Assembly: GCF_009363255.1 (NCBI RefSeq)
Contig: NZ_CP045321.1
Coordinates: 20,229-84,228 of the forward strand
Length of the DNA: 64,000 nt
From: Roseivivax sp. THAF197b
GTDB taxonomy: Bacteria; Pseudomonadota; Alphaproteobacteria; Rhodobacterales; Rhodobacteraceae
Direction: 5' to 3'
The notes under the pieces are model-generated. The model made no database searches. It was not told where the DNA came from and worked only from the letters and a program-made list of their open reading frames with translations. Position 1 is the first letter of the stretch. Each line of letters starts with the position of its first letter. The translations under genes were made by a program, and so were the position numbers. Positions 1 to 64,000 of the stretch are shown here, piece after piece.

Positions 1-514
1 TTGTGCCGCCATCGCCCTTGGCCTTTCTGGCGCGGGCGCTGGCTCTGGCGCGCGGTGTCTCTGTCAGGGCTCGGGCTTCCTCCCGCTCCTTCCGTTCCTC
101 CTCGAAATCCGGTTCGAGCTTCTTCAGCTTGTTGATCAGCCCGGTCAGGTGGTACCGGTTCGGCCCGTAGTCACCGGCGCTGGTCTTCCACTGTTCGCGC
201 GTGACGAGCCCTGCTTCCTCGAGCGCTTTAATGTTGATCCTGATCGTCTGCTCGGTGATGCCGATGCGCTTTGCAAGATCGCGCTTCGTCGGGAAAGGCG
301 GGCGGAGCGGATCGTAGTAGTAACCGAGAAGCTGGACGATGATGGTCAACTGGGTCGGGGTGATCCCCAGCCGGTTTTGCGCGCGCAGCAGAATATTTGG
401 AACGCCTGTATACCCATGCGAATAGACTTTCGGTCCGAAGATGCGTTCGGTCGAGGATTTTTCCGGCGCCTTCTTGCGCGTCTTGCTTGTTCTGGTCGTG
501 GTTGTCTTTGCCAT
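1..514 (-). CDS. Winged helix-turn-helix DNA-binding protein (3' end cut by window edge)
   Basis: The frame is open from an ATG at 514 to the left edge, so the C-terminus is missing. A strong ribosome binding site (AAGGAGG) lies 6 bases before the ATG. The visible 171 residues start with a Lys/Thr-rich basic tail (about 1-20). A compact winged-helix region follows (about 35-115), with a DLAKRIGITEQTIRINIKAL recognition-helix pattern and a LVTREQW...YHL wing. The remainder is a charged, Lys/Glu/Arg-rich coil. The fold resembles MarR/replication-initiator-like HTH proteins common on Rhodobacteraceae plasmids. DNA binding is well supported; a role in replication or copy control is only a guess. 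Confidence 0.75.
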   Translation of the reverse strand, partial: MAKTTTTRTSKTRKKAPEKSSTERIFGPKVYSHGYTGVPNILLRAQNRLGITPTQLTIIVQLLGYYYDPLRPPFPTKRDLAKRIGITEQTIRINIKALEEAGLVTREQWKTSAGDYGPNRYHLTGLINKLKKLEPDFEEERKEREEARALTETPRARASARARKAKGDGGT

Positions 515-592
515 TGCGGGCCTCCTTGTCATTCGATCTACGGAGGCTTGGGCGTCTTCTCAATGGCTTGGCCGGGCCTTCGGGTGCTGCAA

Positions 593-719
593 TTTCCACC
601 CCACCCGAATATCGGTATTCCGCTACTCCCTGACTCGCGGTTATTGGAACACGATACTTAGGTGTACGATATCCCGCCACAGGTGGGTATGGAAACTCAC
701 CCTACCCGTGGGGTGGAAA
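593..719. repeat. 11-bp inverted repeat flanking promoter region of the winged-HTH gene
   Basis: TTTCCACCCCA at 593-603 is repeated in inverse orientation as TGGGGTGGAAA at 709-719. Between them lie two direct ACGATA half-sites (near 651 and 668). The arms bracket the probable promoter of the winged-HTH gene (start 514) and reach the 3' end of the next gene upstream (725-1183). Autoregulator operator arms or plasmid control sites are possible; nothing in the sequence decides between them. Confidence 0.4.
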
Positions 720-724
720 ACCTG

Positions 725-1183
725 TCAACGTGAAATGGGGGCTTTTGCGCTCTTTTCGCCCGTTGAATCCCGATCTCGAGCGTAGTCGTCCGGCCAATAC
801 GGGTCAACTTCCATTCCGGCGGGTGTGTCGCCGTCAATGTAAATTCCGTTGTGCCCGCCGACCGTGTCCACGATCGCGTCCGAGACTGCCCATTTCATAT
901 CGGGAACCCAGAGTCTGTCTTTTACGGTCACGGTGTAGGTCGCGCCGGCTTTGGAGTCGCACCAGATGGTTTCGAGGCGTCGAGACATGAGTTCGGGCAT
1001 GGCATCGACAATGCGCTTCATATCCTCCAGCTCACGAAGGACCGCCCATCTGCTCTTAAGCCGCACACCCTTGTAGGTGAAGCCAGACACTGGTGCCTTC
1101 TGCCCGGCCTCCGCCCGGTCTATCTCATTTTGCAGTCGAAGTGCTTCCGACAGTTCAGAGGGCATTTCGATGTCATCAACCAT
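725..1183 (-). CDS. Hypothetical protein, 152 aa
   Basis: I do not recognise a family. The protein is soluble and acidic, with no signal peptide or membrane segment. The N-terminal half is helical (SELSEALRLQNEIDRAEAG, then LRELEDMKRIVDAMPELMSRR). A beta-rich part follows (GATYTVTVKDRLWVPDMKW), ending in an Asp/Tyr-rich tail. The start is the ATG at 1183, preceded by AGGA about 9 bases upstream. It is co-oriented with the winged-HTH gene 210 bases downstream. Codon usage matches the high-GC backbone, and the frame has far more coherent amino-acid composition than the opposing frames. Confidence 0.6.
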   Translation of the reverse strand: MVDDIEMPSELSEALRLQNEIDRAEAGQKAPVSGFTYKGVRLKSRWAVLRELEDMKRIVDAMPELMSRRLETIWCDSKAGATYTVTVKDRLWVPDMKWAVSDAIVDTVGGHNGIYIDGDTPAGMEVDPYWPDDYARDRDSTGEKSAKAPISR

Positions 1184-1820
1184 TGCTCGGTGTCCTGTTT
1201 GTTCCCATCTTGTTCCTTGACAACGGATTAAGCAACTGAAACATTACGAATTTCGCTGTTTTGATCGTACCGCCCGATGCCTTCCGGCTTCCCCTGCTCG
1301 GCTTCGCGTGTCGCAAGGGAAAACGGCCCTTCGGTCCGTCGCGCATTCGGCCATGCGGCCTCACCGCGGCGTCGCGCCTGGCATCCCGGTTTGCCCGCCT
1401 CGCGAGCACGTCCCTCCCCGACCGCTCCGCCGGATTGCGCTCTGGTCTGTTTTGCTTGAGAGCAAAACGATCCCGCCACTCCATCCGTCTCCCGCGTCCG
1501 GTCGGGCCGTTTGCCTGCTCGGGTCGGTCAAACCTACCGTCATAACACACACACATGAGTGCGGAAGCATATCCTCCGGATGGCCCCCAAATCAGCCCGC
1601 GTCAAGGATCGCAAAACTTTTCGGCGAGGTCGGGGCATGTGGCGCGGGATGGTCCCGTGCGTGAGGGCGCGCATGTGTCCGGTGCTGCGCGCAGAAAACT
1701 TTTGCGCCCGGCAAGCCGGCGGCTGCGCCGTCCCTGACCCGGGCAGATTCGGAAACCAAGCATTCGGCCATGCCCCCACACTCACGTGGTGGCCTAGGAA
1801 CCGAACACTGGAGACCAGAC
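1184..1820. other. 637-bp GC-rich intergenic region without a convincing gene
   Basis: All frames here give Arg/Pro/Ala-rich low-complexity translations typical of non-coding GC-rich DNA. A small hairpin (GTTTTGC at 1449-1455, GCAAAAC at 1462-1468) and an ACACACACAC tract near 1545-1555 are visible. The region separates divergent genes (725-1183 on minus, 1821 on plus), so promoters for both are expected, but I cannot point to a consensus one. Confidence 0.5.
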
Positions 1821-2750
1821 ATGGCTTACGACACCGCAAACACCTACGAGACGATCGAACTTTTCGGGCTGACCGAGAAGGACGCGCAGCTGCCGATCCC
1901 GGAAGATCACATCCTGACCGACCGCATCATCCGCGAGAGCTTCGAGGCTCTGCTTGGCCCGCTGCGCGGGACCGGGCTTGAAGCGGAAATCGAACCGCTG
2001 GCCCATGGGCTCGCCACGATCCTGCAGCGCCGCAAGGTGGCGCTTGGCAAGGAGGTCGACCGCACCGCCGACAAGATCGGCGCGCTGGCAAAATCCCATG
2101 ACGGATCGGAGATCGCCGAGACCGCGCTCGAAGAGGCGCAGGCGCGCTTTCTGCAGCTGCGCGAGATCGTCGGCGCGATCGAGGTGATGAGCGAGGCCGC
2201 AGCGGAATGCTACGAGATCGAAACGGGCCACGCCTTCATCCCGGCAGCCGGATCGCGGGCAAGCGTCCGGGCGCAAGAGACCGGGGCGGTCTTCGAGGCG
2301 CGGCAGCTCCTGGAGCAGCACGACCGTGAAACCGCCGAGAAGTCGAAAGTCGAGGGGGTGCCCCTGATCGTCTCGGGAGCCACCGACTGGACCGATGTCG
2401 AGGTGATCTTCAACACGCTCGACAAGGTTCGCGAGCGGATCAGGCAAAACCGCAACCAGGAGATATTCCTCTGCCACAAGGGTGGCAAGCACGGGGCGGA
2501 GATGATTGCGGCTCGGTGGGCCCGGGCACGCGGGGTAGCGCAGGCGCGCTTCGATCCGCGCTGGTCCGCGCACGGGCGGGCGGCACCGTTCAAGTGCAAC
2601 GACGAGATGCTGGACGACAAGTTCGCGGCGACGGGGGTTGTACTCTTCGGCGGCAACGGGGTCGCGCTGAACCTCGGGCAGAAGGCAGAAGCGAAAGGCC
2701 TGACGGTCATGCGGGTTGCGGACCCGGCGAAGAAGACCGCGGAGACGTGA
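1821..2750 (+). CDS. DUF2493 (SLOG-like) domain protein
   Basis: 309 residues. Residues 1-190 are helical and charged (long Glu/Ala/Arg-rich helices). The C-terminal ~110 residues carry the DUF2493 pattern: VPLIVSGATDWTDVEVIFNTLDKVRER, then IFLCHKGGKHGAEMIAARWA, then VLFGGNGVALNLGQKAEAKGLTVMRV, a Rossmann-like nucleotide or ligand-binding fold of the SLOG superfamily. Proteins of this type recur on Rhodobacteraceae plasmids; their substrate is unknown. An in-frame ATG at 1770 exists, but 1821 is preferred because GGAGA sits just upstream and the extension is low-complexity. A rho-independent terminator follows directly. Confidence 0.85.
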   Translation: MAYDTANTYETIELFGLTEKDAQLPIPEDHILTDRIIRESFEALLGPLRGTGLEAEIEPLAHGLATILQRRKVALGKEVDRTADKIGALAKSHDGSEIAETALEEAQARFLQLREIVGAIEVMSEAAAECYEIETGHAFIPAAGSRASVRAQETGAVFEARQLLEQHDRETAEKSKVEGVPLIVSGATDWTDVEVIFNTLDKVRERIRQNRNQEIFLCHKGGKHGAEMIAARWARARGVAQARFDPRWSAHGRAAPFKCNDEMLDDKFAATGVVLFGGNGVALNLGQKAEAKGLTVMRVADPAKKTAET

Positions 2751-2757
2751 ACATAGA

Positions 2758-2782
2758 GGGTCGCCTTCGGGCGGCCCTTTCG
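2758..2782 (+). terminator. Rho-independent terminator after DUF2493 gene
   Basis: Stem GGGTCGCC (2758-2765), tetraloop TTCG, stem GGCGGCCC (2770-2777; one T-G wobble), then TTT. It lies 8 bases after the stop codon of the DUF2493 gene. Confidence 0.75.
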
Positions 2783-2981
2783 TCGTTTCTCAAATGTTTG
2801 CGAACCTCAGGGGTGTCGCAGCGAACTCCAGCAACGGGTAGCAAAAGTCTTGATGACTGCAATCCGGCCAATCTGTTTTTGGGAATGGCTGGATGGTATC
2901 TCGATGCAATCACAGCTTAATGTGGCCGTGCGGCAGAAGACATTTGTTGCGCAGCTCAACACCCGAACAGGTTTTTCCTCG

Positions 2982-4058
2982 ATGCCTTTTTCTCCGGAAC
3001 GCACCAAAGAGATCCAATCACGCATTGATGCGCGTTTGCGGTCCGGGCAGGCAAACGATTGGGAAGTGTCTTTTCTCACAAACATGGCTGAACGGTTTCA
3101 GCGTTATGGAACGGAGACGCGCCTGAGCAAAGCGCAGTATGCGAGCCTGCACAAAGTCTTGAAACTGGAACGGGAAAAACCGGCCCAGACAAGGGCAGCA
3201 GCCGACCACAAAACTTCTCAACCAGCACCGAAGCGCAGTACTAGAACGGGTCAGGCAAGACCCCGTCTGGTCTCCGTGACCCGCGCGATCAATGCACCTC
3301 GGCGGGCCGTGCGCAAGGCTCAACGCCAAATCATGGTGCCGTTGGTGATCGCTGACGGATTCTTCGCATTGGTTGGATCATTGTTTGAATCATCGAACAC
3401 GCGATCCACACCCTACAATCCGTCAGCTGTTCCCTCATCGCAAACTGCCGACGCCGCTTACGTCTATGTGATAGGGACACGTGTCAATCAACGTGCTGGA
3501 CCGTCTACTTCGAATGCCGTGATGGGTGTCTTGAGCGAGGGGACCCGCGTCGAAACGCTGCGCGATGAGGGGCAGTGGACCCAGATTCGATCCAACTTTG
3601 GTACGGGCTGGATGTCTTCCAGCTTCTTGTCGTCGGTGGCACCACCTACAGAGCGACCCGCTGCGCAGGACCGGTCGCTTCGCGCCAGCGATGTGCGGAT
3701 CATCGACGGTGATACGATCAATGTTCGAGGCCTGAGAGCGAACGTGCGTCTCGTTGGATTTAACGCGCCTGAGACATGGAGACCAGCCTGCACTGCAGAG
3801 CGTGAGGTCGGGGATCGCGCGACTGCGCGTCTAGGTCAATTAGTGCGGGGTGCGACATCAATTGAATTTGAGCGCGTGGCCTGTTCCTGCCGGCCCGGGA
3901 CAGAGGGCACGGATCAGTGCAACTTTGGGCGGTTCTGCGGCTCGTTGTTCGTTGACGGTCGGGACGTCGGCAGCACGCTCATTGCTGAAGGTCTGGCCGT
4001 GCCGTACAGATGTGGTCGCACCAGCTGTCCCCCACGCCCTCAACCCTGGTGCCGATAG
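2982..4058 (+). CDS. SH3b-domain thermonuclease-like (SNase) protein
   Basis: 358 residues from the ATG at 2982; an in-frame ATG at 2850 is possible but lacks a clear ribosome site. Residues 1-70 form a helical domain (EIQSRIDARLRSGQANDWE). A basic linker and a hydrophobic stretch (MVPLVIADGFFALVGSLF) follow, which could be a membrane anchor or late signal-like segment. An SH3b domain comes next (about 150-215, YVIGTRVNQRAGPSTSNAVM...GTGWMSSSFLS). The C-terminus is a staphylococcal-nuclease fold (IIDGDTI, VRLVGFNAPE, then GRFCGSLFVDGRDVGSTLIAEGLA), retaining the Asp, Arg and Glu typical of the active site. Extra cysteines (CSCRPG...QCNF) suggest disulphides or metal binding. A role in degrading DNA at the envelope is inference. 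Confidence 0.85.
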   Translation: MPFSPERTKEIQSRIDARLRSGQANDWEVSFLTNMAERFQRYGTETRLSKAQYASLHKVLKLEREKPAQTRAAADHKTSQPAPKRSTRTGQARPRLVSVTRAINAPRRAVRKAQRQIMVPLVIADGFFALVGSLFESSNTRSTPYNPSAVPSSQTADAAYVYVIGTRVNQRAGPSTSNAVMGVLSEGTRVETLRDEGQWTQIRSNFGTGWMSSSFLSSVAPPTERPAAQDRSLRASDVRIIDGDTINVRGLRANVRLVGFNAPETWRPACTAEREVGDRATARLGQLVRGATSIEFERVACSCRPGTEGTDQCNFGRFCGSLFVDGRDVGSTLIAEGLAVPYRCGRTSCPPRPQPWCR

Positions 4059-4415
4059 CAGGGGCACTCACCCAACACAGACGACGAATCTTCGCGCGCG
4101 GCTGAACGCTGACCCGCTGTGTGGTGCGCGTGACGGATCATTATCCAGATGCATTGGATCAGAACGAACCAAGCCACCTCAGACCGGTATCGACGGGTGC
4201 GAACGCGACTGCAAAGTGGCGGCACAAAATCGGGTCTCTCCTTATTGCTCATAGATGTGGATCGCACGGGGTCGGCCCAATCGTGCCCTGCGCTTCGCTC
4301 CGGCAAGCCCAAATACGGCTTCCACGGCTAGCCGCGGACCCTCCGCATTTGCGCTTGCGACCGGGCCTCTTGCCCCCGTGCCGGGTGATCCCCATCGCAA
4401 CAAGGAGTAACCCAA
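4059..4415. other. 357-bp intergenic region, nothing recognised
   Basis: No frame gives a plausible protein. The last 30 bases provide the ribosome site (AAGGAG) for the ORF at 4416. Confidence 0.4.
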
Positions 4416-4622
4416 ATGACCAACCACTACGTCGCCACCGTCCCCGTCAAGTTCACCGACACCGATGGCCAGGAGCGCACCCGTTTTCAGCGCGTGGGCG
4501 CGATGTTCCGCAACACCCGCAACGGGGACGGATCGGAGTTCTTCAGCCTCAAGCTCGACTTCCCGGTCGCGGTCTCGGAGCTGGTGATGTTCCCGCCGAG
4601 CGCAAAGGACCCTCAGGACTGA
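4416..4622 (+). CDS. Small conserved-type hypothetical protein, 68 aa
   Basis: ATG at 4416 with AAGGAG nine bases upstream. The product (begins MTNHYVATVPVKFTD) is a small soluble beta-rich protein, with alternating KFTDTDGQERTRFQRVGAMF and GSEFFSLKLDFPVAVSELVMF segments. There are no membrane segments or cysteines. Small ORFs of this look sit near mobilisation genes on many alphaproteobacterial plasmids. The function is unknown. A perfect-stem hairpin follows the stop codon. Confidence 0.75.
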   Translation: MTNHYVATVPVKFTDTDGQERTRFQRVGAMFRNTRNGDGSEFFSLKLDFPVAVSELVMFPPSAKDPQD

Positions 4623-4638
4623 ATCCTCTGACGAGGAT

Positions 4639-4669
4639 GGGCCGCCCCGGGACGATCTTGGGGCGGCCC
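4639..4669 (+). terminator. Strong hairpin, terminator-like, after the 68-aa ORF
   Basis: Perfect 10-bp stem GGGCCGCCCC (4639-4648) / GGGGCGGCCC (4660-4669) with an 11-base loop. No long T-run follows, so it could be a weak terminator or an mRNA 3'-end stabiliser. Confidence 0.55.
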
Positions 4670-4799
4670 GATCCCTGTTCCAGGGATGCCGTCACCGGCG
4701 GTCAGATCGCCCGAGGCGACTTCACGAAGCCGTCGGCCGCTGCGCGTTCAACGGACGCACTCCCCCCGAAATGATCAGGCCGCGACAGACCGGCCAGTC

Positions 4800-4900
4800 A
4801 GCCTCAAGGGGGCCATCCACAAAAACCTATCGGCCAGGGCCTCCCGGTTTTTGCGGCGGAGATTTGGCAAGCCAAATCTGGCCCGCCTTGACCCTGACTG
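4800..4900. other. Candidate origin of transfer (oriT)
   Basis: This non-coding stretch about 300 bases before the mobC/relaxase operon has two consecutive inverted repeats: CAAAAACC (4820-4827) with GGTTTTTG (4846-4853), and AGATTTGGC (4860-4868) with GCCAAATCT (4871-4879) around a 2-base centre. Stacked inverted repeats next to a relaxase operon are the usual layout of a nic region. The 4670-5090 interval otherwise contains no credible gene. The nic site itself cannot be assigned from sequence alone. Confidence 0.45.
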
Positions 4901-5090
4901 TCCGCCCTGTCGGTGGGGTTTGCGCCCGCCCGCGGTTCCGTCCGAACACATGCGTGTTCGTCCAGACCCTCGGGCGGTGCTGGAGAAGGGGCCTTTGAAG
5001 CTGGAGGCTGTGCTGGTGGTGAGGGCGGCAGAGCCGCGTCCCTGCGGGCCGCGGCGTCAAGCGGACACCAAGGCTGCCTGAGCCTGAATA

Positions 5091-5132
5091 CGACGTAAGT
5101 ATATAATTGACAGCTAGGTATATTATCGTAAG
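5091..5132 (+). promoter_or_regulatory. Promoter/operator of the mobilisation operon
   Basis: A locally A+T-rich patch in a GC-rich region contains a perfect TATAAT (5102-5107). It also has two degenerate copies of the operator seen before the virB operon: ACGTAAGTATATAAT (starting 5091), and, on the minus strand, TTACGATAATATAC (5119-5132), which matches the virB-side sequence TTACGATAGTATAC at 13 of 14 positions. The patch sits 50-90 bases before the mobC-like start. An operator shared with the virB genes is inferred. Confidence 0.5.
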
Positions 5133-5183
5133 GTAGGGGCAGCCTTGGTGGAAGGTGGCAGGAAATAGGGGGTCTTTCTTCGC

Positions 5184-5777
5184 ATGTCGCGCTCAAAACG
5201 TCTCACAGATGCGGACCGCATGGAGATCGTTCGCGAAGCTGCGGAAGGCGTTTCCACTTCAGTGCTGGCGGAACGGTTTGGCGTTTCGGTGCGGGCGATC
5301 CAGTACACGCTCAAAGCCGATGCCGAGCGCCAGACGGATGCCGCGATCCCGGTCTCAGCAGTCAGTGTGAAGGTTACGGCTGAGGAGCTTGAGGCGCTCG
5401 ACGAGGTACTGGCGAAGGCGGGGATCGAGAGCCGGGCCGAGGGGCTGCGGCGGCTCATTCAAGCGGCAGGCGGGGTGTTCGTTCCGGACGCGCAGATGGC
5501 AGCAGAGATGGCGCGCTACCGCGCCTCTCTGCACGAGGTTGGCAATGGGGTCGCGCAGATCGCCAAGCAGATGACGCGGGCCAACCGGATGGGGCAGGGG
5601 ACTGACGGTGGCACGCGTGCCGCGTTCACCGAATTGCGCCTCGCGCAGATGCGCAGGTTGGCGCGGTTCATCCTAGACAGTGCTGACGAGATCGACCTGC
5701 TTCTGCGCCGCCGTCGGGACGCGATGCAGCTGGAGGCCACGGCCGCGCTGAGGGAGTTTGCCCATGCGGCTGAATGA
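5184..5777 (+). CDS. MobC/VirD1-like relaxosome accessory protein
   Basis: 197 residues. An N-terminal helix-turn-helix (ADRMEIVREAAEGVSTSVLAERFGVSVRAIQ) is followed by a ribbon-helix-helix-like part (SVKVTAEELEALDEVLAKAGIESRAEGLRRLIQ). Next comes a MobC-type helical region (GNGVAQIAKQMTRANRMGQG), then a basic helix (LLLRRRRDAMQ). Such proteins bind oriT and help the relaxase nick. The gene overlaps the relaxase start by 14 bases, which supports translational coupling and a joint role in DNA processing. Confidence 0.85.
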   Translation: MSRSKRLTDADRMEIVREAAEGVSTSVLAERFGVSVRAIQYTLKADAERQTDAAIPVSAVSVKVTAEELEALDEVLAKAGIESRAEGLRRLIQAAGGVFVPDAQMAAEMARYRASLHEVGNGVAQIAKQMTRANRMGQGTDGGTRAAFTELRLAQMRRLARFILDSADEIDLLLRRRRDAMQLEATAALREFAHAAE

Positions 5778-8097
5778 TGCCGTCGATGCCGTCACGGGCG
5801 AGGTCTTCCGGGACGGCTGGAGCCGGATCCGGGGCTCGATGCAGGGGCTGCATGTCGCCAAGCAGAGCCAGCTTGTGCGCGCGGCGGCAGGGCATCGGCC
5901 AGCCGTCTTTAAGGCGATCCGGGGCGGCGGTACGCATACCAAATCACAGCTCACAAACCAGCTCGAGTACCTCACCACCAAGTCCACCCATATCGTGGAC
6001 AGTAGCGGGTTTCTGGATGGCAAGGCAAAGCTCGAGGCGGGTGACATCAAGGATCTGACCGAGCGCTTTGCTAAGCGGTGGGATGCAGGCTTCAAACCCA
6101 AGCTTGGCCAGACCACCCACATGCTCATGTCCTTCCCCATCGGCACGCGCGGCGAGGATGTGCGCGACATCGCAACGGATGTAGCCGAGCGGTTCTTCCA
6201 GACTGATGAGGGGCATTTCGATTACATCATCGCGGTGCATGAGGACCGCGATCACCCCCATGCGCATCTGGTGCTGAACCGCCGCTCGCAGGAAGGCGAG
6301 TTCTTTTTCCTCGGGCGCAACCATCGCTTCAACTATGACGACTTCCGCCTCGCCATGGTCGAGGAGGCGGAGAAGTACGGCGTGCGCCTGGAAGCCGCGC
6401 GCCGGGTGGATCGCGGCGTCGTGCATTACCCCGCCCGGACCAGCGAGGTCTATGCGGCGAGGGAAGAGGGCCGCGCGCCCCGCGAACGGGAACGCGTGGG
6501 GCAGGACCTGACGCGGACGCTGGCGGAGATCGCCAACACAAGAACTGTCTACCACTCGCTTGCCGCGGAGGCTTCGCGCGAGGCGCGGGAAGACATCGCT
6601 GCGGCCCTCTTCCGCGCGGGCGAGGTGCTGGCGCATGGCGGGCAGGTGGACCGAACAGGAGATGTGTACATGGCCGAGGATCAAAGTTTCGAGGATCTGA
6701 GAAGCCTCTATGCGGAAAAGCTCGCGCGGGTGCAGGGCATGATCGCCGAGAAGTCCGATGCGGAACGTCCTGTGCTGGAAAAACGCCTCATCCAGATCCA
6801 GACGCAGGTCCAGCACATGCAGCCTCTCGGTTTGCGATCATCCACGCTGTCAGAAACCCCCTCGGAGGGCGGGATCTATTCCGAGGCCAATATTGACGCC
6901 AGCCAGCGCGAGCGACTGGCCGAGCCCGACCTGAGATCGCGCATTGACGCGGCACTACGGGGCACCGGGATCAGCACATCGGAAGTGGTGGCCCGGATCG
7001 AGACGGGCGCCTCAAATGCAGCGCTCGAGCATCAATGGATCGCCAATGATCTCTCCAAAGTAGCTGAGGCGCGCGATCTGACCCTTGAACGCCGCGCCGA
7101 TCTGGAGCAGGCGCGCGACATTCTCAACGATGTGCATGTCGCGCTTGGCACGCTTCTGGAACGGGAGAACGTGCTGCGTCGGGATGGCGTCATGGAAGCG
7201 GAACCGGTCAGCGAGCGGTTCCACTATCACGAGGACGCGGTCCGGGCGATGGAAGGGACAATCCGTCAGGAGATGCGCGCAGACGGCCTGACAGCGCAGC
7301 AGATCGAGGACCGGGACTGGGAGGTTGTGGCAAGGGCGGAGCACCGGGTTGAGGCGGAGCAGCGCGCGTATCTCGAGAAACACCCGGAGCTGCTGGCACG
7401 GCCGGGCGATGTGATCGACCGGTCTGAACCCTACAGGGAGGCCATCACCGATGCGGCCCGCGCCAGCGAGATCACCCGCGAGGTCGACCGGATCATGGAG
7501 AGTCGCGATGTCCGCACCCCAGTTGCGGATGCTGTCACCAAGGACTTGCGCGCGCGCTATCCAGACATGCCGTCCCACCTCGCCCGTGGGCTCGGCGCGA
7601 CCTATGCCGACGTCGTCGATATGCGGGACACGGAGGCCATCAATCAGGTTCGCCGCGACAACGAGTTGCGCGAGGGGCTTGGGGTTGGCACGCGTGACGA
7701 ACGTCTAGCCACCCGCGATGAAACGGCGCCGCAGACTGACCGTACCGACCTTCTCGCAGACGAAATCGCGCGTGTCCTGGACCATGAGCGGGCGGGGGAG
7801 TTGTCCGCGCCCTTCGAGACCGAGGCGGAGCGGGACGCTTTCCGCGGCGAGATCGCGCGGGTGCTGGATGACCGCCAACTTGCGCGGCTCACATCCGGCG
7901 ATGCCGATGCGCTGGACAAGGTTCTCGAGGACCGCCTCGACCGGCTCTATGTCGCCAAGGTCTACCTGCAATCCGATGCCGCAACGGCCAACACCGAGGC
8001 CCTGCGTCAAGTGGTCGATGATCTGGCCGATGCCGAGTATGAAAAACACCGCGCGACAGACGTGGACGGCGAGACTGAGCGGGGCCAGGTCCATTGA
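5764..8097 (+). CDS. virD2: Relaxase (VirD2-type mobilisation nuclease)
   Basis: 777 residues, starting at ATG 5764 with GAGGGAG upstream (a TTG six bases earlier is less likely). It nicks oriT and pilots single-stranded DNA into the secretion channel. The N-terminal ~250 residues form the relaxase domain. THMLMSFPIGTR is the second motif. HEDRDHPHAHLVLNR is the three-histidine metal-binding motif. A Tyr within the first ~80 residues would be the nucleophile (for example in QLEYLTTKS). The rest is a long, Arg/Glu-rich helical tail (about 270-777), likely for secretion signals and relaxosome contacts; it is longer than in classical VirD2. Its stop overlaps the virD4 start (ATTGA). Confidence 0.93.
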   Translation: MRLNDAVDAVTGEVFRDGWSRIRGSMQGLHVAKQSQLVRAAAGHRPAVFKAIRGGGTHTKSQLTNQLEYLTTKSTHIVDSSGFLDGKAKLEAGDIKDLTERFAKRWDAGFKPKLGQTTHMLMSFPIGTRGEDVRDIATDVAERFFQTDEGHFDYIIAVHEDRDHPHAHLVLNRRSQEGEFFFLGRNHRFNYDDFRLAMVEEAEKYGVRLEAARRVDRGVVHYPARTSEVYAAREEGRAPRERERVGQDLTRTLAEIANTRTVYHSLAAEASREAREDIAAALFRAGEVLAHGGQVDRTGDVYMAEDQSFEDLRSLYAEKLARVQGMIAEKSDAERPVLEKRLIQIQTQVQHMQPLGLRSSTLSETPSEGGIYSEANIDASQRERLAEPDLRSRIDAALRGTGISTSEVVARIETGASNAALEHQWIANDLSKVAEARDLTLERRADLEQARDILNDVHVALGTLLERENVLRRDGVMEAEPVSERFHYHEDAVRAMEGTIRQEMRADGLTAQQIEDRDWEVVARAEHRVEAEQRAYLEKHPELLARPGDVIDRSEPYREAITDAARASEITREVDRIMESRDVRTPVADAVTKDLRARYPDMPSHLARGLGATYADVVDMRDTEAINQVRRDNELREGLGVGTRDERLATRDETAPQTDRTDLLADEIARVLDHERAGELSAPFETEAERDAFRGEIARVLDDRQLARLTSGDADALDKVLEDRLDRLYVAKVYLQSDAATANTEALRQVVDDLADAEYEKHRATDVDGETERGQVH

Positions 8098-10106
8098 GCG
8101 CGCCCATGGGAAAGGCGCGGATCGCGACCGGCGTTTTGCTGGTAACGCTGGTGACCGCCGCCATGGGCTATACCATCGCCTCGGCGGTGCTGACCTACCA
8201 GGATCTCGGCTTCGGGGCCGAGATCGACTTCGCCTATATCGCGCAGAACTACATGGGGATCCGCGATCGCCGCCCGGAGGACGCGCAACTTATTCACCTG
8301 ATCATCGGCAGCTTCGCCGCCGCTGGCATGATGCTGAGCCTCGCTCTCTCAGGTTCAGCTCTGACACGGTTTGGCCAAACCCATTGGCAGAGCGCGCGCG
8401 AGATGAAGGCCAACGGGTTTTTTGGCGCGCCCGGCACCGGCTTCATCCTCGGCAAGCTGGGGACGCCCGGCTCCCGCGCAAAATACATTTGCTCCAAGGT
8501 CTTCCCGCATGCGCTGATCGTGGCGCCCACGGGTCGCGGTAAGACCACGGGCTTTGTCATTCCGAACCTGCTGACCTGGCAAGGCTCTGCCGTGACGCTT
8601 GATGTGAAGGGCGAGTGTTTCGAGGCCACCGCCCGCCACCGCGCAGCACAGGGCGACAAGGTCTATCGGTTTGCCCCCACCGATTGGGAGGGCAAGCGCA
8701 CGCATCGCTACAACCCGCTCCTGCGCATCTATCAACTGAAAGACCCCGCGCGCCAGCAGATGGAATTGCAGCTTCTGGCGACGCTCTTCCTGCAGAGCGA
8801 CAATGACCGGGTGCAGGGCCTCCTCAAAGGCGGGATCGATCTCTTCGTGGCGGCAGGCCTGCTGGCCTTCCAGCGCAAGCGCCCGACCCTGGGCGAGATC
8901 TACCGCATCGCGGCCTCGGGCGGGAACAAGCAGAAGGAGTATTTCGCGCGGGGCCACGAGGTCGACAACAGGGCGGCCAAACTGATCTTCACGCGGCTCG
9001 CTTCGACCAATAACGACACGCTGACCTCCTATGTCTCGCTCCTGATGACCTCGGGGCTCGACCAATGGCAGAATCCTGCCATAGACGAGGCGACGGCGGT
9101 CTCGGATTTTGATTTCCGGACGATCCGCAAGAAGCCCTTTTCGGTCTATCTCGTGGTCCAGCCGCTGATGGTGAAACCGCTCGCGCCGCTGATCCGCCTC
9201 TTCTTCTCCGATCTTCTTTCCGCCATGCAGGAAAAGGACCCGGGGCCTGACGAGCCGTGGCCCGTGATGATCATGCTCGACGAGTTCAACCGCTTGGGCA
9301 AAATGCCGATCGTGGTCGAGAGCATCGAGACGCTGCGGACCTATCGCGGTCATCTGGCCGTGGTCACGCAAACCATCCCCGCCCTCGATGAAATCTACGG
9401 CGAGAACACCCGCCGCGCCCTGCAGGGTAACGCCGGCGTGAAGCTCTACCTCACGCCCTCTGACGAAAAGACCGTCGAGGAGCTGAGCAAGGCGGTCGGC
9501 AAGACCACGAAGACCGTGGTCACGCGGTCGCAATCCATCGGCAAGAACCCCTTCGAGGGGCGCAGCCAATCAACACGGACCGAGGAAAGCTCCTTGCTTC
9601 CTGAAGATGAAGCGCGCCGCCTGCCGCTCGACGAGATAGTCATGGTCATCGATGCCCAGATGCCGGTCCGGGCAAAGCGGATCCAGTACTTCGACGATCG
9701 GCTGTTCAAGGCAATCCACGCGGCACAGACGGGGGAGTTGCCGTTTCCGAAGCCGGGAGGAGGGGGGCCGCAGGGGAACCTGCCGCTGAGCGTGCGCGCC
9801 ATGCCGATGACTCCGCCCGCGAACGGACCAAGTGGGTCTGACGCCGTTGTGGAGACCACACGCCAAGAAGCGGGTAGTCAAACGTCAGGGCAAACCGACG
9901 TCGCACCAAAAAAGACTGCGCCTGTCGTTTACGCCGTCGTCGCGGAGGAACAGCGACAGATGGAGATGGATTTTGGGGGCCCGGTCGCGGATACCGAGAC
10001 AGTGCGCGTGGATGATGAGGCGCAGATGCGCTCTGCAGTCGATGGCTTAGAAGACATGGAAGCGATGCTGCAGGAGGAAGGTGGTCAAAAGCTGGTAACC
10101 CGATAG
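8094..10106 (+). CDS. virD4: VirD4-type coupling ATPase
   Basis: 670 residues from a TTG that overlaps the relaxase stop; an ATG 12 bases later (8106) is an alternative. Two N-terminal membrane segments are visible (GVLLVTLVTAAMGYTIASAVL, and LIHLIIGSFAAAGMMLSLALS). The TraG/VirD4 ATPase domain follows, with Walker A VAPTGRGKTTGFVIP and Walker B VMIMLDEFNRLG. It recruits the relaxase-DNA complex to the VirB channel at the inner membrane. The C-terminal ~130 residues are low-complexity and acidic, probably for substrate contact. The gene is separated from the virB operon by the nrd cargo. Confidence 0.95.
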   Translation: MSAPMGKARIATGVLLVTLVTAAMGYTIASAVLTYQDLGFGAEIDFAYIAQNYMGIRDRRPEDAQLIHLIIGSFAAAGMMLSLALSGSALTRFGQTHWQSAREMKANGFFGAPGTGFILGKLGTPGSRAKYICSKVFPHALIVAPTGRGKTTGFVIPNLLTWQGSAVTLDVKGECFEATARHRAAQGDKVYRFAPTDWEGKRTHRYNPLLRIYQLKDPARQQMELQLLATLFLQSDNDRVQGLLKGGIDLFVAAGLLAFQRKRPTLGEIYRIAASGGNKQKEYFARGHEVDNRAAKLIFTRLASTNNDTLTSYVSLLMTSGLDQWQNPAIDEATAVSDFDFRTIRKKPFSVYLVVQPLMVKPLAPLIRLFFSDLLSAMQEKDPGPDEPWPVMIMLDEFNRLGKMPIVVESIETLRTYRGHLAVVTQTIPALDEIYGENTRRALQGNAGVKLYLTPSDEKTVEELSKAVGKTTKTVVTRSQSIGKNPFEGRSQSTRTEESSLLPEDEARRLPLDEIVMVIDAQMPVRAKRIQYFDDRLFKAIHAAQTGELPFPKPGGGGPQGNLPLSVRAMPMTPPANGPSGSDAVVETTRQEAGSQTSGQTDVAPKKTAPVVYAVVAEEQRQMEMDFGGPVADTETVRVDDEAQMRSAVDGLEDMEAMLQEEGGQKLVTR

Positions 10107-10145
10107 GGTAGCGAGGGTCGTATGCCGGTCGACCGGGGCGGTTTA

Positions 10146-10182
10146 CGGCCATTCGCTGCGCCTTAGACGAATGGCCGCTTTT
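10146..10182. terminator. Bidirectional terminator between virD4 and nrdF
   Basis: Perfect 10-bp stem CGGCCATTCG (10146-10155) / CGAATGGCCG (10168-10177), followed by CTTTT on the plus strand. It lies between the convergent virD4 and nrdF genes. Confidence 0.75.
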
Positions 10183-10204
10183 CTCAAAGCCCAGACTTCC
10201 GAAA

Positions 10205-13309
<3,105 letters not shown>

Positions 13310-13328
<19 letters not shown>

Positions 13329-13738
13329 GTCTTGTCCTCTTGATCGGCCCAAAACCGGGCGAGCCCGGAGCGGATGCGGGTGATGTCAGTGTCGGTTCCA
13401 GCCAATTCGAACCGGTACAGGACGGGCACGCCGCATTTGGCGGCGATCACGTCGCCGGCCATTGCGAACGTGGATCCGAAGTTGCGATTGCCGCCTGCGA
13501 TGACGCCGCGCAAGCGCGCACGAGCTGAAGGGTCGTTGAGAAAACGGATGACCTGTTTCGGCACCGCGCCGCGGCCCTCGGCATCGGCATAGGTCGGGCT
13601 GATCAGCACGAAGGGGCCATCCGTCTGCGGCAGCGGATCACTCTTGCGGATGGGCAGGCGTACCGCGGGCAGGCCCAGCCGTTCCACCAGCCGCGCCGTA
13701 TTGCCCGACCCGCTTGAGAAGTAGACCAGCCCGGCCAT
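13310..13738 (-). CDS. nrdI: Flavodoxin-like NrdI
   Basis: 142 residues. NrdI is a flavodoxin-like protein that supplies oxidant for assembly of the Mn-tyrosyl cofactor in NrdF. The flavin phosphate loop [17 protein letters not shown] is at the N-terminus. [22 protein letters not shown] and [19 protein letters not shown] are the further family motifs. The gene is 4 bases from nrdH and overlaps nrdE, consistent with a single transcript. Confidence 0.95.
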
Positions 13739-13742
13739 CAGA

Positions 13743-13964
13743 TTAGGACAGCCGACCGATCATGTCGGGACGAAAGCCCGCCCAGTGGTCCTCGCCCGCG
13801 ACGACCACTGGGGCCTGGCGGTAGCCCAACGCCTGGACCCGATCCATCGCTGCGGCATCCTCGGTCAGATCGACGACCTCATAGGGCAAGCCGCGGGCAT
13901 CGAGCGCGCGGGTGGTCGCGGTGCATTGCACACAGGCAGGTTTGGAATAGACGGTGATGGTCAT
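13743..13964 (-). CDS. nrdH: Glutaredoxin-like NrdH
   Basis: 73 residues, the first gene of the operon. It is a thioredoxin-fold electron donor to NrdE, with active-site CVQC (residues 11-14) and the downstream QAPVVV cis-proline and [10 protein letters not shown] motifs of NrdH. The coding region begins about 120 bases after the cobalamin riboswitch aptamer. Confidence 0.95.
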
Positions 13965-14082
13965 CTCTTTGTCCCTTGTCTGTTATGCGGTCTACAGGAC
14001 AGGGACACGGAACCGGGGCGTGCGCGACACGCGACACCCGATCACGCGCCCAGGCCCTCCGCCCGCGGTCGTCGTTTATATG

Positions 14083-14250
14083 GTCCTGGCAGGTCTCCTG
14101 ACTTCACGGCTCAAGTGCGCAGGTCCCCTTCCCGGCACATCACGCACCAGTGGCTTTGACCTGAGCTTGCCGCTTACAGTTGCGGGGGCAGTGCCGGATT
14201 TTCACCAGCTTCCCTTTTCACCCGACGCAATGACTCGCGGGCACCAAGAC
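14083..14250 (-). promoter_or_regulatory. Cobalamin riboswitch controlling nrdHIEF
   Basis: Read on the minus strand, the aptamer holds all the hallmarks of the cobalamin family: an opening TTGGTGCC, GGGAAGCTGGTGAAAATCC followed by GGCACTGCC, the conserved CCGCAACTGTAAGCGG, a GCCACTGG stem, GGGAAGG, and the closing GAAGTCAGGAGACCTGCC. It lies between the only plausible promoter and nrdH. Known family behaviour is repression of the downstream genes when B12 is bound. The expression platform (13965-14082) is GC-rich with overlapping hairpins; I cannot say whether control is by termination or by start-site masking. Confidence 0.93.
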
Positions 14251-14535
14251 AACTGCATGTTGATCCTCGTGATGAGGCGATGTCAATATCTTGTAGAGGG
14301 ATTGGCTTGGTTTTTTGTGCAAGCGGACGAGATACGTCGAGGCAAGAACGTTTGAACACTTCCAGCCCTTCGATATGTGCCGCTGGTTTGATGGCCGGTT
14401 TTGCTGTGCAACAACCGCACAGATGGCTTTTGGGCCAGTTCACGCTGACATCCTCGCGCTGAGCCAAGGCCGCCGTTTGCTCGTACTTCAAGTAATGTCG
14501 ACTTCGGGCCGACCTCTACAGACCGGCCCGACTTC
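14251..14535. other. Intergenic region upstream of the riboswitch
   Basis: A minus-strand TTGACA (complement of TGTCAA at 14281-14286) could be the -35 box for the nrd transcript; the corresponding -10 region (TCAACA) is poor. No convincing gene is seen. Confidence 0.35.
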
Positions 14536-15168
14536 TTAGAGTTCCACCGCCTCCGCGATGGCGAGCGCATCTTCGAGCTCGACGCCGAGGTAGCGCACCG
14601 TACTATCCATTTTCGTATGGCCGAGGAGAAGCTGCACTGCGCGGAGGTTGCCAGTCTTGCGATATATCTGCGCCACCTTGGTCCGGCGCATGGAGTGCGT
14701 GCCGTAGGCGCTTGGCTCGAGACCGATAGACGTCACCCAATTCCGAACGAGGCGGGCGTATTGCCTTGTTGAAATATGCTGGCGTTCGTGAAAGCGACCG
14801 GGCCAGAGATGCTCCGACCCGATCATCAGTGGAGCCTCGAGCCAAACCGCGATGGCTTTTCGCGTTCCCTCGCTGATCTCGAAGCTCACCGGCTTATGGG
14901 TTTTGCTCTGGACGATCGAAGCGCGGTGTTTGACATGTCCGGCCGCGTAGACGTCAGCGACCTTAAGCTTTACAAGGTCGCATCCGCGCAACTTGCTGTC
15001 GATGGCAAGACTGAAGAGCGCCAGTTCGCGAAGCCGCTGGGCGATCTCGAGTCGGACCCGGATCGCCCACACATGCTTCGGCTCGAGCGGACGCTTCTGG
15101 CCGACGATGCGGCCCTTGTTCCAAGCGGGACGGCAGGCTCGGATGGCTGGCAGGTTTGTAGTCGGCAT
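14536..15168 (-). CDS. Small tyrosine recombinase/integrase
   Basis: 210 residues from the ATG at 15168, behind GGAGG. It is essentially a catalytic domain. KLRGCDLVKLKV carries the first Arg, HSMRRTK the His-x-x-Arg, LLGHTKMDSTVRYLG the second His and the tyrosine nucleophile. The N-terminal core-binding domain of ordinary integrases is reduced (about 30 residues before LEPKHVWAIRVRLE). Close look-alikes are frequent on alphaproteobacterial plasmids. It could resolve multimers or have mobilised the adjacent nrd cargo; both are inference. Confidence 0.88.
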   Translation of the reverse strand: MPTTNLPAIRACRPAWNKGRIVGQKRPLEPKHVWAIRVRLEIAQRLRELALFSLAIDSKLRGCDLVKLKVADVYAAGHVKHRASIVQSKTHKPVSFEISEGTRKAIAVWLEAPLMIGSEHLWPGRFHERQHISTRQYARLVRNWVTSIGLEPSAYGTHSMRRTKVAQIYRKTGNLRAVQLLLGHTKMDSTVRYLGVELEDALAIAEAVEL

Positions 15169-15342
15169 GGTGGTTCCTCCGATCCACCACGCCCGCCACG
15201 TCTTCGGCATCATGCCGACGACTTGGCATAGCAAATCCCCGGCGCTGTGTCGCAATTGCGGCGGTGCGCGCCTGCCGCAGCGCCGCATGGTAGCTTTGAG
15301 CCTTTCTCGACATTCGGCAACATCTGGATACAGACATGCTCC

Positions 15343-16524
15343 ATGTCGATGATCGAAGATTTAAAGAGAATTGAGAGATTGGTCTTGCCGACCGATCCGA
15401 GCTTTCGTGCCATCGATATCGAGGAAATGGATCGTCACATCAATGACGTCCGGCAAAATGCACTCGCGACAGAAAAGGATGCGTTTCTTCTGTCTCTGAT
15501 GCGACTTCTCGCACTTCCGGGGAATGGGCATACTCGCCTGATCCCGAACCATGCGATCTCGGTGCTGCCGCTTCGCTTTGTAACGGTAGGGACGGCCGTG
15601 CGATTGCTCGGTGTCCCGACTGATTTCGACGCGTCGACCGGGAGCGAATTGGTTTCCATCAATGACTTTCCCGTCAGCGAGATCGAGGACGCCGCATCGC
15701 CTTTTCTGGCGGGAACGAGACAGCGAAAACGGGTCATTGGGCCAATCCTCTTCGCCTGGCCGAGTGCATTGGTCCGTTTGGGCGTGTGTTCCGAAAACGG
15801 GCCGATCAAATACCAGATGCGCGACCAGACGGGGCGGCTCATCGAGCTTGTTCCGGATTGGAAGAACAGGGTTCCCGGATCATCACTTTACCCGCGAAAC
15901 GAGCATGGGAAATCCGAAGTGACCTGGCCTCATGGGACCTTTTTAGAGATCAAGGATTTCGGCCGACACGGACTGCTGATGGTGCTTCCGAGCTTCTTCG
16001 ATCCCGGTGAAACGATGCTCGCCAATGCGATTGACGAAGCGTCGGAGCTGGCACGGTCGCGCCCCTCGACGCCCCTTCTAATCGATATCAGAGGAAATAC
16101 AGGCGGCAACTTCTTCAAGGCCCTGCCATTGATCGACGCGATCTCGGAGGGCGGAGAGGACCGGCGGGTTGGTGTTATTGTCGACAAGTTCACCTTCTCT
16201 GCTGCAATCGTCTTCGTCGCCATCCTGAAACACCGCCTCGGAGCGCGGCTTAGATTGATTGGCGAAGAGATGGGGGACGACCTTACGTTCTTCGCGGAAG
16301 GTGGGGCAATTGACCTGTCGACAGACGGCGCGGTTGCCCGATACTCATCCGCCTTTCATGACTGGGCTCAAGGTCGGATCGACGAGACCACCCCGAGAGC
16401 GATCGCGAAAGAGATCGTCGCGGTCGGAAAACTGGAGTTAGACTGTCGCTGGATTGCGGCTGCGCAAGATCGTGAAGCGCGCGATCTTTTCTGCCGGGAG
16501 TTTCTCGCCGATCTGCAATCATGA
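15343..16524 (+). CDS. S41-family peptidase-like protein
   Basis: 393 residues from the ATG at 15343 (another ATG six bases on). The C-terminal half matches the C-terminal-processing/tail-specific protease fold: PLLIDIRGNTGGNFFKALPLIDAI, then VDKFTFSAAIVFVAILKHRLGARLRLIGEEMG. The Ser of TFSAA sits where the S41 nucleophile is expected. No signal peptide is evident, so a cytoplasmic or unusual location is possible. It is convergent with virB6 and divergent from the tyrosine recombinase. Substrate unknown. Confidence 0.75.
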   Translation: MSMIEDLKRIERLVLPTDPSFRAIDIEEMDRHINDVRQNALATEKDAFLLSLMRLLALPGNGHTRLIPNHAISVLPLRFVTVGTAVRLLGVPTDFDASTGSELVSINDFPVSEIEDAASPFLAGTRQRKRVIGPILFAWPSALVRLGVCSENGPIKYQMRDQTGRLIELVPDWKNRVPGSSLYPRNEHGKSEVTWPHGTFLEIKDFGRHGLLMVLPSFFDPGETMLANAIDEASELARSRPSTPLLIDIRGNTGGNFFKALPLIDAISEGGEDRRVGVIVDKFTFSAAIVFVAILKHRLGARLRLIGEEMGDDLTFFAEGGAIDLSTDGAVARYSSAFHDWAQGRIDETTPRAIAKEIVAVGKLELDCRWIAAAQDREARDLFCREFLADLQS

Positions 16525-16654
16525 ATGAATGTCCGCCCTGTCCCGTACTGCTGACTTTGGGCTGCCAGGCTATGCTGCACGTGGCCACGGATGGCTGGTT
16601 CGGGGTGGCTGCACTGCAGCGACGGGCCGCTGCTTGAGCGGTAGGTAAGGGCCG

Positions 16655-17734
16655 TCACCGCCTGCCGAGGCGACCCAACCTTGAAAGCTGTGCAAGCATT
16701 CGGGCTCCTGTGCCGGTCCCGTCGCGGGGAGGAGCTGCAGTTGGCCCTCCCGCAGTGTTGGGTCGGCTTGGCAACGCTTGAACACCAAAGAATTGGCGCG
16801 CGCGCAGGGCTGCGTACTCCGCGCCAGTCGCACCTCCGATGGCGTACCGGTTGTAGACCTGTTGGCTGCCGGCAAGCCCTCGGGCAAAGGCATAGCTTCC
16901 TCCAAAGCCGGCTGAGAGTGCTGGCATCATGATGTTTCCGGAGATCGCCCGAACAAGGAAGGGCGTTGCTATGATGAATCCCTTCGCCATCAGCACCATC
17001 ATGAAGAACGGGATGAGCGCGCCGATGTTGGAGGCGCCTTCCGGGTCGCCCAGCTCGGCAAGAAGCGCTCGCGAGACACCCGTGATCGTTGCGAACACGC
17101 CGGCAACGACAATCGGGTACATCGCAAAGGAAATCAGCGCCGAAAGCCAGCGCGCGAAATAATCCTTGGTCACTTCAAACAGTGTCAGGAAGATCATGAC
17201 CGGCGCGATCCCGATAAGTAGAGCGATCATGAGCCTGGACGCAACGACTATGAACGCCGCCAAGCCACCGAGGATCGAGAGCAGCAAAACGCCAAGTGTG
17301 TCCAACAGGGCACCTGCCATCCAGTTCAGTTCAGACCCCGCGGCATTCAGATAGTCCCCGAGCGCTGCGATCAGGTCATCGAACTCCTCTGCGAAGGTAC
17401 CGGATGGGCCCGGTGATCCGCCGCCGACAGAGGCCACGAGCGACCCGGCAATGCTGTCGATCCCGTTCAGGATCGCCGCAGCAAGGATGTTGAACTGTAC
17501 CCAGTTGGTTGCAAATGCGCCTATCAGCGCGACCTTCACGGCGAGCCAAATGGCCGTGCGCCCGTCCATGGCGCGATACTGGTAGATCGTGTTGATGAAA
17601 ACCAGAATGACAACGAACGTGGTGCCGAGGACGAGCATCGTTCCGACTGTTGCAGCGACCGCGCCAAATTGTGTCTCGGCAGCGGTATTTAGATAGCCTT
17701 CCGCCGTTTCCACGAAGTAGGTGACGACGCTCAT
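16655..17734 (-). CDS. virB6: VirB6-type inner-membrane channel protein
   Basis: 359 residues, polytopic. Hydrophobic segments lie near 28-50, 65-95, 145-200, 210-235 and 245-275, with the TrbL/VirB6 pattern (IALLIGIAPVMIFLTLFE). A periplasmic loop (SLVASVGGGSPGPSGTF) and a cytoplasmic, Pro/Gly/Arg-rich tail follow. VirB6 forms part of the inner-membrane pore for substrate DNA. It is the last gene of the virB operon, 6 bases after the preceding ORF; in classical operons virB6 lies between virB5 and virB7, so the order differs. Confidence 0.93.
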   Translation of the reverse strand: MSVVTYFVETAEGYLNTAAETQFGAVAATVGTMLVLGTTFVVILVFINTIYQYRAMDGRTAIWLAVKVALIGAFATNWVQFNILAAAILNGIDSIAGSLVASVGGGSPGPSGTFAEEFDDLIAALGDYLNAAGSELNWMAGALLDTLGVLLLSILGGLAAFIVVASRLMIALLIGIAPVMIFLTLFEVTKDYFARWLSALISFAMYPIVVAGVFATITGVSRALLAELGDPEGASNIGALIPFFMMVLMAKGFIIATPFLVRAISGNIMMPALSAGFGGSYAFARGLAGSQQVYNRYAIGGATGAEYAALRARQFFGVQALPSRPNTAGGPTAAPPRDGTGTGARMLAQLSRLGRLGRR

Positions 17735-17740
17735 GGAACC

Positions 17741-18145
17741 CTACCAGTTTCCAGCAGCTTCGCAGATTTGCATGGCTTCGCGCCGAAGCTCATTTGCCTG
17801 GCGTCGGTACGTGGACGTCGCTTCGACGATATCCCAGTATTCAGATGCGGCGAAATGCTCGACGAAGACGTCTTCGGCTGCCTCCCAAGACGGATAACGT
17901 GTTGGACATTCACAGCTTTGGGCTTCAAAGATGCGTTGCATGCTCTGTGCCCGATAGATTTGTTGGATCAGAAGCCGCTTGTGGGACTCGCGTACATCGA
18001 TGTCTTGCATCCATTGTGGCTCTGGAGGTTGGTCGGGACAGACATCTGGCTGGTTTTCGAGCGTTGGGATCAGGTTCCGTTCGGCGACGCCAGCGGTCCC
18101 ATCGAGAACGGCGAGCAGGCCTGCCATCGCAACGACCTGGATCAT
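17741..18145 (-). CDS. Secreted hypothetical protein of the virB operon, 134 aa
   Basis: It begins with a signal-like peptide (MIQVVAMAGLLAVLDGTAGVA). A short Cys-containing mature protein follows (DVCPDQPPEPQW, QSCECPTRYPSWEAAEDVF), predicted helical. Its ATG overlaps the stop of the DUF4177-like gene (ATGA), and virB6 follows at once. I know no family; its position argues for a periplasmic transfer-system accessory. Confidence 0.75.
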   Translation of the reverse strand: MIQVVAMAGLLAVLDGTAGVAERNLIPTLENQPDVCPDQPPEPQWMQDIDVRESHKRLLIQQIYRAQSMQRIFEAQSCECPTRYPSWEAAEDVFVEHFAASEYWDIVEATSTYRRQANELRREAMQICEAAGNW

Positions 18146-18330
18146 TCTGAAGCCACTTCCGTCGCCAAAGATTCACGCTTCAAGAACGTAGTATAGCCGT
18201 AGTCACCGGCTTCAGCTGTAATGACTTCCCATCCCTCTGCGCCGCGCTCATTCAAGGCGCTTCGCATCGCGTCGTAGTCTTTTTGTTTCTTCACCTGGAA
18301 AAACAGGATGTCGTACTCAAAGGTCTTCAT
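18142..18330 (-). CDS. Small DUF4177-like protein
   Basis: 62 residues. FEYDILFFQVKKQKDYDAM, then LNERGAEGWEVITAEAGDYGYTTFLKR, matches the short DUF4177 layout (a beta strand, a helix, the LNxxGxEGWE motif and a strand). The function is unknown. It overlaps virB11 upstream and the secreted ORF downstream by 4 bases each, so it is firmly within the operon. Confidence 0.8.
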   Translation of the reverse strand: MKTFEYDILFFQVKKQKDYDAMRSALNERGAEGWEVITAEAGDYGYTTFLKRESLATEVASE

Positions 18331-19313
18331 TGGGAAGCTCCGATCTCATTGGCGCCGGGGAGGTAGAATTCGGTGATGCCGCGTTTGCCGTCATGGCGGC
18401 CGACCTGGATGATCACATCGATGGAGTTCTCGATGTACTGGATCATGTCGGTATAGGTCATCGGGATCTCGGTCTTGAGCGCGGCGATGGCCAGACGCTG
18501 CACGTCGAGTTGCGGGGTTTCGGCATGAAGGGTAGTCATGGACCCGCCATGGCCGGTATTGATAGCCTCCAGGAAGGTCATGGCCTCCTTGCCGCGCACC
18601 TCGCCGAGGATGATCCGGTCGGGGCGCATGCGCAGCGTGGCAGTGAGCAGCACGTCAGCAGTCTGGAACTCCGCGTCGCGATTGGCGATGAGGGTTACGG
18701 CATTGGGCTGGGTCAACAGAAGCTCGGCGGCTTCCTCGATGGTGACGATGCGTTCCGCGGACGGCACATGAGCAAGGATCTTCCGCGCGGCGACGGTCTT
18801 GCCGGTGGAGGTGCCGCCCGAGACGATCATGTTGAGCTTGTTGTCTACGCAGAAGGCCAGCGCATCTTCGATTACGCCCGCGGCCACGACCTCGCGGAGT
18901 TCGCGGGTTTTCTCGAGACGGAGCTCTTCCAGTTTGCGCTCCTTGCCATAGAGGAAGTCGAGCGCGATCCCGTCAAGCGGCAGGCTTGAGAAGAACCGAA
19001 GGCTGATCGACATGGCCGAGAGCACGGCGGGCGAGGTAATGACCTGCGCCCGGATCGGCCGCCCCTTGTAGGTGATCGAGACCGAGACGATCGGGCGGTC
19101 CTTGCTCATCGTGGTGTTGGCGGAGGAGGCGATCTGGTTGCCGAGGTCCTTCACGTCCGTCGCGGTCAGTGCCTGGTCCAGCTTTCGCATGAAGTGATCG
19201 CCCTGAAATTCTCCCCAGCAGGTGCCGTCGGGATTGATGCAGATCTCGATGACATCGTCGCGGGCGGCGGCATCGATCCGGTCGAGAGAGGTCTGGAGAT
19301 AACTCAGCGACAT
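18327..19313 (-). CDS. virB11: VirB11 traffic ATPase
   Basis: 328 residues. This is a hexameric cytoplasmic ATPase powering pilus assembly and substrate transfer. An N-terminal domain (1-145) precedes Walker A (GGTSTGKT), an Asp box (IVTIEEAAELLL), Walker B-like RPDRIILGEVRGKEAMTFL and the His box GHGGSMTTLHA. It is 4 bases after virB10. Confidence 0.97.
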   Translation of the reverse strand: MSLSYLQTSLDRIDAAARDDVIEICINPDGTCWGEFQGDHFMRKLDQALTATDVKDLGNQIASSANTTMSKDRPIVSVSITYKGRPIRAQVITSPAVLSAMSISLRFFSSLPLDGIALDFLYGKERKLEELRLEKTRELREVVAAGVIEDALAFCVDNKLNMIVSGGTSTGKTVAARKILAHVPSAERIVTIEEAAELLLTQPNAVTLIANRDAEFQTADVLLTATLRMRPDRIILGEVRGKEAMTFLEAINTGHGGSMTTLHAETPQLDVQRLAIAALKTEIPMTYTDMIQYIENSIDVIIQVGRHDGKRGITEFYLPGANEIGASQ

Positions 19314-19317
19314 GGGC

Positions 19318-20697
19318 TCAGAATATCTCCAGGTCGCGGTCGACCATCACTGTGACGCGGGCCCCCTGGTCGACATAGATGACCGGACCGATCGAGAGAT
19401 AATCGCCGATCACGCTGTCTGTGGCATCGGCCAGATCATCGCCCACGTCTTCGAGCACATCCGCTGTGGTCTCATCTTGCACATTGGCAGCGGCGGCGCT
19501 TGGCGCGGCGGAGATCAGCGAAATCAGCGCTGCCGAGCCAAAGCGCTCATCAAAGCGCGTGTCCACGAAACCGGTGACACCCGAACGGCCAAGTTCATCA
19601 CCGCCGAAGGAGCTGATCTGGACGGTTTGGCCCGCGGGCAGGATGATCCGGTCCCAAGCGATGGTGACCCGGCGTTGCGCGATATCGACGCCAGAGCGAT
19701 AGCGCCCGATGAGGCGGGACCCACGCGGGATCAGGAGACGGCTGCCATCGAAACTGAACACGTCTTCGGAAACAACGGCCCGGGTCTGACCGGGCAGGGA
19801 GCTGTAGAGGGCGGTTTCCATGACGGCCTGGATCATCGTGCCCTGGATGATGGTGTTGGAGGGGTTGGCGATGACCTCAGCCTGCGTCACGGACGTTGGC
19901 AGCGCGCCGTTCAGCACGAAATCCGTCACCTCGCCAAAGGTGCGCTCGGTCAGTGCCGTTTCATTCGCGCCTGATGTGCCGCCAAAGGCGATGGTGGGCG
20001 AGGCGATCCGGCGCTCCTGAAACGCACGCTCTTCGGCCGCGCGGCGCTCAAGTTCCGCGAGCCGTCTTGCTTCCTCCTCGCGGCGCAGCCGTTCTTCTTC
20101 TCGCGCGCGCAACTCGTCCTCGGTGGGACCGATGGGTGCGGGGACGGGGCGGTTGGCCTCGAGTTGGGCCAGTTCCAGATCCATGCGGAGTTGTTCAAGC
20201 TCGCGATCGCGGGCCGTGAGCTCATCGCGAAACTGTTGCTGTGCGGCTTCCGAGGCGGACTGCAGGGCGGCGATCTGCGCTGTCAGTGCATCAATGGCTT
20301 CGGCGGCAGCCGTGTCTTCCTCGACGACGGGTTCGGGCGCGTTGCGCAATTCCTCGATCTGGGCCTGAAGGGCTGCGAGCTGTGCCAGAAGCTCGGCATT
20401 GGGCTCGACAGGCTCGGGAGCGACCAAAACCACTTCGGGCTCGGGTGGGGGCAGGGTTTCGATGGCGCCGAAGCCGTCGCCTTCGTTTTGAAACACATCC
20501 GGCGTCGCCGTGGGCAGGGCTTCCTCTTCCTCGGGTTGTGGCATGAGATAGAGCAAGGCACCGCCCGCGCCGATCACGAGGACGACGACCAAAGCAAGCA
20601 GCGGTGAGCGCCGTGGGGTAGGGGGCGAGCTCGCGCCTTTGCCGTGCTCGAGAGCAGCGAGGCGTTTCTCGAGGTCTGCGTTTCCAGTATCGCTCAT
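19318..20697 (-). CDS. virB10: VirB10 envelope-spanning channel protein
   Basis: 459 residues. A short cytoplasmic N-terminus precedes one membrane helix (LLALVVVLVIGAGGALLYLM, about 30-49). A long Pro/Glu/Ala coiled-coil linker follows (about 60-240, with ERRAAEERAFQERR). The C-terminal TrbI/VirB10 domain has the outer-membrane antenna region (FSFDGSRLLIPRGSRLIGRYRSGVDIAQRR). It spans both membranes and senses ATP use by VirD4 and VirB11. It overlaps virB9 by 4 bases. Confidence 0.96.
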   Translation of the reverse strand: MSDTGNADLEKRLAALEHGKGASSPPTPRRSPLLALVVVLVIGAGGALLYLMPQPEEEEALPTATPDVFQNEGDGFGAIETLPPPEPEVVLVAPEPVEPNAELLAQLAALQAQIEELRNAPEPVVEEDTAAAEAIDALTAQIAALQSASEAAQQQFRDELTARDRELEQLRMDLELAQLEANRPVPAPIGPTEDELRAREEERLRREEEARRLAELERRAAEERAFQERRIASPTIAFGGTSGANETALTERTFGEVTDFVLNGALPTSVTQAEVIANPSNTIIQGTMIQAVMETALYSSLPGQTRAVVSEDVFSFDGSRLLIPRGSRLIGRYRSGVDIAQRRVTIAWDRIILPAGQTVQISSFGGDELGRSGVTGFVDTRFDERFGSAALISLISAAPSAAAANVQDETTADVLEDVGDDLADATDSVIGDYLSIGPVIYVDQGARVTVMVDRDLEIF

Positions 20698-21491
20698 GAT
20701 CCCACCCCCGCAGGCGGTGTGGCCGCGATACAGACCACCTCGTCACCGATCCGCAGCACCCATTGCCGGTTCACCCCGGAGACGCGGATCACGCCATCGT
20801 CGGTGGCTTGCGTGTTGACCGTGCGCTCACGGCCATTGGCGTAACGAAAGATCGCGGGCACCGGCGCGTTCCGCGGGAATTCGAAATACGTGAAGGTCCC
20901 GTCATCCCAGACGCGGGTCGGGGTGAACTCGGTGCGCGCGCTGGCCCCGTAATTGTAATTCGGGGCCTGGGCCGCGATGGCACGCGTGGGCCGTGCATTG
21001 TCGTCCGGATAGTGGAACTGCACCACGTAGAAGGTTGGGCTGCGGACCTCCTGGACGTTGAAATAGTAGCTCCGCCTGTTCGTGTAGACGGTAACGTTTG
21101 TATGGACACCGCGCGCCACCGGCTTGATCGCAAAGGCCTGACCGCCGGGGACGCCGTCAATCTCGAAGCCCTCCGTGTCGCCCGCGATGATTGAGCGGAT
21201 GCTTTCACCCTCTCCAAATTCGACAGTGGTGACATGGGTGAGCGAGACGCTGAGACGGTAGACCTGACCCTCCTGGTAGGTGGCCAAGCGAACCCGGCTG
21301 TCGTTGGGACCGCCACGCGGAATTGCTTCGGCGGAGGCAAGGCCGGGCAACAGGGCAATGACAAAAACAAGCGATCTTGTGAACAACAAACATGCGTTTC
21401 CGGAACGAGGAGTGTCGCCAATACCCTGCCGCGCTGCGCGCTCTCGGGACATTGGCGACAGAGTATTTTGATTTGAATTCCGGAAACGCAT
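20694..21491 (-). CDS. virB9: VirB9 outer-membrane complex protein with an extended N-terminus
   Basis: 265 residues if started at the ATG (21491) that overlaps the virB8 stop. The mature VirB9/CagX domain starts at AEAIPRGGPNDSRVRLATYQEGQVYRL. A usual signal sequence (LLFTRSLVFVIALLPGLASA) precedes it, but about 33 additional hydrophilic residues (MRFRNSNQNTLSPMSRERAA...) come before that. This extension is encoded by a 100-bp nested inverted repeat. A downstream TTG (in CLLFTRSL) may be the native start. VirB9 forms the outer-membrane core with VirB7 and VirB10. Confidence 0.93.
   Translation of the reverse strand: MRFRNSNQNTLSPMSRERAARQGIGDTPRSGNACLLFTRSLVFVIALLPGLASAEAIPRGGPNDSRVRLATYQEGQVYRLSVSLTHVTTVEFGEGESIRSIIAGDTEGFEIDGVPGGQAFAIKPVARGVHTNVTVYTNRRSYYFNVQEVRSPTFYVVQFHYPDDNARPTRAIAAQAPNYNYGASARTEFTPTRVWDDGTFTYFEFPRNAPVPAIFRYANGRERTVNTQATDDGVIRVSGVNRQWVLRIGDEVVCIAATPPAGVGS
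21392..21491. repeat. 100-bp nested inverted repeat in the 5' end of virB9
   Basis: Outer arms ATGCGTTTCCGGAA (21392-21405) and TTCCGGAAACGCAT (21478-21491) are perfect 14-bp inverses. Inner arms TGTCGCCAAT (21413-21422) and ATTGGCGACA (21451-21460) are perfect 10-bp inverses. The unit spans exactly from the virB9 ATG to just before its signal sequence. It could be a small insertion with terminal inverted repeats or an mRNA structure governing virB9 translation. Confidence 0.7.
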
Positions 21492-22144
21492 TAATTCTCC
21501 AATCTGTCGGAGCGGATGGAATATTCGAGGACCGTGAAGCCGAATGGATTGGTCCAGACCTCATCGATGGAGCGACGGGTCTCCGGGCGGAACTCGAAGA
21601 GTAGCGTCGCAGTGAAGAGGCCGGTCTGGGTGCCGTTAATGGACGTCAGGCGCTTGCGCAGGCGGACCGTCGCGCGGTTGGTTCCGATCCGGTTGATGCT
21701 GAGGATTTCCACGTCGAGCCGCGCATTGGGGCCATAGACCGTCGGCGGGTAATTCTCGTTGGCGCTGTTCCAGATCTGGCGCAGCCCGCTCTCTGCAGCC
21801 CCGTCCGAGCGGCGCAGGACACTTCGGATGCGCAGGTCATTGTCGAGCTGGTTATAGACCTCCCGGTCGGTCACATAGCGGAAGACTTCCGCCTCGATGA
21901 TCGCCTGGTTGGCGGTCACCGAGGAGGCGCCCACCGAGGCTTCGGGGAGTGCAAAGCCGGTGGCGGGATCATAGGGGACAACAACGGGCGGGGGGTCGAC
22001 ATCGAGGATTGCGACAGCCGCGGCGCTCAGGCACCCGAGGATGCCGAAGATCAGCCCGACGAGCCCAAGGCGTTGCCAGAACCGTTCACGGCGCAACGCG
22101 CCATAGACCAGCTCTTCTTCGATGACTTCTTGTTCACTCACCAC
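21491..22144 (-). CDS. virB8: VirB8 assembly factor
   Basis: 217 residues, starting at GTG 22144 or the adjacent GTG 22141. A cytoplasmic N-terminus precedes a single membrane helix (LVGLIFGILGCLSAAAVAIL, about 28-47). The periplasmic VirB8 domain follows (NTF2-like fold; VTDREVYNQLDNDLRIRSVL, YPPTVYGPNARLDVEILSINRI, TLLFEFRP, NPFGFTVLEYSIRSD). It nucleates channel assembly at the inner membrane. The stop overlaps the virB9 start. Confidence 0.95.
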   Translation of the reverse strand: MVSEQEVIEEELVYGALRRERFWQRLGLVGLIFGILGCLSAAAVAILDVDPPPVVVPYDPATGFALPEASVGASSVTANQAIIEAEVFRYVTDREVYNQLDNDLRIRSVLRRSDGAAESGLRQIWNSANENYPPTVYGPNARLDVEILSINRIGTNRATVRLRKRLTSINGTQTGLFTATLLFEFRPETRRSIDEVWTNPFGFTVLEYSIRSDRLEN

Positions 22145-22160
22145 GCGTCACACCTCGAAA

Positions 22161-22973
22161 TTAGTCCGCGCTGAGGTCAGGCAGCGTAAAATCCATGAAG
22201 CGCTGCTCCTCGGCGATGGTGGCGGCATCGATGACGCCGCCGGTGCCATCGCCCACGGTCTGCACGGCTTCGAGCTGCCACATGGCGACGAGCGCGATGG
22301 CCAGTTCCGCTGTGACGCGGGTATTAAGATCGACGCTTTCCTTGAGTTCGTCCATGTCGTCGATGAGACCGACGAGGCGGTCGACGCGTTCCAGCGATTG
22401 GCCCGCGTCCTCATAGCTGTTCTGGGCCGCGGCCGACACAAGGGCACCGGTGGTGGCCTGCGTCGCCACGCGGTTGGCCCCGGGATTTCCGCTGGTGGCC
22501 ATTTCCGAGAGGGTGTTGTCGTCAAATCCGAGATCGGCCAGCACCCGGTCCATCTGGGTTTCGATCTCGCCCGCGCCGGAGCCAGAGAGGCCGGAGAAGT
22601 CACCCGTTTTGATGGCCTCAATCGTGGCAAGGATGTCCCCGAACTCCTGGTCGAGAAGACCGTTCAATTCATCTTCCATCTCCGTGCGGATGATTTCCGG
22701 CAGTTCGGCGAGGCGGGTGAGGGCTTCATAGGTTTTTTGCAATTCGCCAAGTTGTTCCGTGAGTGTCGCAAGCTGTTCACGGAGCTGCGTCAGCTGCTCG
22801 TTCTGCAGGATCTCGTCTTCGATCATCTGCCGGAGCTGCTGGATGTTTTGCGCGATGTTCTGGGTATCGACGACGGGTACGCCTTGCGCCAGAGCAGGGG
22901 ATAGCGTGCCGAGATGCAGGCCAATCCCAAGTGCCGTGGCCAAAGCTGTTCTCAGAAACATCCGTCCCATCAT
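22161..22973 (-). CDS. virB5: VirB5-like (TrbJ/VirB5 family) periplasmic protein
   Basis: 270 residues with a signal peptide ending in SPALAQ. A long helical and coiled-coil region follows (QNIQQLRQMIEDEILQNEQLTQLREQLATL...). A conserved tail DDMDELKESVDLNTRVTAELAIALV ends in RFMDFTLPDLSAD. VirB5 is a minor pilus-tip component. The ATG overlaps the stop of the preceding transglycosylase gene. Parts of the tail (ESV-LNT-AEL and FMDFT) recur in that neighbour, showing the two genes are related. Confidence 0.88.
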   Translation of the reverse strand: MMGRMFLRTALATALGIGLHLGTLSPALAQGVPVVDTQNIAQNIQQLRQMIEDEILQNEQLTQLREQLATLTEQLGELQKTYEALTRLAELPEIIRTEMEDELNGLLDQEFGDILATIEAIKTGDFSGLSGSGAGEIETQMDRVLADLGFDDNTLSEMATSGNPGANRVATQATTGALVSAAAQNSYEDAGQSLERVDRLVGLIDDMDELKESVDLNTRVTAELAIALVAMWQLEAVQTVGDGTGGVIDAATIAEEQRFMDFTLPDLSAD

Positions 22974-24145
22974 TCAATCTCCCTGATAGTAAAATCCATG
23001 AATGCGCCCTCGGCCATGCGGGCGCTGGCCTGCGCCAATTCTTCTGCGCTCAGGACGCGGGTGCGCGCCGCCTGAAGCCGGATGCGCGCCGCGACGAGGC
23101 GCACGAGTTCGGCGCGGGCATAGGTGTTGAGTGCGACGCTCTCCTGCACATCTTCCATTTCGGAAATCCGCTCGACGATATCCGCTATGCGCAGGGCGGA
23201 CTGTCGGATCGCGGCGGGCGAGTTGCTGGCATAGAAGGCCGCGCCGTGCCCGGTGATTGAGAGGTTCGCATTAGCTAGAAGCGCCGGATCGATCGTGCCG
23301 AGCGCTTCGATCCCACCGATGCGGCTCAGATAGAGATTGTAGCGTTCAGGAATGACCTGGACGTAGTGCTGGGTCTCGGCAAAGGGCGGGACACCGCCAT
23401 ATTCAAAGACCCGGCCAGGGCCGGCATTATAGGCCGCGAGCGCGTTGATGATGTTGCCATCGAAGGTGTTGAGTTGGGTGGCGAGATAGCGCGCGCCGCC
23501 ATGCACCTGCAGGTAGGGGCTGTCGTAATATTCCGGGTTGATGCCGAGATCGCTGGCCGTACCGGGCATGATCTGGGTGAGGCCGAAGGCCCCGACCGGC
23601 GAGCGCGCACCAATCGTAAACCGGCTTTCCTGCCAGATGAGCGCCTGCAGCAGGGCCCGCCATTGAACTGGGGAGAGACCGGCGCGCCCCACGCCTGCAA
23701 ACCCGCTGGTCTCCTGCGCGACGCGGATGATGAGTTGCTCGATGTTTTCCGCCGCATCGCCGAACATCTGCGCGCCGCCGGGATTTGGATCGATCTCGGC
23801 ATTGCCGTAGACCGTTTCGACGGAACGGGCTGGATCGCCGTTGCCGCTCTCCAGCCCCGAGACCATCGCCGGCAGGCCCTGACCGCCGAAGCTGGTCTGG
23901 GCATCGAGGATGCGTTGCAGGGTTTCCAGCTGTTCGCGTTCGATCTCGGCGATGAGTTCGCGCACGGCAAGCTTGTCGGCCTGAGCGGCCAAGTCAGCCT
24001 CGCGATCGCCGGTCTCGACGATGTCACGCGCGGTCAGCCCGCTGTCATTGGTCGGCACACCTTGGGATAGGGCGAGACCGGGAAGCAGGCAAAGCGCAAG
24101 GATATGGAGCAGGCTAGACTTCAATGTCGCCCTCCGGCGCATCAA
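22970..24145 (-). CDS. VirB5-like protein with embedded lytic transglycosylase (SLT) domain
   Basis: 391 residues. A signal peptide ends near LALSQG. Residues 30-150 are helical, like the VirB5 neighbour (RELIAEIEREQLETLQRIL). Residues 160-270 form a complete SLT domain (LIWQESRFTIGARSPVGAFGLTQIMPGTASDLG, catalytic Glu at 173; INALAAYNAGPGRVF). The C-terminal 100 residues return to the VirB5-like pattern (MEDVQESVALNTYARAELVRLV, ending in AFMDFTIREIE). The product probably opens peptidoglycan while acting as a pilus-associated subunit. A separate SLT protein lies at the other end of the operon. Confidence 0.88.
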   Translation of the reverse strand: MMRRRATLKSSLLHILALCLLPGLALSQGVPTNDSGLTARDIVETGDREADLAAQADKLAVRELIAEIEREQLETLQRILDAQTSFGGQGLPAMVSGLESGNGDPARSVETVYGNAEIDPNPGGAQMFGDAAENIEQLIIRVAQETSGFAGVGRAGLSPVQWRALLQALIWQESRFTIGARSPVGAFGLTQIMPGTASDLGINPEYYDSPYLQVHGGARYLATQLNTFDGNIINALAAYNAGPGRVFEYGGVPPFAETQHYVQVIPERYNLYLSRIGGIEALGTIDPALLANANLSITGHGAAFYASNSPAAIRQSALRIADIVERISEMEDVQESVALNTYARAELVRLVAARIRLQAARTRVLSAEELAQASARMAEGAFMDFTIREIE

Positions 24146-24281
24146 GAGGCGTGAAGGAACAATCTGGCGCGACGAAGGCTGTCGAAGCCAGGAAGGTAAA
24201 GCAATTGGCCTGCGGTTCCTGATACTGTGCGCAGGAGGCTAAAGCGCCGAGCGCGGCGAGAAGCAACACAATGCGTGTCAT
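24114..24281 (-). CDS. virB7: VirB7-like small lipoprotein, 55 aa
   Basis: A short ORF from the ATG at 24281, overlapping the virB4 stop (ATGA). It begins MTRIVLLLAALGALASCAQY, a lipoprotein signal with lipobox LASC, followed by a ~38-residue mature part with two more cysteines (ANCFTF, PDCSF). It overlaps the start of the SLT/VirB5 gene by 32 bases. Size, lipobox, cysteines and position fit the VirB7 role of anchoring VirB9 in the outer membrane; its sequence alone cannot prove orthology. Confidence 0.8.
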   Translation of the reverse strand: MTRIVLLLAALGALASCAQYQEPQANCFTFLASTAFVAPDCSFTPLDAPEGDIEV

Positions 24282-26668
24282 GAAAGTCTCCAGAAGTCTG
24301 GGCGGTTGCGGTAGTCGGCACCGACGAGGGCCTCGCCTTTTTCCATGCCGCCGAGGATGGTGAGATTGGGCCCAAGGGCGCTCAGATCGGCATCGACGAC
24401 GATCGATCCTTGGTCATCGCGGATCAGCGCAAGGCGGCTGTCGCTGCCGGTGTTGAGAAGCACGTCGAGTTCCTTCTCATAGAGGTTCAGCATCGCGTAG
24501 TCGGTCGCATGGGCGCGGATATTCGGGAGGAGAATTTGCGTCGGCACCGCCTCGACGATGGTCTTGCCGGTTCGGGTGCGCTCGAGCTGGCTTGCGTATT
24601 GCGTCATCATCACCGCGACGGTGTTCTGTTTGCGCGCTGTCACCAGCCAGTTCGACAGCCGCTCGGCGAAATACGCGTTATCGAGGGCCTTCCAGGCCTC
24701 GTCGATCACGATGATGGTGGGGCGGCGATCCTCGATTTCGCGCTCGACCCGGCGGAAGAGATAGGAGAGGACCGCCATCCGTTCCTTGTCGGCCTCGCTG
24801 TCGAGAATGCCGGTCAGATCGAAGCCCACCACATCGCCCTTGAGCGAGAACGTGTCCTCGAGGCTCTGCCCGAAGATCCAGCCATAGCGGCCGTCCTCGG
24901 TCCATTCGAGCAGGCGCTGGTGCAGATCGCCGCCATCGTCGGTGGACACAAAAAGCGATGCGAAATCCCGCCAGTTCCGCAGGGCCGGGTTTGTGGCCTG
25001 CGCGTTCTGGCGCACGACTTCCTGGATGCGATTGGTCTGCGCCGGGGTCAGGGGTTTGTCAGCGCGGTAGAGCAGGGTGGCAAGCCAGTCCGAGAGCCAG
25101 GCGGTGCCGCGGGCATCGGTCTCTGTCCAGAGCGGGTTGAGGCCCGTGGGCTGACCGGCGTTCAGAGACGCGTAGCGCCCGCCATTGGCGCGGACCGCCA
25201 TCTCCATACCAAGACGGTAATCGAAGACGAAGATCCGGGCACCTGCGCGACGGGCCTGGGTCATCAGGAAGGCCGACAGCACCGATTTGCCCGACCCGGG
25301 CCGTCCCATGATCAGGGTATGCCCGCTGGTGGGTTCTTTGTCGGGCGCGCCCTGCTCGTGATAGGAAAACCGGTAGGCGCTCTGCTCCGGCGTGGGCAAA
25401 TATGTGACGACCCGGCCCCAGGGGGTAAGTGCTGCAGGTTTGCCGAGCTGTGTCCGGTGGAAGGCCGCAAAATCCGCGAAGTTGCGGTTGGTGACGGCGC
25501 TGGCGCGGACGCGCTTGGGCTGGTTGCCGGGATGCTGGCTGAGGTAATGGGCCTTTGCGGCGACCCGCTCGCCGATCATTTTCACGCCCTCAGTCGCGGC
25601 GGCGTTTACGATCTCCGCGCTGAGGGTCTGCAATTCCTCCAGCGTGTCGCAGAAGAGCGTCACGACCATATGGTGCTCGCCAAAGCTCTGGCGCTTGGCC
25701 TCGAGATCATCGGCGGCGATATCGAGGGCTTCCAGGAGCGAGAGGGCCGCGTCCTGGCTCGCCTGCATCTGCCGCTTTTGCCGCTTGATGCGGCCGGCCA
25801 TGAGGTTCGAATTGATCGGCGTGAAGGAGTGCGTCACGATCATGTCGACCGGCAGGTTCAGCATGTCGAACATGGTGCAGGAGGTGCCTTCGGAGTATTC
25901 CCCGATGGTGAAGCTTTTGCCGTAGCGATGCCCCACGACGCCTTCAGAGAGCTCGAAATGATCGCCATGAAACGTCACGCGGGTATTGGCGACATTGACG
26001 GACAAAAAGCCGTAGGTGTTTGCAGGGTAGAGCGGCAGCTCGGTGCCCGTGTTCAGCGCGCCCAGAAACCCCACCAATTCCCCCGATGCAGCCGACAGCA
26101 GGCGCGGCTTGAGCTCGGTAAGCCCCGAAAGGAAGACGTTCACGGCCTCGCCCAAGCGCTGCAGGCGTTTGCGGGTCTCCTCCTTCAGTCGGTCCGGCGC
26201 GCTGCGGCCGAGGTGCGGCAGGAGGCTTTTCGGGGGCGGGCGGTGAATGACGGTGAGCGTCAGCGTCTTGTCGCGGAGCCCGCTGGTCTCGAGTTTCGCG
26301 CGCCAGCGCCGGTCCACCTCGCCCGCGAAGCTGTCCTCACGGATGGGGTCGAGATCAGGTTTGATGGCCTTGGAGACCTTGTGGACGTAATAGCTGAATT
26401 CCGGCCCGAGCTGCGCGACGATGCGGGCAAAGAGGGCGGTCACCTTGTCGAGATAGGCATCGTCCGTCGTGTAGCTGTTGATCCCCTCGAGCCGGATGCA
26501 GCGGAAGAGCTCGTTGACCCGGGTGCGCACGGTCTGGTCGTCGACGAGGCTCACATAGGGCAGCATATGCGCGAGGCGGGTCTCGCGCGCATACCATTCT
26601 GGCGTCATCGTGCGGGGATCGAGCGCAGCATCAGGGGCGTCATCACGGGGCATAGCTGTCCCCGCCAT
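24278..26668 (-). CDS. virB4: VirB4 ATPase
   Basis: 796 residues, the largest inner-membrane ATPase of the system. The N-terminal CagE/TrbE/VirB domain occupies about 1-420. It is followed by Walker A LIMGRPGSGKSVLSAF, Walker B RPTIIVIDEAWKAL and the following TARKQNTVAVMMTQ motif. It energises pilin extraction and substrate passage. Its start overlaps the virB3 3' end and its stop overlaps the lipoprotein ATG. A long open frame on the opposite strand is a GC-driven shadow. Confidence 0.97.
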   Translation of the reverse strand: MAGTAMPRDDAPDAALDPRTMTPEWYARETRLAHMLPYVSLVDDQTVRTRVNELFRCIRLEGINSYTTDDAYLDKVTALFARIVAQLGPEFSYYVHKVSKAIKPDLDPIREDSFAGEVDRRWRAKLETSGLRDKTLTLTVIHRPPPKSLLPHLGRSAPDRLKEETRKRLQRLGEAVNVFLSGLTELKPRLLSAASGELVGFLGALNTGTELPLYPANTYGFLSVNVANTRVTFHGDHFELSEGVVGHRYGKSFTIGEYSEGTSCTMFDMLNLPVDMIVTHSFTPINSNLMAGRIKRQKRQMQASQDAALSLLEALDIAADDLEAKRQSFGEHHMVVTLFCDTLEELQTLSAEIVNAAATEGVKMIGERVAAKAHYLSQHPGNQPKRVRASAVTNRNFADFAAFHRTQLGKPAALTPWGRVVTYLPTPEQSAYRFSYHEQGAPDKEPTSGHTLIMGRPGSGKSVLSAFLMTQARRAGARIFVFDYRLGMEMAVRANGGRYASLNAGQPTGLNPLWTETDARGTAWLSDWLATLLYRADKPLTPAQTNRIQEVVRQNAQATNPALRNWRDFASLFVSTDDGGDLHQRLLEWTEDGRYGWIFGQSLEDTFSLKGDVVGFDLTGILDSEADKERMAVLSYLFRRVEREIEDRRPTIIVIDEAWKALDNAYFAERLSNWLVTARKQNTVAVMMTQYASQLERTRTGKTIVEAVPTQILLPNIRAHATDYAMLNLYEKELDVLLNTGSDSRLALIRDDQGSIVVDADLSALGPNLTILGGMEKGEALVGADYRNRPDFWRLS

Positions 26669-26921
26669 GGATGGACCTGTTGCGCGTGGGCGGTGTCTCC
26701 TGCAGGGCCGTCATCATCACGTCGATGAAACGCGGGTCCCAATCTGCGGCCTTCCACAGCACCGGATAGAGCAGGGCCGCGAAACCCAGCACCGCGATGT
26801 GCTGGACCCAGACGAACAAGAGCACCGAACCGAAGAGCCAGACCATCGCATACATGATGGGCAGGCCAAGAAGCTTGGGCGGGCGCACGAGCCCAAGAAA
26901 GAGAGGCGCGCGCTCAGCCAC
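26643..26921 (-). CDS. virB3: VirB3 inner-membrane protein
   Basis: 92 residues from a GTG at 26921 that overlaps the virB2 stop (GTGGCTGA). Begins (M)AERAPLFLGLVRPPKLLG, the usual VirB3 N-terminus. Two adjoining membrane helices (GLPIMYAMVWLFGSVLLFVW, VLGFAALLYPVLWKAA) follow, then DWDPRFIDVM. The small size and place between virB2 and virB4 fit. It assists pilin handling with VirB4. Confidence 0.92.
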   Translation of the reverse strand: MAERAPLFLGLVRPPKLLGLPIMYAMVWLFGSVLLFVWVQHIAVLGFAALLYPVLWKAADWDPRFIDVMMTALQETPPTRNRSIHGGDSYAP

Positions 26922-27207
26922 CGGCAAATACCGCGGCAACGATGGTGGGGGCGGCCGCAACACCGGCGATGCCCACGAGGACCCAGAGCGCTTGGCGCAG
27001 ATCGATGATGTTGAAGAACCAGCTGAGAAAGACCCCGAGGACCGCGAGTGTGGCGATGACCACACCAAGAGGGCCGGTCAGCGCATCGACAATGCCCTGC
27101 AACAAGCTCTGGATCGGGGAGAGATCGATGCTTTGCGCAAGGGCGGGTTCGGAAATGACCAGAAAGAGGGCCAAACTTGCGATGAATAGGTTTGAAATCT
27201 GTCTCAT
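26914..27207 (-). CDS. virB2: VirB2 major pilin
   Basis: 97 residues. The signal peptide (ends EPALAQ) is followed by a ~70-residue mature pilin. It has two hydrophobic helices (PLGVVIATLAVLGVFLSWFF; ALWVLVGIAGVAAAPTIVAAVF) joined by NIIDLRQ, the typical VirB2 hairpin. Its start overlaps the stop of the preceding transglycosylase by 4 bases. Confidence 0.95.
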   Translation of the reverse strand: MRQISNLFIASLALFLVISEPALAQSIDLSPIQSLLQGIVDALTGPLGVVIATLAVLGVFLSWFFNIIDLRQALWVLVGIAGVAAAPTIVAAVFAGG

Positions 27208-27959
27208 GAATTTGATCCTTCCAATCGGGCCGTAACAGCCATGACGCGGGCCACGTGGTTCTGGGTTTCTCGGTAAGGGGGAATGCCACCGTGTTGGCGC
27301 ACGGCGTCCGGCCCCGCGTTGTAGGCCGCCAACGCCAGATGCGGATCGCCGAACGTCTCCAGCATCATCGCGAGGTAGCGGGCGGAGCCGTCGAGGTTCT
27401 GTTGGGGGTCACGCGGGTCGACGCCCAGATCACGCGCGGTGTCAGGCATCAGCTGACCAAGGCCAATGGCGCCCGCATGTGAGATCGCATCCTGCCGATA
27501 GGCGCTCTCAACCTCGATATTGGCGCGGTAGAGGCTCAGCCAGTCCGTGACGGAAAGCTCCGCGCGCCTTAGGCCGGGGTGGCTGGCATAACGCAGGGCC
27601 GTGGTCTCTATGGCGTTTAGGACATCGGCACGGGGCAGGGGTGCCGGACCGACACGGGCTGCAAAGCGCATCGCTTCTCGCTCTGGCACAGTTTCATCGC
27701 TGCCGAAAATCGCAAGTTCGTCGGCTGCCGATCCCTGACCGATGCCGTCATTGTAGTTCCGAGCAAAACTGCTCTGAGACCGGGATGGGGTCAGAGAGCC
27801 GTCGCTCTCCATGACCAGGACCATTTGCGCTGAGGCAGGTGCTGCGACCAGCCAGAGACAGACGAGGTTAGCTGCCAGCGCCCTTGTCTGATGGCGCTTT
27901 GTCTGGCGGGGCGAGTTTATGCGTACGGCTTGTCCCCGCCTCAAGCGGCAGGTCGACAT
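27204..27959 (-). CDS. virB1: VirB1-like lytic transglycosylase
   Basis: 251 residues from the ATG at 27959, which overlaps the previous gene by 92 bases; a later non-ATG start is possible. The N-terminus is basic, followed by a signal core (ALAANLVCLWLVAAPASA). The SLT domain is C-terminal: ANIEVESAYRQDAISHAGAIGLGQLMPDTARDLG with the catalytic Glu, and LALAAYNAGPDAVRQHGGIPPYRET. It cuts peptidoglycan for channel assembly. It lies upstream of virB2, as in classical operons. Confidence 0.88.
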   Translation of the reverse strand: MSTCRLRRGQAVRINSPRQTKRHQTRALAANLVCLWLVAAPASAQMVLVMESDGSLTPSRSQSSFARNYNDGIGQGSAADELAIFGSDETVPEREAMRFAARVGPAPLPRADVLNAIETTALRYASHPGLRRAELSVTDWLSLYRANIEVESAYRQDAISHAGAIGLGQLMPDTARDLGVDPRDPQQNLDGSARYLAMMLETFGDPHLALAAYNAGPDAVRQHGGIPPYRETQNHVARVMAVTARLEGSNS

Positions 27960-28248
27960 GTGCAAAGCCAAGGCCAATAAAGAAAGACACCACGCCGGAG
28001 ATCGTCTTGAACTCGCGGATCTTGATATCGTTGTAGGTCGTCCGCGTGCGGGCGGTGACGAGGAGCTTTTCCACGCCATCATCAGAGACAACGCGCATAA
28101 TCCAGACCCCGTAATAGCTGGGGCCTTTCTTATGTGCCGACTCCTGGCACAGGATTTCTGCGCTATAGCCGCTTTCCACGAGTTCGCGGAACCTGGCTTC
28201 CGTAACCACATTTGGTGCTTCGATGTCCCAGTTCATGGCCCGGCTCAC
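27868..28248 (-). CDS. First gene of the virB operon, hypothetical, 126 aa
   Basis: Starts at GTG 28248 behind GGAG (an in-frame ATG lies 12 bases in). A soluble N-terminal part (EARFRELVESGYSAEILCQES...YYGVWIMRVVSDDGVEKLLVTARTR) precedes a marginally hydrophobic strand or helix (ISGVVSFFIGLGFAHVDL) and a charged tail. It has no signal peptide and no recognised family. It is about 50 bases from the operator palindrome, so it is the promoter-proximal gene; regulation or substrate handling are possible. Confidence 0.75.
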   Translation of the reverse strand: MSRAMNWDIEAPNVVTEARFRELVESGYSAEILCQESAHKKGPSYYGVWIMRVVSDDGVEKLLVTARTRTTYNDIKIREFKTISGVVSFFIGLGFAHVDLPLEAGTSRTHKLAPPDKAPSDKGAGS

Positions 28249-28283
28249 GCTTTCTCCAATGGCGCGACCCCAGGCATTCCCAC

Positions 28284-28314
28284 TTGAAGCCCAGAGTTAC
28301 GATAGTATACTATC
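28284..28314. promoter_or_regulatory. Divergent promoter with palindromic operator of the virB operon
   Basis: The 14-bp perfect palindrome GATAGTATACTATC (28301-28314) contains TATACT, a good -10 hexamer, on both strands. On the plus strand TTGAAG (28284-28289) lies 16 bases before it as a -35 box, driving the 28405 gene. The minus-strand -10 would serve the virB operon. A protein bound here would cover both start regions. The same palindrome occurs at 33501-33514. Confidence 0.7.
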
Positions 28315-28404
28315 AACCGCAAGATGTAATATCGTGCTTTAGCTGTAGTTTGGTCACGCAAACACTAGTCACGGCCAGTGTCTGCGATCAAGGAGATAAC
28401 AGGT

Positions 28405-28698
28405 TTGAGAAACCCAAGGTTGACAGGCCTGCTCCCATTGCAAGCTATGGTCCTTCTGATCTGCGTTCCCGGACCAGTTTTGGCGGAATCCTGCTTCGCC
28501 CCGGCCCGTCCCTTCCTGCCAAGCGATTCGCAGGCAGCGCGGGACTATGCAGACATCATCCGTGGCGATTTCGAAGATTACATTCAGGATATCCAGAGCT
28601 ACTTCCGTTGCCTCGACAGCGAACGCGCCCGCGCCTTCGAGGAAGCGCGCGAAGTCAGCGAGGACTATGGCCGATTTCTGCAATTGGCAGGGGATTGA
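28405..28698 (+). CDS. Small exported hypothetical protein, 97 aa
   Basis: The start is taken as the TTG at 28405 because AAGGAG lies 9 bases upstream; a GTG at 28378 in the same frame has no ribosome site. A signal peptide (LLPLQAMVLLICVPGPVLAES) is followed by a short helical mature protein with two cysteines (ESCFAPARPFLP, SYFRCLDSERARAFEE). It is transcribed divergently from virB through the shared palindromic promoter, so it is probably a transfer-system accessory in the periplasm. Confidence 0.75.
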   Translation: MRNPRLTGLLPLQAMVLLICVPGPVLAESCFAPARPFLPSDSQAARDYADIIRGDFEDYIQDIQSYFRCLDSERARAFEEAREVSEDYGRFLQLAGD

Positions 28699-28800
28699 TG
28701 GGCAACCTCGGGAGCATCAGACTTGCAGCCCATGGAAACCAGACGCCGATAACACCCTCATATATCTACTTTTTAGATAACAGATTTCATCCCCTAGCGA

Positions 28801-28821
28801 CGTCACAAAAGGTATGTGACG
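28801..28821 (+). promoter_or_regulatory. Inverted repeat over the ribosome site of the XRE regulator
   Basis: CGTCAC (28801-28806) and GTGACG (28816-28821) flank the AAAGG ribosome site and end two bases before the GTG start of the HTH gene. This is a plausible autoregulatory operator or translational block. Confidence 0.45.
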
Positions 28822-28822
28822 C

Positions 28823-29080
28823 GTGGCGAAAACAATCAGAACAAATGGCCAGTTGGCGCTCGTCCGTGCGTTGGTTGATGCACGTCAGAATGCGGGTCTC
28901 AGCCAGCAGCAGTTGGCGGCCAAGCTCAAACGCCACCAGTCGTTTGTGGCGCGTCTCGAAAGCGGCGAGCGCCGAATCGACGTCGTGGAGTTTACAGTTC
29001 TGGCGAGGGTCATTGGCTTTGACAAAGATGAAGTCTTGTCGATCGTCGAAGCCGCCACGGAGCCCGACCACAGGATTTGA
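28823..29080 (+). CDS. XRE-family helix-turn-helix regulator
   Basis: 85 residues from a GTG. The Cro/C1-type HTH is LVRALVDARQNAGLSQQQLAAKLKRHQSFVARLESGERRIDVVEFTVLARVIG, the whole protein being one DNA-binding domain. It lies about 500 bases from the virB divergent promoter, so it is the nearest candidate for the protein that reads the shared palindrome; this is inference. The stop overlaps the next short ORF. Confidence 0.9.
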   Translation: MAKTIRTNGQLALVRALVDARQNAGLSQQQLAAKLKRHQSFVARLESGERRIDVVEFTVLARVIGFDKDEVLSIVEAATEPDHRI

Positions 29081-29259
29081 CAGCAAAGAATTTTTGGGAC
29101 GTTCCGCTTCGGACGTTCCCACGTGAAGTGAGTTCCCTCAGGGAAGAGCTATCAGCCAACATCCACCAAGTGCGGCATGCGGTGCAAGCAAGCACCAAAG
29201 CACGTCACGCCGCAAAAGAAGAGCCAAAGTGCAGGAAGTCAGTAAACAGTGAACGATGA
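29077..29259 (+). CDS. Possible small ORF coupled to the XRE gene, 60 aa
   Basis: Starts at a TTG overlapping the XRE stop and overlaps the next ORF by 11 bases. The product is helical and basic (SSLREELSANIHQVRHAVQAS), without any recognised family. The overlapping arrangement supports translation, but the unusual start and small size keep confidence low. Confidence 0.35.
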   Translation: MTAKNFWDVPLRTFPREVSSLREELSANIHQVRHAVQASTKARHAAKEEPKCRKSVNSER

Positions 29260-29476
29260 CAAAGGTGAGGGCGTCGCGATCGCCAATCTGATCGGGGCCG
29301 ATGGGTGCAGCATTGTTGGTTGGGTGTATCGCTGGACGACAGGCGCGCATGCGGTGATGTGGGACGTACACGGGCCCCAGCCGGTGCAGGAAATCCGGCC
29401 GGATCTGACTGCCGAACAGCAGCAGGAAATCGACTTCCATGGTTTGAAGCGGATCGGAAGCGGCGAAGGCGGATAG
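29249..29476 (+). CDS. Small hypothetical protein, 75 aa
   Basis: GTG start at 29249 with GGAAG upstream. The composition is protein-like (AIANLIGADGCSIVGWVYRWTTGAHAVMWDV, then LTAEQQQEIDFHGLKRIG). No family is recognised. It is third in an apparent mini-operon after the XRE regulator. The following ~245 bases up to 29722 hold no clear gene. Confidence 0.5.
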   Translation: MNDDKGEGVAIANLIGADGCSIVGWVYRWTTGAHAVMWDVHGPQPVQEIRPDLTAEQQQEIDFHGLKRIGSGEGG

Positions 29477-29722
29477 GCTCCGCAGCTAGCCGCCAGTTCA
29501 TATTTGATGGTTGGGGTCGGCCGGTATACCGGACATTGGGGTCGCACGCGGCGAATGCGGACTCTGAGCCCAACTTGCACTTTCGGGGAGGGAGGCGAAG
29601 GGCGTTTTTCGACGCAGCGAGAGGCTTGTCGGCCAGTGACACGATAAACAGAAATACTGAACCACACGAGTTCTGATAGGGAGTGCTGGTGGCAAACCTC
29701 TCCGCCATCAACCTCGCGAAAT

Positions 29723-30106
29723 TTATCGGAGCGTGACGCCTCGACCTTCAATCATTCGAAGACGAGCGCAAAGACGAAGAGTGGACCAGTATATCTGCGT
29801 TTCAGCAACCTCGCCTCCCGAATGGATTGGCAGCGCGAGTATAGCGTCGACAACATGAGGAACTTGCCAAGCGCTGTCTCCGATCGCATCGATGTCGACG
29901 ACGAACAGCGTGCCACGCATCCAGGCAAGCGTCGGTAGGGCAGAAAGACGAGAGCCAAGTGGTTCAAGCAACGCCTTGTAGGTTGCGATCACGACCTGCG
30001 GCCCTGGACGGCTGCCGGGCAGGCGATAACCGATCAGCCGTCCCGACACAGCCGCGGTCAACACTTCCACGAACGGCGCCATGGTCAGGTCTTGATCGTC
30101 AAGCAT
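29723..30106 (-). CDS. Hypothetical protein, 127 aa
   Basis: ATG at 30106 with GGGAGG upstream; the longer frame reads through a terminator and is discarded. The product begins MLDDQDLTMAPFVEVLTAAV. It has alternating strands and helices (GRLIGYRLPGSRPGPQVVIATYKALLEPL, TLAWMRGTLFVVDIDAI) and a helical tail. The early part faintly recalls the N-terminus of succinylglutamate desuccinylase-type proteins, but no metal ligands can be identified. It follows the DUF481 gene and its terminator. Confidence 0.65.
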   Translation of the reverse strand: MLDDQDLTMAPFVEVLTAAVSGRLIGYRLPGSRPGPQVVIATYKALLEPLGSRLSALPTLAWMRGTLFVVDIDAIGDSAWQVPHVVDAILALPIHSGGEVAETQIYWSTLRLCARLRMIEGRGVTLR

Positions 30107-30129
30107 GATCGATCCTCCCGCGTTCAGCG

Positions 30130-30198
30130 TGCCGTCCGGGCATGAGGTGCTCCCGGACGGCAGCCGTGAGGCCGGCGGCGGGACTGCCGCCGCCGGCC
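30130..30198 (-). terminator. Two tandem terminator hairpins after the DUF481 gene
   Basis: First reached by minus-strand transcription: GGCCGGCGGCGG (30170-30181) / CCGCCGCCGGCC (30187-30198), a perfect 12-bp stem with a 5-base loop. Then TGCCGTCCGGG (30130-30140) / CCCGGACGGCA (30152-30162). T-runs are lacking. Confidence 0.6.
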
Positions 30199-30219
30199 AC
30201 GATTTCCCAGCGTGTCGGC

Positions 30220-31041
30220 CTAGAAGCCGACCACAAGGGAAATGCCGAACGTGTTGTCCCATTCCTCGAAACCGGCGAGCGGATTGTCGTTGTACTCGGA
30301 CCGGTAGCTGACCCGCGTCGACAAGGTGTCCGTGCTGCGGAAGTTCACGCCGAAGTCGTTCGTGAGCAGGGTGTTCGTGTCTGAGCCCAGGATATCTGTG
30401 TCGTTGGTCAGAGAGACCGCATCGGTCAGGCCGTAGAAGAACCGCGACGACAGGATGCCCGCCCCTTCGGTCTCGTCAGTGCCGTCCTGGAGCCGGGTGT
30501 AACGCACGCCGGGTCCGCCCTGGACGCGCCATGCGAATTGCTCGGTGTTGACGATCCGATAGCCGAGGCCGCCGCCGATAAAGGCATCGCGCTCGACCGT
30601 CTCGAAGTCATCATATTCGAACCGGCCGGTGCCGAAGGCGTAGAGTTGGGGAGTGAAGGCGCGCGACGCCTCGTACGTGCCGAAAAAGTTCTCTTCGTTG
30701 CGCTCACCATTCGCCTCGCCGAACTCGGCGGCCAGGCCGAACGAGTGCGACCAGTCGCCCACACCGTAGGTCAGACGTGCGGCAGTGGAGAGCTCCACGG
30801 TGTCGGAGTTGCCGTCGGCGGCAGAGAATTGTAGCGCGGCCGATCCGCGAAGGCCCTGAGGCACACCATTGATCGAAAACCGCTGAGCGTCGTTGCCCTC
30901 ATCGAGGTCGTCGCGGGCATCTTCGGTGATGTCGTCGATACGATCATCCAGCCGGTCAACACCGGTCAGGCCAGTGGCTTGCGCGTGGACTTGGGACGCC
31001 ATCAGCAGCGCTACGGCGGTGGTTGCAAGGAACTTGGTCAT
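30220..31041 (-). CDS. DUF481 (YdiY-like) outer-membrane beta-barrel protein
   Basis: 273 residues. A signal peptide (MTKFLATTAVALLMASQVHAQ) is followed by an acidic linker rich in Asp (about 25-50). A beta-barrel domain with alternating hydrophobic strands follows, ending in the terminal-aromatic pattern (WDNTFGISLVVGF) of outer-membrane proteins. This is the layout of the DUF481/YdiY 'salt-induced' family. A strong AAAGGAG precedes the ATG. It is downstream of the LysR gene in the same orientation. Cargo and inducer are unknown. Confidence 0.85.
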   Translation of the reverse strand: MTKFLATTAVALLMASQVHAQATGLTGVDRLDDRIDDITEDARDDLDEGNDAQRFSINGVPQGLRGSAALQFSAADGNSDTVELSTAARLTYGVGDWSHSFGLAAEFGEANGERNEENFFGTYEASRAFTPQLYAFGTGRFEYDDFETVERDAFIGGGLGYRIVNTEQFAWRVQGGPGVRYTRLQDGTDETEGAGILSSRFFYGLTDAVSLTNDTDILGSDTNTLLTNDFGVNFRSTDTLSTRVSYRSEYNDNPLAGFEEWDNTFGISLVVGF

Positions 31042-31165
31042 GGAGGCAGTCCTCTCCTTTGGGGCAGACCGCCTGCTGGATTATCCAAGCCGGCGCTTCC
31101 CTCTGAAGCTCACATGCCCTCGATCCATCAATTAGGGAAATTCGAAATACTCTGCCTTAAAGCGA

Positions 31166-32113
31166 TTATTGCTCATCTAACTGCCCCAGTATCTCGATCT
31201 CATCGTCCGACGCCTGCTCCAGCTCTTCGATGACATCCTCTTGAACCGAAACGGCTCCGGCCACGACCTTCGTCAGCGCCGCGCGGGCGCACTGCTTTAT
31301 CTCGTCGTCCATGTCCTCGCGCCAAACAAGCCAGATAGCGTAAGGAAAGATCGGCGCGTCCGGCACAAGGTGTAGCTGCCCGGCATCCAGATACGGCGCC
31401 GCCGTTCGCGCAGGCAGATAGGCCGCCAAGCCGCGGCCCACCACAAAATCGGTCGCAAGCGCCCCGAGTGCGAGCGTCTTGCCGGAGCGCAGGTCTGGCA
31501 GATCAATTGCGTGCGCCTGCACGAACTCCGGACCCCAATCGACCATCACGTAGCGGTCGTCCATGACGGTCAGGTCCGGCTCGGGCCAGCCGGCCACGAG
31601 AACAAGGTCTTCCTCAAAGAGTTTCTCGACCCGGATTCCAGGCCGGATCTGGGGCAGGTAAGTCAGAGCCGCCTGGATCACGCCCTCGATCAGGAAGCGC
31701 GTCAGGCGATCGGGCGTGCCCAACTCGGCTCGAATACTGAGTGACGGCGTTCGCGCCTGCATCTCGTCGATCCAGCGGAAACCGCAGCGCGACCAGAGCG
31801 AGTGTTCCGCACCGATGGTGATCGCCTTGGTGAAGCCCTCAGGCACGCCGATCTGCTGTCTCGCTTCTTCCCAGATCTTCACGAGAGAGAGCGCGTAGGC
31901 TGAGAACGCCTCGCCTTCCGGTGTCAGTTCCGCACCGGCCTTCGAGCGGGTGAAGAGCGCGTGACCCAACTGCTCCTCAAGCCGTCTAATCCGCAGGGAG
32001 ACGGCCGATTGGGTGACAAACAGCTTGTCGGCCGAATGCACGAAGCTGCCGCTCGCCGCCACTTCGAGAAAGGTTCGCATGAGGGTGATGTCCATAGGGA
32101 CGATGCATGACAT
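31166..32113 (-). CDS. LysR-family transcriptional regulator
   Basis: 315 residues from ATG 32113 (GAGGCG upstream); the ATG at 32095 lacks a ribosome site. The N-terminal winged HTH reads LMRTFLEVAASGSFVHSADKLFVTQSAVSLRIRRLEEQLGHALFTR. A coinducer-binding domain follows, and an acidic C-terminal tail (QEDVIEELEQASDDEIEILGQLDEQ) is somewhat unusual. It is divergent from the small lipoprotein and upstream of the DUF481 gene. A 12-mer, GGGAAATTCGAA, occurs in front of both neighbours and may be its site. Confidence 0.95.
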   Translation of the reverse strand: MSCIVPMDITLMRTFLEVAASGSFVHSADKLFVTQSAVSLRIRRLEEQLGHALFTRSKAGAELTPEGEAFSAYALSLVKIWEEARQQIGVPEGFTKAITIGAEHSLWSRCGFRWIDEMQARTPSLSIRAELGTPDRLTRFLIEGVIQAALTYLPQIRPGIRVEKLFEEDLVLVAGWPEPDLTVMDDRYVMVDWGPEFVQAHAIDLPDLRSGKTLALGALATDFVVGRGLAAYLPARTAAPYLDAGQLHLVPDAPIFPYAIWLVWREDMDDEIKQCARAALTKVVAGAVSVQEDVIEELEQASDDEIEILGQLDEQ

Positions 32114-32255
32114 AAACTCGCCTCAACAGCAATTCGATCTCGTTTCCCTTATGCGTGGCCAGTGCGTATCTCGGCATCAGGCAAGCTGACCGAGGCGGGA
32201 AATTCGAACGATCTTGGCGGCTTCCATCGAACCTTCTGAAAGAAAGGATCCGACC

Positions 32256-32435
32256 ATGAAGACGCTTTCGATCCGCACTGCTGCTCTGACCGTCCTGTTG
32301 TCCGGCGCTATGGCTCTTTCCGCCTGCTCGACGGAGAAAGCCATCGACAATACCGTGGATGTCGCGGCCGGCACGACGCGTCTCGTCGCCAAGGGCGCCG
32401 TGGGCGCTGGCAAGCTCGCCTATCGCGGCGGCTAG
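32256..32435 (+). CDS. Small lipoprotein, 59 aa
   Basis: ATG at 32256 after AAAGGA. The product begins MKTLSIRTAALTVLLSG, with lipobox LSAC at about residue 24. A short Ala/Gly/Val-rich mature peptide follows (DNTVDVAAGTTRLVAKGAVGAGKLAYRGG). It resembles entericidin-like stress lipoproteins in size and composition. It is divergent from lysR, so it may be a LysR target. Confidence 0.8.
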   Translation: MKTLSIRTAALTVLLSGAMALSACSTEKAIDNTVDVAAGTTRLVAKGAVGAGKLAYRGG

Positions 32436-32766
32436 GCGCTTGTCACGTCGGACGACGAGTGAAGTCGTCTCTACGGGCGTGATCGATGATTAAGCCCGTT
32501 TTGATTTGGGACGAGAGATGCGACCGTTCCCAGCCTGCGAGACCCTTTCCTAGCGCTTGTCTCCAATGGCTGTGTCGAAAATCGCGCCTTGCCCCGGTCT
32601 TTGCAGCTTGAGCCGAATTTGCCTCTCGCCGGAAGCGGCCATTCTTCGAAGGTCGGCAAGGTCCGCTCCCCGGACCTTGGCGCCGACATCAGCGAACGGC
32701 CGGTAATTGAGTGACGCAGCAAGATTAAATTACTGCGGTTCTATGACAATACTGTCTTTGTCGGCG
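32436..32766. other. 331-bp intergenic region, nothing convincing
   Basis: Frames are short and low in protein-like composition. It separates the lipoprotein (+) from the convergent secreted-protein gene (-). Confidence 0.4.
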
Positions 32767-33462
32767 CTAGTAATTCACCTGCTCGAACCCGTAGGTGCCT
32801 TCATAGTCACGCCAATCGACGAAGACGGATCGATGATAGATACTGGGGCAATTCTGGCCCCATCTTTCAAGACCCTCATGAACTGAGGGTAGGGCAGTTA
32901 CGGAAGACCTCTGCCAAGAGAAATCGCCTTGGGTTCCGTAAGTGCCGATGACCACGGTCGCGCTGCGATTGCAGTCGCCGTCACGACCGGATTCATGCTG
33001 CCGGGCATAGCGAACATCAAAGACTCGGATGGACCGCACGAAGTTGAACTCAGGTCCGCTGATATCGATGTCCGCGCGATCCTGAACGAGCCGGAGTGCC
33101 TGGTCGGTAGGAGCGAGATCGTCGACTGGCAAGGATTGGAGCGGTCGACGGCTGTCCGCTTGGTACAAGGCTTCAAAGATGCGGCCAGCGTTGTTTGATG
33201 GCCGATCGTTCTCATAGGAGGCGCCCATGGGACAGCGCCAGATTTGCAGTGGCGGTTCCACCGGCCAGGGCTTGATCCGCCTGATGAATTCGGCGCGGGC
33301 CCGGGCGCACGGGACAGATGCAGGCCAGCCGCCAGACAGGCATAAGAGGATCGCACAGTCGATCGGGTATGTCTGCGCGCGGGCGGGTGCCGGCAGCGCG
33401 AAACTTGTCACGGTCAAAGCGACGGCGGCCGGGGAGAGGAGCTTCTTGAGTAAATGGCGCAT
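32767..33462 (-). CDS. Secreted Cys-rich hypothetical protein, 231 aa
   Basis: Start at ATG 33462 (GGAGG upstream; the frame continues 12 codons further without a ribosome site). A signal peptide (LLSPAAVALTVTSFALPAPARAQ) precedes a mature protein beginning TYPIDCAILLCLSGGWPASVPCARARAE, with further conserved-looking WPVEPPLQIWRCPMG. Multiple cysteines suggest disulphides. I recall this N-terminal pattern from other roseobacter plasmid or phage proteins but know no function. The palindromic operator lies 38 bases upstream, so it is probably co-regulated with the transfer genes. Confidence 0.8.
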   Translation of the reverse strand: MRHLLKKLLSPAAVALTVTSFALPAPARAQTYPIDCAILLCLSGGWPASVPCARARAEFIRRIKPWPVEPPLQIWRCPMGASYENDRPSNNAGRIFEALYQADSRRPLQSLPVDDLAPTDQALRLVQDRADIDISGPEFNFVRSIRVFDVRYARQHESGRDGDCNRSATVVIGTYGTQGDFSWQRSSVTALPSVHEGLERWGQNCPSIYHRSVFVDWRDYEGTYGFEQVNY

Positions 33463-33500
33463 GCTGAGGATCCTCCGTGAGAGGAGTTCAGCATACATAC

Positions 33501-33514
33501 GATAGTATACTATC
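33501..33514. promoter_or_regulatory. Second copy of the transfer-region palindrome
   Basis: GATAGTATACTATC, identical to 28301-28314 and here extended to the 16-bp palindrome CGATAGTATACTATCG. It includes TATACT on both strands and lies just before the secreted Cys-rich gene. Confidence 0.7.
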
Positions 33515-34080
33515 GCAACACTAAGTATAAAATCGCATAATGAAGTTTATGTTGAGAAGAACGTTATTGATCGGTGCGCATTATTAACTTGGCCAAGGCG
33601 CTATTCACAGGACAGCTCAGGCTTGTGCAGCTGCGACTGTCGCTGACGCCGCATTCACTCGCTGTTGCAGCTGGATCATTGCTGCATTGCGGCGTATGTC
33701 GCGAGAACGTTCATTGAAAATTGCTTTTATTACTGAAATCCATACGGCACTTCGGCCGCTCGTGCGCTAGAAGTTGCGGTGTCAGCTGGGTGGAAAAAAG
33801 TCCGCTCTTTGCTAGCTTGAGCGTGGTCATGCAAAACCCATCGGCAGCTGCTGCGCCTAACCCCATTGTCGCGGCGATTGCCCATAAATGCGCTTGAAAT
33901 CGCGAATGAACTAAGATGGGCTGAAATTGACCACATCCTCCGCCGCTTGTCTCATTGTCGTTCCACCCGCGATTTTCATCGCAATATTGTTTCGACGCAT
34001 TTGAGTGCCTCCAATGAAGTGTTCCACCAACTGAGATAGTTTTATCCCGATTGGACTTGACCCCATCTCTGGTAAGGGTT
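33515..34080. other. 566-bp intergenic region
   Basis: It has mixed base composition, several stop-rich frames and no recognisable gene. Probably debris between the backbone and the IS3 element at 34081. Confidence 0.4.
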
Positions 34081-34118
34081 TGAACCGCGCGGGTTTTCCG
34101 GAGGCTGATTTTAGTTAG

Positions 34119-35027
34119 TTATGCGGCCATGTCTTTGGTTTTCACAGCCGCGTAGAAGTTGGCTTCTGCCTCGGTCGGCGGGATGTTCCCGATGGTCTCG
34201 AGAAGACGGCGGTTGCCAAAACAGTTGACCCATTCCAGCGTGGCGTATTCGACGGCCTCGAAGCTGCGCCATGGGCCGCGGCGGTGAATGACCTCGGCTT
34301 TGAAGAGGGCGTTGATGGTCTCGGCGAGAGCATTGTCATAGCTGTCGCCGACGCTTCCGACCGATGGTTCGATGCCTGCGTCAGCGAGGCGCTCGGTGTA
34401 GCGAATGGACACGTATTGCGAGCCACGATCGCTGTGGTGAACGAGACCCATGGTTTTCGTAGGCCGCCGATCATGGACGGCCTGTTCCAACGCATCGAGG
34501 ACGAAACCAGTCTACGTTGATGTGCTGGCGCGCCGACCGACTATCTTGCGCGCGTAGGCATCGATGACGAAGGCGACATACACGAACCCCTTCGAGGTCG
34601 CGATATAGGTGAAATCGCTGACCCAGAGCATGCTGGGCACGGGTACGCGAAATTCGCGGTTCACTTTGTCCAAGAGGCACGGCGCATTCTTGTCCGGGAT
34701 CGTCGTCTTGTGCGGCTTCCCACGGATGATACCTTGAGTATCCATGTCCTTCATCAGACGTGCCACCGTGCAGCGGGCGACGTCGAACCCCTCGCGGCGC
34801 AATTGGTGATAGACTTTGCGGACGCCGTAGACGCGCCAGTTTTCCTCGAAGACGCGCCGGATCTCGGGCCGCAGAGCCTCGTCTTTACGCGCACGATACG
34901 AACGCAGAGCCGGATCGGCCCGCTTCGCCAGGTGATCGTAATAGGTGGAAGGGGCGATCGGCAGCACAGCGCAGATCGGCTCGATCCCGTGCGCGCCACG
35001 ATGCGCTTCGATGAAATCCACCATCAC
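34119..35027 (-). pseudogene. IS3-family transposase OrfB with an in-frame amber stop
   Basis: The upstream part (34512-35027) holds the HTH_21-like domain (VYGVRKVYHQLRREGFDVARCTVARLMKD) and the first catalytic Asp (WVSDFTYIAT). A TAG at 34512-34514 interrupts it after ...GRRASTST. The same frame then resumes with TGFVLDALEQAVHDRRP and carries the remaining Asp (HHSDRGSQYVS) and Glu (NALAETINALF). The stop separates the DDE triad, so the element cannot transpose without suppression. Confidence 0.88.
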
Positions 35028-35347
35028 TTCGACCGGCGTTCTAGCTCCGCCATCGCAAAAAACGCCGAGGCCTTGCGAAGTATGTCGTTAGCCTGCCGGC
35101 GCTCTCGGTTCTCCTGCTCCAGCGCCTTCATCTTCTCAGCTATCTCGCTGGGAATACCTGCGCTCTCGCCGCTATCGACTTCCGCCTTCTTAACCCAGTC
35201 GTTCAGCGTGTTCGCCGAGCAGCCGACCTTCGCGGCAATCGACGTGATCGCGTGCCAGCGAGATCCATGCTGCCCCGCGCCGTCGCGGACCATCCGCACG
35301 GCACGCTCAGGCACTTCAAGGGAAAACATGTTCCTGGTCTGGCTCAT
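35024..35347 (-). CDS. IS3-family transposase OrfA
   Basis: 107 residues. An N-terminal HTH (SRWHAITSIAAKVGCSANTLNDWVKKAE) is followed by a leucine-zipper helix (EIAEKMKALEQENRERRQANDILRKASAFFAMAELERR). It binds element ends and partners OrfB, whose start overlaps its stop. Confidence 0.9.
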   Translation of the reverse strand: MSQTRNMFSLEVPERAVRMVRDGAGQHGSRWHAITSIAAKVGCSANTLNDWVKKAEVDSGESAGIPSEIAEKMKALEQENRERRQANDILRKASAFFAMAELERRSK

Positions 35348-35506
35348 GATGCTCCATCCTACTCAAGAGTTGGAGCCTCCGGCAACCCCGGCGCGGTTCG
35401 GTCAGTCAATACAAGGCGTTCATGTCACGGCCGCGTATTCGGAGCCGTCGATTATATCAAGTTGCGACTAAAAAGTACGCTGAGCCGACGTCACTGAAAC
35501 AGTCGC

Positions 35507-35524
35507 AAAGGCCGTCTGCGGCCT
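35507..35524 (-). terminator. Terminator-like hairpin after the peroxidase gene
   Basis: Read on the minus strand: AGGCCG, loop CAGA, CGGCCT, then TT. It lies about 60 bases after the stop of the 35585-37204 gene. A second stem, GCTGAT/ATCAGC, precedes it. Confidence 0.45.
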
Positions 35525-35584
35525 CAGCGAGGCTGATCGCTAATCAGCTCCAAACTCGAAATAATTGAAATCTGGTAGCGATCA

Positions 35585-37204
35585 TTAAGGCTCAGTTCTT
35601 TCGAGCAAGCTAGAGGCGACAAAGCCCTCTATTCCGTCATGAGTACTGACCTTCCACCAGCCAACTTTGCTCGTGTCGAGCAAATCGACGATATAATTGT
35701 GCATCAGCACGGCAATGGCGCTGTCTTTCGTACTCGGGCCCGAACGCATCTTTGCTGCCGAAGCGATGACTTTTGCTATCGGAGCTTCGTTGTCAATCTC
35801 ACTCAATCCGGCATTCTCCCACGTGGAAATTGAAGAGACGTCTTCAATGCTTTCTACAGGCAATCCAGAAGGTACGCGATCGGGAACACCTAGGCGCCCT
35901 CTTGCCGCCGAGGGGTCCTCGAGGGCGCCCAAGAAGGCGATGATGTTATCATGTTCGTTGGAGCTTAAGGATGGAAGACGAACATCAATCGCTGCGCCGA
36001 TCCGGACAAGTTCATTGATGTCATCCATCACTGCTCGGTCATTTTGTCGCCATTGGGGAACATCGAAGAGCCTGGCCTGCGAGATCTGATAATCCATCAG
36101 GCGCTCCAAGGGGTTCAGGTGGTGCGCCAAGATCTCTCGCAGTGACGGGTAGGCGCCATCATGTCCATAAGGTGCGGTCAGCGTTACGTTGCGCAAGCTC
36201 GGCACCAGGAACTTATAAGTGTCATCTTGCTCCCCCGTGACAAGAAACCGCCCCTTGTCAGTGGTGTCTTCTCCTTTTTGACCTTTGCCAGGACCGATCT
36301 GGGGCAGGCCGATGGATTGGAAGGTTTGGCTGGTCTGGTATTTGCCCGAGTGACACGCGCTGCACCCAGACGAGCCGTAGAACAGTTCCATACCAGCTAC
36401 TTGTGCGGGGCTCAAAGCGTTTTCGTCGCCCGCGAGAAAAGCATCGAATGGGCTAGACGTGCTCCTAAATTCAAACGCGACAAATGCGCCTATGGCATTC
36501 GTAATATCCGTTATGTGCAGCGCGTGGTCAGGGCCGTGCAGCCATTCGAACAAAATGCGGTATTCAGGGATACCCGAGACGCGGTCGGCGAGCAGCTGCC
36601 AAGCACCTTGAGGTCCGTGAATACGTTCCTCATTGACAGCATTGCCAATGTTATTCTCACCGGGATGTCCTGCCATCTCATCAGCGGAAAGAATGGGTAA
36701 CAAGGATTGTGCGGCTAGGAGACTATTCACGGGTCGCTCGAGTTCACGACCGGACGGCATTTTGATTCCAAAGCGTTCATCTGGATCGATCATGACCCGA
36801 CCATCGTGTAGCAATGCGCGAAACGTATCACTGCCCTTGTTCCAGAGCGCCGGTGCATTGCGTGGGATACGCTGGCGATTGATGTTTGTTTCCGTGATGC
36901 GACGGGCCGAGCCAAGACCTATCGCGCCCTCGCCCAAACCGAGAGACAATCCATCGGATGTGCCCAGCAACGGGTTGTGGCATGTCCCGCAGGAGATGTT
37001 CTTGTTGCCGCTTAATATTGGGTCATAAAACAACTTCTGCCCCAACATCACAAGAAGTGGATCGTCTACTGGGAACTCGCTGGCGGTAGGTGCCTTCGGT
37101 AGTTTAGATAACGTATCCGCGTTGGCTGTAATCGCCGCAATCACAGCTAACACAAGGCCGAAAATGTACGGTTTTATTCGCACCGGCAGCTTTTCACTTT
37201 TCAA
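35585..37204 (-). CDS. Di-haem cytochrome c peroxidase/MauG-like protein with C-terminal SH3b domain
   Basis: 539 residues. The N-terminus is a signal or anchor (YIFGLVLAVIAAITANA). Two c-type haem sites, CGTCHN (about 72-76) and CSACHS (about 282-286), lie in a CCP/MauG fold. The first part includes GQKLFYDPILSGNKNISCGTCHNP and TFRALLHDGRV. The second includes AGMELFYGSSGCSACHSG and the segment FLVPSLRNVTLTAPYGHDG. From about residue 465 an SH3b-like module follows (KVIASAAKMRSGPSTKDSAIAVL...VGWWKVSTHDGIEGFVASSLLE). Periplasmic peroxidase or oxidase activity is expected. The SH3b tail, possibly for peptidoglycan binding, is unusual for the family. Confidence 0.9.
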   Translation of the reverse strand: MKSEKLPVRIKPYIFGLVLAVIAAITANADTLSKLPKAPTASEFPVDDPLLVMLGQKLFYDPILSGNKNISCGTCHNPLLGTSDGLSLGLGEGAIGLGSARRITETNINRQRIPRNAPALWNKGSDTFRALLHDGRVMIDPDERFGIKMPSGRELERPVNSLLAAQSLLPILSADEMAGHPGENNIGNAVNEERIHGPQGAWQLLADRVSGIPEYRILFEWLHGPDHALHITDITNAIGAFVAFEFRSTSSPFDAFLAGDENALSPAQVAGMELFYGSSGCSACHSGKYQTSQTFQSIGLPQIGPGKGQKGEDTTDKGRFLVTGEQDDTYKFLVPSLRNVTLTAPYGHDGAYPSLREILAHHLNPLERLMDYQISQARLFDVPQWRQNDRAVMDDINELVRIGAAIDVRLPSLSSNEHDNIIAFLGALEDPSAARGRLGVPDRVPSGLPVESIEDVSSISTWENAGLSEIDNEAPIAKVIASAAKMRSGPSTKDSAIAVLMHNYIVDLLDTSKVGWWKVSTHDGIEGFVASSLLERTEP

Positions 37205-37994
37205 TCATTTACCCCAAAGGAAACTCGGCTTGTTTGATCGCAATCACGCAAGCAGATTATACACAGGACACTTTAACTGGTTAGAGGCATTTCATTTGCC
37301 ACATGATTATATCCAAGCCTGATTTTTCTACTACAGTCGACACCTCGTATTTATAGTCAATTGGGAAACAGTCTGTTCGACATAAGGCGTCACAGTCTAA
37401 ACACGAGCGAATAGATTTGCAGTTTGCAATAACCGAAAGCCTTATGATGCCTCTCGCCGAAGCTTCCTAGGTAACTTACGGTTGAAGAAAAAGCGCTTGG
37501 CATATCGATTTCTTTGAGTATTATGCATGTGTGTTCACAGCACACACAACCCAGTGCCCTCGCCACACTCGCCCCAGTGGCGGGGGCTTCGAATATGCCC
37601 CCTTTTTTTGACTGTGTATTTCGATTCTTAACAGTCTATTCGACTTTATCTGCACTAAAAAGCAAAACGCGAGGCGCCAGAATTACAATAGATCAAGTGG
37701 ATTGATGCCTCTCTCGCATTCTGACTTCGCGACACCAAGGTTTCCGATTACGCCTCTGAAGTTCGAATGCCTAACAACAAGTAACAGACTCAATTTGCTA
37801 AGTAGCTCAACACCATAAAGCTTCAGGTGAAGATGGAAGTGGATAATGAACTATTTTTTGAATTTAGTTTGACATGTGCAATTGAGGCACCAAACACTAC
37901 TCAGAAACGCCACGTGAAAACGTGCTACTGGCCGACGTTGCGAGAGAACACCAGCCAGAATTATTGAGAAAGCCAAGCGACTTTATTGTTGCTT
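37205..37994. other. 790-bp A+T-rich region without recognised genes
   Basis: It is noticeably lower in G+C than the backbone. Frames are short and their translations unconvincing. It probably contains the peroxidase promoter at its left end; the rest may be remnant foreign DNA. Confidence 0.5.
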
Positions 37995-38453
37995 TTAGTC
38001 CAAACCCCAGACGCACATACAAAAGCGGTTAGCCTGCCTTTGTGCATAACTAGACGAATTCTTGCTTGCAAGGATCTTGCGATCTCCATCATCATTCACA
38101 CACCGAAGCTTTGCTGGCTGAATGGGATGCTGTTTCTTACAAAACTTGATCCCTTCTTTATAGAATCGAGGTTCTACGTTCCGCGTGAATCTAACAACCA
38201 GTTCATGGTTCTCGACTTCACAAACTACGACGTGTTCTTCCGGTGGCACGGAGACTTTTCGCGGCGGTTTCCTTGGGTCGTTACCACCATGAGAAGGCGG
38301 CTCAGGCGGATTGGCATTGTGAGACGGAGGCTCAGGTGTGCGGTCAAAGCTGGGACGATCGTAGCTTGGCTCAGACGGCGGCTCTGTAAGTGCAAAGCCA
38401 GGAAGTGTCGACAAAGCCACAAAGCCCACAGTAGCTGCGATAAGACGAAGCAT
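37995..38453 (-). CDS. Exported proline-rich protein, 152 aa
   Basis: A signal peptide (MLRLIAATVGFVALSTLPGFA) is followed by a Pro/Ser/Asp-rich low-complexity stretch with PEPPSHNANPPEPPSHGG. A Cys-containing C-terminal part comes last (VVVCEVENHELVVRFTRN...KFCKKQHPIQPAKLRCV...RFCMCVWGLD). No family is known to me. It lies 24 bases after the RTX gene in the same direction and may be co-transcribed. Confidence 0.7.
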   Translation of the reverse strand: MLRLIAATVGFVALSTLPGFALTEPPSEPSYDRPSFDRTPEPPSHNANPPEPPSHGGNDPRKPPRKVSVPPEEHVVVCEVENHELVVRFTRNVEPRFYKEGIKFCKKQHPIQPAKLRCVNDDGDRKILASKNSSSYAQRQANRFCMCVWGLD

Positions 38454-38476
38454 AGGTTTCTTCCTTTTGGATAGAG

Positions 38477-39553
38477 TTATACGAAGTTGGCTCTTGCAAG
38501 CGACCCGACTTGAGATGGATCGACAGCGACTGCTCCTGCACGGATCAAGGCCACCGTTTGGTCACCGACTAGCACGCGGGTATCTCCAGTGGCCAGGTCG
38601 ACCTCAGTCGTCAGATCTCCACCAAGTCCATCAACTTCGGAATGAACGACTAGCAACACGTCATCGCTTTCAAAATCCTCGATAACTGGGGGCGACGTCG
38701 GATCTACCCAGGTACCGGTAAAGAAGGAGTCTCCGCCCGGGCCACCAGTAGCTGTGTCACCACTGCCCAAAATAATCTGATCAAAGCCTTCTCCACCATT
38801 GATGGTGTCAGGGTCAATGATATCCGACCCGCGGAAGTTTTCGTCGTTTTCACCGTCTGTGTAGCCCCAAAGGATGTCGTTCCCAGAGCCTCCTTCTAGA
38901 GTATCCTCACCTTCATTGCCTCTGAGGAAATCGTCTCCGTCTCCACCATCCAGGATGTCGTTTCCACTGCCCGCAAAAAGGGAGTCGTTGTCTGAAGCCC
39001 CCTCTATCGTGTCATTCCCTACACCGCCAACGAGTTCATCATCGCCATCTCCGCCATTGAGTTCATCGTTCCCGTCGTCGCCAAAGAGTTGGTCGTCTCC
39101 CGAACCACCCTGAACCTGATCATCGCCATCTTCGCCTGCAACAAGGTCATCGCCGTTCCCACCGTCGAGTTGATCGTTCCCGTCAGCGCCGAACAACGAG
39201 TCTGCCCCATCACCACCAAAGATTTGATCATCGCCTGATGATCCATCCAAGACATCATGACCGGCGCCACCATCTATCGTGTCATCGCCTTCATCTCCAA
39301 CGACAGTGTCTTCACCGTCGGTCCCCTCGAGATCATCTGCATTCTCTGTGCCAAACAAGACATCCTCGATAGAGCCCGAACCACCGCCAGCAGCGTCACC
39401 TTCACCACCACCGCCAGCAGTGTCATCTCCATTCAGGGCCGGATCGCCTCCATCGTCGGAGGAGCGGTCGTCATCTGACGAGCTATCGTTATCTCCTCCC
39501 CCTAAGAAAGCGAGACCCGAAAAACCTACTAGAAGCAGCAACAGATATTCCAT
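38477..39553 (-). CDS. RTX-type calcium-binding protein
   Basis: 358 residues from ATG 39553 (GAGG upstream). The N-terminus is a short hydrophobic segment (MEYLLLLLVGFSGLAFLGGG), then an Asp/Ser/Gly-rich acidic linker (about 20-70). About 18 nonapeptide repeats of the GGxGxDxLx type follow (about 75-250), which form a Ca-binding parallel beta-roll. The C-terminal ~100 residues (PPVIEDFESDDVLLVV...GDTRVLVGDQTVALIRAG) resemble the post-roll cap of type I-secreted RTX proteins. A secretion system is not seen in the window. The N-terminal hydrophobic stretch suggests a membrane-anchored variant. Confidence 0.88.
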   Translation of the reverse strand: MEYLLLLLVGFSGLAFLGGGDNDSSSDDDRSSDDGGDPALNGDDTAGGGGEGDAAGGGSGSIEDVLFGTENADDLEGTDGEDTVVGDEGDDTIDGGAGHDVLDGSSGDDQIFGGDGADSLFGADGNDQLDGGNGDDLVAGEDGDDQVQGGSGDDQLFGDDGNDELNGGDGDDELVGGVGNDTIEGASDNDSLFAGSGNDILDGGDGDDFLRGNEGEDTLEGGSGNDILWGYTDGENDENFRGSDIIDPDTINGGEGFDQIILGSGDTATGGPGGDSFFTGTWVDPTSPPVIEDFESDDVLLVVHSEVDGLGGDLTTEVDLATGDTRVLVGDQTVALIRAGAVAVDPSQVGSLARANFV

Positions 39554-39833
39554 GTCAAACCTCAAAATTTCCCCGCCGCATTCCTGCCACACAACCGCCA
39601 CGAAAGCTCTAAAATTTTGACTTTTTTAACTATATCGTAGGAAATCGAAACAATGCTTACAAAGATGCCAAATTAGCCTCGATACTGCACGCGAAACTGA
39701 AAAGGTCAGTTTAATCCTGGTGTAGGTTTGCAGGGTAGTGTGCATATCGATTCGTTTTGGAAGAGCTATGTGAAGTGGTCCCGGAAATTCGGACGGTTGG
39801 CTAAGGTGTATCCTGAACCTTTTGGAGGGATAC

Positions 39834-39908
39834 GAGAAGGAGAAACGCCGGAAGTTTACAGATCAATTCAAGGCTAAGGTCGCGCTTGAGGCGCTGCTTG
39901 AATAGCCC
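39834..39908 (+). pseudogene. Truncated 5' remnant of another IS3-type OrfA
   Basis: The reading frame EKEKRRKFTDQFKAKVALEALLE is the standard beginning of an IS3-family OrfA. It ends abruptly in the left inverted repeat of the element starting at 39899. An older IS was evidently interrupted or deleted here. Confidence 0.65.
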
Positions 39909-39916
39909 CGCGTTTC

Positions 39917-40792
39917 TTAGACGCCTTCGTGTCTCAGTTTCTGCTGCCGCTCGAAGTCGACCGGCGACATCATTCCGTTCCGGGCGTGTTTGCGCTTCGA
40001 GTTGTAGAACATCTCGATGTAGTCGAACACATCCTGTCTGGCCTCTTCGCGTGTTCGGTAGGTCCGTCGCCTGATCCGCTCTCGCTTCAGCAGGTTGAAG
40101 AAGCTCTCCGCAACCGCGTTGTCATGGCAGTTTCCGCGGCGGCTCATAGAATGCTCCAGATTATGTGCCTGAAGGAACGCGGCCCAGTCCATGCTGGTGA
40201 ATTGGCTGCCCTGGTCCGAATGGATCAGAACCTTCCCCTTGGGCTTTCTCCGCCATGTCGCCATCAGCAGCGCTTGCAGGACAACGTCTGTCGTCTGGCG
40301 GCTCTGCATCGCCCAGCCTACGACACGGCGCGAGAACAGATCGATGACCACGGCAAGATAGGCGAAGCCTTCCTGCGTGCGGATGTAGGTGATGTCGGTC
40401 ACCCAAGCCGTATCCTGTGTCGCCACGTCGAACTGCCGGTCGAGCGTGTTGTCGACGACCACCGAAGGCTTCCCGCCATGTTTTCCCGGTCGGCGTTTGT
40501 AGCCGATCTGCGCCTTGATGCCGGCGAGCTTCGTTAGGCGGGCAACACGGTTCAAGCAGACGCTTTCGCCCTGCTCGAGAAGGTCGTCATGCAGCTTGCG
40601 GTGGCCGTAGACCTTGCCGCTTTCCATCCACGCCTCCTTCAGCATCTCGGTCTGCCGCTTGTCTTCTTGAGTTCGCTTACTCAGCGGCGCCTTCAGCCAC
40701 GCGTAGAACCCGCTCGGCTGTATGCGCAGGCAACGGCACATGGCCCTGACAGAAAACTGTCCGCGATGCTCGGCCACGAACGCGTATCTCAC
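39917..40792 (-). CDS. IS3-family transposase OrfB (intact DDE)
   Basis: 291 residues. HTH_21 region VYGHRKLHDDLLEQGESVCLNRVARLTK. The integrase core carries Asp (WVTDITYIRT), Asp (LIHSDQGSQFTSMDW) and Glu (NAVAESFFNLLKRERI), all present. OrfB is normally made as an OrfAB fusion by frameshifting. That is now impossible in cis, because orfA is split by the IS110 insertion. Confidence 0.93.
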   Translation of the reverse strand: MRYAFVAEHRGQFSVRAMCRCLRIQPSGFYAWLKAPLSKRTQEDKRQTEMLKEAWMESGKVYGHRKLHDDLLEQGESVCLNRVARLTKLAGIKAQIGYKRRPGKHGGKPSVVVDNTLDRQFDVATQDTAWVTDITYIRTQEGFAYLAVVIDLFSRRVVGWAMQSRQTTDVVLQALLMATWRRKPKGKVLIHSDQGSQFTSMDWAAFLQAHNLEHSMSRRGNCHDNAVAESFFNLLKRERIRRRTYRTREEARQDVFDYIEMFYNSKRKHARNGMMSPVDFERQQKLRHEGV

Positions 40793-40825
40793 TTTGCATC
40801 CCTGGCGAAATACGCGGTCGCCTTC

Positions 40826-42187
40826 CTAAGAAACAGCCTGCTGTTCTGGCATGGGCGCCAAGGCGTAACCCAGTATCCTGGCGCGCCGCTGGAGATTTGA
40901 GAGAACACGTTGCCTGTGTCGTTCGTCGTAGGCTGCGGCGCCTTGATCTTGATAGGTCATGCCATGCCGCACAGCGTTGTAAAACAGCACTGCGATCTTG
41001 CGCGCTGTCGCCGTGACCGCCTTCTGCTTGCCAATGCGTGATGACAGCCGCCGATAGAACGCGCCCAATGCCGTGTCGCTTCGGCCAATCGTGACTGCCG
41101 CCAGACGCAAGAGTGCAGCGGCACGACTGGAGGATCGGCGTGTCCGAGAGGACAGCAGCTTACCCCCAGAGATCTTGTTGCCCGGGGCCAGACAGAGCCA
41201 CGACGTGAAGTGCTTGGCGCTTTTCCAGGCGCACAGGTCCGTGCCGCATTCGGCCACAAGCTTCAGAGCCAGCGATGGCCCAAGCCCGTGGATCTGCGTC
41301 AGGTCCGTGCCCAACACCCCGTAAAGTGCGGCCCGAACATCGAAGGACGGTGCATTTTGCTGCCTGCCTCTGATCCGTGCCTTCGGCAGCGGAGCCAGAT
41401 CATCGTCTGCCCGGACAGTAAGCGCTCCAACCGCCGCCTCCAGCCTTCGGTCGCACACCTCGATCTGTGCTTTGTAAAAGTCGTAAAGTTCCAGAGACTG
41501 AGTAAGCGCGAAGACATGCTCCTCACGGTCGTTGCCGACCAGCGCGGCTTTGATCGTCTCGGTGGACGCTTTGCAGCGCAGATCACGATGAGCGGCGAGA
41601 ACCTCCGGATCGCGCTCGACGGCGACGATGGCACGGATGATCCGCATGCCTGTTGCGCCGGTGATGTCGGACACGACGTGATGCAGCTGCAGGTTCATCT
41701 CCATCAGCGCCTTCTGCATATGTTGGATATGCGCGGCGGCATATTCTGTCAGACGCTCTCGCTGGCGCATGTAGGCGCGCAAGGTGGTGATCTCCGCTTC
41801 AGGGCGGAAACTGCCACGGAGCAGGCCGTAGGAATGCAACTGGCGCAGCCATCCCGCATCGCTCACATCAGTTTTGCGACCTGGCACGTTCTTGGCATAG
41901 CGGGCATTCACGAGAATAACCTCGAAGCCATGTGCCTCCAGGATCTCGAAGGCCGGTATCCAGTAGACGCCGGTCGATTCCATGGCCACGCTGGTGACGC
42001 CGCAGGACCTGAACCAGTCGGCAAGGTCGTGCAAATCCTGAGTGAATGTCCCGAAAGCACGCACTGGCATAATATCGGCGTCAGGGTTCACAGCCGCCAT
42101 GTGCATCGTCGAGCCGATGTCGATCGCGGCCGCCTGAGGGTTGACCAACTTCAGGTCCGGGTGGTCGCCGGTCTTATGCTTCGTCAT
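40826..42187 (-). CDS. IS110-family transposase (DEDD recombinase)
   Basis: 453 residues from ATG 42187 behind GGAGGAG. The N-terminal RuvC-like DEDD domain reads AAIDIGSTMHMAAVNPD, then SVAMESTGVYWIPAFEIL, then GRKTDVSDAGWLRQL. The C-terminal Tnp_20 domain reads LTQIHGLGPSLALKLVAECG, then FTSWLCLAPGNKISGGKLLSSRTRRSSSRAAALLRLAA, with the serine-rich segment. These enzymes insert without terminal inverted repeats, guided by an element-encoded RNA. The 230-base non-coding stretch upstream fits that RNA. Confidence 0.93.
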   Translation of the reverse strand: MTKHKTGDHPDLKLVNPQAAAIDIGSTMHMAAVNPDADIMPVRAFGTFTQDLHDLADWFRSCGVTSVAMESTGVYWIPAFEILEAHGFEVILVNARYAKNVPGRKTDVSDAGWLRQLHSYGLLRGSFRPEAEITTLRAYMRQRERLTEYAAAHIQHMQKALMEMNLQLHHVVSDITGATGMRIIRAIVAVERDPEVLAAHRDLRCKASTETIKAALVGNDREEHVFALTQSLELYDFYKAQIEVCDRRLEAAVGALTVRADDDLAPLPKARIRGRQQNAPSFDVRAALYGVLGTDLTQIHGLGPSLALKLVAECGTDLCAWKSAKHFTSWLCLAPGNKISGGKLLSSRTRRSSSRAAALLRLAAVTIGRSDTALGAFYRRLSSRIGKQKAVTATARKIAVLFYNAVRHGMTYQDQGAAAYDERHRQRVLSNLQRRARILGYALAPMPEQQAVS

Positions 42188-42417
42188 GGCTTCTCCTCCG
42201 TTCAAGGCGAAGAGCGTGGGCCATGCAAGTTCGTCATCTTCCTAACCGGGATCGCCGCGATGGCGGCGTCACCACTCTCAAGTGCGCATCAGCCCATGTG
42301 CCACGTTTTTTAACGGGGTCCAGCCCACCAATAAGCGATCGGCAACTGCCCTTCGGGCGAAGCGTAGCACAGGCTGTTACTACCGCGCACAGGCGGGCTG
42401 CGGACCGGAACGGTTTT
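42188..42417 (-). ncRNA. Candidate IS110 bridge RNA region
   Basis: A non-coding interval lies between the element's upstream end and the transposase. It is rich in stem-loops on the minus strand, such as CTTCGCCCGAAG and CGCCGCCATCGCGGCG. In IS110-type elements this end encodes the bridge RNA that recognises target and donor. A minus-strand stretch TTAGGAAGATGAC (42245-42233) matches the target half-site TTAGGAAGGCGAC in 11 of 13 positions. Exact RNA ends are not known. Confidence 0.45.
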
Positions 42418-42652
42418 TTAGGATGTCACGCTCCTCCGTCACTCTCAGGAGCTCACGCTTGAGCCGACGGATCTCCGTGTCCTTCTCCACCTCTCCCGAT
42501 GACGCCTTCGCGAACTTCTTCTTCCAGGAGTAGAGCGAGTATTGGCTCACGCCCAGACGCTCAGCCACCTCCCTGACCGGGTAGCCCCTCTCCGTGATTT
42601 GCGCGACCGCGTCTCTCTTGAATTCGTCGCTGAACTTGGTGCTGCTCATCAT
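42418..42652 (-). pseudogene. 5' part of IS3 OrfA truncated by IS110 insertion
   Basis: Residues 1 to ~78: FSDEFKRDAVAQITERGYPVREVAERLGVSQYSLYSWKKKF, then a zipper (EKDTEIRRLKRELLRVTEERDIL). After that the frame runs into IS110 sequence. The ATG has AAGGAGG upstream. Confidence 0.85.
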
Positions 42653-42830
42653 GGCCTCCTTGCCTCAAAATTAGCAAAGAAGGCGTCCACGATACACGGG
42701 GCTATTCAGTCGAGTGCAAGCGATTAATGGCTGAGTATGATCTTGAGCGGATCGAAGATTCTTGACGAATCTTGACTATAATCGTTGCTTCAGGCCGTCG
42801 GCTCAATGGAACTATCTTGGCCCGCTGAGG

Positions 42831-43832
42831 TTACGAATTGATAGTCATTGCCTCAGAGATTTGCGCGAAAATATTATCTTCGATCATCCGTACCTCCGGC
42901 AAGCCTTGAAGCACGGAGTTTCTTGCTGACTGAAATTCACTCCGAATAAGACCAAGAAGAGTCGACCTAGAAACGATTCGCTGTTCGTTGAGTGACGTTT
43001 TAGTAATCGAAGAAGTGTCGGAACTCAGATAGTTGGCTGTCTGATATGTTTTATGGATAATCTCATCGATCTGCTCATCAAGAGATGTTGCATTAACGGG
43101 AAGTCGACCGATAACACAGCAAATAAAGCGACCAGATCCAATATAGGAGTACCAGAAAGACTTCTTTAGCCTGATGTTGCCAAGTTCTTTGCTAAACATA
43201 TGTAAAAATGCGACTAAATTTTGCGATGGATGCCGTCTCAGACTTCGAAACACGTCAGTCATATCTATCCGGTACAGTGCGGCCTGATAGCTACCTTCCA
43301 CTAGCTGTAGTATCTTATTCTCAAACTGGAAGTAGTCCAGCATGCCTTCGGCATCAGGGAAGCAAGTTCGCTTGTTTGGATCAATCAAGTCATATTGCGA
43401 GCTACGATCAAAAACAGCCTGAAGTGCTTTGCGGCTTTTTTTCTCATTCCGTAAGGCTTCCACCAGAAGCATTGCCGCATGGATCCGGCCAGTAAGATCT
43501 ATATCATCAAGTGGTTTTCGTAAAAAATCTGTGGCGCCTGCTTCGAAAGCGCAATCCATTTGTTTAGCTGACTGGGATGCCGTAATCATTATGATGGGCG
43601 TGGTACGGTATTCCGGTCGCTGCCTCAAATTGGTACATAGTTCGATGCCATCTATATCGGGCATTACAATATCCAAGAGGACGCAATCGAATGGTACAAT
43701 CTGCTTATCGATCACCTTCAGGGCGTCTTCGGCGGACACGGCGAACGTGAGATCAGCCAGACCCTTTTTCTCTAGATTGACAGAAACCAACTCCAAAAAT
43801 AGTCGATCGTCGTCTACAATAAGTATGCGCAT
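42831..43832 (-). CDS. Response regulator with a non-canonical output domain
   Basis: 333 residues. The N-terminal receiver domain (1-125) reads ILIVDDDRLFLELV with the acidic pocket. The phospho-acceptor Asp is in FDCVLLDIVMPDIDGIELC, followed by IIMITASQS and DFLRKPLDD. Residues ~140-333 form an alpha/beta domain that recalls a degenerate GGDEF (ALYRIDMTDVFRSL...FWYSYIGSGRFICCVIG, GSGRF where GGDEF would be). No HTH is present, so c-di-GMP-free signalling or protein interaction is likely. No partner kinase is in the window. It lies in the low-GC island between IS elements. Confidence 0.85.
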   Translation of the reverse strand: MRILIVDDDRLFLELVSVNLEKKGLADLTFAVSAEDALKVIDKQIVPFDCVLLDIVMPDIDGIELCTNLRQRPEYRTTPIIMITASQSAKQMDCAFEAGATDFLRKPLDDIDLTGRIHAAMLLVEALRNEKKSRKALQAVFDRSSQYDLIDPNKRTCFPDAEGMLDYFQFENKILQLVEGSYQAALYRIDMTDVFRSLRRHPSQNLVAFLHMFSKELGNIRLKKSFWYSYIGSGRFICCVIGRLPVNATSLDEQIDEIIHKTYQTANYLSSDTSSITKTSLNEQRIVSRSTLLGLIRSEFQSARNSVLQGLPEVRMIEDNIFAQISEAMTINS

Positions 43833-44098
43833 CTTCGATTTCCTTCGACATCGGACTGCTATTAAGGCACGTGAATTATGATTTTTTTAGACCGATTTAG
43901 TGAAAAATTATGTCTGAAAACGAGTAACTCTGGCGTGATAGCGGCGACAACTGAAGGAGGCGCTATGGAAAACTTGACATGTCATTTTTCGTTAGTCTCG
44001 TGTTTATGGCGAGTGGGTTGCGCTCTGCCCCCGGGAAATGGATTGGTTGAAGCTGGAGTTTTCCGCTAAGTTTCCCAGGCTGGGAGAGGAGCGTGATG
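43833..44098. other. Intergenic region with a possible IS-truncated small ORF
   Basis: AAGGAGG directly precedes an ATG at 43965 (MENLTCHFSLVSCLWRVGC...), which ends at 44069 near the IS boundary. GGAGTTTTCCGC (44055) and GGCTGGGAGAGGAGCG (44078-44093) recur about 74 bases later inside the element, indicating a duplicated or older IS end. Confidence 0.35.
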
Positions 44099-44174
44099 TG
44101 ATCCCCTGAAACGCCCCCGATTTTGGTAAGAGTTTTCCGCATCGAAGCCTTGGCTGGGAGAGGAGCGGAAACGC

Positions 44175-44441
44175 ATGAAAGCATCGAAGTTCACCGACGC
44201 GCAGAAGGCGTTCATCATCAAGCAGGCGGAGGACGGGACGTCTGTCGCGGAAGTCTGCAGGAAGGCGGGCATCAGTTCGGCGACCTTCTTCAATTGGAAG
44301 AAGAAGTATGCGGGGCTCATGCCGTCGGAGATAAAGCGGCTTCGCGAGCTGGAGCAGGAGAATGCGCGGCTGAAGAAGATCGTCGCTGACCTGTCGCTAG
44401 ACAAGGAGATGCTGCAGGACGTCATTAAGCGAAAGCTCTGA
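44175..44441 (+). CDS. IS3-family (IS407-like) transposase OrfA
   Basis: 88 residues. HTH FTDAQKAFIIKQAEDGTSVAEVCRKAGISSATFFNWKKKYAG, then a leucine zipper (IKRLRELEQENARLKKIVADLSLDKEML). It is followed by the -1 frame of orfB, as expected for programmed frameshifting. Confidence 0.92.
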   Translation: MKASKFTDAQKAFIIKQAEDGTSVAEVCRKAGISSATFFNWKKKYAGLMPSEIKRLRELEQENARLKKIVADLSLDKEMLQDVIKRKL

Positions 44442-45277
44442 GGCCTGCCCGGAAGAGGACGCAGGTCGATGAGATGCGGGCGGATTGGCAGGTTTCGATC
44501 CGCCGGGCCTGTGCGGTGATCCGGTTCGATCCCAAGACCTACCGCTACAAGTCTCGTCGGCCCGGACAGGCCGCGTTGGAACAGCGGATCAGGAAGATTT
44601 GCCAGACCCGTGTCCGGTTCGGATATCGGCGGGTGCACGTGCTGCTGAAGCGCGAGGGCTGAGAGATCAATGCGAAGAAGACCTACCGCATTTACAAGGA
44701 GTTGGGCATGCAGCTCTGGAACAAGACGCCGAAGCGCCGGGTGAAGGCGAAGCTTCGGGAGGATCGGGCGGAAGCCGTCGGGCCGAACGACGTTTGGGCC
44801 ATGGACTTGGTGCATGACCAACTCGCAACGGGGCGGAAGATCAGGATTCTGACCGTTGTCGAGACCTTCTCCCGCTACGTGCCGGTGCTCGATGTGCGGT
44901 TTAGCTACCGTGGGGAAGACGTGGTGGCTACGCTCGACCAGGTGTGCCGTCGTATCGGATATCCGGACACGATCCGGGTCGATCAGGGCAGCGAGTTCAT
45001 CTCACGCGATATGGACCTCTGGGCCTACCAGCGCGGCGTGACCCTCGACTTCACTCGGCCAGGCAAACCGACGGACAACGCCTTCATCGAGGCGTTCAAT
45101 CGACGATTCCGGGCAGAATGCCTGAACTGCCATTGGTTCATGAGCCTTGTAGATGCGGCGGAAAAGTTGGAGGCTTGGCGTAGAGACTGCAATGAGGAAC
45201 GGCCGCACAGCGCCGTCGGGCACAAGGTCCCGGCGGAGTTGATGAAATCAGCGCACGACACCAGCCCGTGCACCTGA
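44441..45277 (+). pseudogene. IS407-like transposase OrfB with an in-frame opal stop
   Basis: The frame RTQVDEMRADWQVSIRRACAV...FGYRRVHVLLKREG stops at TGA 44660-44662, then continues in the same frame as EINAKKTYRIYKELG. Related proteins have Trp at this place (TGG to TGA change). The distal part keeps the full DDE core: WAMDLVHD, IRVDQGSEFISRD, NAFIEAFNRRFRAECL. Thus only the N-terminal part is detached, and the catalytic domain could still be translated from the ATG at 44702. Confidence 0.85.
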
Positions 45278-45429
45278 TCGCAGGGCGGAAACTCTGACAA
45301 CGGCCGAGGGCGCGTTGGGCAGCACATCAAGGTTGGGCCGGACTTTAATGGACGGTGCAGCAAGAATTCTGTGGCAGGTTAGTTCATGAACGGGCCGATC
45401 TCAGATCAGACCAGGCGCGGGAAGGTGCG

Positions 45430-45530
45430 ACGAGGTCGTCGGTTACTGTCCAGCGAAAGATCGGCAACGATCTTCTTAAGCGCACGTTTTCCTGCTCAAG
45501 CTTTGACGCCGTTTGATGCTCCAAATGCCC
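45430..45530 (-). pseudogene. Decayed IS3-type OrfA fragment
   Basis: On the minus strand KLEQENVR in one frame is continued by LKKIVADLSLDS in another. This is the zipper segment of an IS407-like OrfA with a frameshift. It lies between the IS element and the giant surface-protein gene. Confidence 0.6.
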
Positions 45531-45593
45531 TATAGCTGTCTGTTCTACCGTCGCTTCTGCCGGTAACGTCATCTAGTCACATGAATTCTAAGC

Positions 45594-48500
45594 TTAGAAT
45601 TTGACTTCGAGGTTCCCTGTCACGCTCGGTCTCATTGTGTCAATTAAATCGATGCCAAAGTTTAAGCTGCCGACAGCTCCTAGCCGTCGTTCATAGAAGG
45701 CGCCCATGGAGCTTCTACGTGCGTTGCTATCGACCTCCAAGTTGGCTTCGAAGCCCCAGGACGTCCCGTTGAGCGCGTCCGTGCGAACCAGTTCAACACC
45801 ACCTCGTATGCCACAAATCGAACCATGGTCAGCACCAAAAGTGGCATCACAGTATATGCCCGGGGCGAAGATTGTCGTTTGAGAGTATCGTTCCTCGCCT
45901 GAGTACGGATCTGTGTCACCAAACGCAAAATCCAATTCTCCCAGGAAGCGTATCCCGCTTTGATCCTCGAGACTCAGTGTCGAGCTTTCATTGTAACCTG
46001 GAATTGAAGCGGTCACGTTCGCATTTAATGCTGAGGCATAACGCAAATGTGCTCCGAAACGTGGCACCAGAGTAAAGCTTTCGTATTCCCGCTCGCCCGA
46101 AACGGACAATCCACCGAACAAAGCCCAGTAGTCGTAGCGTCCATCCGCGTCGATGTCCGTAGGCGCGGTATTCGAGAAAGTCAGGTCATAGTCATGACGG
46201 CCGATGGAGCCAGCAGCATAATAGTCCAAGATCAATCTGCTCTGGTTGAAAGCTTTTGCTCCGTAGAGTCCACCAAATCCTCCGATTCCTGTGATATTGC
46301 CATCTGCGCGACCGGAAAGCACACTCGTCTGGCTGCCGTAGAGGCCAAGGAAATAGCCCCGCAGATGCTCGGCGCCAACCAAGCGTTCGTATTGCCAAGT
46401 TGCGGAGAGTGCTGCCTGCATTCCCAAATCATCCGTGTCGCTCAGGCTGAAATCGCCACGAATGATCTGACGTTCGCCAGTGAAGCAATCATAGGTTTCA
46501 CCGCCAAAAGTTCCCTTCGTGTTGAGACCGGCGGCACCGGCCTCCGCAGAGCCTGCAACGTCGAAAGGCGTAATCACTCCGCAGGGCATGTTCTCCGCGA
46601 TCTCTTGTGCACTCCGCTGGATAACTCTGAACTCGACCCGGCGGTTCATCGCCATGCCTTCGGGGGTGCTGTTATCTGCGATCGGCAAGTTCTCACCATA
46701 TCCGACCGCCATGAGACGATCGACATTGACATTACGCTTTCGCAAGGCTTCGAGCACCGCGTTCACACGACGGTGGCTAAGATCGAGATTGTAGTCCTTA
46801 CCGCCGCGGAAGTCTGTGTGCCCGCCGATTTCGATGCGGGCGCTTTCACAAGACCCCATGATGCGTGCCAGACGATCCAGAAGGGCCGCGCTTTCATCCC
46901 TGATCACAGCGCTCGCCGTGTCGAACAAGATGGGCTGTCTGCGCACCTCATCATTCAACGCGGCTACACAGCGGTCCGGCAACAGGGCCGCAAGACGGTC
47001 GCGTGCACCACCAGCGATATCTTCGAATAACATCGACTGTTTGGTTGTGGTTTCCCGCAGGTCATCCTCAAGAATCTGCTCCAGCTCGTCCTTGATCTGG
47101 CCAACTAGATCGAGACCGATCATTGTCGCAACCTCATTTGAGGTCGAGCTTGCGTTTGCGCCTGCCGAGCTTTGGCCAAGTGCCTGTGCGACGTTTGTGA
47201 CGGACCCGCTCCGAATATCCTCATAGGTGAGCGCATATGTGAATGTGAGCGTCACGGACTCGCCCGGCGCCAAAGCCGGAACAACGTCCGCACCCACACC
47301 CAATTCATCCGAAAGATTAACCGGGCTCAGAACCACGTTGCCGGTGTTCGTAACGACCAGTGTGTAGGTGAGGATATCCCCGACATTCGGATTTGTAACT
47401 TGAGTGATGTCAACGCTGAGAGACGTTGAAAGCTCGGGCAAACTCAGAATCCGAAGGATCGTTGGATCGTTGTTGCTGTTCAGAGATCCGGAAATATCGC
47501 TGACAGCCGCCGCAGCGGTCGGTGTATCGCCCGACGCAATGGCCGTGTTATTCACAGATCCTGCATCTACGTCGGATTGAACGATCGTATAGGTCGCAGT
47601 CAGGGAGCTGTCTGTTGCACCTGGCGCCAATGGCCCGGCAATCGTACCAATGACTCCGCCGAGAAGCGGATCATCTACATCAATGGAACTCAGGGTCACG
47701 TTTCCTGTATTCGTCACATCGAATGTGTAGGTGATCACGTCACCGGCATCAGTCACACCAGATCCGTTCGTGTCGGCAACGGTCGCCTGCTTGACAAGGG
47801 CAATGCCAGGCGCATCCGGAAGCGGCGTCACAGTCGGGTCATCGGGGTTTCCGTCGCCATCGCTGTCACGATCCGATAGATCCGACGGATCGTCGGACAG
47901 GCTTGAGACAGCCGCGCCATCCGGATCCTCTGCAGTGACCCGGGCCGTGTTCGTCACACTACCATTGTCGATATCATCCTGTGTCAGCTCGTAACTCGCC
48001 CGGAAGGTATTCGCATCCGAAGCCCCGGGAGCAAGATCGATCGGGCCTCCAATGATTGGAACAAGCGGGTCGCTGACGGTCACGCCGGTGAGCGTCACAT
48101 TGCCCGTATTTGTCACGGTGAAGGTGTAGGTGATCAAGTCACCAACACTGGCAACACCATCACCACCATTATCCAGCGTTGCGGATTTTGAAAGCGTAAT
48201 GCTCGGGAGTTGATCGTAATCGAGCGCGACCGAGGCCGGGTTCGAGACGTTACCGTCATTGTCCGCGACCGTGTAGGTGATCGGCGTCGGGTCGGCGGTG
48301 AAGCCCGCCTCGGGGGTGAAGGTGATCTCGCCGGTGGTGGTATCCACCGACCAGGTGCCCTCGCCCGGGACGATCAGGTCGTCGCCCGCAGCCGCGGTGC
48401 CCGCGATCTGAACGGTGGCCGGATCGAGCGTGCCATCTGGGTCGCTGTCATTGCCCAGGACATCGGCCACGGCCGGTGTGTTGGTGGGCAGGCCCGTCAC

Positions 48501-48818
48501 GGTGTCATCGACGGCGGTCGGCGACTGCGCGTCGAAGTCGAGCGCGACCGAGGCCGGGTTCGAGACGTTACCGTCATTGTCCGCGACCGTGTAGGTGATC
48601 GGCGTCGGGTCGGCGGTGAAGCCCGCCTCGGGAGTGAAGGTGATCTCGCCGGTGGTGGTATCCACCGACCAGGTGCCCTCGCCCGGGACGATCAGGTCGT
48701 CGCCCGCAGCCGCGGTGCCCGCGATCTGAACGGTGGCCGGATCGAGCGTGCCATCTGGGTCGCTGTCATTGCCCAGGACATCGGCCACGGCCGGTGTGTT
48801 GGTGGGCAGGCCCGTCAC
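45594..48818 (-). CDS. C-terminal reading frame: DUF11 units, OmpA domain, beta-barrel
   Basis: 1,074 residues open from within the repeats to the stop. Residues 1-200 are the last two repeats. Residues ~205-565 are three DUF11-like units (ITYTFTVTNTGNVTLTGVTVSDPL, ITYTFDVTNTGNVTLSSIDVDDPL, LTYTLVVTNTGNVVLSPVNLSDEL). Residues ~625-735 are an OmpA C-like peptidoglycan-binding domain (ILFDTASAVIRDESAALLDRLARIM; IEIGGHTDFRGGKDYNLDLSHRRVNAVL; VGYGENLPIADNSTPEGMAMNRRVEF). Residues ~770-1074 alternate like outer-membrane strands (GYFLGLYGSQTSVLSG, YDYWALFGGLSVSGEREYESFTLVPRFGAHLRY) and finish NLEVKF, an aromatic C-terminal signature for outer-membrane insertion. Confidence 0.9.
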   Translation of the reverse strand: MTGLPTNTPAVADVLGNDSDPDGTLDPATVQIAGTAAAGDDLIVPGEGTWSVDTTTGEITFTPEAGFTADPTPITYTVADNDGNVSNPASVALDFDAQSPTAVDDTVTGLPTNTPAVADVLGNDSDPDGTLDPATVQIAGTAAAGDDLIVPGEGTWSVDTTTGEITFTPEAGFTADPTPITYTVADNDGNVSNPASVALDYDQLPSITLSKSATLDNGGDGVASVGDLITYTFTVTNTGNVTLTGVTVSDPLVPIIGGPIDLAPGASDANTFRASYELTQDDIDNGSVTNTARVTAEDPDGAAVSSLSDDPSDLSDRDSDGDGNPDDPTVTPLPDAPGIALVKQATVADTNGSGVTDAGDVITYTFDVTNTGNVTLSSIDVDDPLLGGVIGTIAGPLAPGATDSSLTATYTIVQSDVDAGSVNNTAIASGDTPTAAAAVSDISGSLNSNNDPTILRILSLPELSTSLSVDITQVTNPNVGDILTYTLVVTNTGNVVLSPVNLSDELGVGADVVPALAPGESVTLTFTYALTYEDIRSGSVTNVAQALGQSSAGANASSTSNEVATMIGLDLVGQIKDELEQILEDDLRETTTKQSMLFEDIAGGARDRLAALLPDRCVAALNDEVRRQPILFDTASAVIRDESAALLDRLARIMGSCESARIEIGGHTDFRGGKDYNLDLSHRRVNAVLEALRKRNVNVDRLMAVGYGENLPIADNSTPEGMAMNRRVEFRVIQRSAQEIAENMPCGVITPFDVAGSAEAGAAGLNTKGTFGGETYDCFTGERQIIRGDFSLSDTDDLGMQAALSATWQYERLVGAEHLRGYFLGLYGSQTSVLSGRADGNITGIGGFGGLYGAKAFNQSRLILDYYAAGSIGRHDYDLTFSNTAPTDIDADGRYDYWALFGGLSVSGEREYESFTLVPRFGAHLRYASALNANVTASIPGYNESSTLSLEDQSGIRFLGELDFAFGDTDPYSGEERYSQTTIFAPGIYCDATFGADHGSICGIRGGVELVRTDALNGTSWGFEANLEVDSNARRSSMGAFYERRLGAVGSLNFGIDLIDTMRPSVTGNLEVKF

Positions 48819-51800
48819 GGTGTCATCGACGGCGGTCGGCGACTGCGCGTCGAAGTCGAGCGCGACCGAGGCCGGGTTCGAGACGTTACCGTCATTGTCC
48901 GCGACCGTGTAGGTGATCGGCGTCGGGTCGGCGGTGAAGCCCGCCTCGGGGTGAAGGTGATCTCGCCGGTGGTGGTATCCACCGACCAGGTGCCCTCGCC
49001 CGGGACGATCAGGTCGTCGCCCGCAGCCGCGGTGCCCGCGATCTGAACGGTGGCCGGATCGAGCGTGCCATCTGGGTCGCTGTCATTGCCCAGGACATCG
49101 GCCACGGCCGGTGTGTTGGTGGGCAGGCCCGTCACAGTGTCATCGACGGCGGTCGGCGACTGCGCGTCGAAGTCGAGCGCGACCGAGGCCGGGTTCGAGA
49201 CGTTACCGTCATTGTCCGCGACCGTGTAGGTGATCGGCGTCGGGTCGGCGGTGAAGCCCGCCTCGGGAGTGAAGTTGATCTCGCCGGTGGTGGTATCCAC
49301 CGACCAGGTGCCCTCGCCCGGGACGATCAGGTCGTCGCCCGCAGCCGCGGTGCCCGCGATCTGAACGGTGGCCGGATCGAGCGTGCCATCTGGGTCGCTG
49401 TCATTGCCCAGGACATCGGCCACGGCCGGTGTGTTGGTGGGCAGGCCCGTCACGGTGTCATCGACGGCGGTCGGCGACTGCGCGTCGAAGTCGAGCGCGA
49501 CCGAGGCCGGGTTCGAGACGTTACCGTCATTGTCCGCGACCGTGTAGGTGATCGGCGTCGGGTCGGCGGTGAAGCCCGCCTCGGGAGTGAAGGTGATCTC
49601 GCCGGTGGTGGTATCCACCGACCAGGTGCCCTCGCCCGGGACGATCAGGTCGTCGCCCGCAGCCGCGGTGCCCGCGATCTGAACGGTGGCCGGATCGAGC
49701 GTGCCATCTGGGTCGCTGTCATTGCCCAGGACATCGGCCACGGCCGGTGTGTTGGTGGGCAGGCCCGTCACGGTGTCATCGACGGCGGTCGGCGACTGCG
49801 CGTCGAAGTCGAGCGCGACCGAGGCCGGGTTCGAGACGTTACCGTCATTGTCCGCGACCGTGTAGGTGATCGGCGTCGGGTCGGCGGTGAAGCCCGCCTC
49901 GGGGTGAAGGTGATCTCGCCGGTGGTGGTATCCACCGACCAGGTGCCCTCGCCCGGGACGATCAGGTCGTCGCCCGCAGCCGCGGTGCCCGCGATCTGAA
50001 CGGTGGCCGGATCGAGCGTGCCATCTGGGTCGCTGTCATTGCCCAGGACATCGGCCACGGCCGGTGTGTTGGTGGGCAGGCCCGTCACAGTGTCATCGAC
50101 GGCGGTCGGCGACTGCGCGTCGAAGTCGAGCGCGACCGAGGCCGGGTTCGAGACGTTACCGTCATTGTCCGCGACCGTGTAGGTGATCGGCGTCGGGTCG
50201 GCGGTGAAGCCCGCCTCGGGAGTGAAGGTGATCTCGCCGGTGGTGGTATCCACCGACCAGGTGCCCTCGCCCGGGACGATCAGGTCGTCGCCCGCAGCCG
50301 CGGTGCCCGCGATCTGAACGGTGGCCGGATCGAGCGTGCCATCTGGGTCGCTGTCATTGCCCAGGACATCGGCCACGGCCGGTGTGTTGGTGGGCAGGCC
50401 CGTCACGGTGTCATCGACGGCGGTCGGCGACTGCGCGTCGAAGTCGAGCGCGACCGAGGCCGGGTTCGAGACGTTACCGTCATTGTCCGCGACCGTGTAG
50501 GTGATCGGCGTCGGGTCGGCGGTGAAGCCCGCCTCGGGGTGAAGGTGATCTCGCCGGTGGTGGTATCCACCGACCAGGTGCCCTCGCCCGGGACGATCAG
50601 GTCGTCGCCCGCAGCCGCGGTGCCCGCGATCTGAACGGTGGCCGGATCGAGCGTGCCATCTGGGTCGCTGTCATTGCCCAGGACATCGGCCACGGCCGGT
50701 GTGTTGGTGGGCAGGCCCGTCACGGTGTCATCGACGGCGGTCGGCGACTGCGCGTCGAAGTCGAGCGCGACCGAGGCCGGGTTCGAGACGTTACCGTCAT
50801 TGTCCGCGACCGTGTAGGTGATCGGCGTCGGGTCGGCGGTGAAGCCCGCCTCGGGGTGAAGGTGATCTCGCCGGTGGTGGTATCCACCGACCAGGTGCCC
50901 TCGCCCGGGACGATCAGGTCGTCGCCCGCAGCCGCGGTGCCCGCGATCTGAACGGTGGCCGGATCGAGCGTGCCATCTGGGTCGCTGTCATTGCCCAGGA
51001 CATCGGCCACGGCCGGTGTGTTGGTGGGCAGGCCCGTCACGGTGTCATCGACGGCGGTCGGCGACTGCGCGTCGAAGTCGAGCGCGACCGAGGCCGGGTT
51101 CGAGACGTTACCGTCATTGTCCGCGACCGTGTAGGTGATCGGCGTCGGGTCGGCGGTGAAGCCCGCCTCGGGGTGAAGGTGATCTCGCCGGTGGTGGTAT
51201 CCACCGACCAGGTGCCCTCGCCCGGGACGATCAGGTCGTCGCCCGCAGCCGCGGTGCCCGCGATCTGAACGGTGGCCGGATCGAGCGTGCCATCTGGGTC
51301 GCTGTCATTGCCCAGGACATCGGCCACGGCCGGTGTGTTGGTGGGCAGGCCCGTCACGGTGTCATCGACGGCGGTCGGCGACTGCGCGTCGAAGTCGAGC
51401 GCGACCGAGGCCGGGTTCGAGACGTTACCGTCATTGTCCGCGACCGTGTAGGTGATCGGCGTCGGGTCGGCGGTGAAGCCCGCCTCGGGAGTGAAGGTGA
51501 TCTCGCCGGTGGTGGTATCCACCGACCAGGTGCCCTCGCCCGGGACGATCAGGTCGTCGCCCGCAGCCGCGGTGCCCGCGATCTGAACGGTGGCCGGATC
51601 GAGCGTGCCATCTGGGTCGCTGTCATTGCCCAGGACATCGGCCACGGCCGGTGTGTTGGTGGGCAGGCCCGTCACGGTGTCATCGACGGCGGTCGGCGAC
51701 TGCGCGTCGAAGTCGAGCGCGACCGAGGCCGGGTTCGAGACGTTACCGTCATTGTCCGCGACCGTGTAGGTGATCGGCGTCGGGTCGGCGGTGAAGCCCG

Positions 51801-54800
51801 CCTCGGGGGTGAAGGTGATCTCGCCGGTGGTGGTATCCACCGACCAGGTGCCCTCGCCCGGGACGATCAGGTCGTCGCCCGCAGCCGCGGTGCCCGCGAT
51901 CTGAACGGTGGCCGGATCGAGCGTGCCATCTGGGTCGCTGTCATTGCCCAGGACATCGGCCACGGCCGGTGTGTTGGTGGGCAGGCCCGTCACGGTGTCA
52001 TCGACGGCGGTCGGCGACTGCGCGTCGAAGTCGAGCGCGACCGAGGCCGGGTTCGAGACGTTACCGTCATTGTCCGCGACCGTGTAGGTGATCGGCGTCG
52101 GGTCGGCGGTGAAGCCCGCCTCGGGGTGAAGGTGATCTCGCCGGTGGTGGTATCCACCGACCAGGTGCCCTCGCCCGGGACGATCAGGTCGTCGCCCGCA
52201 GCCGCGGTGCCCGCGATCTGAACGGTGGCCGGATCGAGCGTGCCATCTGGGTCGCTGTCATTGCCCAGGACATCGGCCACGGCCGGTGTGTTGGTGGGCA
52301 GGCCCGTCACGGTGTCATCGACGGCGGTCGGCGACTGCGCGTCGAAGTCGAGCGCGACCGAGGCCGGGTTCGAGACGTTACCGTCATTGTCCGCGACCGT
52401 GTAGGTGATCGGCGTCGGGTCGGCGGTGAAGCCCGCCTCGGGAGTGAAGGTGATCTCGCCGGTGGTGGTATCCACCGACCAGGTGCCCTCGCCCGGGACG
52501 ATCAGGTCGTCGCCCGCAGCCGCGGTGCCCGCGATCTGAACGGTGGCCGGATCGAGCGTGCCATCTGGGTCGCTGTCATTGCCCAGGACATCGGCCACGG
52601 CCGGTGTGTTGGTGGGCAGGCCCGTCACGGTGTCATCGACGGCGGTCGGCGACTGCGCGTCGAAGTCGAGCGCGACCGAGGCCGGGTTCGAGACGTTACC
52701 GTCATTGTCCGCGACCGTGTAGGTGATCGGCGTCGGGTCGGCGGTGAAGCCCGCCTCGGGGTGAAGGTGATCTCGCCGGTGGTGGTATCCACCGACCAGG
52801 TGCCCTCGCCCGGGACGATCAGGTCGTCGCCCGCAGCCGCGGTGCCCGCGATCTGAACGGTGGCCGGATCGAGGCGTGCCATCTGGGTCGCTGTCATTGC
52901 CCAGGACATCGGCCACGGCCGGTGTGTTGGTGGGCAGGCCCGTCACGGTGTCATCGACGGCGGTCGGCGACTGCGCGTCGAAGTCGAGCGCGACCGAGGC
53001 CGGGTTCGAGACGTTACCGTCATTGTCCGCGACCGTGTAGGTGATCGGCGTCGGGTCGGCGGTGAAGCCCGCCTCGGGGTGAAGGTGATCTCGCCGGTGG
53101 TGGTATCCACCGACCAGGTGCCCTCGCCCGGGACGATCAGGTCGTCGCCCGCAGCCGCGGTGCCCGCGATCTGAACGGTGGCCGGATCGAGCGTGCCATC
53201 TGGGTCGCTGTCATTGCCCAGGACATCGGCCACGGCCGGTGTGTTGGTGGGCAGGCCCGTCACGGTGTCATCGACGGCGGTCGGCGACTGCGCGTCGAAG
53301 TCGAGCGCGACCGAGGCCGGGTTCGAGACGTTACCGTCATTGTCCGCGACCGTGTAGGTGATCGGCGTCGGGTCGGCGGTGAAGCCCGCCTCGGGGTGAA
53401 GGTGATCTCGCCGGTGGTGGTATCCACCGACCAGGTGCCCTCGCCCGGGACGATCAGGTCGTCGCCCGCAGCCGCGGTGCCCGCGATCTGAACGGTGGCC
53501 GGATCGAGCGTGCCATCTGGGTCGCTGTCATTGCCCAGGACATCGGCCACGGCCGGTGTGTTGGTGGGCAGGCCCGTCACGGTGTCATCGACGGCGGTCG
53601 GCGACTGCGCGTCGAAGTCGAGCGCGACCGAGGCCGGGTTCGAGACGTTACCGTCATTGTCCGCGACCGTGTAGGTGATCGGCGTCGGGTCGGCGGTGAA
53701 GCCCGCCTCGGGAGTGAAGGTGATCTCGCCGGTGGTGGTATCCACCGACCAGGTGCCCTCGCCCGGGACGATCAGGTCGTCGCCCGCAGCCGCGGTGCCC
53801 GCGATCTGAACGGTGGCCGGATCGAGCGTGCCATCTGGGTCGCTGTCATTGCCCAGGACATCGGCCACGGCCGGTGTGTTGGTGGGCAGGCCCGTCACAG
53901 TGTCATCGACGGCGGTCGGCGACTGCGCGTCGAAGTCGAGCGCGACCGAGGCCGGGTTCGAGACGTTACCGTCATTGTCCGCGACCGTGTAGGTGATCGG
54001 CGTCGGGTCGGCGGTGAAGCCCGCCTCGGGAGTGAAGGTGATCTCGCCGGTGGTGGTATCCACCGACCAGGTGCCCTCGCCCGGGACGATCAGGTCGTCG
54101 CCCGCAGCCGCGGTGCCCGCGATCTGAACGGTGGCCGGATCGAGCGTGCCATCTGGGTCGCTGTCATTGCCCAGGACATCGGCCACGGCCGGTGTGTTGG
54201 TGGGCAGGCCCGTCACGGTGTCATCGACGGCGGTCGGCGACTGCGCGTCGAAGTCGAGCGCGACCGAGGCCGGGTTCGAGACGTTACCGTCATTGTCCGC
54301 GACCGTGTAGGTGATCGGCGTCGGGTCGGCGGTGAAGCCCGCCTCGGGAGTGAAGGTGATCTCGCCGGTGGTGGTATCCACCGACCAGGTGCCCTCGCCC
54401 GGGACGATCAGGTCGTCGCCCGCAGCCGCGGTGCCCGCGATCTGAACGGTGGCCGGATCGAGCGTGCCATCTGGGTCGCTGTCATTGCCCAGGACATCGG
54501 CCACGGCCGGTGTGTTGGTGGGCAGGCCCGTCACAGTGTCATCGACGGCGGTCGGCGACTGCGCGTCGAAGTCGAGCGCGACCGAGGCCGGGTTCGAGAC
54601 GTTACCGTCATTGTCCGCGACCGTGTAGGTGATCGGCGTCGGGTCGGCGGTGAAGCCCGCCTCGGGAGTGAAGGTGATCTCGCCGGTGGTGGTATCCACC
54701 GACCAGGTGCCCTCGCCCGGGACGATCAGGTCGTCGCCCGCAGCCGCGGTGCCCGCGATCTGAACGGTGGCCGGATCGAGCGTGCCATCTGGGTCGCTGT

Positions 54801-57800
54801 CATTGCCCAGGACATCGGCCACGGCCGGTGTGTTGGTGGGCAGGCCCGTCACGGTGTCATCGACGGCGGTCGGCGACTGCGCGTCGAAGTCGAGCGCGAC
54901 CGAGGCCGGGTTCGAGACGTTACCGTCATTGTCCGCGACCGTGTAGGTGATCGGCGTCGGGTCGGCGGTGAAGCCCGCCTCGGGAGTGAAGGTGATCTCG
55001 CCGGTGGTGGTATCCACCGACCAGGTGCCCTCGCCCGGGACGATCAGGTCGTCGCCCGCAGCCGCGGTGCCCGCGATCTGAACGGTGGCCGGATCGAGCG
55101 TGCCATCTGGGTCGCTGTCATTGCCCAGGACATCGGCCACGGCCGGTGTGTTGGTGGGCAGGCCCGTCACGGTGTCATCGACGGCGGTCGGCGACTGCGC
55201 GTCGAAGTCGAGCGCGACCGAGGCCGGGTTCGAGACGTTACCGTCATTGTCCGCGACCGTGTAGGTGATCGGCGTCGGGTCGGCGGTGAAGCCCGCCTCG
55301 GGAGTGAAGGTGATCTCGCCGGTGGTGGTATCCACCGACCAGGTGCCCTCGCCCGGGACGATCAGGTCGTCGCCCGCAGCCGCGGTGCCCGCGATCTGAA
55401 CGGTGGCCGGATCGAGCGTGCCATCTGGGTCGCTGTCATTGCCCAGGACATCGGCCACGGCCGGTGTGTTGGTGGGCAGGCCCGTCACGGTGTCATCGAC
55501 GGCGGTCGGCGACTGCGCGTCGAAGTCGAGCGCGACCGAGGCCGGGTTCGAGACGTTACCGTCATTGTCCGCGACCGTGTAGGTGATCGGCGTCGGGTCG
55601 GCGGTGAAGCCCGCCTCGGGGTGAAGGTGATCTCGCCGGTGGTGGTATCCACCGACCAGGTGCCCTCGCCCGGGACGATCAGGTCGTCGCCCGCAGCCGC
55701 GGTGCCCGCGATCTGAACGGTGGCCGGATCGAGCGTGCCATCTGGGTCGCTGTCATTGCCCAGGACATCGGCCACGGCCGGTGTGTTGGTGGGCAGGCCC
55801 GTCACGGTGTCATCGACGGCGGTCGGCGACTGCGCGTCGAAGTCGAGCGCGACCGAGGCCGGGTTCGAGACGTTACCGTCATTGTCCGCGACCGTGTAGG
55901 TGATCGGCGTCGGGTCGGCGGTGAAGCCCGCCTCGGGAGTGAAGGTGATCTCGCCGGTGGTGGTATCCACCGACCAGGTGCCCTCGCCCGGGACGATCAG
56001 GTCGTCGCCCGCAGCCGCGGTGCCCGCGATCTGAACGGTGGCCGGATCGAGCGTGCCATCTGGGTCGCTGTCATTGCCCAGGACATCGGCCACGGCCGGT
56101 GTGTTGGTGGGCAGGCCCGTCACGGTGTCATCGACGGCGGTCGGCGACTGCGCGTCGAAGTCGAGCGCGACCGAGGCCGGGTTCGAGACGTTACCGTCAT
56201 TGTCCGCGACCGTGTAGGTGATCGGCGTCGGGTCGGCGGTGAAGCCCGCCTCGGGAGTGAAGGTGATCTCGCCGGTGGTGGTATCCACCGACCAGGTGCC
56301 CTCGCCCGGGACGATCAGGTCGTCGCCCGCAGCCGCGGTGCCCGCGATCTGAACGGTGGCCGGATCGAGCGTGCCATCTGGGTCGCTGTCATTGCCCAGG
56401 ACATCGGCCACGGCCGGTGTGTTGGTGGGCAGGCCCGTCACGGTGTCATCGACGGCGGTCGGCGACTGCGCGTCGAAGTCGAGCGCGACCGAGGCCGGGT
56501 TCGAGACGTTACCGTCATTGTCCGCGACCGTGTAGGTGATCGGCGTCGGGTCGGCGGTGAAGCCCGCCTCGGGAGTGAAGGTGATCTCGCCGGTGGTGGT
56601 ATCCACCGACCAGGTGCCCTCGCCCGGGACGATCAGGTCGTCGCCCGCAGCCGCGGTGCCCGCGATCTGAACGGTGGCCGGATCGAGCGTGCCATCTGGG
56701 TCGCTGTCATTGCCCAGGACATCGGCCACGGCCGGTGTGTTGGTGGGCAGGCCCGTCACAGTGTCATCGACGGCGGTCGGCGACTGCGCGTCGAAGTCGA
56801 GCGCGACCGAGGCCGGGTTCGAGACGTTACCGTCATTGTCCGCGACCGTGTAGGTGATCGGCGTCGGGTCGGCGGTGAAGCCCGCCTCGGGAGTGAAGGT
56901 GATCTCGCCGGTGGTGGTATCCACCGACCAGGTGCCCTCGCCCGGGACGATCAGGTCGTCGCCCGCAGCCGCGGTGCCCGCGATCTGAACGGTGGCCGGA
57001 TCGAGCGTGCCATCTGGGTCGCTGTCATTGCCCAGGACATCGGCCACGGCCGGTGTGTTGGTGGGCAGGCCCGTCACGGTGTCATCGACGGCGGTCGGCG
57101 ACTGCGCGTCGAAGTCGAGCGCGACCGAGGCCGGGTTCGAGACGTTACCGTCATTGTCCGCGACCGTGTAGGTGATCGGCGTCGGGTCGGCGGTGAAGCC
57201 CGCCTCGGGAGTGAAGGTGATCTCGCCGGTGGTGGTATCCACCGACCAGGTGCCCTCGCCCGGGACGATCAGGTCGTCGCCCGCAGCCGCGGTGCCCGCG
57301 ATCTGAACGGTGGCCGGATCGAGCGTGCCATCTGGGTCGCTGTCATTGCCCAGGACATCGGCCACGGCCGGTGTGTTGGTGGGCAGGCCCGTCACGGTGT
57401 CATCGACGGCGGTCGGCGACTGCGCGTCGAAGTCGAGCGCGACCGAGGCCGGGTTCGAGACGTTACCGTCATTGTCCGCGACCGTGTAGGTGATCGGCGT
57501 CGGGTCGGCGGTGAAGCCCGCCTCGGGGTGAAGGTGATCTCGCCGGTGGTGGTATCCACCGACCAGGTGCCCTCGCCCGGGACGATCAGGTCGTCGCCCG
57601 CAGCCGCGGTGCCCGCGATCTGAACGGTGGCCGGATCGAGCGTGCCATCTGGGTCGCTGTCATTGCCCAGGACATCGGCCACGGCCGGTGTGTTGGTGGG
57701 CAGGCCCGTCACAGTGTCATCGACGGCGGTCGGCGACTGCGCGTCGAAGTCGAGCGCGACCGAGGCCGGGTTCGAGACGTTACCGTCATTGTCCGCGACC

Positions 57801-60800
57801 GTGTAGGTGATCGGCGTCGGGTCGGCGGTGAAGCCCGCCTCGGGAGTGAAGGTGATCTCGCCGGTGGTGGTATCCACCGACCAGGTGCCCTCGCCCGGGA
57901 CGATCAGGTCGTCGCCCGCAGCCGCGGTGCCCGCGATCTGAACGGTGGCCGGATCGAGCGTGCCATCTGGGTCGCTGTCATTGCCCAGGACATCGGCCAC
58001 GGCCGGTGTGTTGGTGGGCAGGCCCGTCACGGTGTCATCGACGGCGGTCGGCGACTGCGCGTCGAAGTCGAGCGCGACCGAGGCCGGGTTCGAGACGTTA
58101 CCGTCATTGTCCGCGACCGTGTAGGTGATCGGCGTCGGGTCGGCGGTGAAGCCCGCCTCGGGAGTGAAGGTGATCTCGCCGGTGGTGGTATCCACCGACC
58201 AGGTGCCCTCGCCCGGGACGATCAGGTCGTCGCCCGCAGCCGCGGTGCCCGCGATCTGAACGGTGGCCGGATCGAGCGTGCCATCTGGGTCGCTGTCATT
58301 GCCCAGGACATCGGCCACGGCCGGTGTGTTGGTGGGCAGGCCCGTCACGGTGTCATCGACGGCGGTCGGCGACTGCGCGTCGAAGTCGAGCGCGACCGAG
58401 GCCGGGTTCGAGACGTTACCGTCATTGTCCGCGACCGTGTAGGTGATCGGCGTCGGGTCGGCGGTGAAGCCCGCCTCGGGAGTGAAGGTGATCTCGCCGG
58501 TGGTGGTATCCACCGACCAGGTGCCCTCGCCCGGGACGATCAGGTCGTCGCCCGCAGCCGCGGTGCCCGCGATCTGAACGGTGGCCGGATCGAGCGTGCC
58601 ATCTGGGTCGCTGTCATTGCCCAGGACATCGGCCACGGCCGGTGTGTTGGTGGGCAGGCCCGTCACGGTGTCATCGACGGCGGTCGGCGACTGCGCGTCG
58701 AAGTCGAGCGCGACCGAGGCCGGGTTCGAGACGTTACCGTCATTGTCCGCGACCGTGTAGGTGATCGGCGTCGGGTCGGCGGTGAAGCCCGCCTCGGGAG
58801 TGAAGGTGATCTCGCCGGTGGTGGTATCCACCGACCAGGTGCCCTCGCCCGGGACGATCAGGTCGTCGCCCGCAGCCGCGGTGCCCGCGATCTGAACGGT
58901 GGCCGGATCGAGCGTGCCATCTGGGTCGCTGTCATTGCCCAGGACATCGGCCACGGCCGGTGTGTTGGTGGGCAGGCCCGTCACGGTGTCATCGACGGCG
59001 GTCGGCGACTGCGCGTCGAAGTCGAGCGCGACCGAGGCCGGGTTCGAGACGTTACCGTCATTGTCCGCGACCGTGTAGGTGATCGGCGTCGGGTCGGCGG
59101 TGAAGCCCGCCTCGGGGGTGAAGGTGATCTCGCCGGTGGTGGTATCCACCGACCAGGTGCCCTCGCCCGGGACGATCAGGTCGTCGCCCGCAGCCGCGGT
59201 GCCCGCGATCTGAACGGTGGCCGGATCGAGCGTGCCATCTGGGTCGCTGTCATTGCCCAGGACATCGGCCACGGCCGGTGTGTTGGTGGGCAGGCCCGTC
59301 ACGGTGTCATCGACGGCGGTCGGCGACTGCGCGTCGAAGTCGAGCGCGACCGAGGCCGGGTTCGAGACGTTACCGTCATTGTCCGCGACCGTGTAGGTGA
59401 TCGGCGTCGGGTCGGCGGTGAAGCCCGCCTCGGGAGTGAAGGTGATCTCGCCGGTGGTGGTATCCACCGACCAGGTGCCCTCGCCCGGGACGATCAGGTC
59501 GTCGCCCGCAGCCGCGGTGCCCGCGATCTGAACGGTGGCCGGATCGAGCGTGCCATCTGGGTCGCTGTCATTGCCCAGGACATCGGCCACGGCCGGTGTG
59601 TTGGTGGGCAGGCCCGTCACAGTGTCATCGACGGCGGTCGGCGACTGCGCGTCGAAGTCGAGCGCGACCGAGGCCGGGTTCGAGACGTTACCGTCATTGT
59701 CCGCGACCGTGTAGGTGATCGGCGTCGGGTCGGCGGTGAAGCCCGCCTCGGGGGTGAAGGTGATCTCGCCGGTGGTGGTATCCACCGACCAGGTGCCCTC
59801 GCCCGGGACGATCAGGTCGTCGCCCGCAGCCGCGGTGCCCGCGATCTGAACGGTGGCCGGATCGAGCGTGCCATCTGGGTCGCTGTCATTGCCCAGGACA
59901 TCGGCCACGGCCGGTGTGTTGGTGGGCAGGCCCGTCACGGTGTCATCGACGGCGGTCGGCGACTGCGCGTCGAAGTCGAGCGCGACCGAGGCCGGGTTCG
60001 AGACGTTACCGTCATTGTCCGCGACCGTGTAGGTGATCGGCGTCGGGTCGGCGGTGAAGCCCGCCTCGGGGTGAAGGTGATCTCGCCGGTGGTGGTATCC
60101 ACCGACCAGGTGCCCTCGCCCGGGACGATCAGGTCGTCGCCCGCAGCCGCGGTGCCCGCGATCTGAACGGTGGCCGGATCGAGCGTGCCATCTGGGTCGC
60201 TGTCATTGCCCAGGACATCGGCCACGGCCGGTGTGTTGGTGGGCAGGCCCGTCACGGTGTCATCGACGGCGGTCGGCGACTGCGCGTCGAAGTCGAGCGC
60301 GACCGAGGCCGGGTTCGAGACGTTACCGTCATTGTCCGCGACCGTGTAGGTGATCGGCGTCGGGTCGGCGGTGAAGCCCGCCTCGGGGGTGAAGGTGATC
60401 TCGCCGGTGGTGGTATCCACCGACCAGGTGCCCTCGCCCGGGACGATCAGGTCGTCGCCCGCAGCCGCGGTGCCCGCGATCTGAACGGTGGCCGGATCGA
60501 GCGTGCCATCTGGGTCGCTGTCATTGCCCAGGACATCGGCCACGGCCGGTGTGTTGGTGGGCAGGCCCGTCACAGTGTCATCGACGGCGGTCGGGAGAAA
60601 ATCGTAACTGATCGAGATGTCTGCCGCTGCGGACGGTGCTCCATTCGTATCCGAAACGATGTACGGTGCAACGGTTGGATCGGATGCAAACCCAGCCTCG
60701 GGAGTAAAGGTGACGTCACCTGTGATAGGATTGACAACCCAGACACCTTCATTTGGAACCGAGAGCGTCTTTCCATCCGCAGCAAGTATCGAGCCCGCAG

Positions 60801-61593
60801 GCGCTCCTGTTCCTGTAAGTACTACGGTTGTTGGATCGATTGGAAAATCATTTTCCACGTCGTTGGCTAGAACAGAGACAGTGACTATCGCATCAGCTGT
60901 GTTGTTGTTAGAAATATCATCTACTGCGGTAGGGGCGCTGATTGTTACAGGTACAGGAGAGGAGAAATCAAAGAATGCGCGAACATTTTGAGTCCCCTCA
61001 ACATCGTCATAGTAAATGGTAAATGCATCCGTCGGAGTTGAGGGACTAAAGCTTGCTTGGCCGTCCGTCGGGTTGTTCACGCCGTCTGGACCGGTGACAA
61101 ATGTACCTACTCCGCCAGCAGAACTCAGCCGCGCAACTTGATTGGCATAAGCTGGAGGTGACGCAAAGCTGTTAACTTCCATCCCATTCAAGTTGGACCA
61201 CGTGCCTGGAACGCTTGCCGAAAAAGCATCTCTGGACGCGCTGCCGTCGAAGTCGTCCATGTCCAGAAATCCGATTTGGCGAATAAAAAAGCCATTTGTT
61301 CGGAACTGCATCGCAACCGTTTGACCAGCAGCACAACCAACTCCACTGCCAGCGTTCACAGTGACTCTACCAGATGCATCTGAGCTGAAGCACGCCGCAG
61401 GAGATGGAGTGCCTGTAATTGTTATAGTATTGCCGTTCCCATCCGACATGATGACGGTGTCATCATTGGGGACCGAGCTCACCGAGAAGGACTGAGCCAA
61501 TGCTACGGTCACGAATGAAATCGTGAACAAGACGCTTTGGAAGAGTAGCCCCAGTGCCACCTTCATAAGCTTCCTCAAACCTGTAGAGATCAT
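45594..61593 (-). CDS. Giant repeat surface protein with OmpA and beta-barrel C-terminus (interrupted by frameshifts as given)
   Basis: A single locus reads from ATG 61593 (GAGGCGG upstream) to the stop at 45594. Order: signal peptide; unique ~200-residue head; one divergent Ig-like unit; 39 tandem 106-residue repeats; three DUF11-like units; OmpA-type domain; beta-barrel-like end. The sequence shown has twelve 1-base losses and one 1-base gain within the repeats. The 16,000 bases plus 12 minus 1 give 16,011, exactly 5,337 codons, so the corrected product would be 5,336 residues. The repeats resemble Ig-like/cadherin-like bacterial adhesin modules (AVDDTVTGLPTNTPAVADVLGND..., LIVPGEGTWSVDTTTGEITFTPEAGF). 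Probable role: outer-membrane-anchored, peptidoglycan-attached long adhesin or stalk. No CDS of ordinary length in the repeats should be read as a separate protein. Confidence 0.8.
48221..60594 (-). repeat. 39 tandem 318-bp repeats
   Basis: The unit is 318 bp (106 codons). Spacing of the GTG of VTGLPTN shows 39 units, the last about 17 bp short; 39 x 318 - 11 - 17 = 12,374 bp, exactly the observed span. Units are nearly identical. The common variants are CACGG/CACAG and GGGAG/GGGGG, plus one AAGTTG at 49273. G-run shortened to GGGG at 48948, 49901, 50536, 50853, 51170, 52123, 52758, 53076, 53393, 55618, 57525 and 60068; extra G near 52873. The resulting reading frames start at 48818, 49771, 50406, 50723, 51040, 51993, 52946, 53263, 55488, 57395 and 59938. 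Confidence 0.95.
59935..61593 (-). CDS. N-terminal reading frame of the giant surface protein
   Basis: 552 residues as read. The signal peptide ends near VALAQ (about 34). A beta-rich head (about 35-230) has two Cys pairs-worth of residues (PSPAACFSS, SGVGCAAG) and resembles exported lectin-like or anchor domains. A divergent Ig-like unit follows (PTAVDDISNNNTADAIVTVSVLANDVEND...EGVWVVNPITGDVTFTPEAGF). The first two 106-residue repeats come next, and a 1-base loss at 60068-60071 sends translation into a short out-of-frame tail (FTPRRASPPTRRR...). Confidence 0.85.
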   Translation of the reverse strand: MISTGLRKLMKVALGLLFQSVLFTISFVTVALAQSFSVSSVPNDDTVIMSDGNGNTITITGTPSPAACFSSDASGRVTVNAGSGVGCAAGQTVAMQFRTNGFFIRQIGFLDMDDFDGSASRDAFSASVPGTWSNLNGMEVNSFASPPAYANQVARLSSAGGVGTFVTGPDGVNNPTDGQASFSPSTPTDAFTIYYDDVEGTQNVRAFFDFSSPVPVTISAPTAVDDISNNNTADAIVTVSVLANDVENDFPIDPTTVVLTGTGAPAGSILAADGKTLSVPNEGVWVVNPITGDVTFTPEAGFASDPTVAPYIVSDTNGAPSAAADISISYDFLPTAVDDTVTGLPTNTPAVADVLGNDSDPDGTLDPATVQIAGTAAAGDDLIVPGEGTWSVDTTTGEITFTPEAGFTADPTPITYTVADNDGNVSNPASVALDFDAQSPTAVDDTVTGLPTNTPAVADVLGNDSDPDGTLDPATVQIAGTAAAGDDLIVPGEGTWSVDTTTGEITFTPRRASPPTRRRSPTRSRTMTVTSRTRPRSRSTSTRSRRPPSMTP

Positions 61594-61872
61594 CTATGCC
61601 GCCTCAAATGCCGTGTGCGTCTTCTGAAAAGTTTTTCCGCCGTCTTAAGGCAACCTGAGATGACTTGAGAACGCACCATTTGGCAGCAGAATTTTTGTCA
61701 TGCTCGTGTTGCATTTCCGCACACGCAAAGCGGCGGATTTCCGGCGCTGCAAGTCCTATGAAGTTCCCTTATCGGACGTGAAGAGATATACTGCGACACA
61801 GTCTCAAAATCAGCGAATTTTCAGGGAAAGCGATAGATTCAAAGACCGACAAATCGACATCAGCGCCCTCCG
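61594..61872. other. Upstream region of the giant protein gene
   Basis: 279 bp with moderate A+T. The promoter of the giant gene should lie here on the minus strand, but no clear -35/-10 pair is obvious. It ends in the decayed integrase gene. Confidence 0.35.
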
Positions 61873-61881
61873 GTGCGCTCG

Positions 61882-62924
61882 ATGATGCGAGCGGCGACGA
61901 GAGAGCAAAAGGCAGGCAATAACATCGCCCTGCCCGCCCATGTCGCCGGGTCGGGCACGCTGGGTCGCCTTTTCGACACCGCGCGATTACGCCCAGGCTG
62001 CGGCTTCCGAGAACGCGATCAAGGCCTTAACCAAGGACTGGGCTCACTTCGCACGCTGGTGCCGCATGAAAGGCGCGGAGCCACTGCCCCCATCCCCAGA
62101 GATGACCGGACACTATCTCGCGGACCTGGCGGCCGGGTCGGGCCCCTCCCCTGCCCTCGCTGTCAGCACGATTGACCGCCGCCTCTCGGGTCTCGCCTGG
62201 ACCTACGCGCAGCGGGGCCTCACTCTAGATCGCAAGGACCGCCACATCGCGACTGTCCTGGCTGGAATAATCCAGAGACACGCGCGCCCGCCAGTCCAGA
62301 AGGCCGTAATTCTCGCCGAATACATCCTCGCGATGGTCGCCACCCTTCCTTTCGTTCTGCGCGGGCTGCGAGATCGCGCGTTCCTTTTGATTGGCTACGC
62401 TGGCGGCCTTCGTCGCACAGAAATCGTGACCCTCGATGTGGGTAAGGACGACACGCCAGACAGTGGCGGATGGGTCGAGATCCTGAAGAAGGGTGCTCTT
62501 CTCACCCTCAATGCAAATAGCGGCCGGCGCGAAGTCGAGATCGGCCGCGGCTCCAAGGAACAGGGCTGCCCGGTCCACGCCCTCCAGCGATGGCTGCACT
62601 TCGCCAGGATCGTTTTCTGTCCGGTCTTCGTTGCCACCTCGCGGGACGGCAACAACGCACTCGAAACGCGGCTCAACGATAAACACGTCGCGTTTGATCA
62701 AACGCACCGTTCTGGACGCCGACATCCGGGCCGACCTACCGCAGGCGAACCGTTTGGCGCTGTTTTCCGGTCACTCGCTGCGCGCCAGTCTCGCGAGTTC
62801 AGCCGAGGTCGACGAGCGCTGTGTCCGGAAACAGCTTGGCCACACTTCGGCCAAGATGACACGTCGCTACCAGCGCCTCCGAGATCGGTTCCGGCGGAAC
62901 CTGACCAAGTCCGCCCGCCTATAG
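61882..62924 (+). pseudogene. Tyrosine site-specific recombinase, two frameshifts
   Basis: Three consecutive frames give one integrase. (1) NNIALPAHVAGSGTLGRLFDTA, (2) DYAQAAASENAIKALTKDWAHFARWC...LLIGYAGGLRRTEIVTLD with the first catalytic Arg, (3) RLIKRTVLDADIRADLPQANRLALFSGHSLRASLA...LGHTSAKMTRRYQR with His-x-x-Arg, His and Tyr. Frame changes lie near 61985 (ACACCGCGCGATTAC) and 62690 (GTCGCGTTTGATC). Each fits loss of a CG dinucleotide from a CGCG run. In the form shown the catalytic domain is split, so the gene should be inactive. Homologues of this type are widespread integrases in Rhodobacteraceae. Confidence 0.85.
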
Positions 62925-62984
62925 CCTTCAGTCCGCAAGCGGTCGTTTATTAGTGATACATAAAATTGCAAACGGCCAGATTTC

Positions 62985-63866
62985 ATGCCCCTGATAGGCT
63001 ATGCCCGCGTTTCCACAGAGGATCAGACCCCCCTGCCCCAGTCCGAGGCGCTGCAATCGGCGGGCTGTGCCGAGATCTTTGAAGAGCACGCCTCAGGCGG
63101 CAATCGCGCGCGTCCTGTGCTCACGCGGGTGCTCGAACGCGTCCAGAGCGGCGATACGCTGGTCGTCGTGCGGATCGACCGGCTTGCGCGGTCTCTGTCG
63201 CACTTACTGGAGGTGATCGAGCGTCTGGAGGCCAAGGGAGCTTTCTTCCGCTCGCTGCAGGACCCCATCGACACCGCCTCCCCTCAAGGAAAATTCACAT
63301 TGCAGGTTCTGGGCGCCGCGGCGGAGTTCGAACGCGCGCTGATACGTGAGCGCACGAAGGCCGGGCTTGTCTCTGCGCGCGCCAAGGGCCGCGTTGGTGG
63401 CAATCCTGGGCTTCGCACCAAAGACCCCGCCGCGCTGCGCAAGGTGTGGCTGGCACGACAGGACGGCTACATGGAGCGCCTGAACGAAACCGCGCAGGAT
63501 TGGGTGCCCCACGTGCGACGCCTGCGGCCGGATATGGCCTGGGAAGATGTTTTGCGAATCATTAATGGCCCCCTGCCCCACGACCGGCACTGGACCCAAA
63601 GCCGCCTACTCCGTGCTGTGAAAGCCTATGTCCGCGACGGGTTTCTACCAGATGCTGTGCTTGGCCGCGCCGGACGCCGCGAAACCGATGACCGCCTGCC
63701 GGCTATCGTGGCTGCCATCAAAGGCTCGGACCCCGAAATAACACTGCAGGCGATCTGCGACCGGCTGGAATCGATGCGTGAGCGCACCCCTCGAGGGCGC
63801 ACCAGCTGGCAGCCGTCTTCGGTCAAAATGCTGCTTGAGCGTGCGGAAAAGTTGGGGCTCCTCTGA
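62985..63866 (+). CDS. Serine recombinase/resolvase
   Basis: 293 residues. The N-terminal catalytic domain is LIGYARVSTEDQTPLPQ with the nucleophile Ser10. The Arg-containing VVVRIDRLARSLSHLLEVIERL and LQVLGAAAEFERALIRERTKAGLVSARAKGR fit resolvase/invertase enzymes. The C-terminal ~150 residues exceed a simple HTH and include two WxxH/S-type helical units (VWLARQDGYMERLN; RTSWQPSSVKMLLERAEKL). It likely resolves plasmid multimers or cointegrates. A candidate site with inverted CGGTCGTTT/AAACGGCC arms lies just upstream (62940-62975). Confidence 0.92.
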   Translation: MPLIGYARVSTEDQTPLPQSEALQSAGCAEIFEEHASGGNRARPVLTRVLERVQSGDTLVVVRIDRLARSLSHLLEVIERLEAKGAFFRSLQDPIDTASPQGKFTLQVLGAAAEFERALIRERTKAGLVSARAKGRVGGNPGLRTKDPAALRKVWLARQDGYMERLNETAQDWVPHVRRLRPDMAWEDVLRIINGPLPHDRHWTQSRLLRAVKAYVRDGFLPDAVLGRAGRRETDDRLPAIVAAIKGSDPEITLQAICDRLESMRERTPRGRTSWQPSSVKMLLERAEKLGLL

Positions 63867-64000
63867 ACACGACACTTGTGTTGGCCTAACAGATTGCCAC
63901 TAAATCTAGAAAGTGCTTGCACGAATCTGGCTGCTCGGGCAATAGTCTCGAAAAATAACGCGCGGTCACATAAAAAACGCGCCCACGGATCGGGGCAGAC
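63867..64000. other. Right edge of window, no gene seen
   Basis: 134 bases after the resolvase, with no open frame of note. Confidence 0.4.

Follow-up and report, generated by a model that had tools for sequence, protein, structure and literature searches.

The window analysed here comprises 64,000 nucleotides of contig NZ_CP045321.1 of Roseivivax sp. THAF197b. Between positions 45594 and 61593, its minus strand carries twelve ORFs instead of one, with lengths of 552, 848, 636, 742, 106, 318, 318, 106, 106, 212, 318 and 1074 residues from the N-terminal side. The 5,336-residue protein that had been proposed for this region thus does not exist as an ORF in the DNA; its length follows from arithmetic on an assumed continuous frame (16,000 + 11 = 16,011 = 3 × 5,337). 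Taken together, the pieces encode a signal peptide, an N-terminal domain, a CshA-type stalk, three DUF7507/DUF11 domains, a long helix, an OmpA domain and a beta-barrel, in this order. The signal-peptide-like N-terminus (33 aa, 61495..61593, minus strand as for all features below) was delimited by an ORF start conserved in plasmids pTHAF40_b and pTHAF30_a and by a cleavage site placed by eye. It is followed by a domain of 187 aa (60934..61494), a candidate adhesive tip, which weakly resembles a polymer-adhesin (PAD) domain and occurs in 3 of 394 genomes of the family, including this one. CshA_NR2 was not among the best 50 matches listed by VIA-align for this domain, a result that is uninformative as an absence. 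At the opposite end of the stalk, three domains (47124..48218) matched PF24346 in three stretches (228.1 bits). The original prediction of a DUF11 region hence held as to its presence, but DUF7507 was the best match (228 bits) and DUF11 only the second (40.5 bits). The signal peptide, OmpA and barrel regions that it had named were all recovered, by ORF reading, by Pfam and by structure prediction, respectively.

The stalk is encoded by a single tandem array (48220..60594) with a period of 318, 38.9 copies, 99% matches and a score of 24559 in TRF. Direct counting yielded 39 units, as predicted, although 11 of them measure 317 bp and only 28 the 318 bp assigned to all. Near-zero divergence among the units was borne out: 26 of the 28 units of 318 bp differ from the consensus at no more than two positions (16 at none), the two outliers being the unit at 52943, which contains offset indels, and the last unit, which is diverged at its 3′ end. 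Each of the 11 units of 317 bp lacks one base and is otherwise identical to the consensus. Each unit spans 106 residues, and the array scored as a CshA-type repeat; the 848-aa piece of the stalk reached 266.3 bits with PF19076 (cut-off 27) and 286.4 bits with TIGR04225 (cut-off 60). Furthermore, a first, divergent CshA-type unit of 113 aa precedes the array (60595..60933; PF19076, 30.1 bits, cut-off 27). Lysine, arginine, histidine, cysteine and methionine are absent from all 2,432 residues of the pTHAF40_b array and likewise from the one unit of NZ_CP045321.1 that was inspected. A stalk devoid of lysine and arginine would be invisible to ordinary tryptic surface proteomics, so that Asp-N or Glu-C would be required.

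The 12 ORFs are joined by 11 four-base GTGA overlaps, the TGA of each break sharing bases with a GTG that belongs to the original frame. All 11 net frame breaks correspond to the loss of one base at the identical spot of the unit, where 12 units read C4, 5 read C5 and 22 read CTCCC. C4 is one base away from both C5 and CTCCC and could stem from either. The unit at 52943 combines a twelfth loss with a compensating gain of one base, which falls outside any long run. Run-length changes in near-identical repeats are typical of long-read consensus errors. In pTHAF40_b, the run is C5 in 23 of 23 units and the gene is unbroken, which favours such errors, and we consider the 11 breaks most likely to be sequencing errors in one C run. 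A search of the open-licence literature returned no report on homopolymer errors in surface-protein repeats. The unique coding part of the gene contains only one other C5 run.

The breaks could also be real and the gene decaying, a C4 allele having spread by gene conversion and leaving the 552-residue N-terminal fragment as sole product. The C4 run in 12 of 39 units, the otherwise consensus-identical 317-bp units, as homogenisation would produce, the 11 breaks that persist even after the offset pair, and the position of the gain at 52943, which looks less like a run-length error, all speak for decay. Conversely, C5 is kept throughout the pTHAF40_b array, and the unique parts are free of frame breaks, with no gap against pTHAF40_b over 3,621 unique coding bases and dN/dS values below 1 (N-terminus 0.46, DUF7507 0.32, helix plus OmpA 0.15, barrel 0.21); we regard decay as unlikely. 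A C4 allele homogenised among units would give the same picture as a run-length error. It appears very improbable that the number of repeats merely reflects faulty assembly: identical 318-bp units in tandem are difficult to assemble, and such repeats lie beyond the resolution of short reads (PMC9704523), but variant sites are spread through the array without simple order and a 23-unit array is present independently in another plasmid record, the exact count of 39 being provisional. Finally, it is scarcely credible that the pieces are separate genes producing a set of shorter proteins by coupled re-initiation, even though TGA overlaps GTG at all 11 breaks: this overlap simply follows from the sequence of the unit, no ribosome-binding site was seen ahead of the overlap at the two breaks inspected, only the first piece bears a signal peptide, and close relatives encode one single ORF.

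These relatives are the genes annotated as 'OmpA family protein' on pTHAF40_b and pTHAF30_a of Roseivivax spp., orthologues with a shared domain order, whose C-terminus is 84–88% identical and whose N-terminal part is 98% identical (P0001/P0002). The pTHAF40_b gene is one unbroken ORF of 3,640 residues with 23 units, which confirmed the earlier claim of one gene instead of several unrelated ones. The frame is unbroken in pTHAF30_a as well, with 1 unit, in contrast to the 39 units and broken frame found here. Apart from the array and an insertion, pTHAF30_a and pTHAF40_b differ at 4 positions in about 21,300 aligned bases. Fibre length thus seems to change easily, given the differing unit numbers, although the 1-unit array of pTHAF30_a may be an assembly collapse. 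In both records, the annotated starts fall downstream of the signal peptide. The open-licence literature yielded no publication on the THAF plasmids.

At the C-terminal end, AlphaFold2 modelled a beta-barrel (45597..46583) that ends in Phe (C-terminus LEVKF), with a mean pLDDT of 81.6 over 509 residues. DSSP assigned 16 strands to the predicted model, broken strands being counted as one. A barrel was therefore predicted after the OmpA domain, the point on which the original prediction had staked itself. Solved autotransporter and TpsB barrels matched the predicted barrel, and the alignments of NalP, EspP, Hbp and AaaA begin inside the model helix (residues 13, 7, 1 and 5), a conserved helix ahead of the OmpA domain (46971..47123; helix 6–47 of the model) and candidate pore helix. 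Alignments of non-autotransporters such as CymA (4v3g) and TodX (6z37) also begin inside this helix, the ranges being end points only. No Pfam family matched the barrel itself at E 0.01, whereas 6 of 9 aligned barrel members matched PF03797 at this threshold, and the relative P0003 reached 29.3 bits (cut-off 26). A barrel profile searched against the sequences of solved structures returned two rows only, at chance level. The domain between helix and barrel (46641..46928) is an OmpA C-terminal domain: it scored 62.2 bits with PF00691 (cut-off 27.2), and Foldseek matched it to 5wtp with E 3.5e-10. The Asp of its HTD and the Arg located 15 positions further on, which we take to be the peptidoglycan-binding residues, align with those of OprF (5u1h).

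A profile search across 394 genomes of the family found such barrels in 25, including this one. Single-protein searches were less productive: among 61 related genomes only the gene's own copy was found, and a barrel scan of genome contigs gave no relative, whereas the alignment-based profile gave 11 loci. After exclusion of barrel matches of ≤60 bits, of <260 aa or identical in barrel sequence, 55 distinct barrels remained for the tree. In 39 of them, the conserved helix adjoins either the barrel or the OmpA cassette, the other 16 having no detectable linker. Among these 39, which the gap count covers, OmpA is present in 18 and absent in 21. The gap between helix and barrel measures 130–143 aa in the 18 barrels with OmpA and 3–6 aa in 19 of the 21 without it; P0015 was classed among the latter on a gap of 6 residues and no OmpA match in Pfam. 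OmpA hence behaves as a cassette, roughly 130 residues long, at the junction of helix and barrel, and has been gained or lost at least three times.

Taken together, these data lead us to favour, with moderate confidence, a plasmid-borne fibrillar adhesin of the periscope type, whose length is set by the number of stalk units and for which an autotransporter-like barrel at the C-terminus would provide both export and anchorage. Because the alignments to solved autotransporters start within the helix, we infer that the helix lies in the pore, the OmpA domain in the periplasm and the stalk outside. Sec export would take the protein to the periplasm, the outer membrane would receive the C-terminal barrel, and the stalk would exit through or beside it, with the long helix inside the pore as its tether. 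Located between helix and first barrel strand, the OmpA domain would remain periplasmic and hold peptidoglycan, so that the modelled foot probably grips both outer membrane and cell wall. The 39 acidic CshA-type units would form a rod that holds the N-terminal domain far from the cell, and recombination between near-identical units may alter their number. The core of the original interpretation, a very long fibre tethered to wall and outer membrane, is thus partly supported, by the predicted barrel and the unbroken ORF of pTHAF40_b; the optional OmpA cassette, the variation in unit number and the single break spot had escaped it.

More tentatively, the protein might represent a type V form of its own, with some 16 strands in its C-terminal barrel, a pore helix, an OmpA cassette inserted or removed at one joint at least three times, a length-variable stalk and a PAD-like tip. 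As the plasmid carrying the gene also has a transfer system of the VirB type, such a protein may aid cell–cell aggregation for conjugation, as a Gram-negative counterpart of enterococcal PrgB. We judge it rather improbable that another machine, such as a type II or an unknown system, exports the stalk and that barrel and OmpA domain serve as anchors only. Among 12 loci of relatives lacking OmpA, 8 do have type II secretion genes next to the gene (two of the 8 on one contig), but such genes lie beside none of the 5 OmpA-carrying loci, including the present one (one of them, L017, has just 5 kb). Moreover, the genome yielded no gspD above the cut-off and a single partial match below it, and the helix–barrel unit resembles autotransporters.

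If the topology is as proposed, a C-terminal-barrel autotransporter can also bear a periplasmic peptidoglycan anchor, placed at the sole joint where the chain of a classical autotransporter faces the periplasm. Such anchors are described for inverse (type Ve) autotransporters, and the other types are said to lack this additional periplasmic domain (PMC6555100). What would be new is the pairing of a periscope stalk with a C-terminal barrel of autotransporter-like type that may or may not carry a peptidoglycan-binding insert; titles, abstract beginnings and passages of the open-licence literature returned no protein with this domain order. The family supplies natural pairs with and without OmpA for probing the function of the anchor, and the 1-, 23- and 39-unit versions allow a direct test of stalk length versus adhesion or conjugation in marine bacteria.

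Among known systems, type Va autotransporters share the N-terminal passenger, C-terminal barrel and pore helix proposed here (PMC9289746), and in the model a C-terminal barrel indeed follows a helix linker, with the OmpA domain in between. They differ in their 12 strands, against 16 by DSSP in our predicted model, and in their mostly beta-helical passenger (PMC9289746). In type Vd, passenger and 16-stranded barrel are likewise separated by a periplasmic domain, but POTRA and patatin-like parts are present (PMC9289746); no match to either was obtained in the three pieces scanned against Pfam at E up to 1, and we rejected this assignment. YeeJ and intimin (type Ve; PMC5595812, PMC6555100) share an Ig-like stalk, an outer membrane barrel and a periplasmic peptidoglycan-binding domain, and YeeJ occurs in two length variants; however, their barrel is N-terminal and combined with LysM, whereas here it is C-terminal and combined with OmpA, which argues against an inverse autotransporter. 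An RTX/LapA-type adhesin with type I secretion was discarded, as the C-terminal piece gave no HemolysinCabind match. CshA of Streptococcus gordonii shares the CshA-type stalk units and the candidate N-terminal PAD domain, but is sortase-anchored (LPxTG) on a Gram-positive surface and has 17 repeat domains (PMC10952558); with a predicted barrel ending in LEVKF, the present protein is not a CshA adhesin proper. Proteobacterial proteins with a CshA-type adhesive domain, a DUF11 stalk and an OmpA anchor have already been surveyed, the terms 'beta-barrel', 'autotransporter' and 'outer membrane' being absent from the main text of that survey (PMC10952558). Close in concept are also the periscope proteins, single chains on the cell surface whose tandem domains share high identity and vary in number; CshA_repeat PF19076 is named among their folds (PMC9704523). 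The repeats of the present protein exceed 50 residues and are of very high identity (106 residues, 39 copies, 99%), with a single chain in the relatives only. Their number varies among close strains (23 versus 1 units, barring assembly collapse in pTHAF30_a), and surface attachment is predicted from signal peptide, OmpA domain and barrel. The Gram-negative example in the legend of Figure 1 of PMC9704523 is an inverse autotransporter and thus has the opposite order, whereas the periscope stalk described here would stand on a C-terminal barrel with an OmpA insert.

A single gene-like stretch on the minus strand (61593-45594) of the window (20229-84228 of contig C4) contained a tandem array with a period of 318, in which direct counting gave 39 units; 28 measured 318 bp and the other 11 measured 317 bp. 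The 318-bp units were identical to the consensus in 16/28 cases and deviated at no more than two positions in 26/28, with variation at sites 183 (T/C) and 315 (C/T) and one lone A at 176; the 3' end of the final array unit had diverged. All 11 shorter units corresponded to the consensus minus one base. Profile matches assigned the units to CshA (PF19076/TIGR04225), three stretches to DUF7507 (PF24346), where DUF11 ranked second, and one domain to OmpA (PF00691). The array unit examined carried 18 acidic residues and neither Lys/Arg nor cysteine. Elsewhere in the host genome (6 contigs, 4.24 Mb) only two weak matches to the unit were found, both on contig C1 (E 4.5e-6 and 7.6e-4).

When 72,556 plasmid records were searched by tblastn with the helix-OmpA-barrel region, two of them, pTHAF40_b and pTHAF30_a, contained a single location spanning 80% or more of the query; both belong to Roseivivax strains whose source was an aquarium microplastic particle. 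Starting at the conserved ATG, their ORFs encode 3,640 residues with 23 units and 1,308 residues with 1 unit, respectively; the pTHAF40_b array (2,432 residues) is devoid of K, R, H, C and M. The annotated starts of the orthologues (NZ_CP045362.1, NZ_CP045390.1) leave out the signal peptide, and in both an in-frame ATG with a signal peptide lies upstream. The two plasmids were 99.99% (11,798 bp), 99.94% (5,040 bp) and 100% (4,488 bp) identical, with 4 mismatches in total over the matched segments; the other differences were 22 units and an insertion. The 1-unit protein P0002, drawn from an assembly, had the same sequence as THAF30 and may not be independent of that record. Two records of one Boseongicola-type protein, P0020 and P0021, have one versus four 101-residue units ahead of the helix, which represents either a second length difference in the barrel-protein family or an assembly collapse.

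As sequenced, the window's stretch comprises 12 ORFs separated by 11 breaks, and at every break GTG overlaps TGA. One spot in the unit reads CTCCC in 22/39 units, C5 in 5/39 and C4 in 12/39, C4 being one base shorter than both others. C4 occurred in all eleven 317-bp units and additionally in the one at 52943, where the loss is offset by a one-base gain within the same unit. In pTHAF40_b, 23/23 units carry C5 and the ORF is open. No gaps relative to pTHAF40_b occurred across 3,621 bases of unique coding parts, and the only other C5 run there (46662, minus strand) was intact. We infer that the breaks are consensus errors in a C run within repeats beyond short-read polishing. That the gene is truly broken and a C4 allele has spread among the units is also compatible with the unit census, yet we consider it unlikely.

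Compared with pTHAF40_b, the unit consensus differed at 3/318 positions, the N-terminal coding part at 12/999 (dN/dS 0.46), the DUF7507 part at 21/1,083 (0.32), helix plus OmpA at 28/552 (0.15) and the barrel at 133/987 (0.21). The barrel (45597-46583) showed a dS of 0.40, far above the DUF7507 part (0.04) and the N-terminus (0.02). On these alignments the adhesin gene is a mosaic, which perhaps arose by recombination. The upstream recombinase region was 91.9% and the transfer genes 84.8% identical to those of pTHAF40_b. Directly upstream of the adhesin (61940-63866), a serine resolvase accompanies a pair of overlapping ORFs whose partial matches to phage integrases fall in different frames; the pair may be a single tyrosine recombinase that has been broken. 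The same contig encodes an RTX-type protein in which 7 stretches of calcium-binding repeats were recognised (38477-39601; PF00353, 139 bits) and VirB-type conjugation genes (20000-33500; VirB4-type protein, 24278-26668), whose best matches among the plasmid matches listed were Rhodobacterales records at 85-89% identity.

A recognisable helix was present in 39 of 55 distinct barrels. In the 18/39 bearing OmpA, helix and barrel were 130-143 residues apart with OmpA inside the gap; in the 21/39 lacking it, 19 had a gap of 3-6 residues and the remaining two had gaps of 17 and 32 residues. On the barrel tree the OmpA label required 3 changes (0/500 shuffles that low), and one clade was rejected (p-AU 0.0003). 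The peptidoglycan-binding module has therefore been inserted or removed at the joint where the helix meets the first strand. By analogy with the classical autotransporter, whose pore is spanned by a helix (PMC9289746), this joint would face the periplasm, which, if true, would explain why a peptidoglycan domain sits with an outside stalk on one side and a membrane barrel on the other. Among OmpA-less relatives, type II secretion genes, a prepilin peptidase and a TPR gene adjoined the barrel gene in 8/12 loci tested (L012, L014, L020, L021, L023-L026, two of which share a contig; also the query source L013), with an FG-GAP-type protein on the opposite side in 7/8. A giant adhesin having its own type II system deserves separate study.

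No protein joining a C-terminal autotransporter-like barrel to a post-helix OmpA insert and a variable stalk of highly identical units was found in the open-licence literature searched. Most of the features are known singly: periscope proteins (PMC9704523), proteobacterial CshA-like adhesins having DUF11 stalks and OmpA anchors (PMC10952558), and inverse autotransporters bearing a periplasmic peptidoglycan-binding domain (PMC5595812, PMC6555100).
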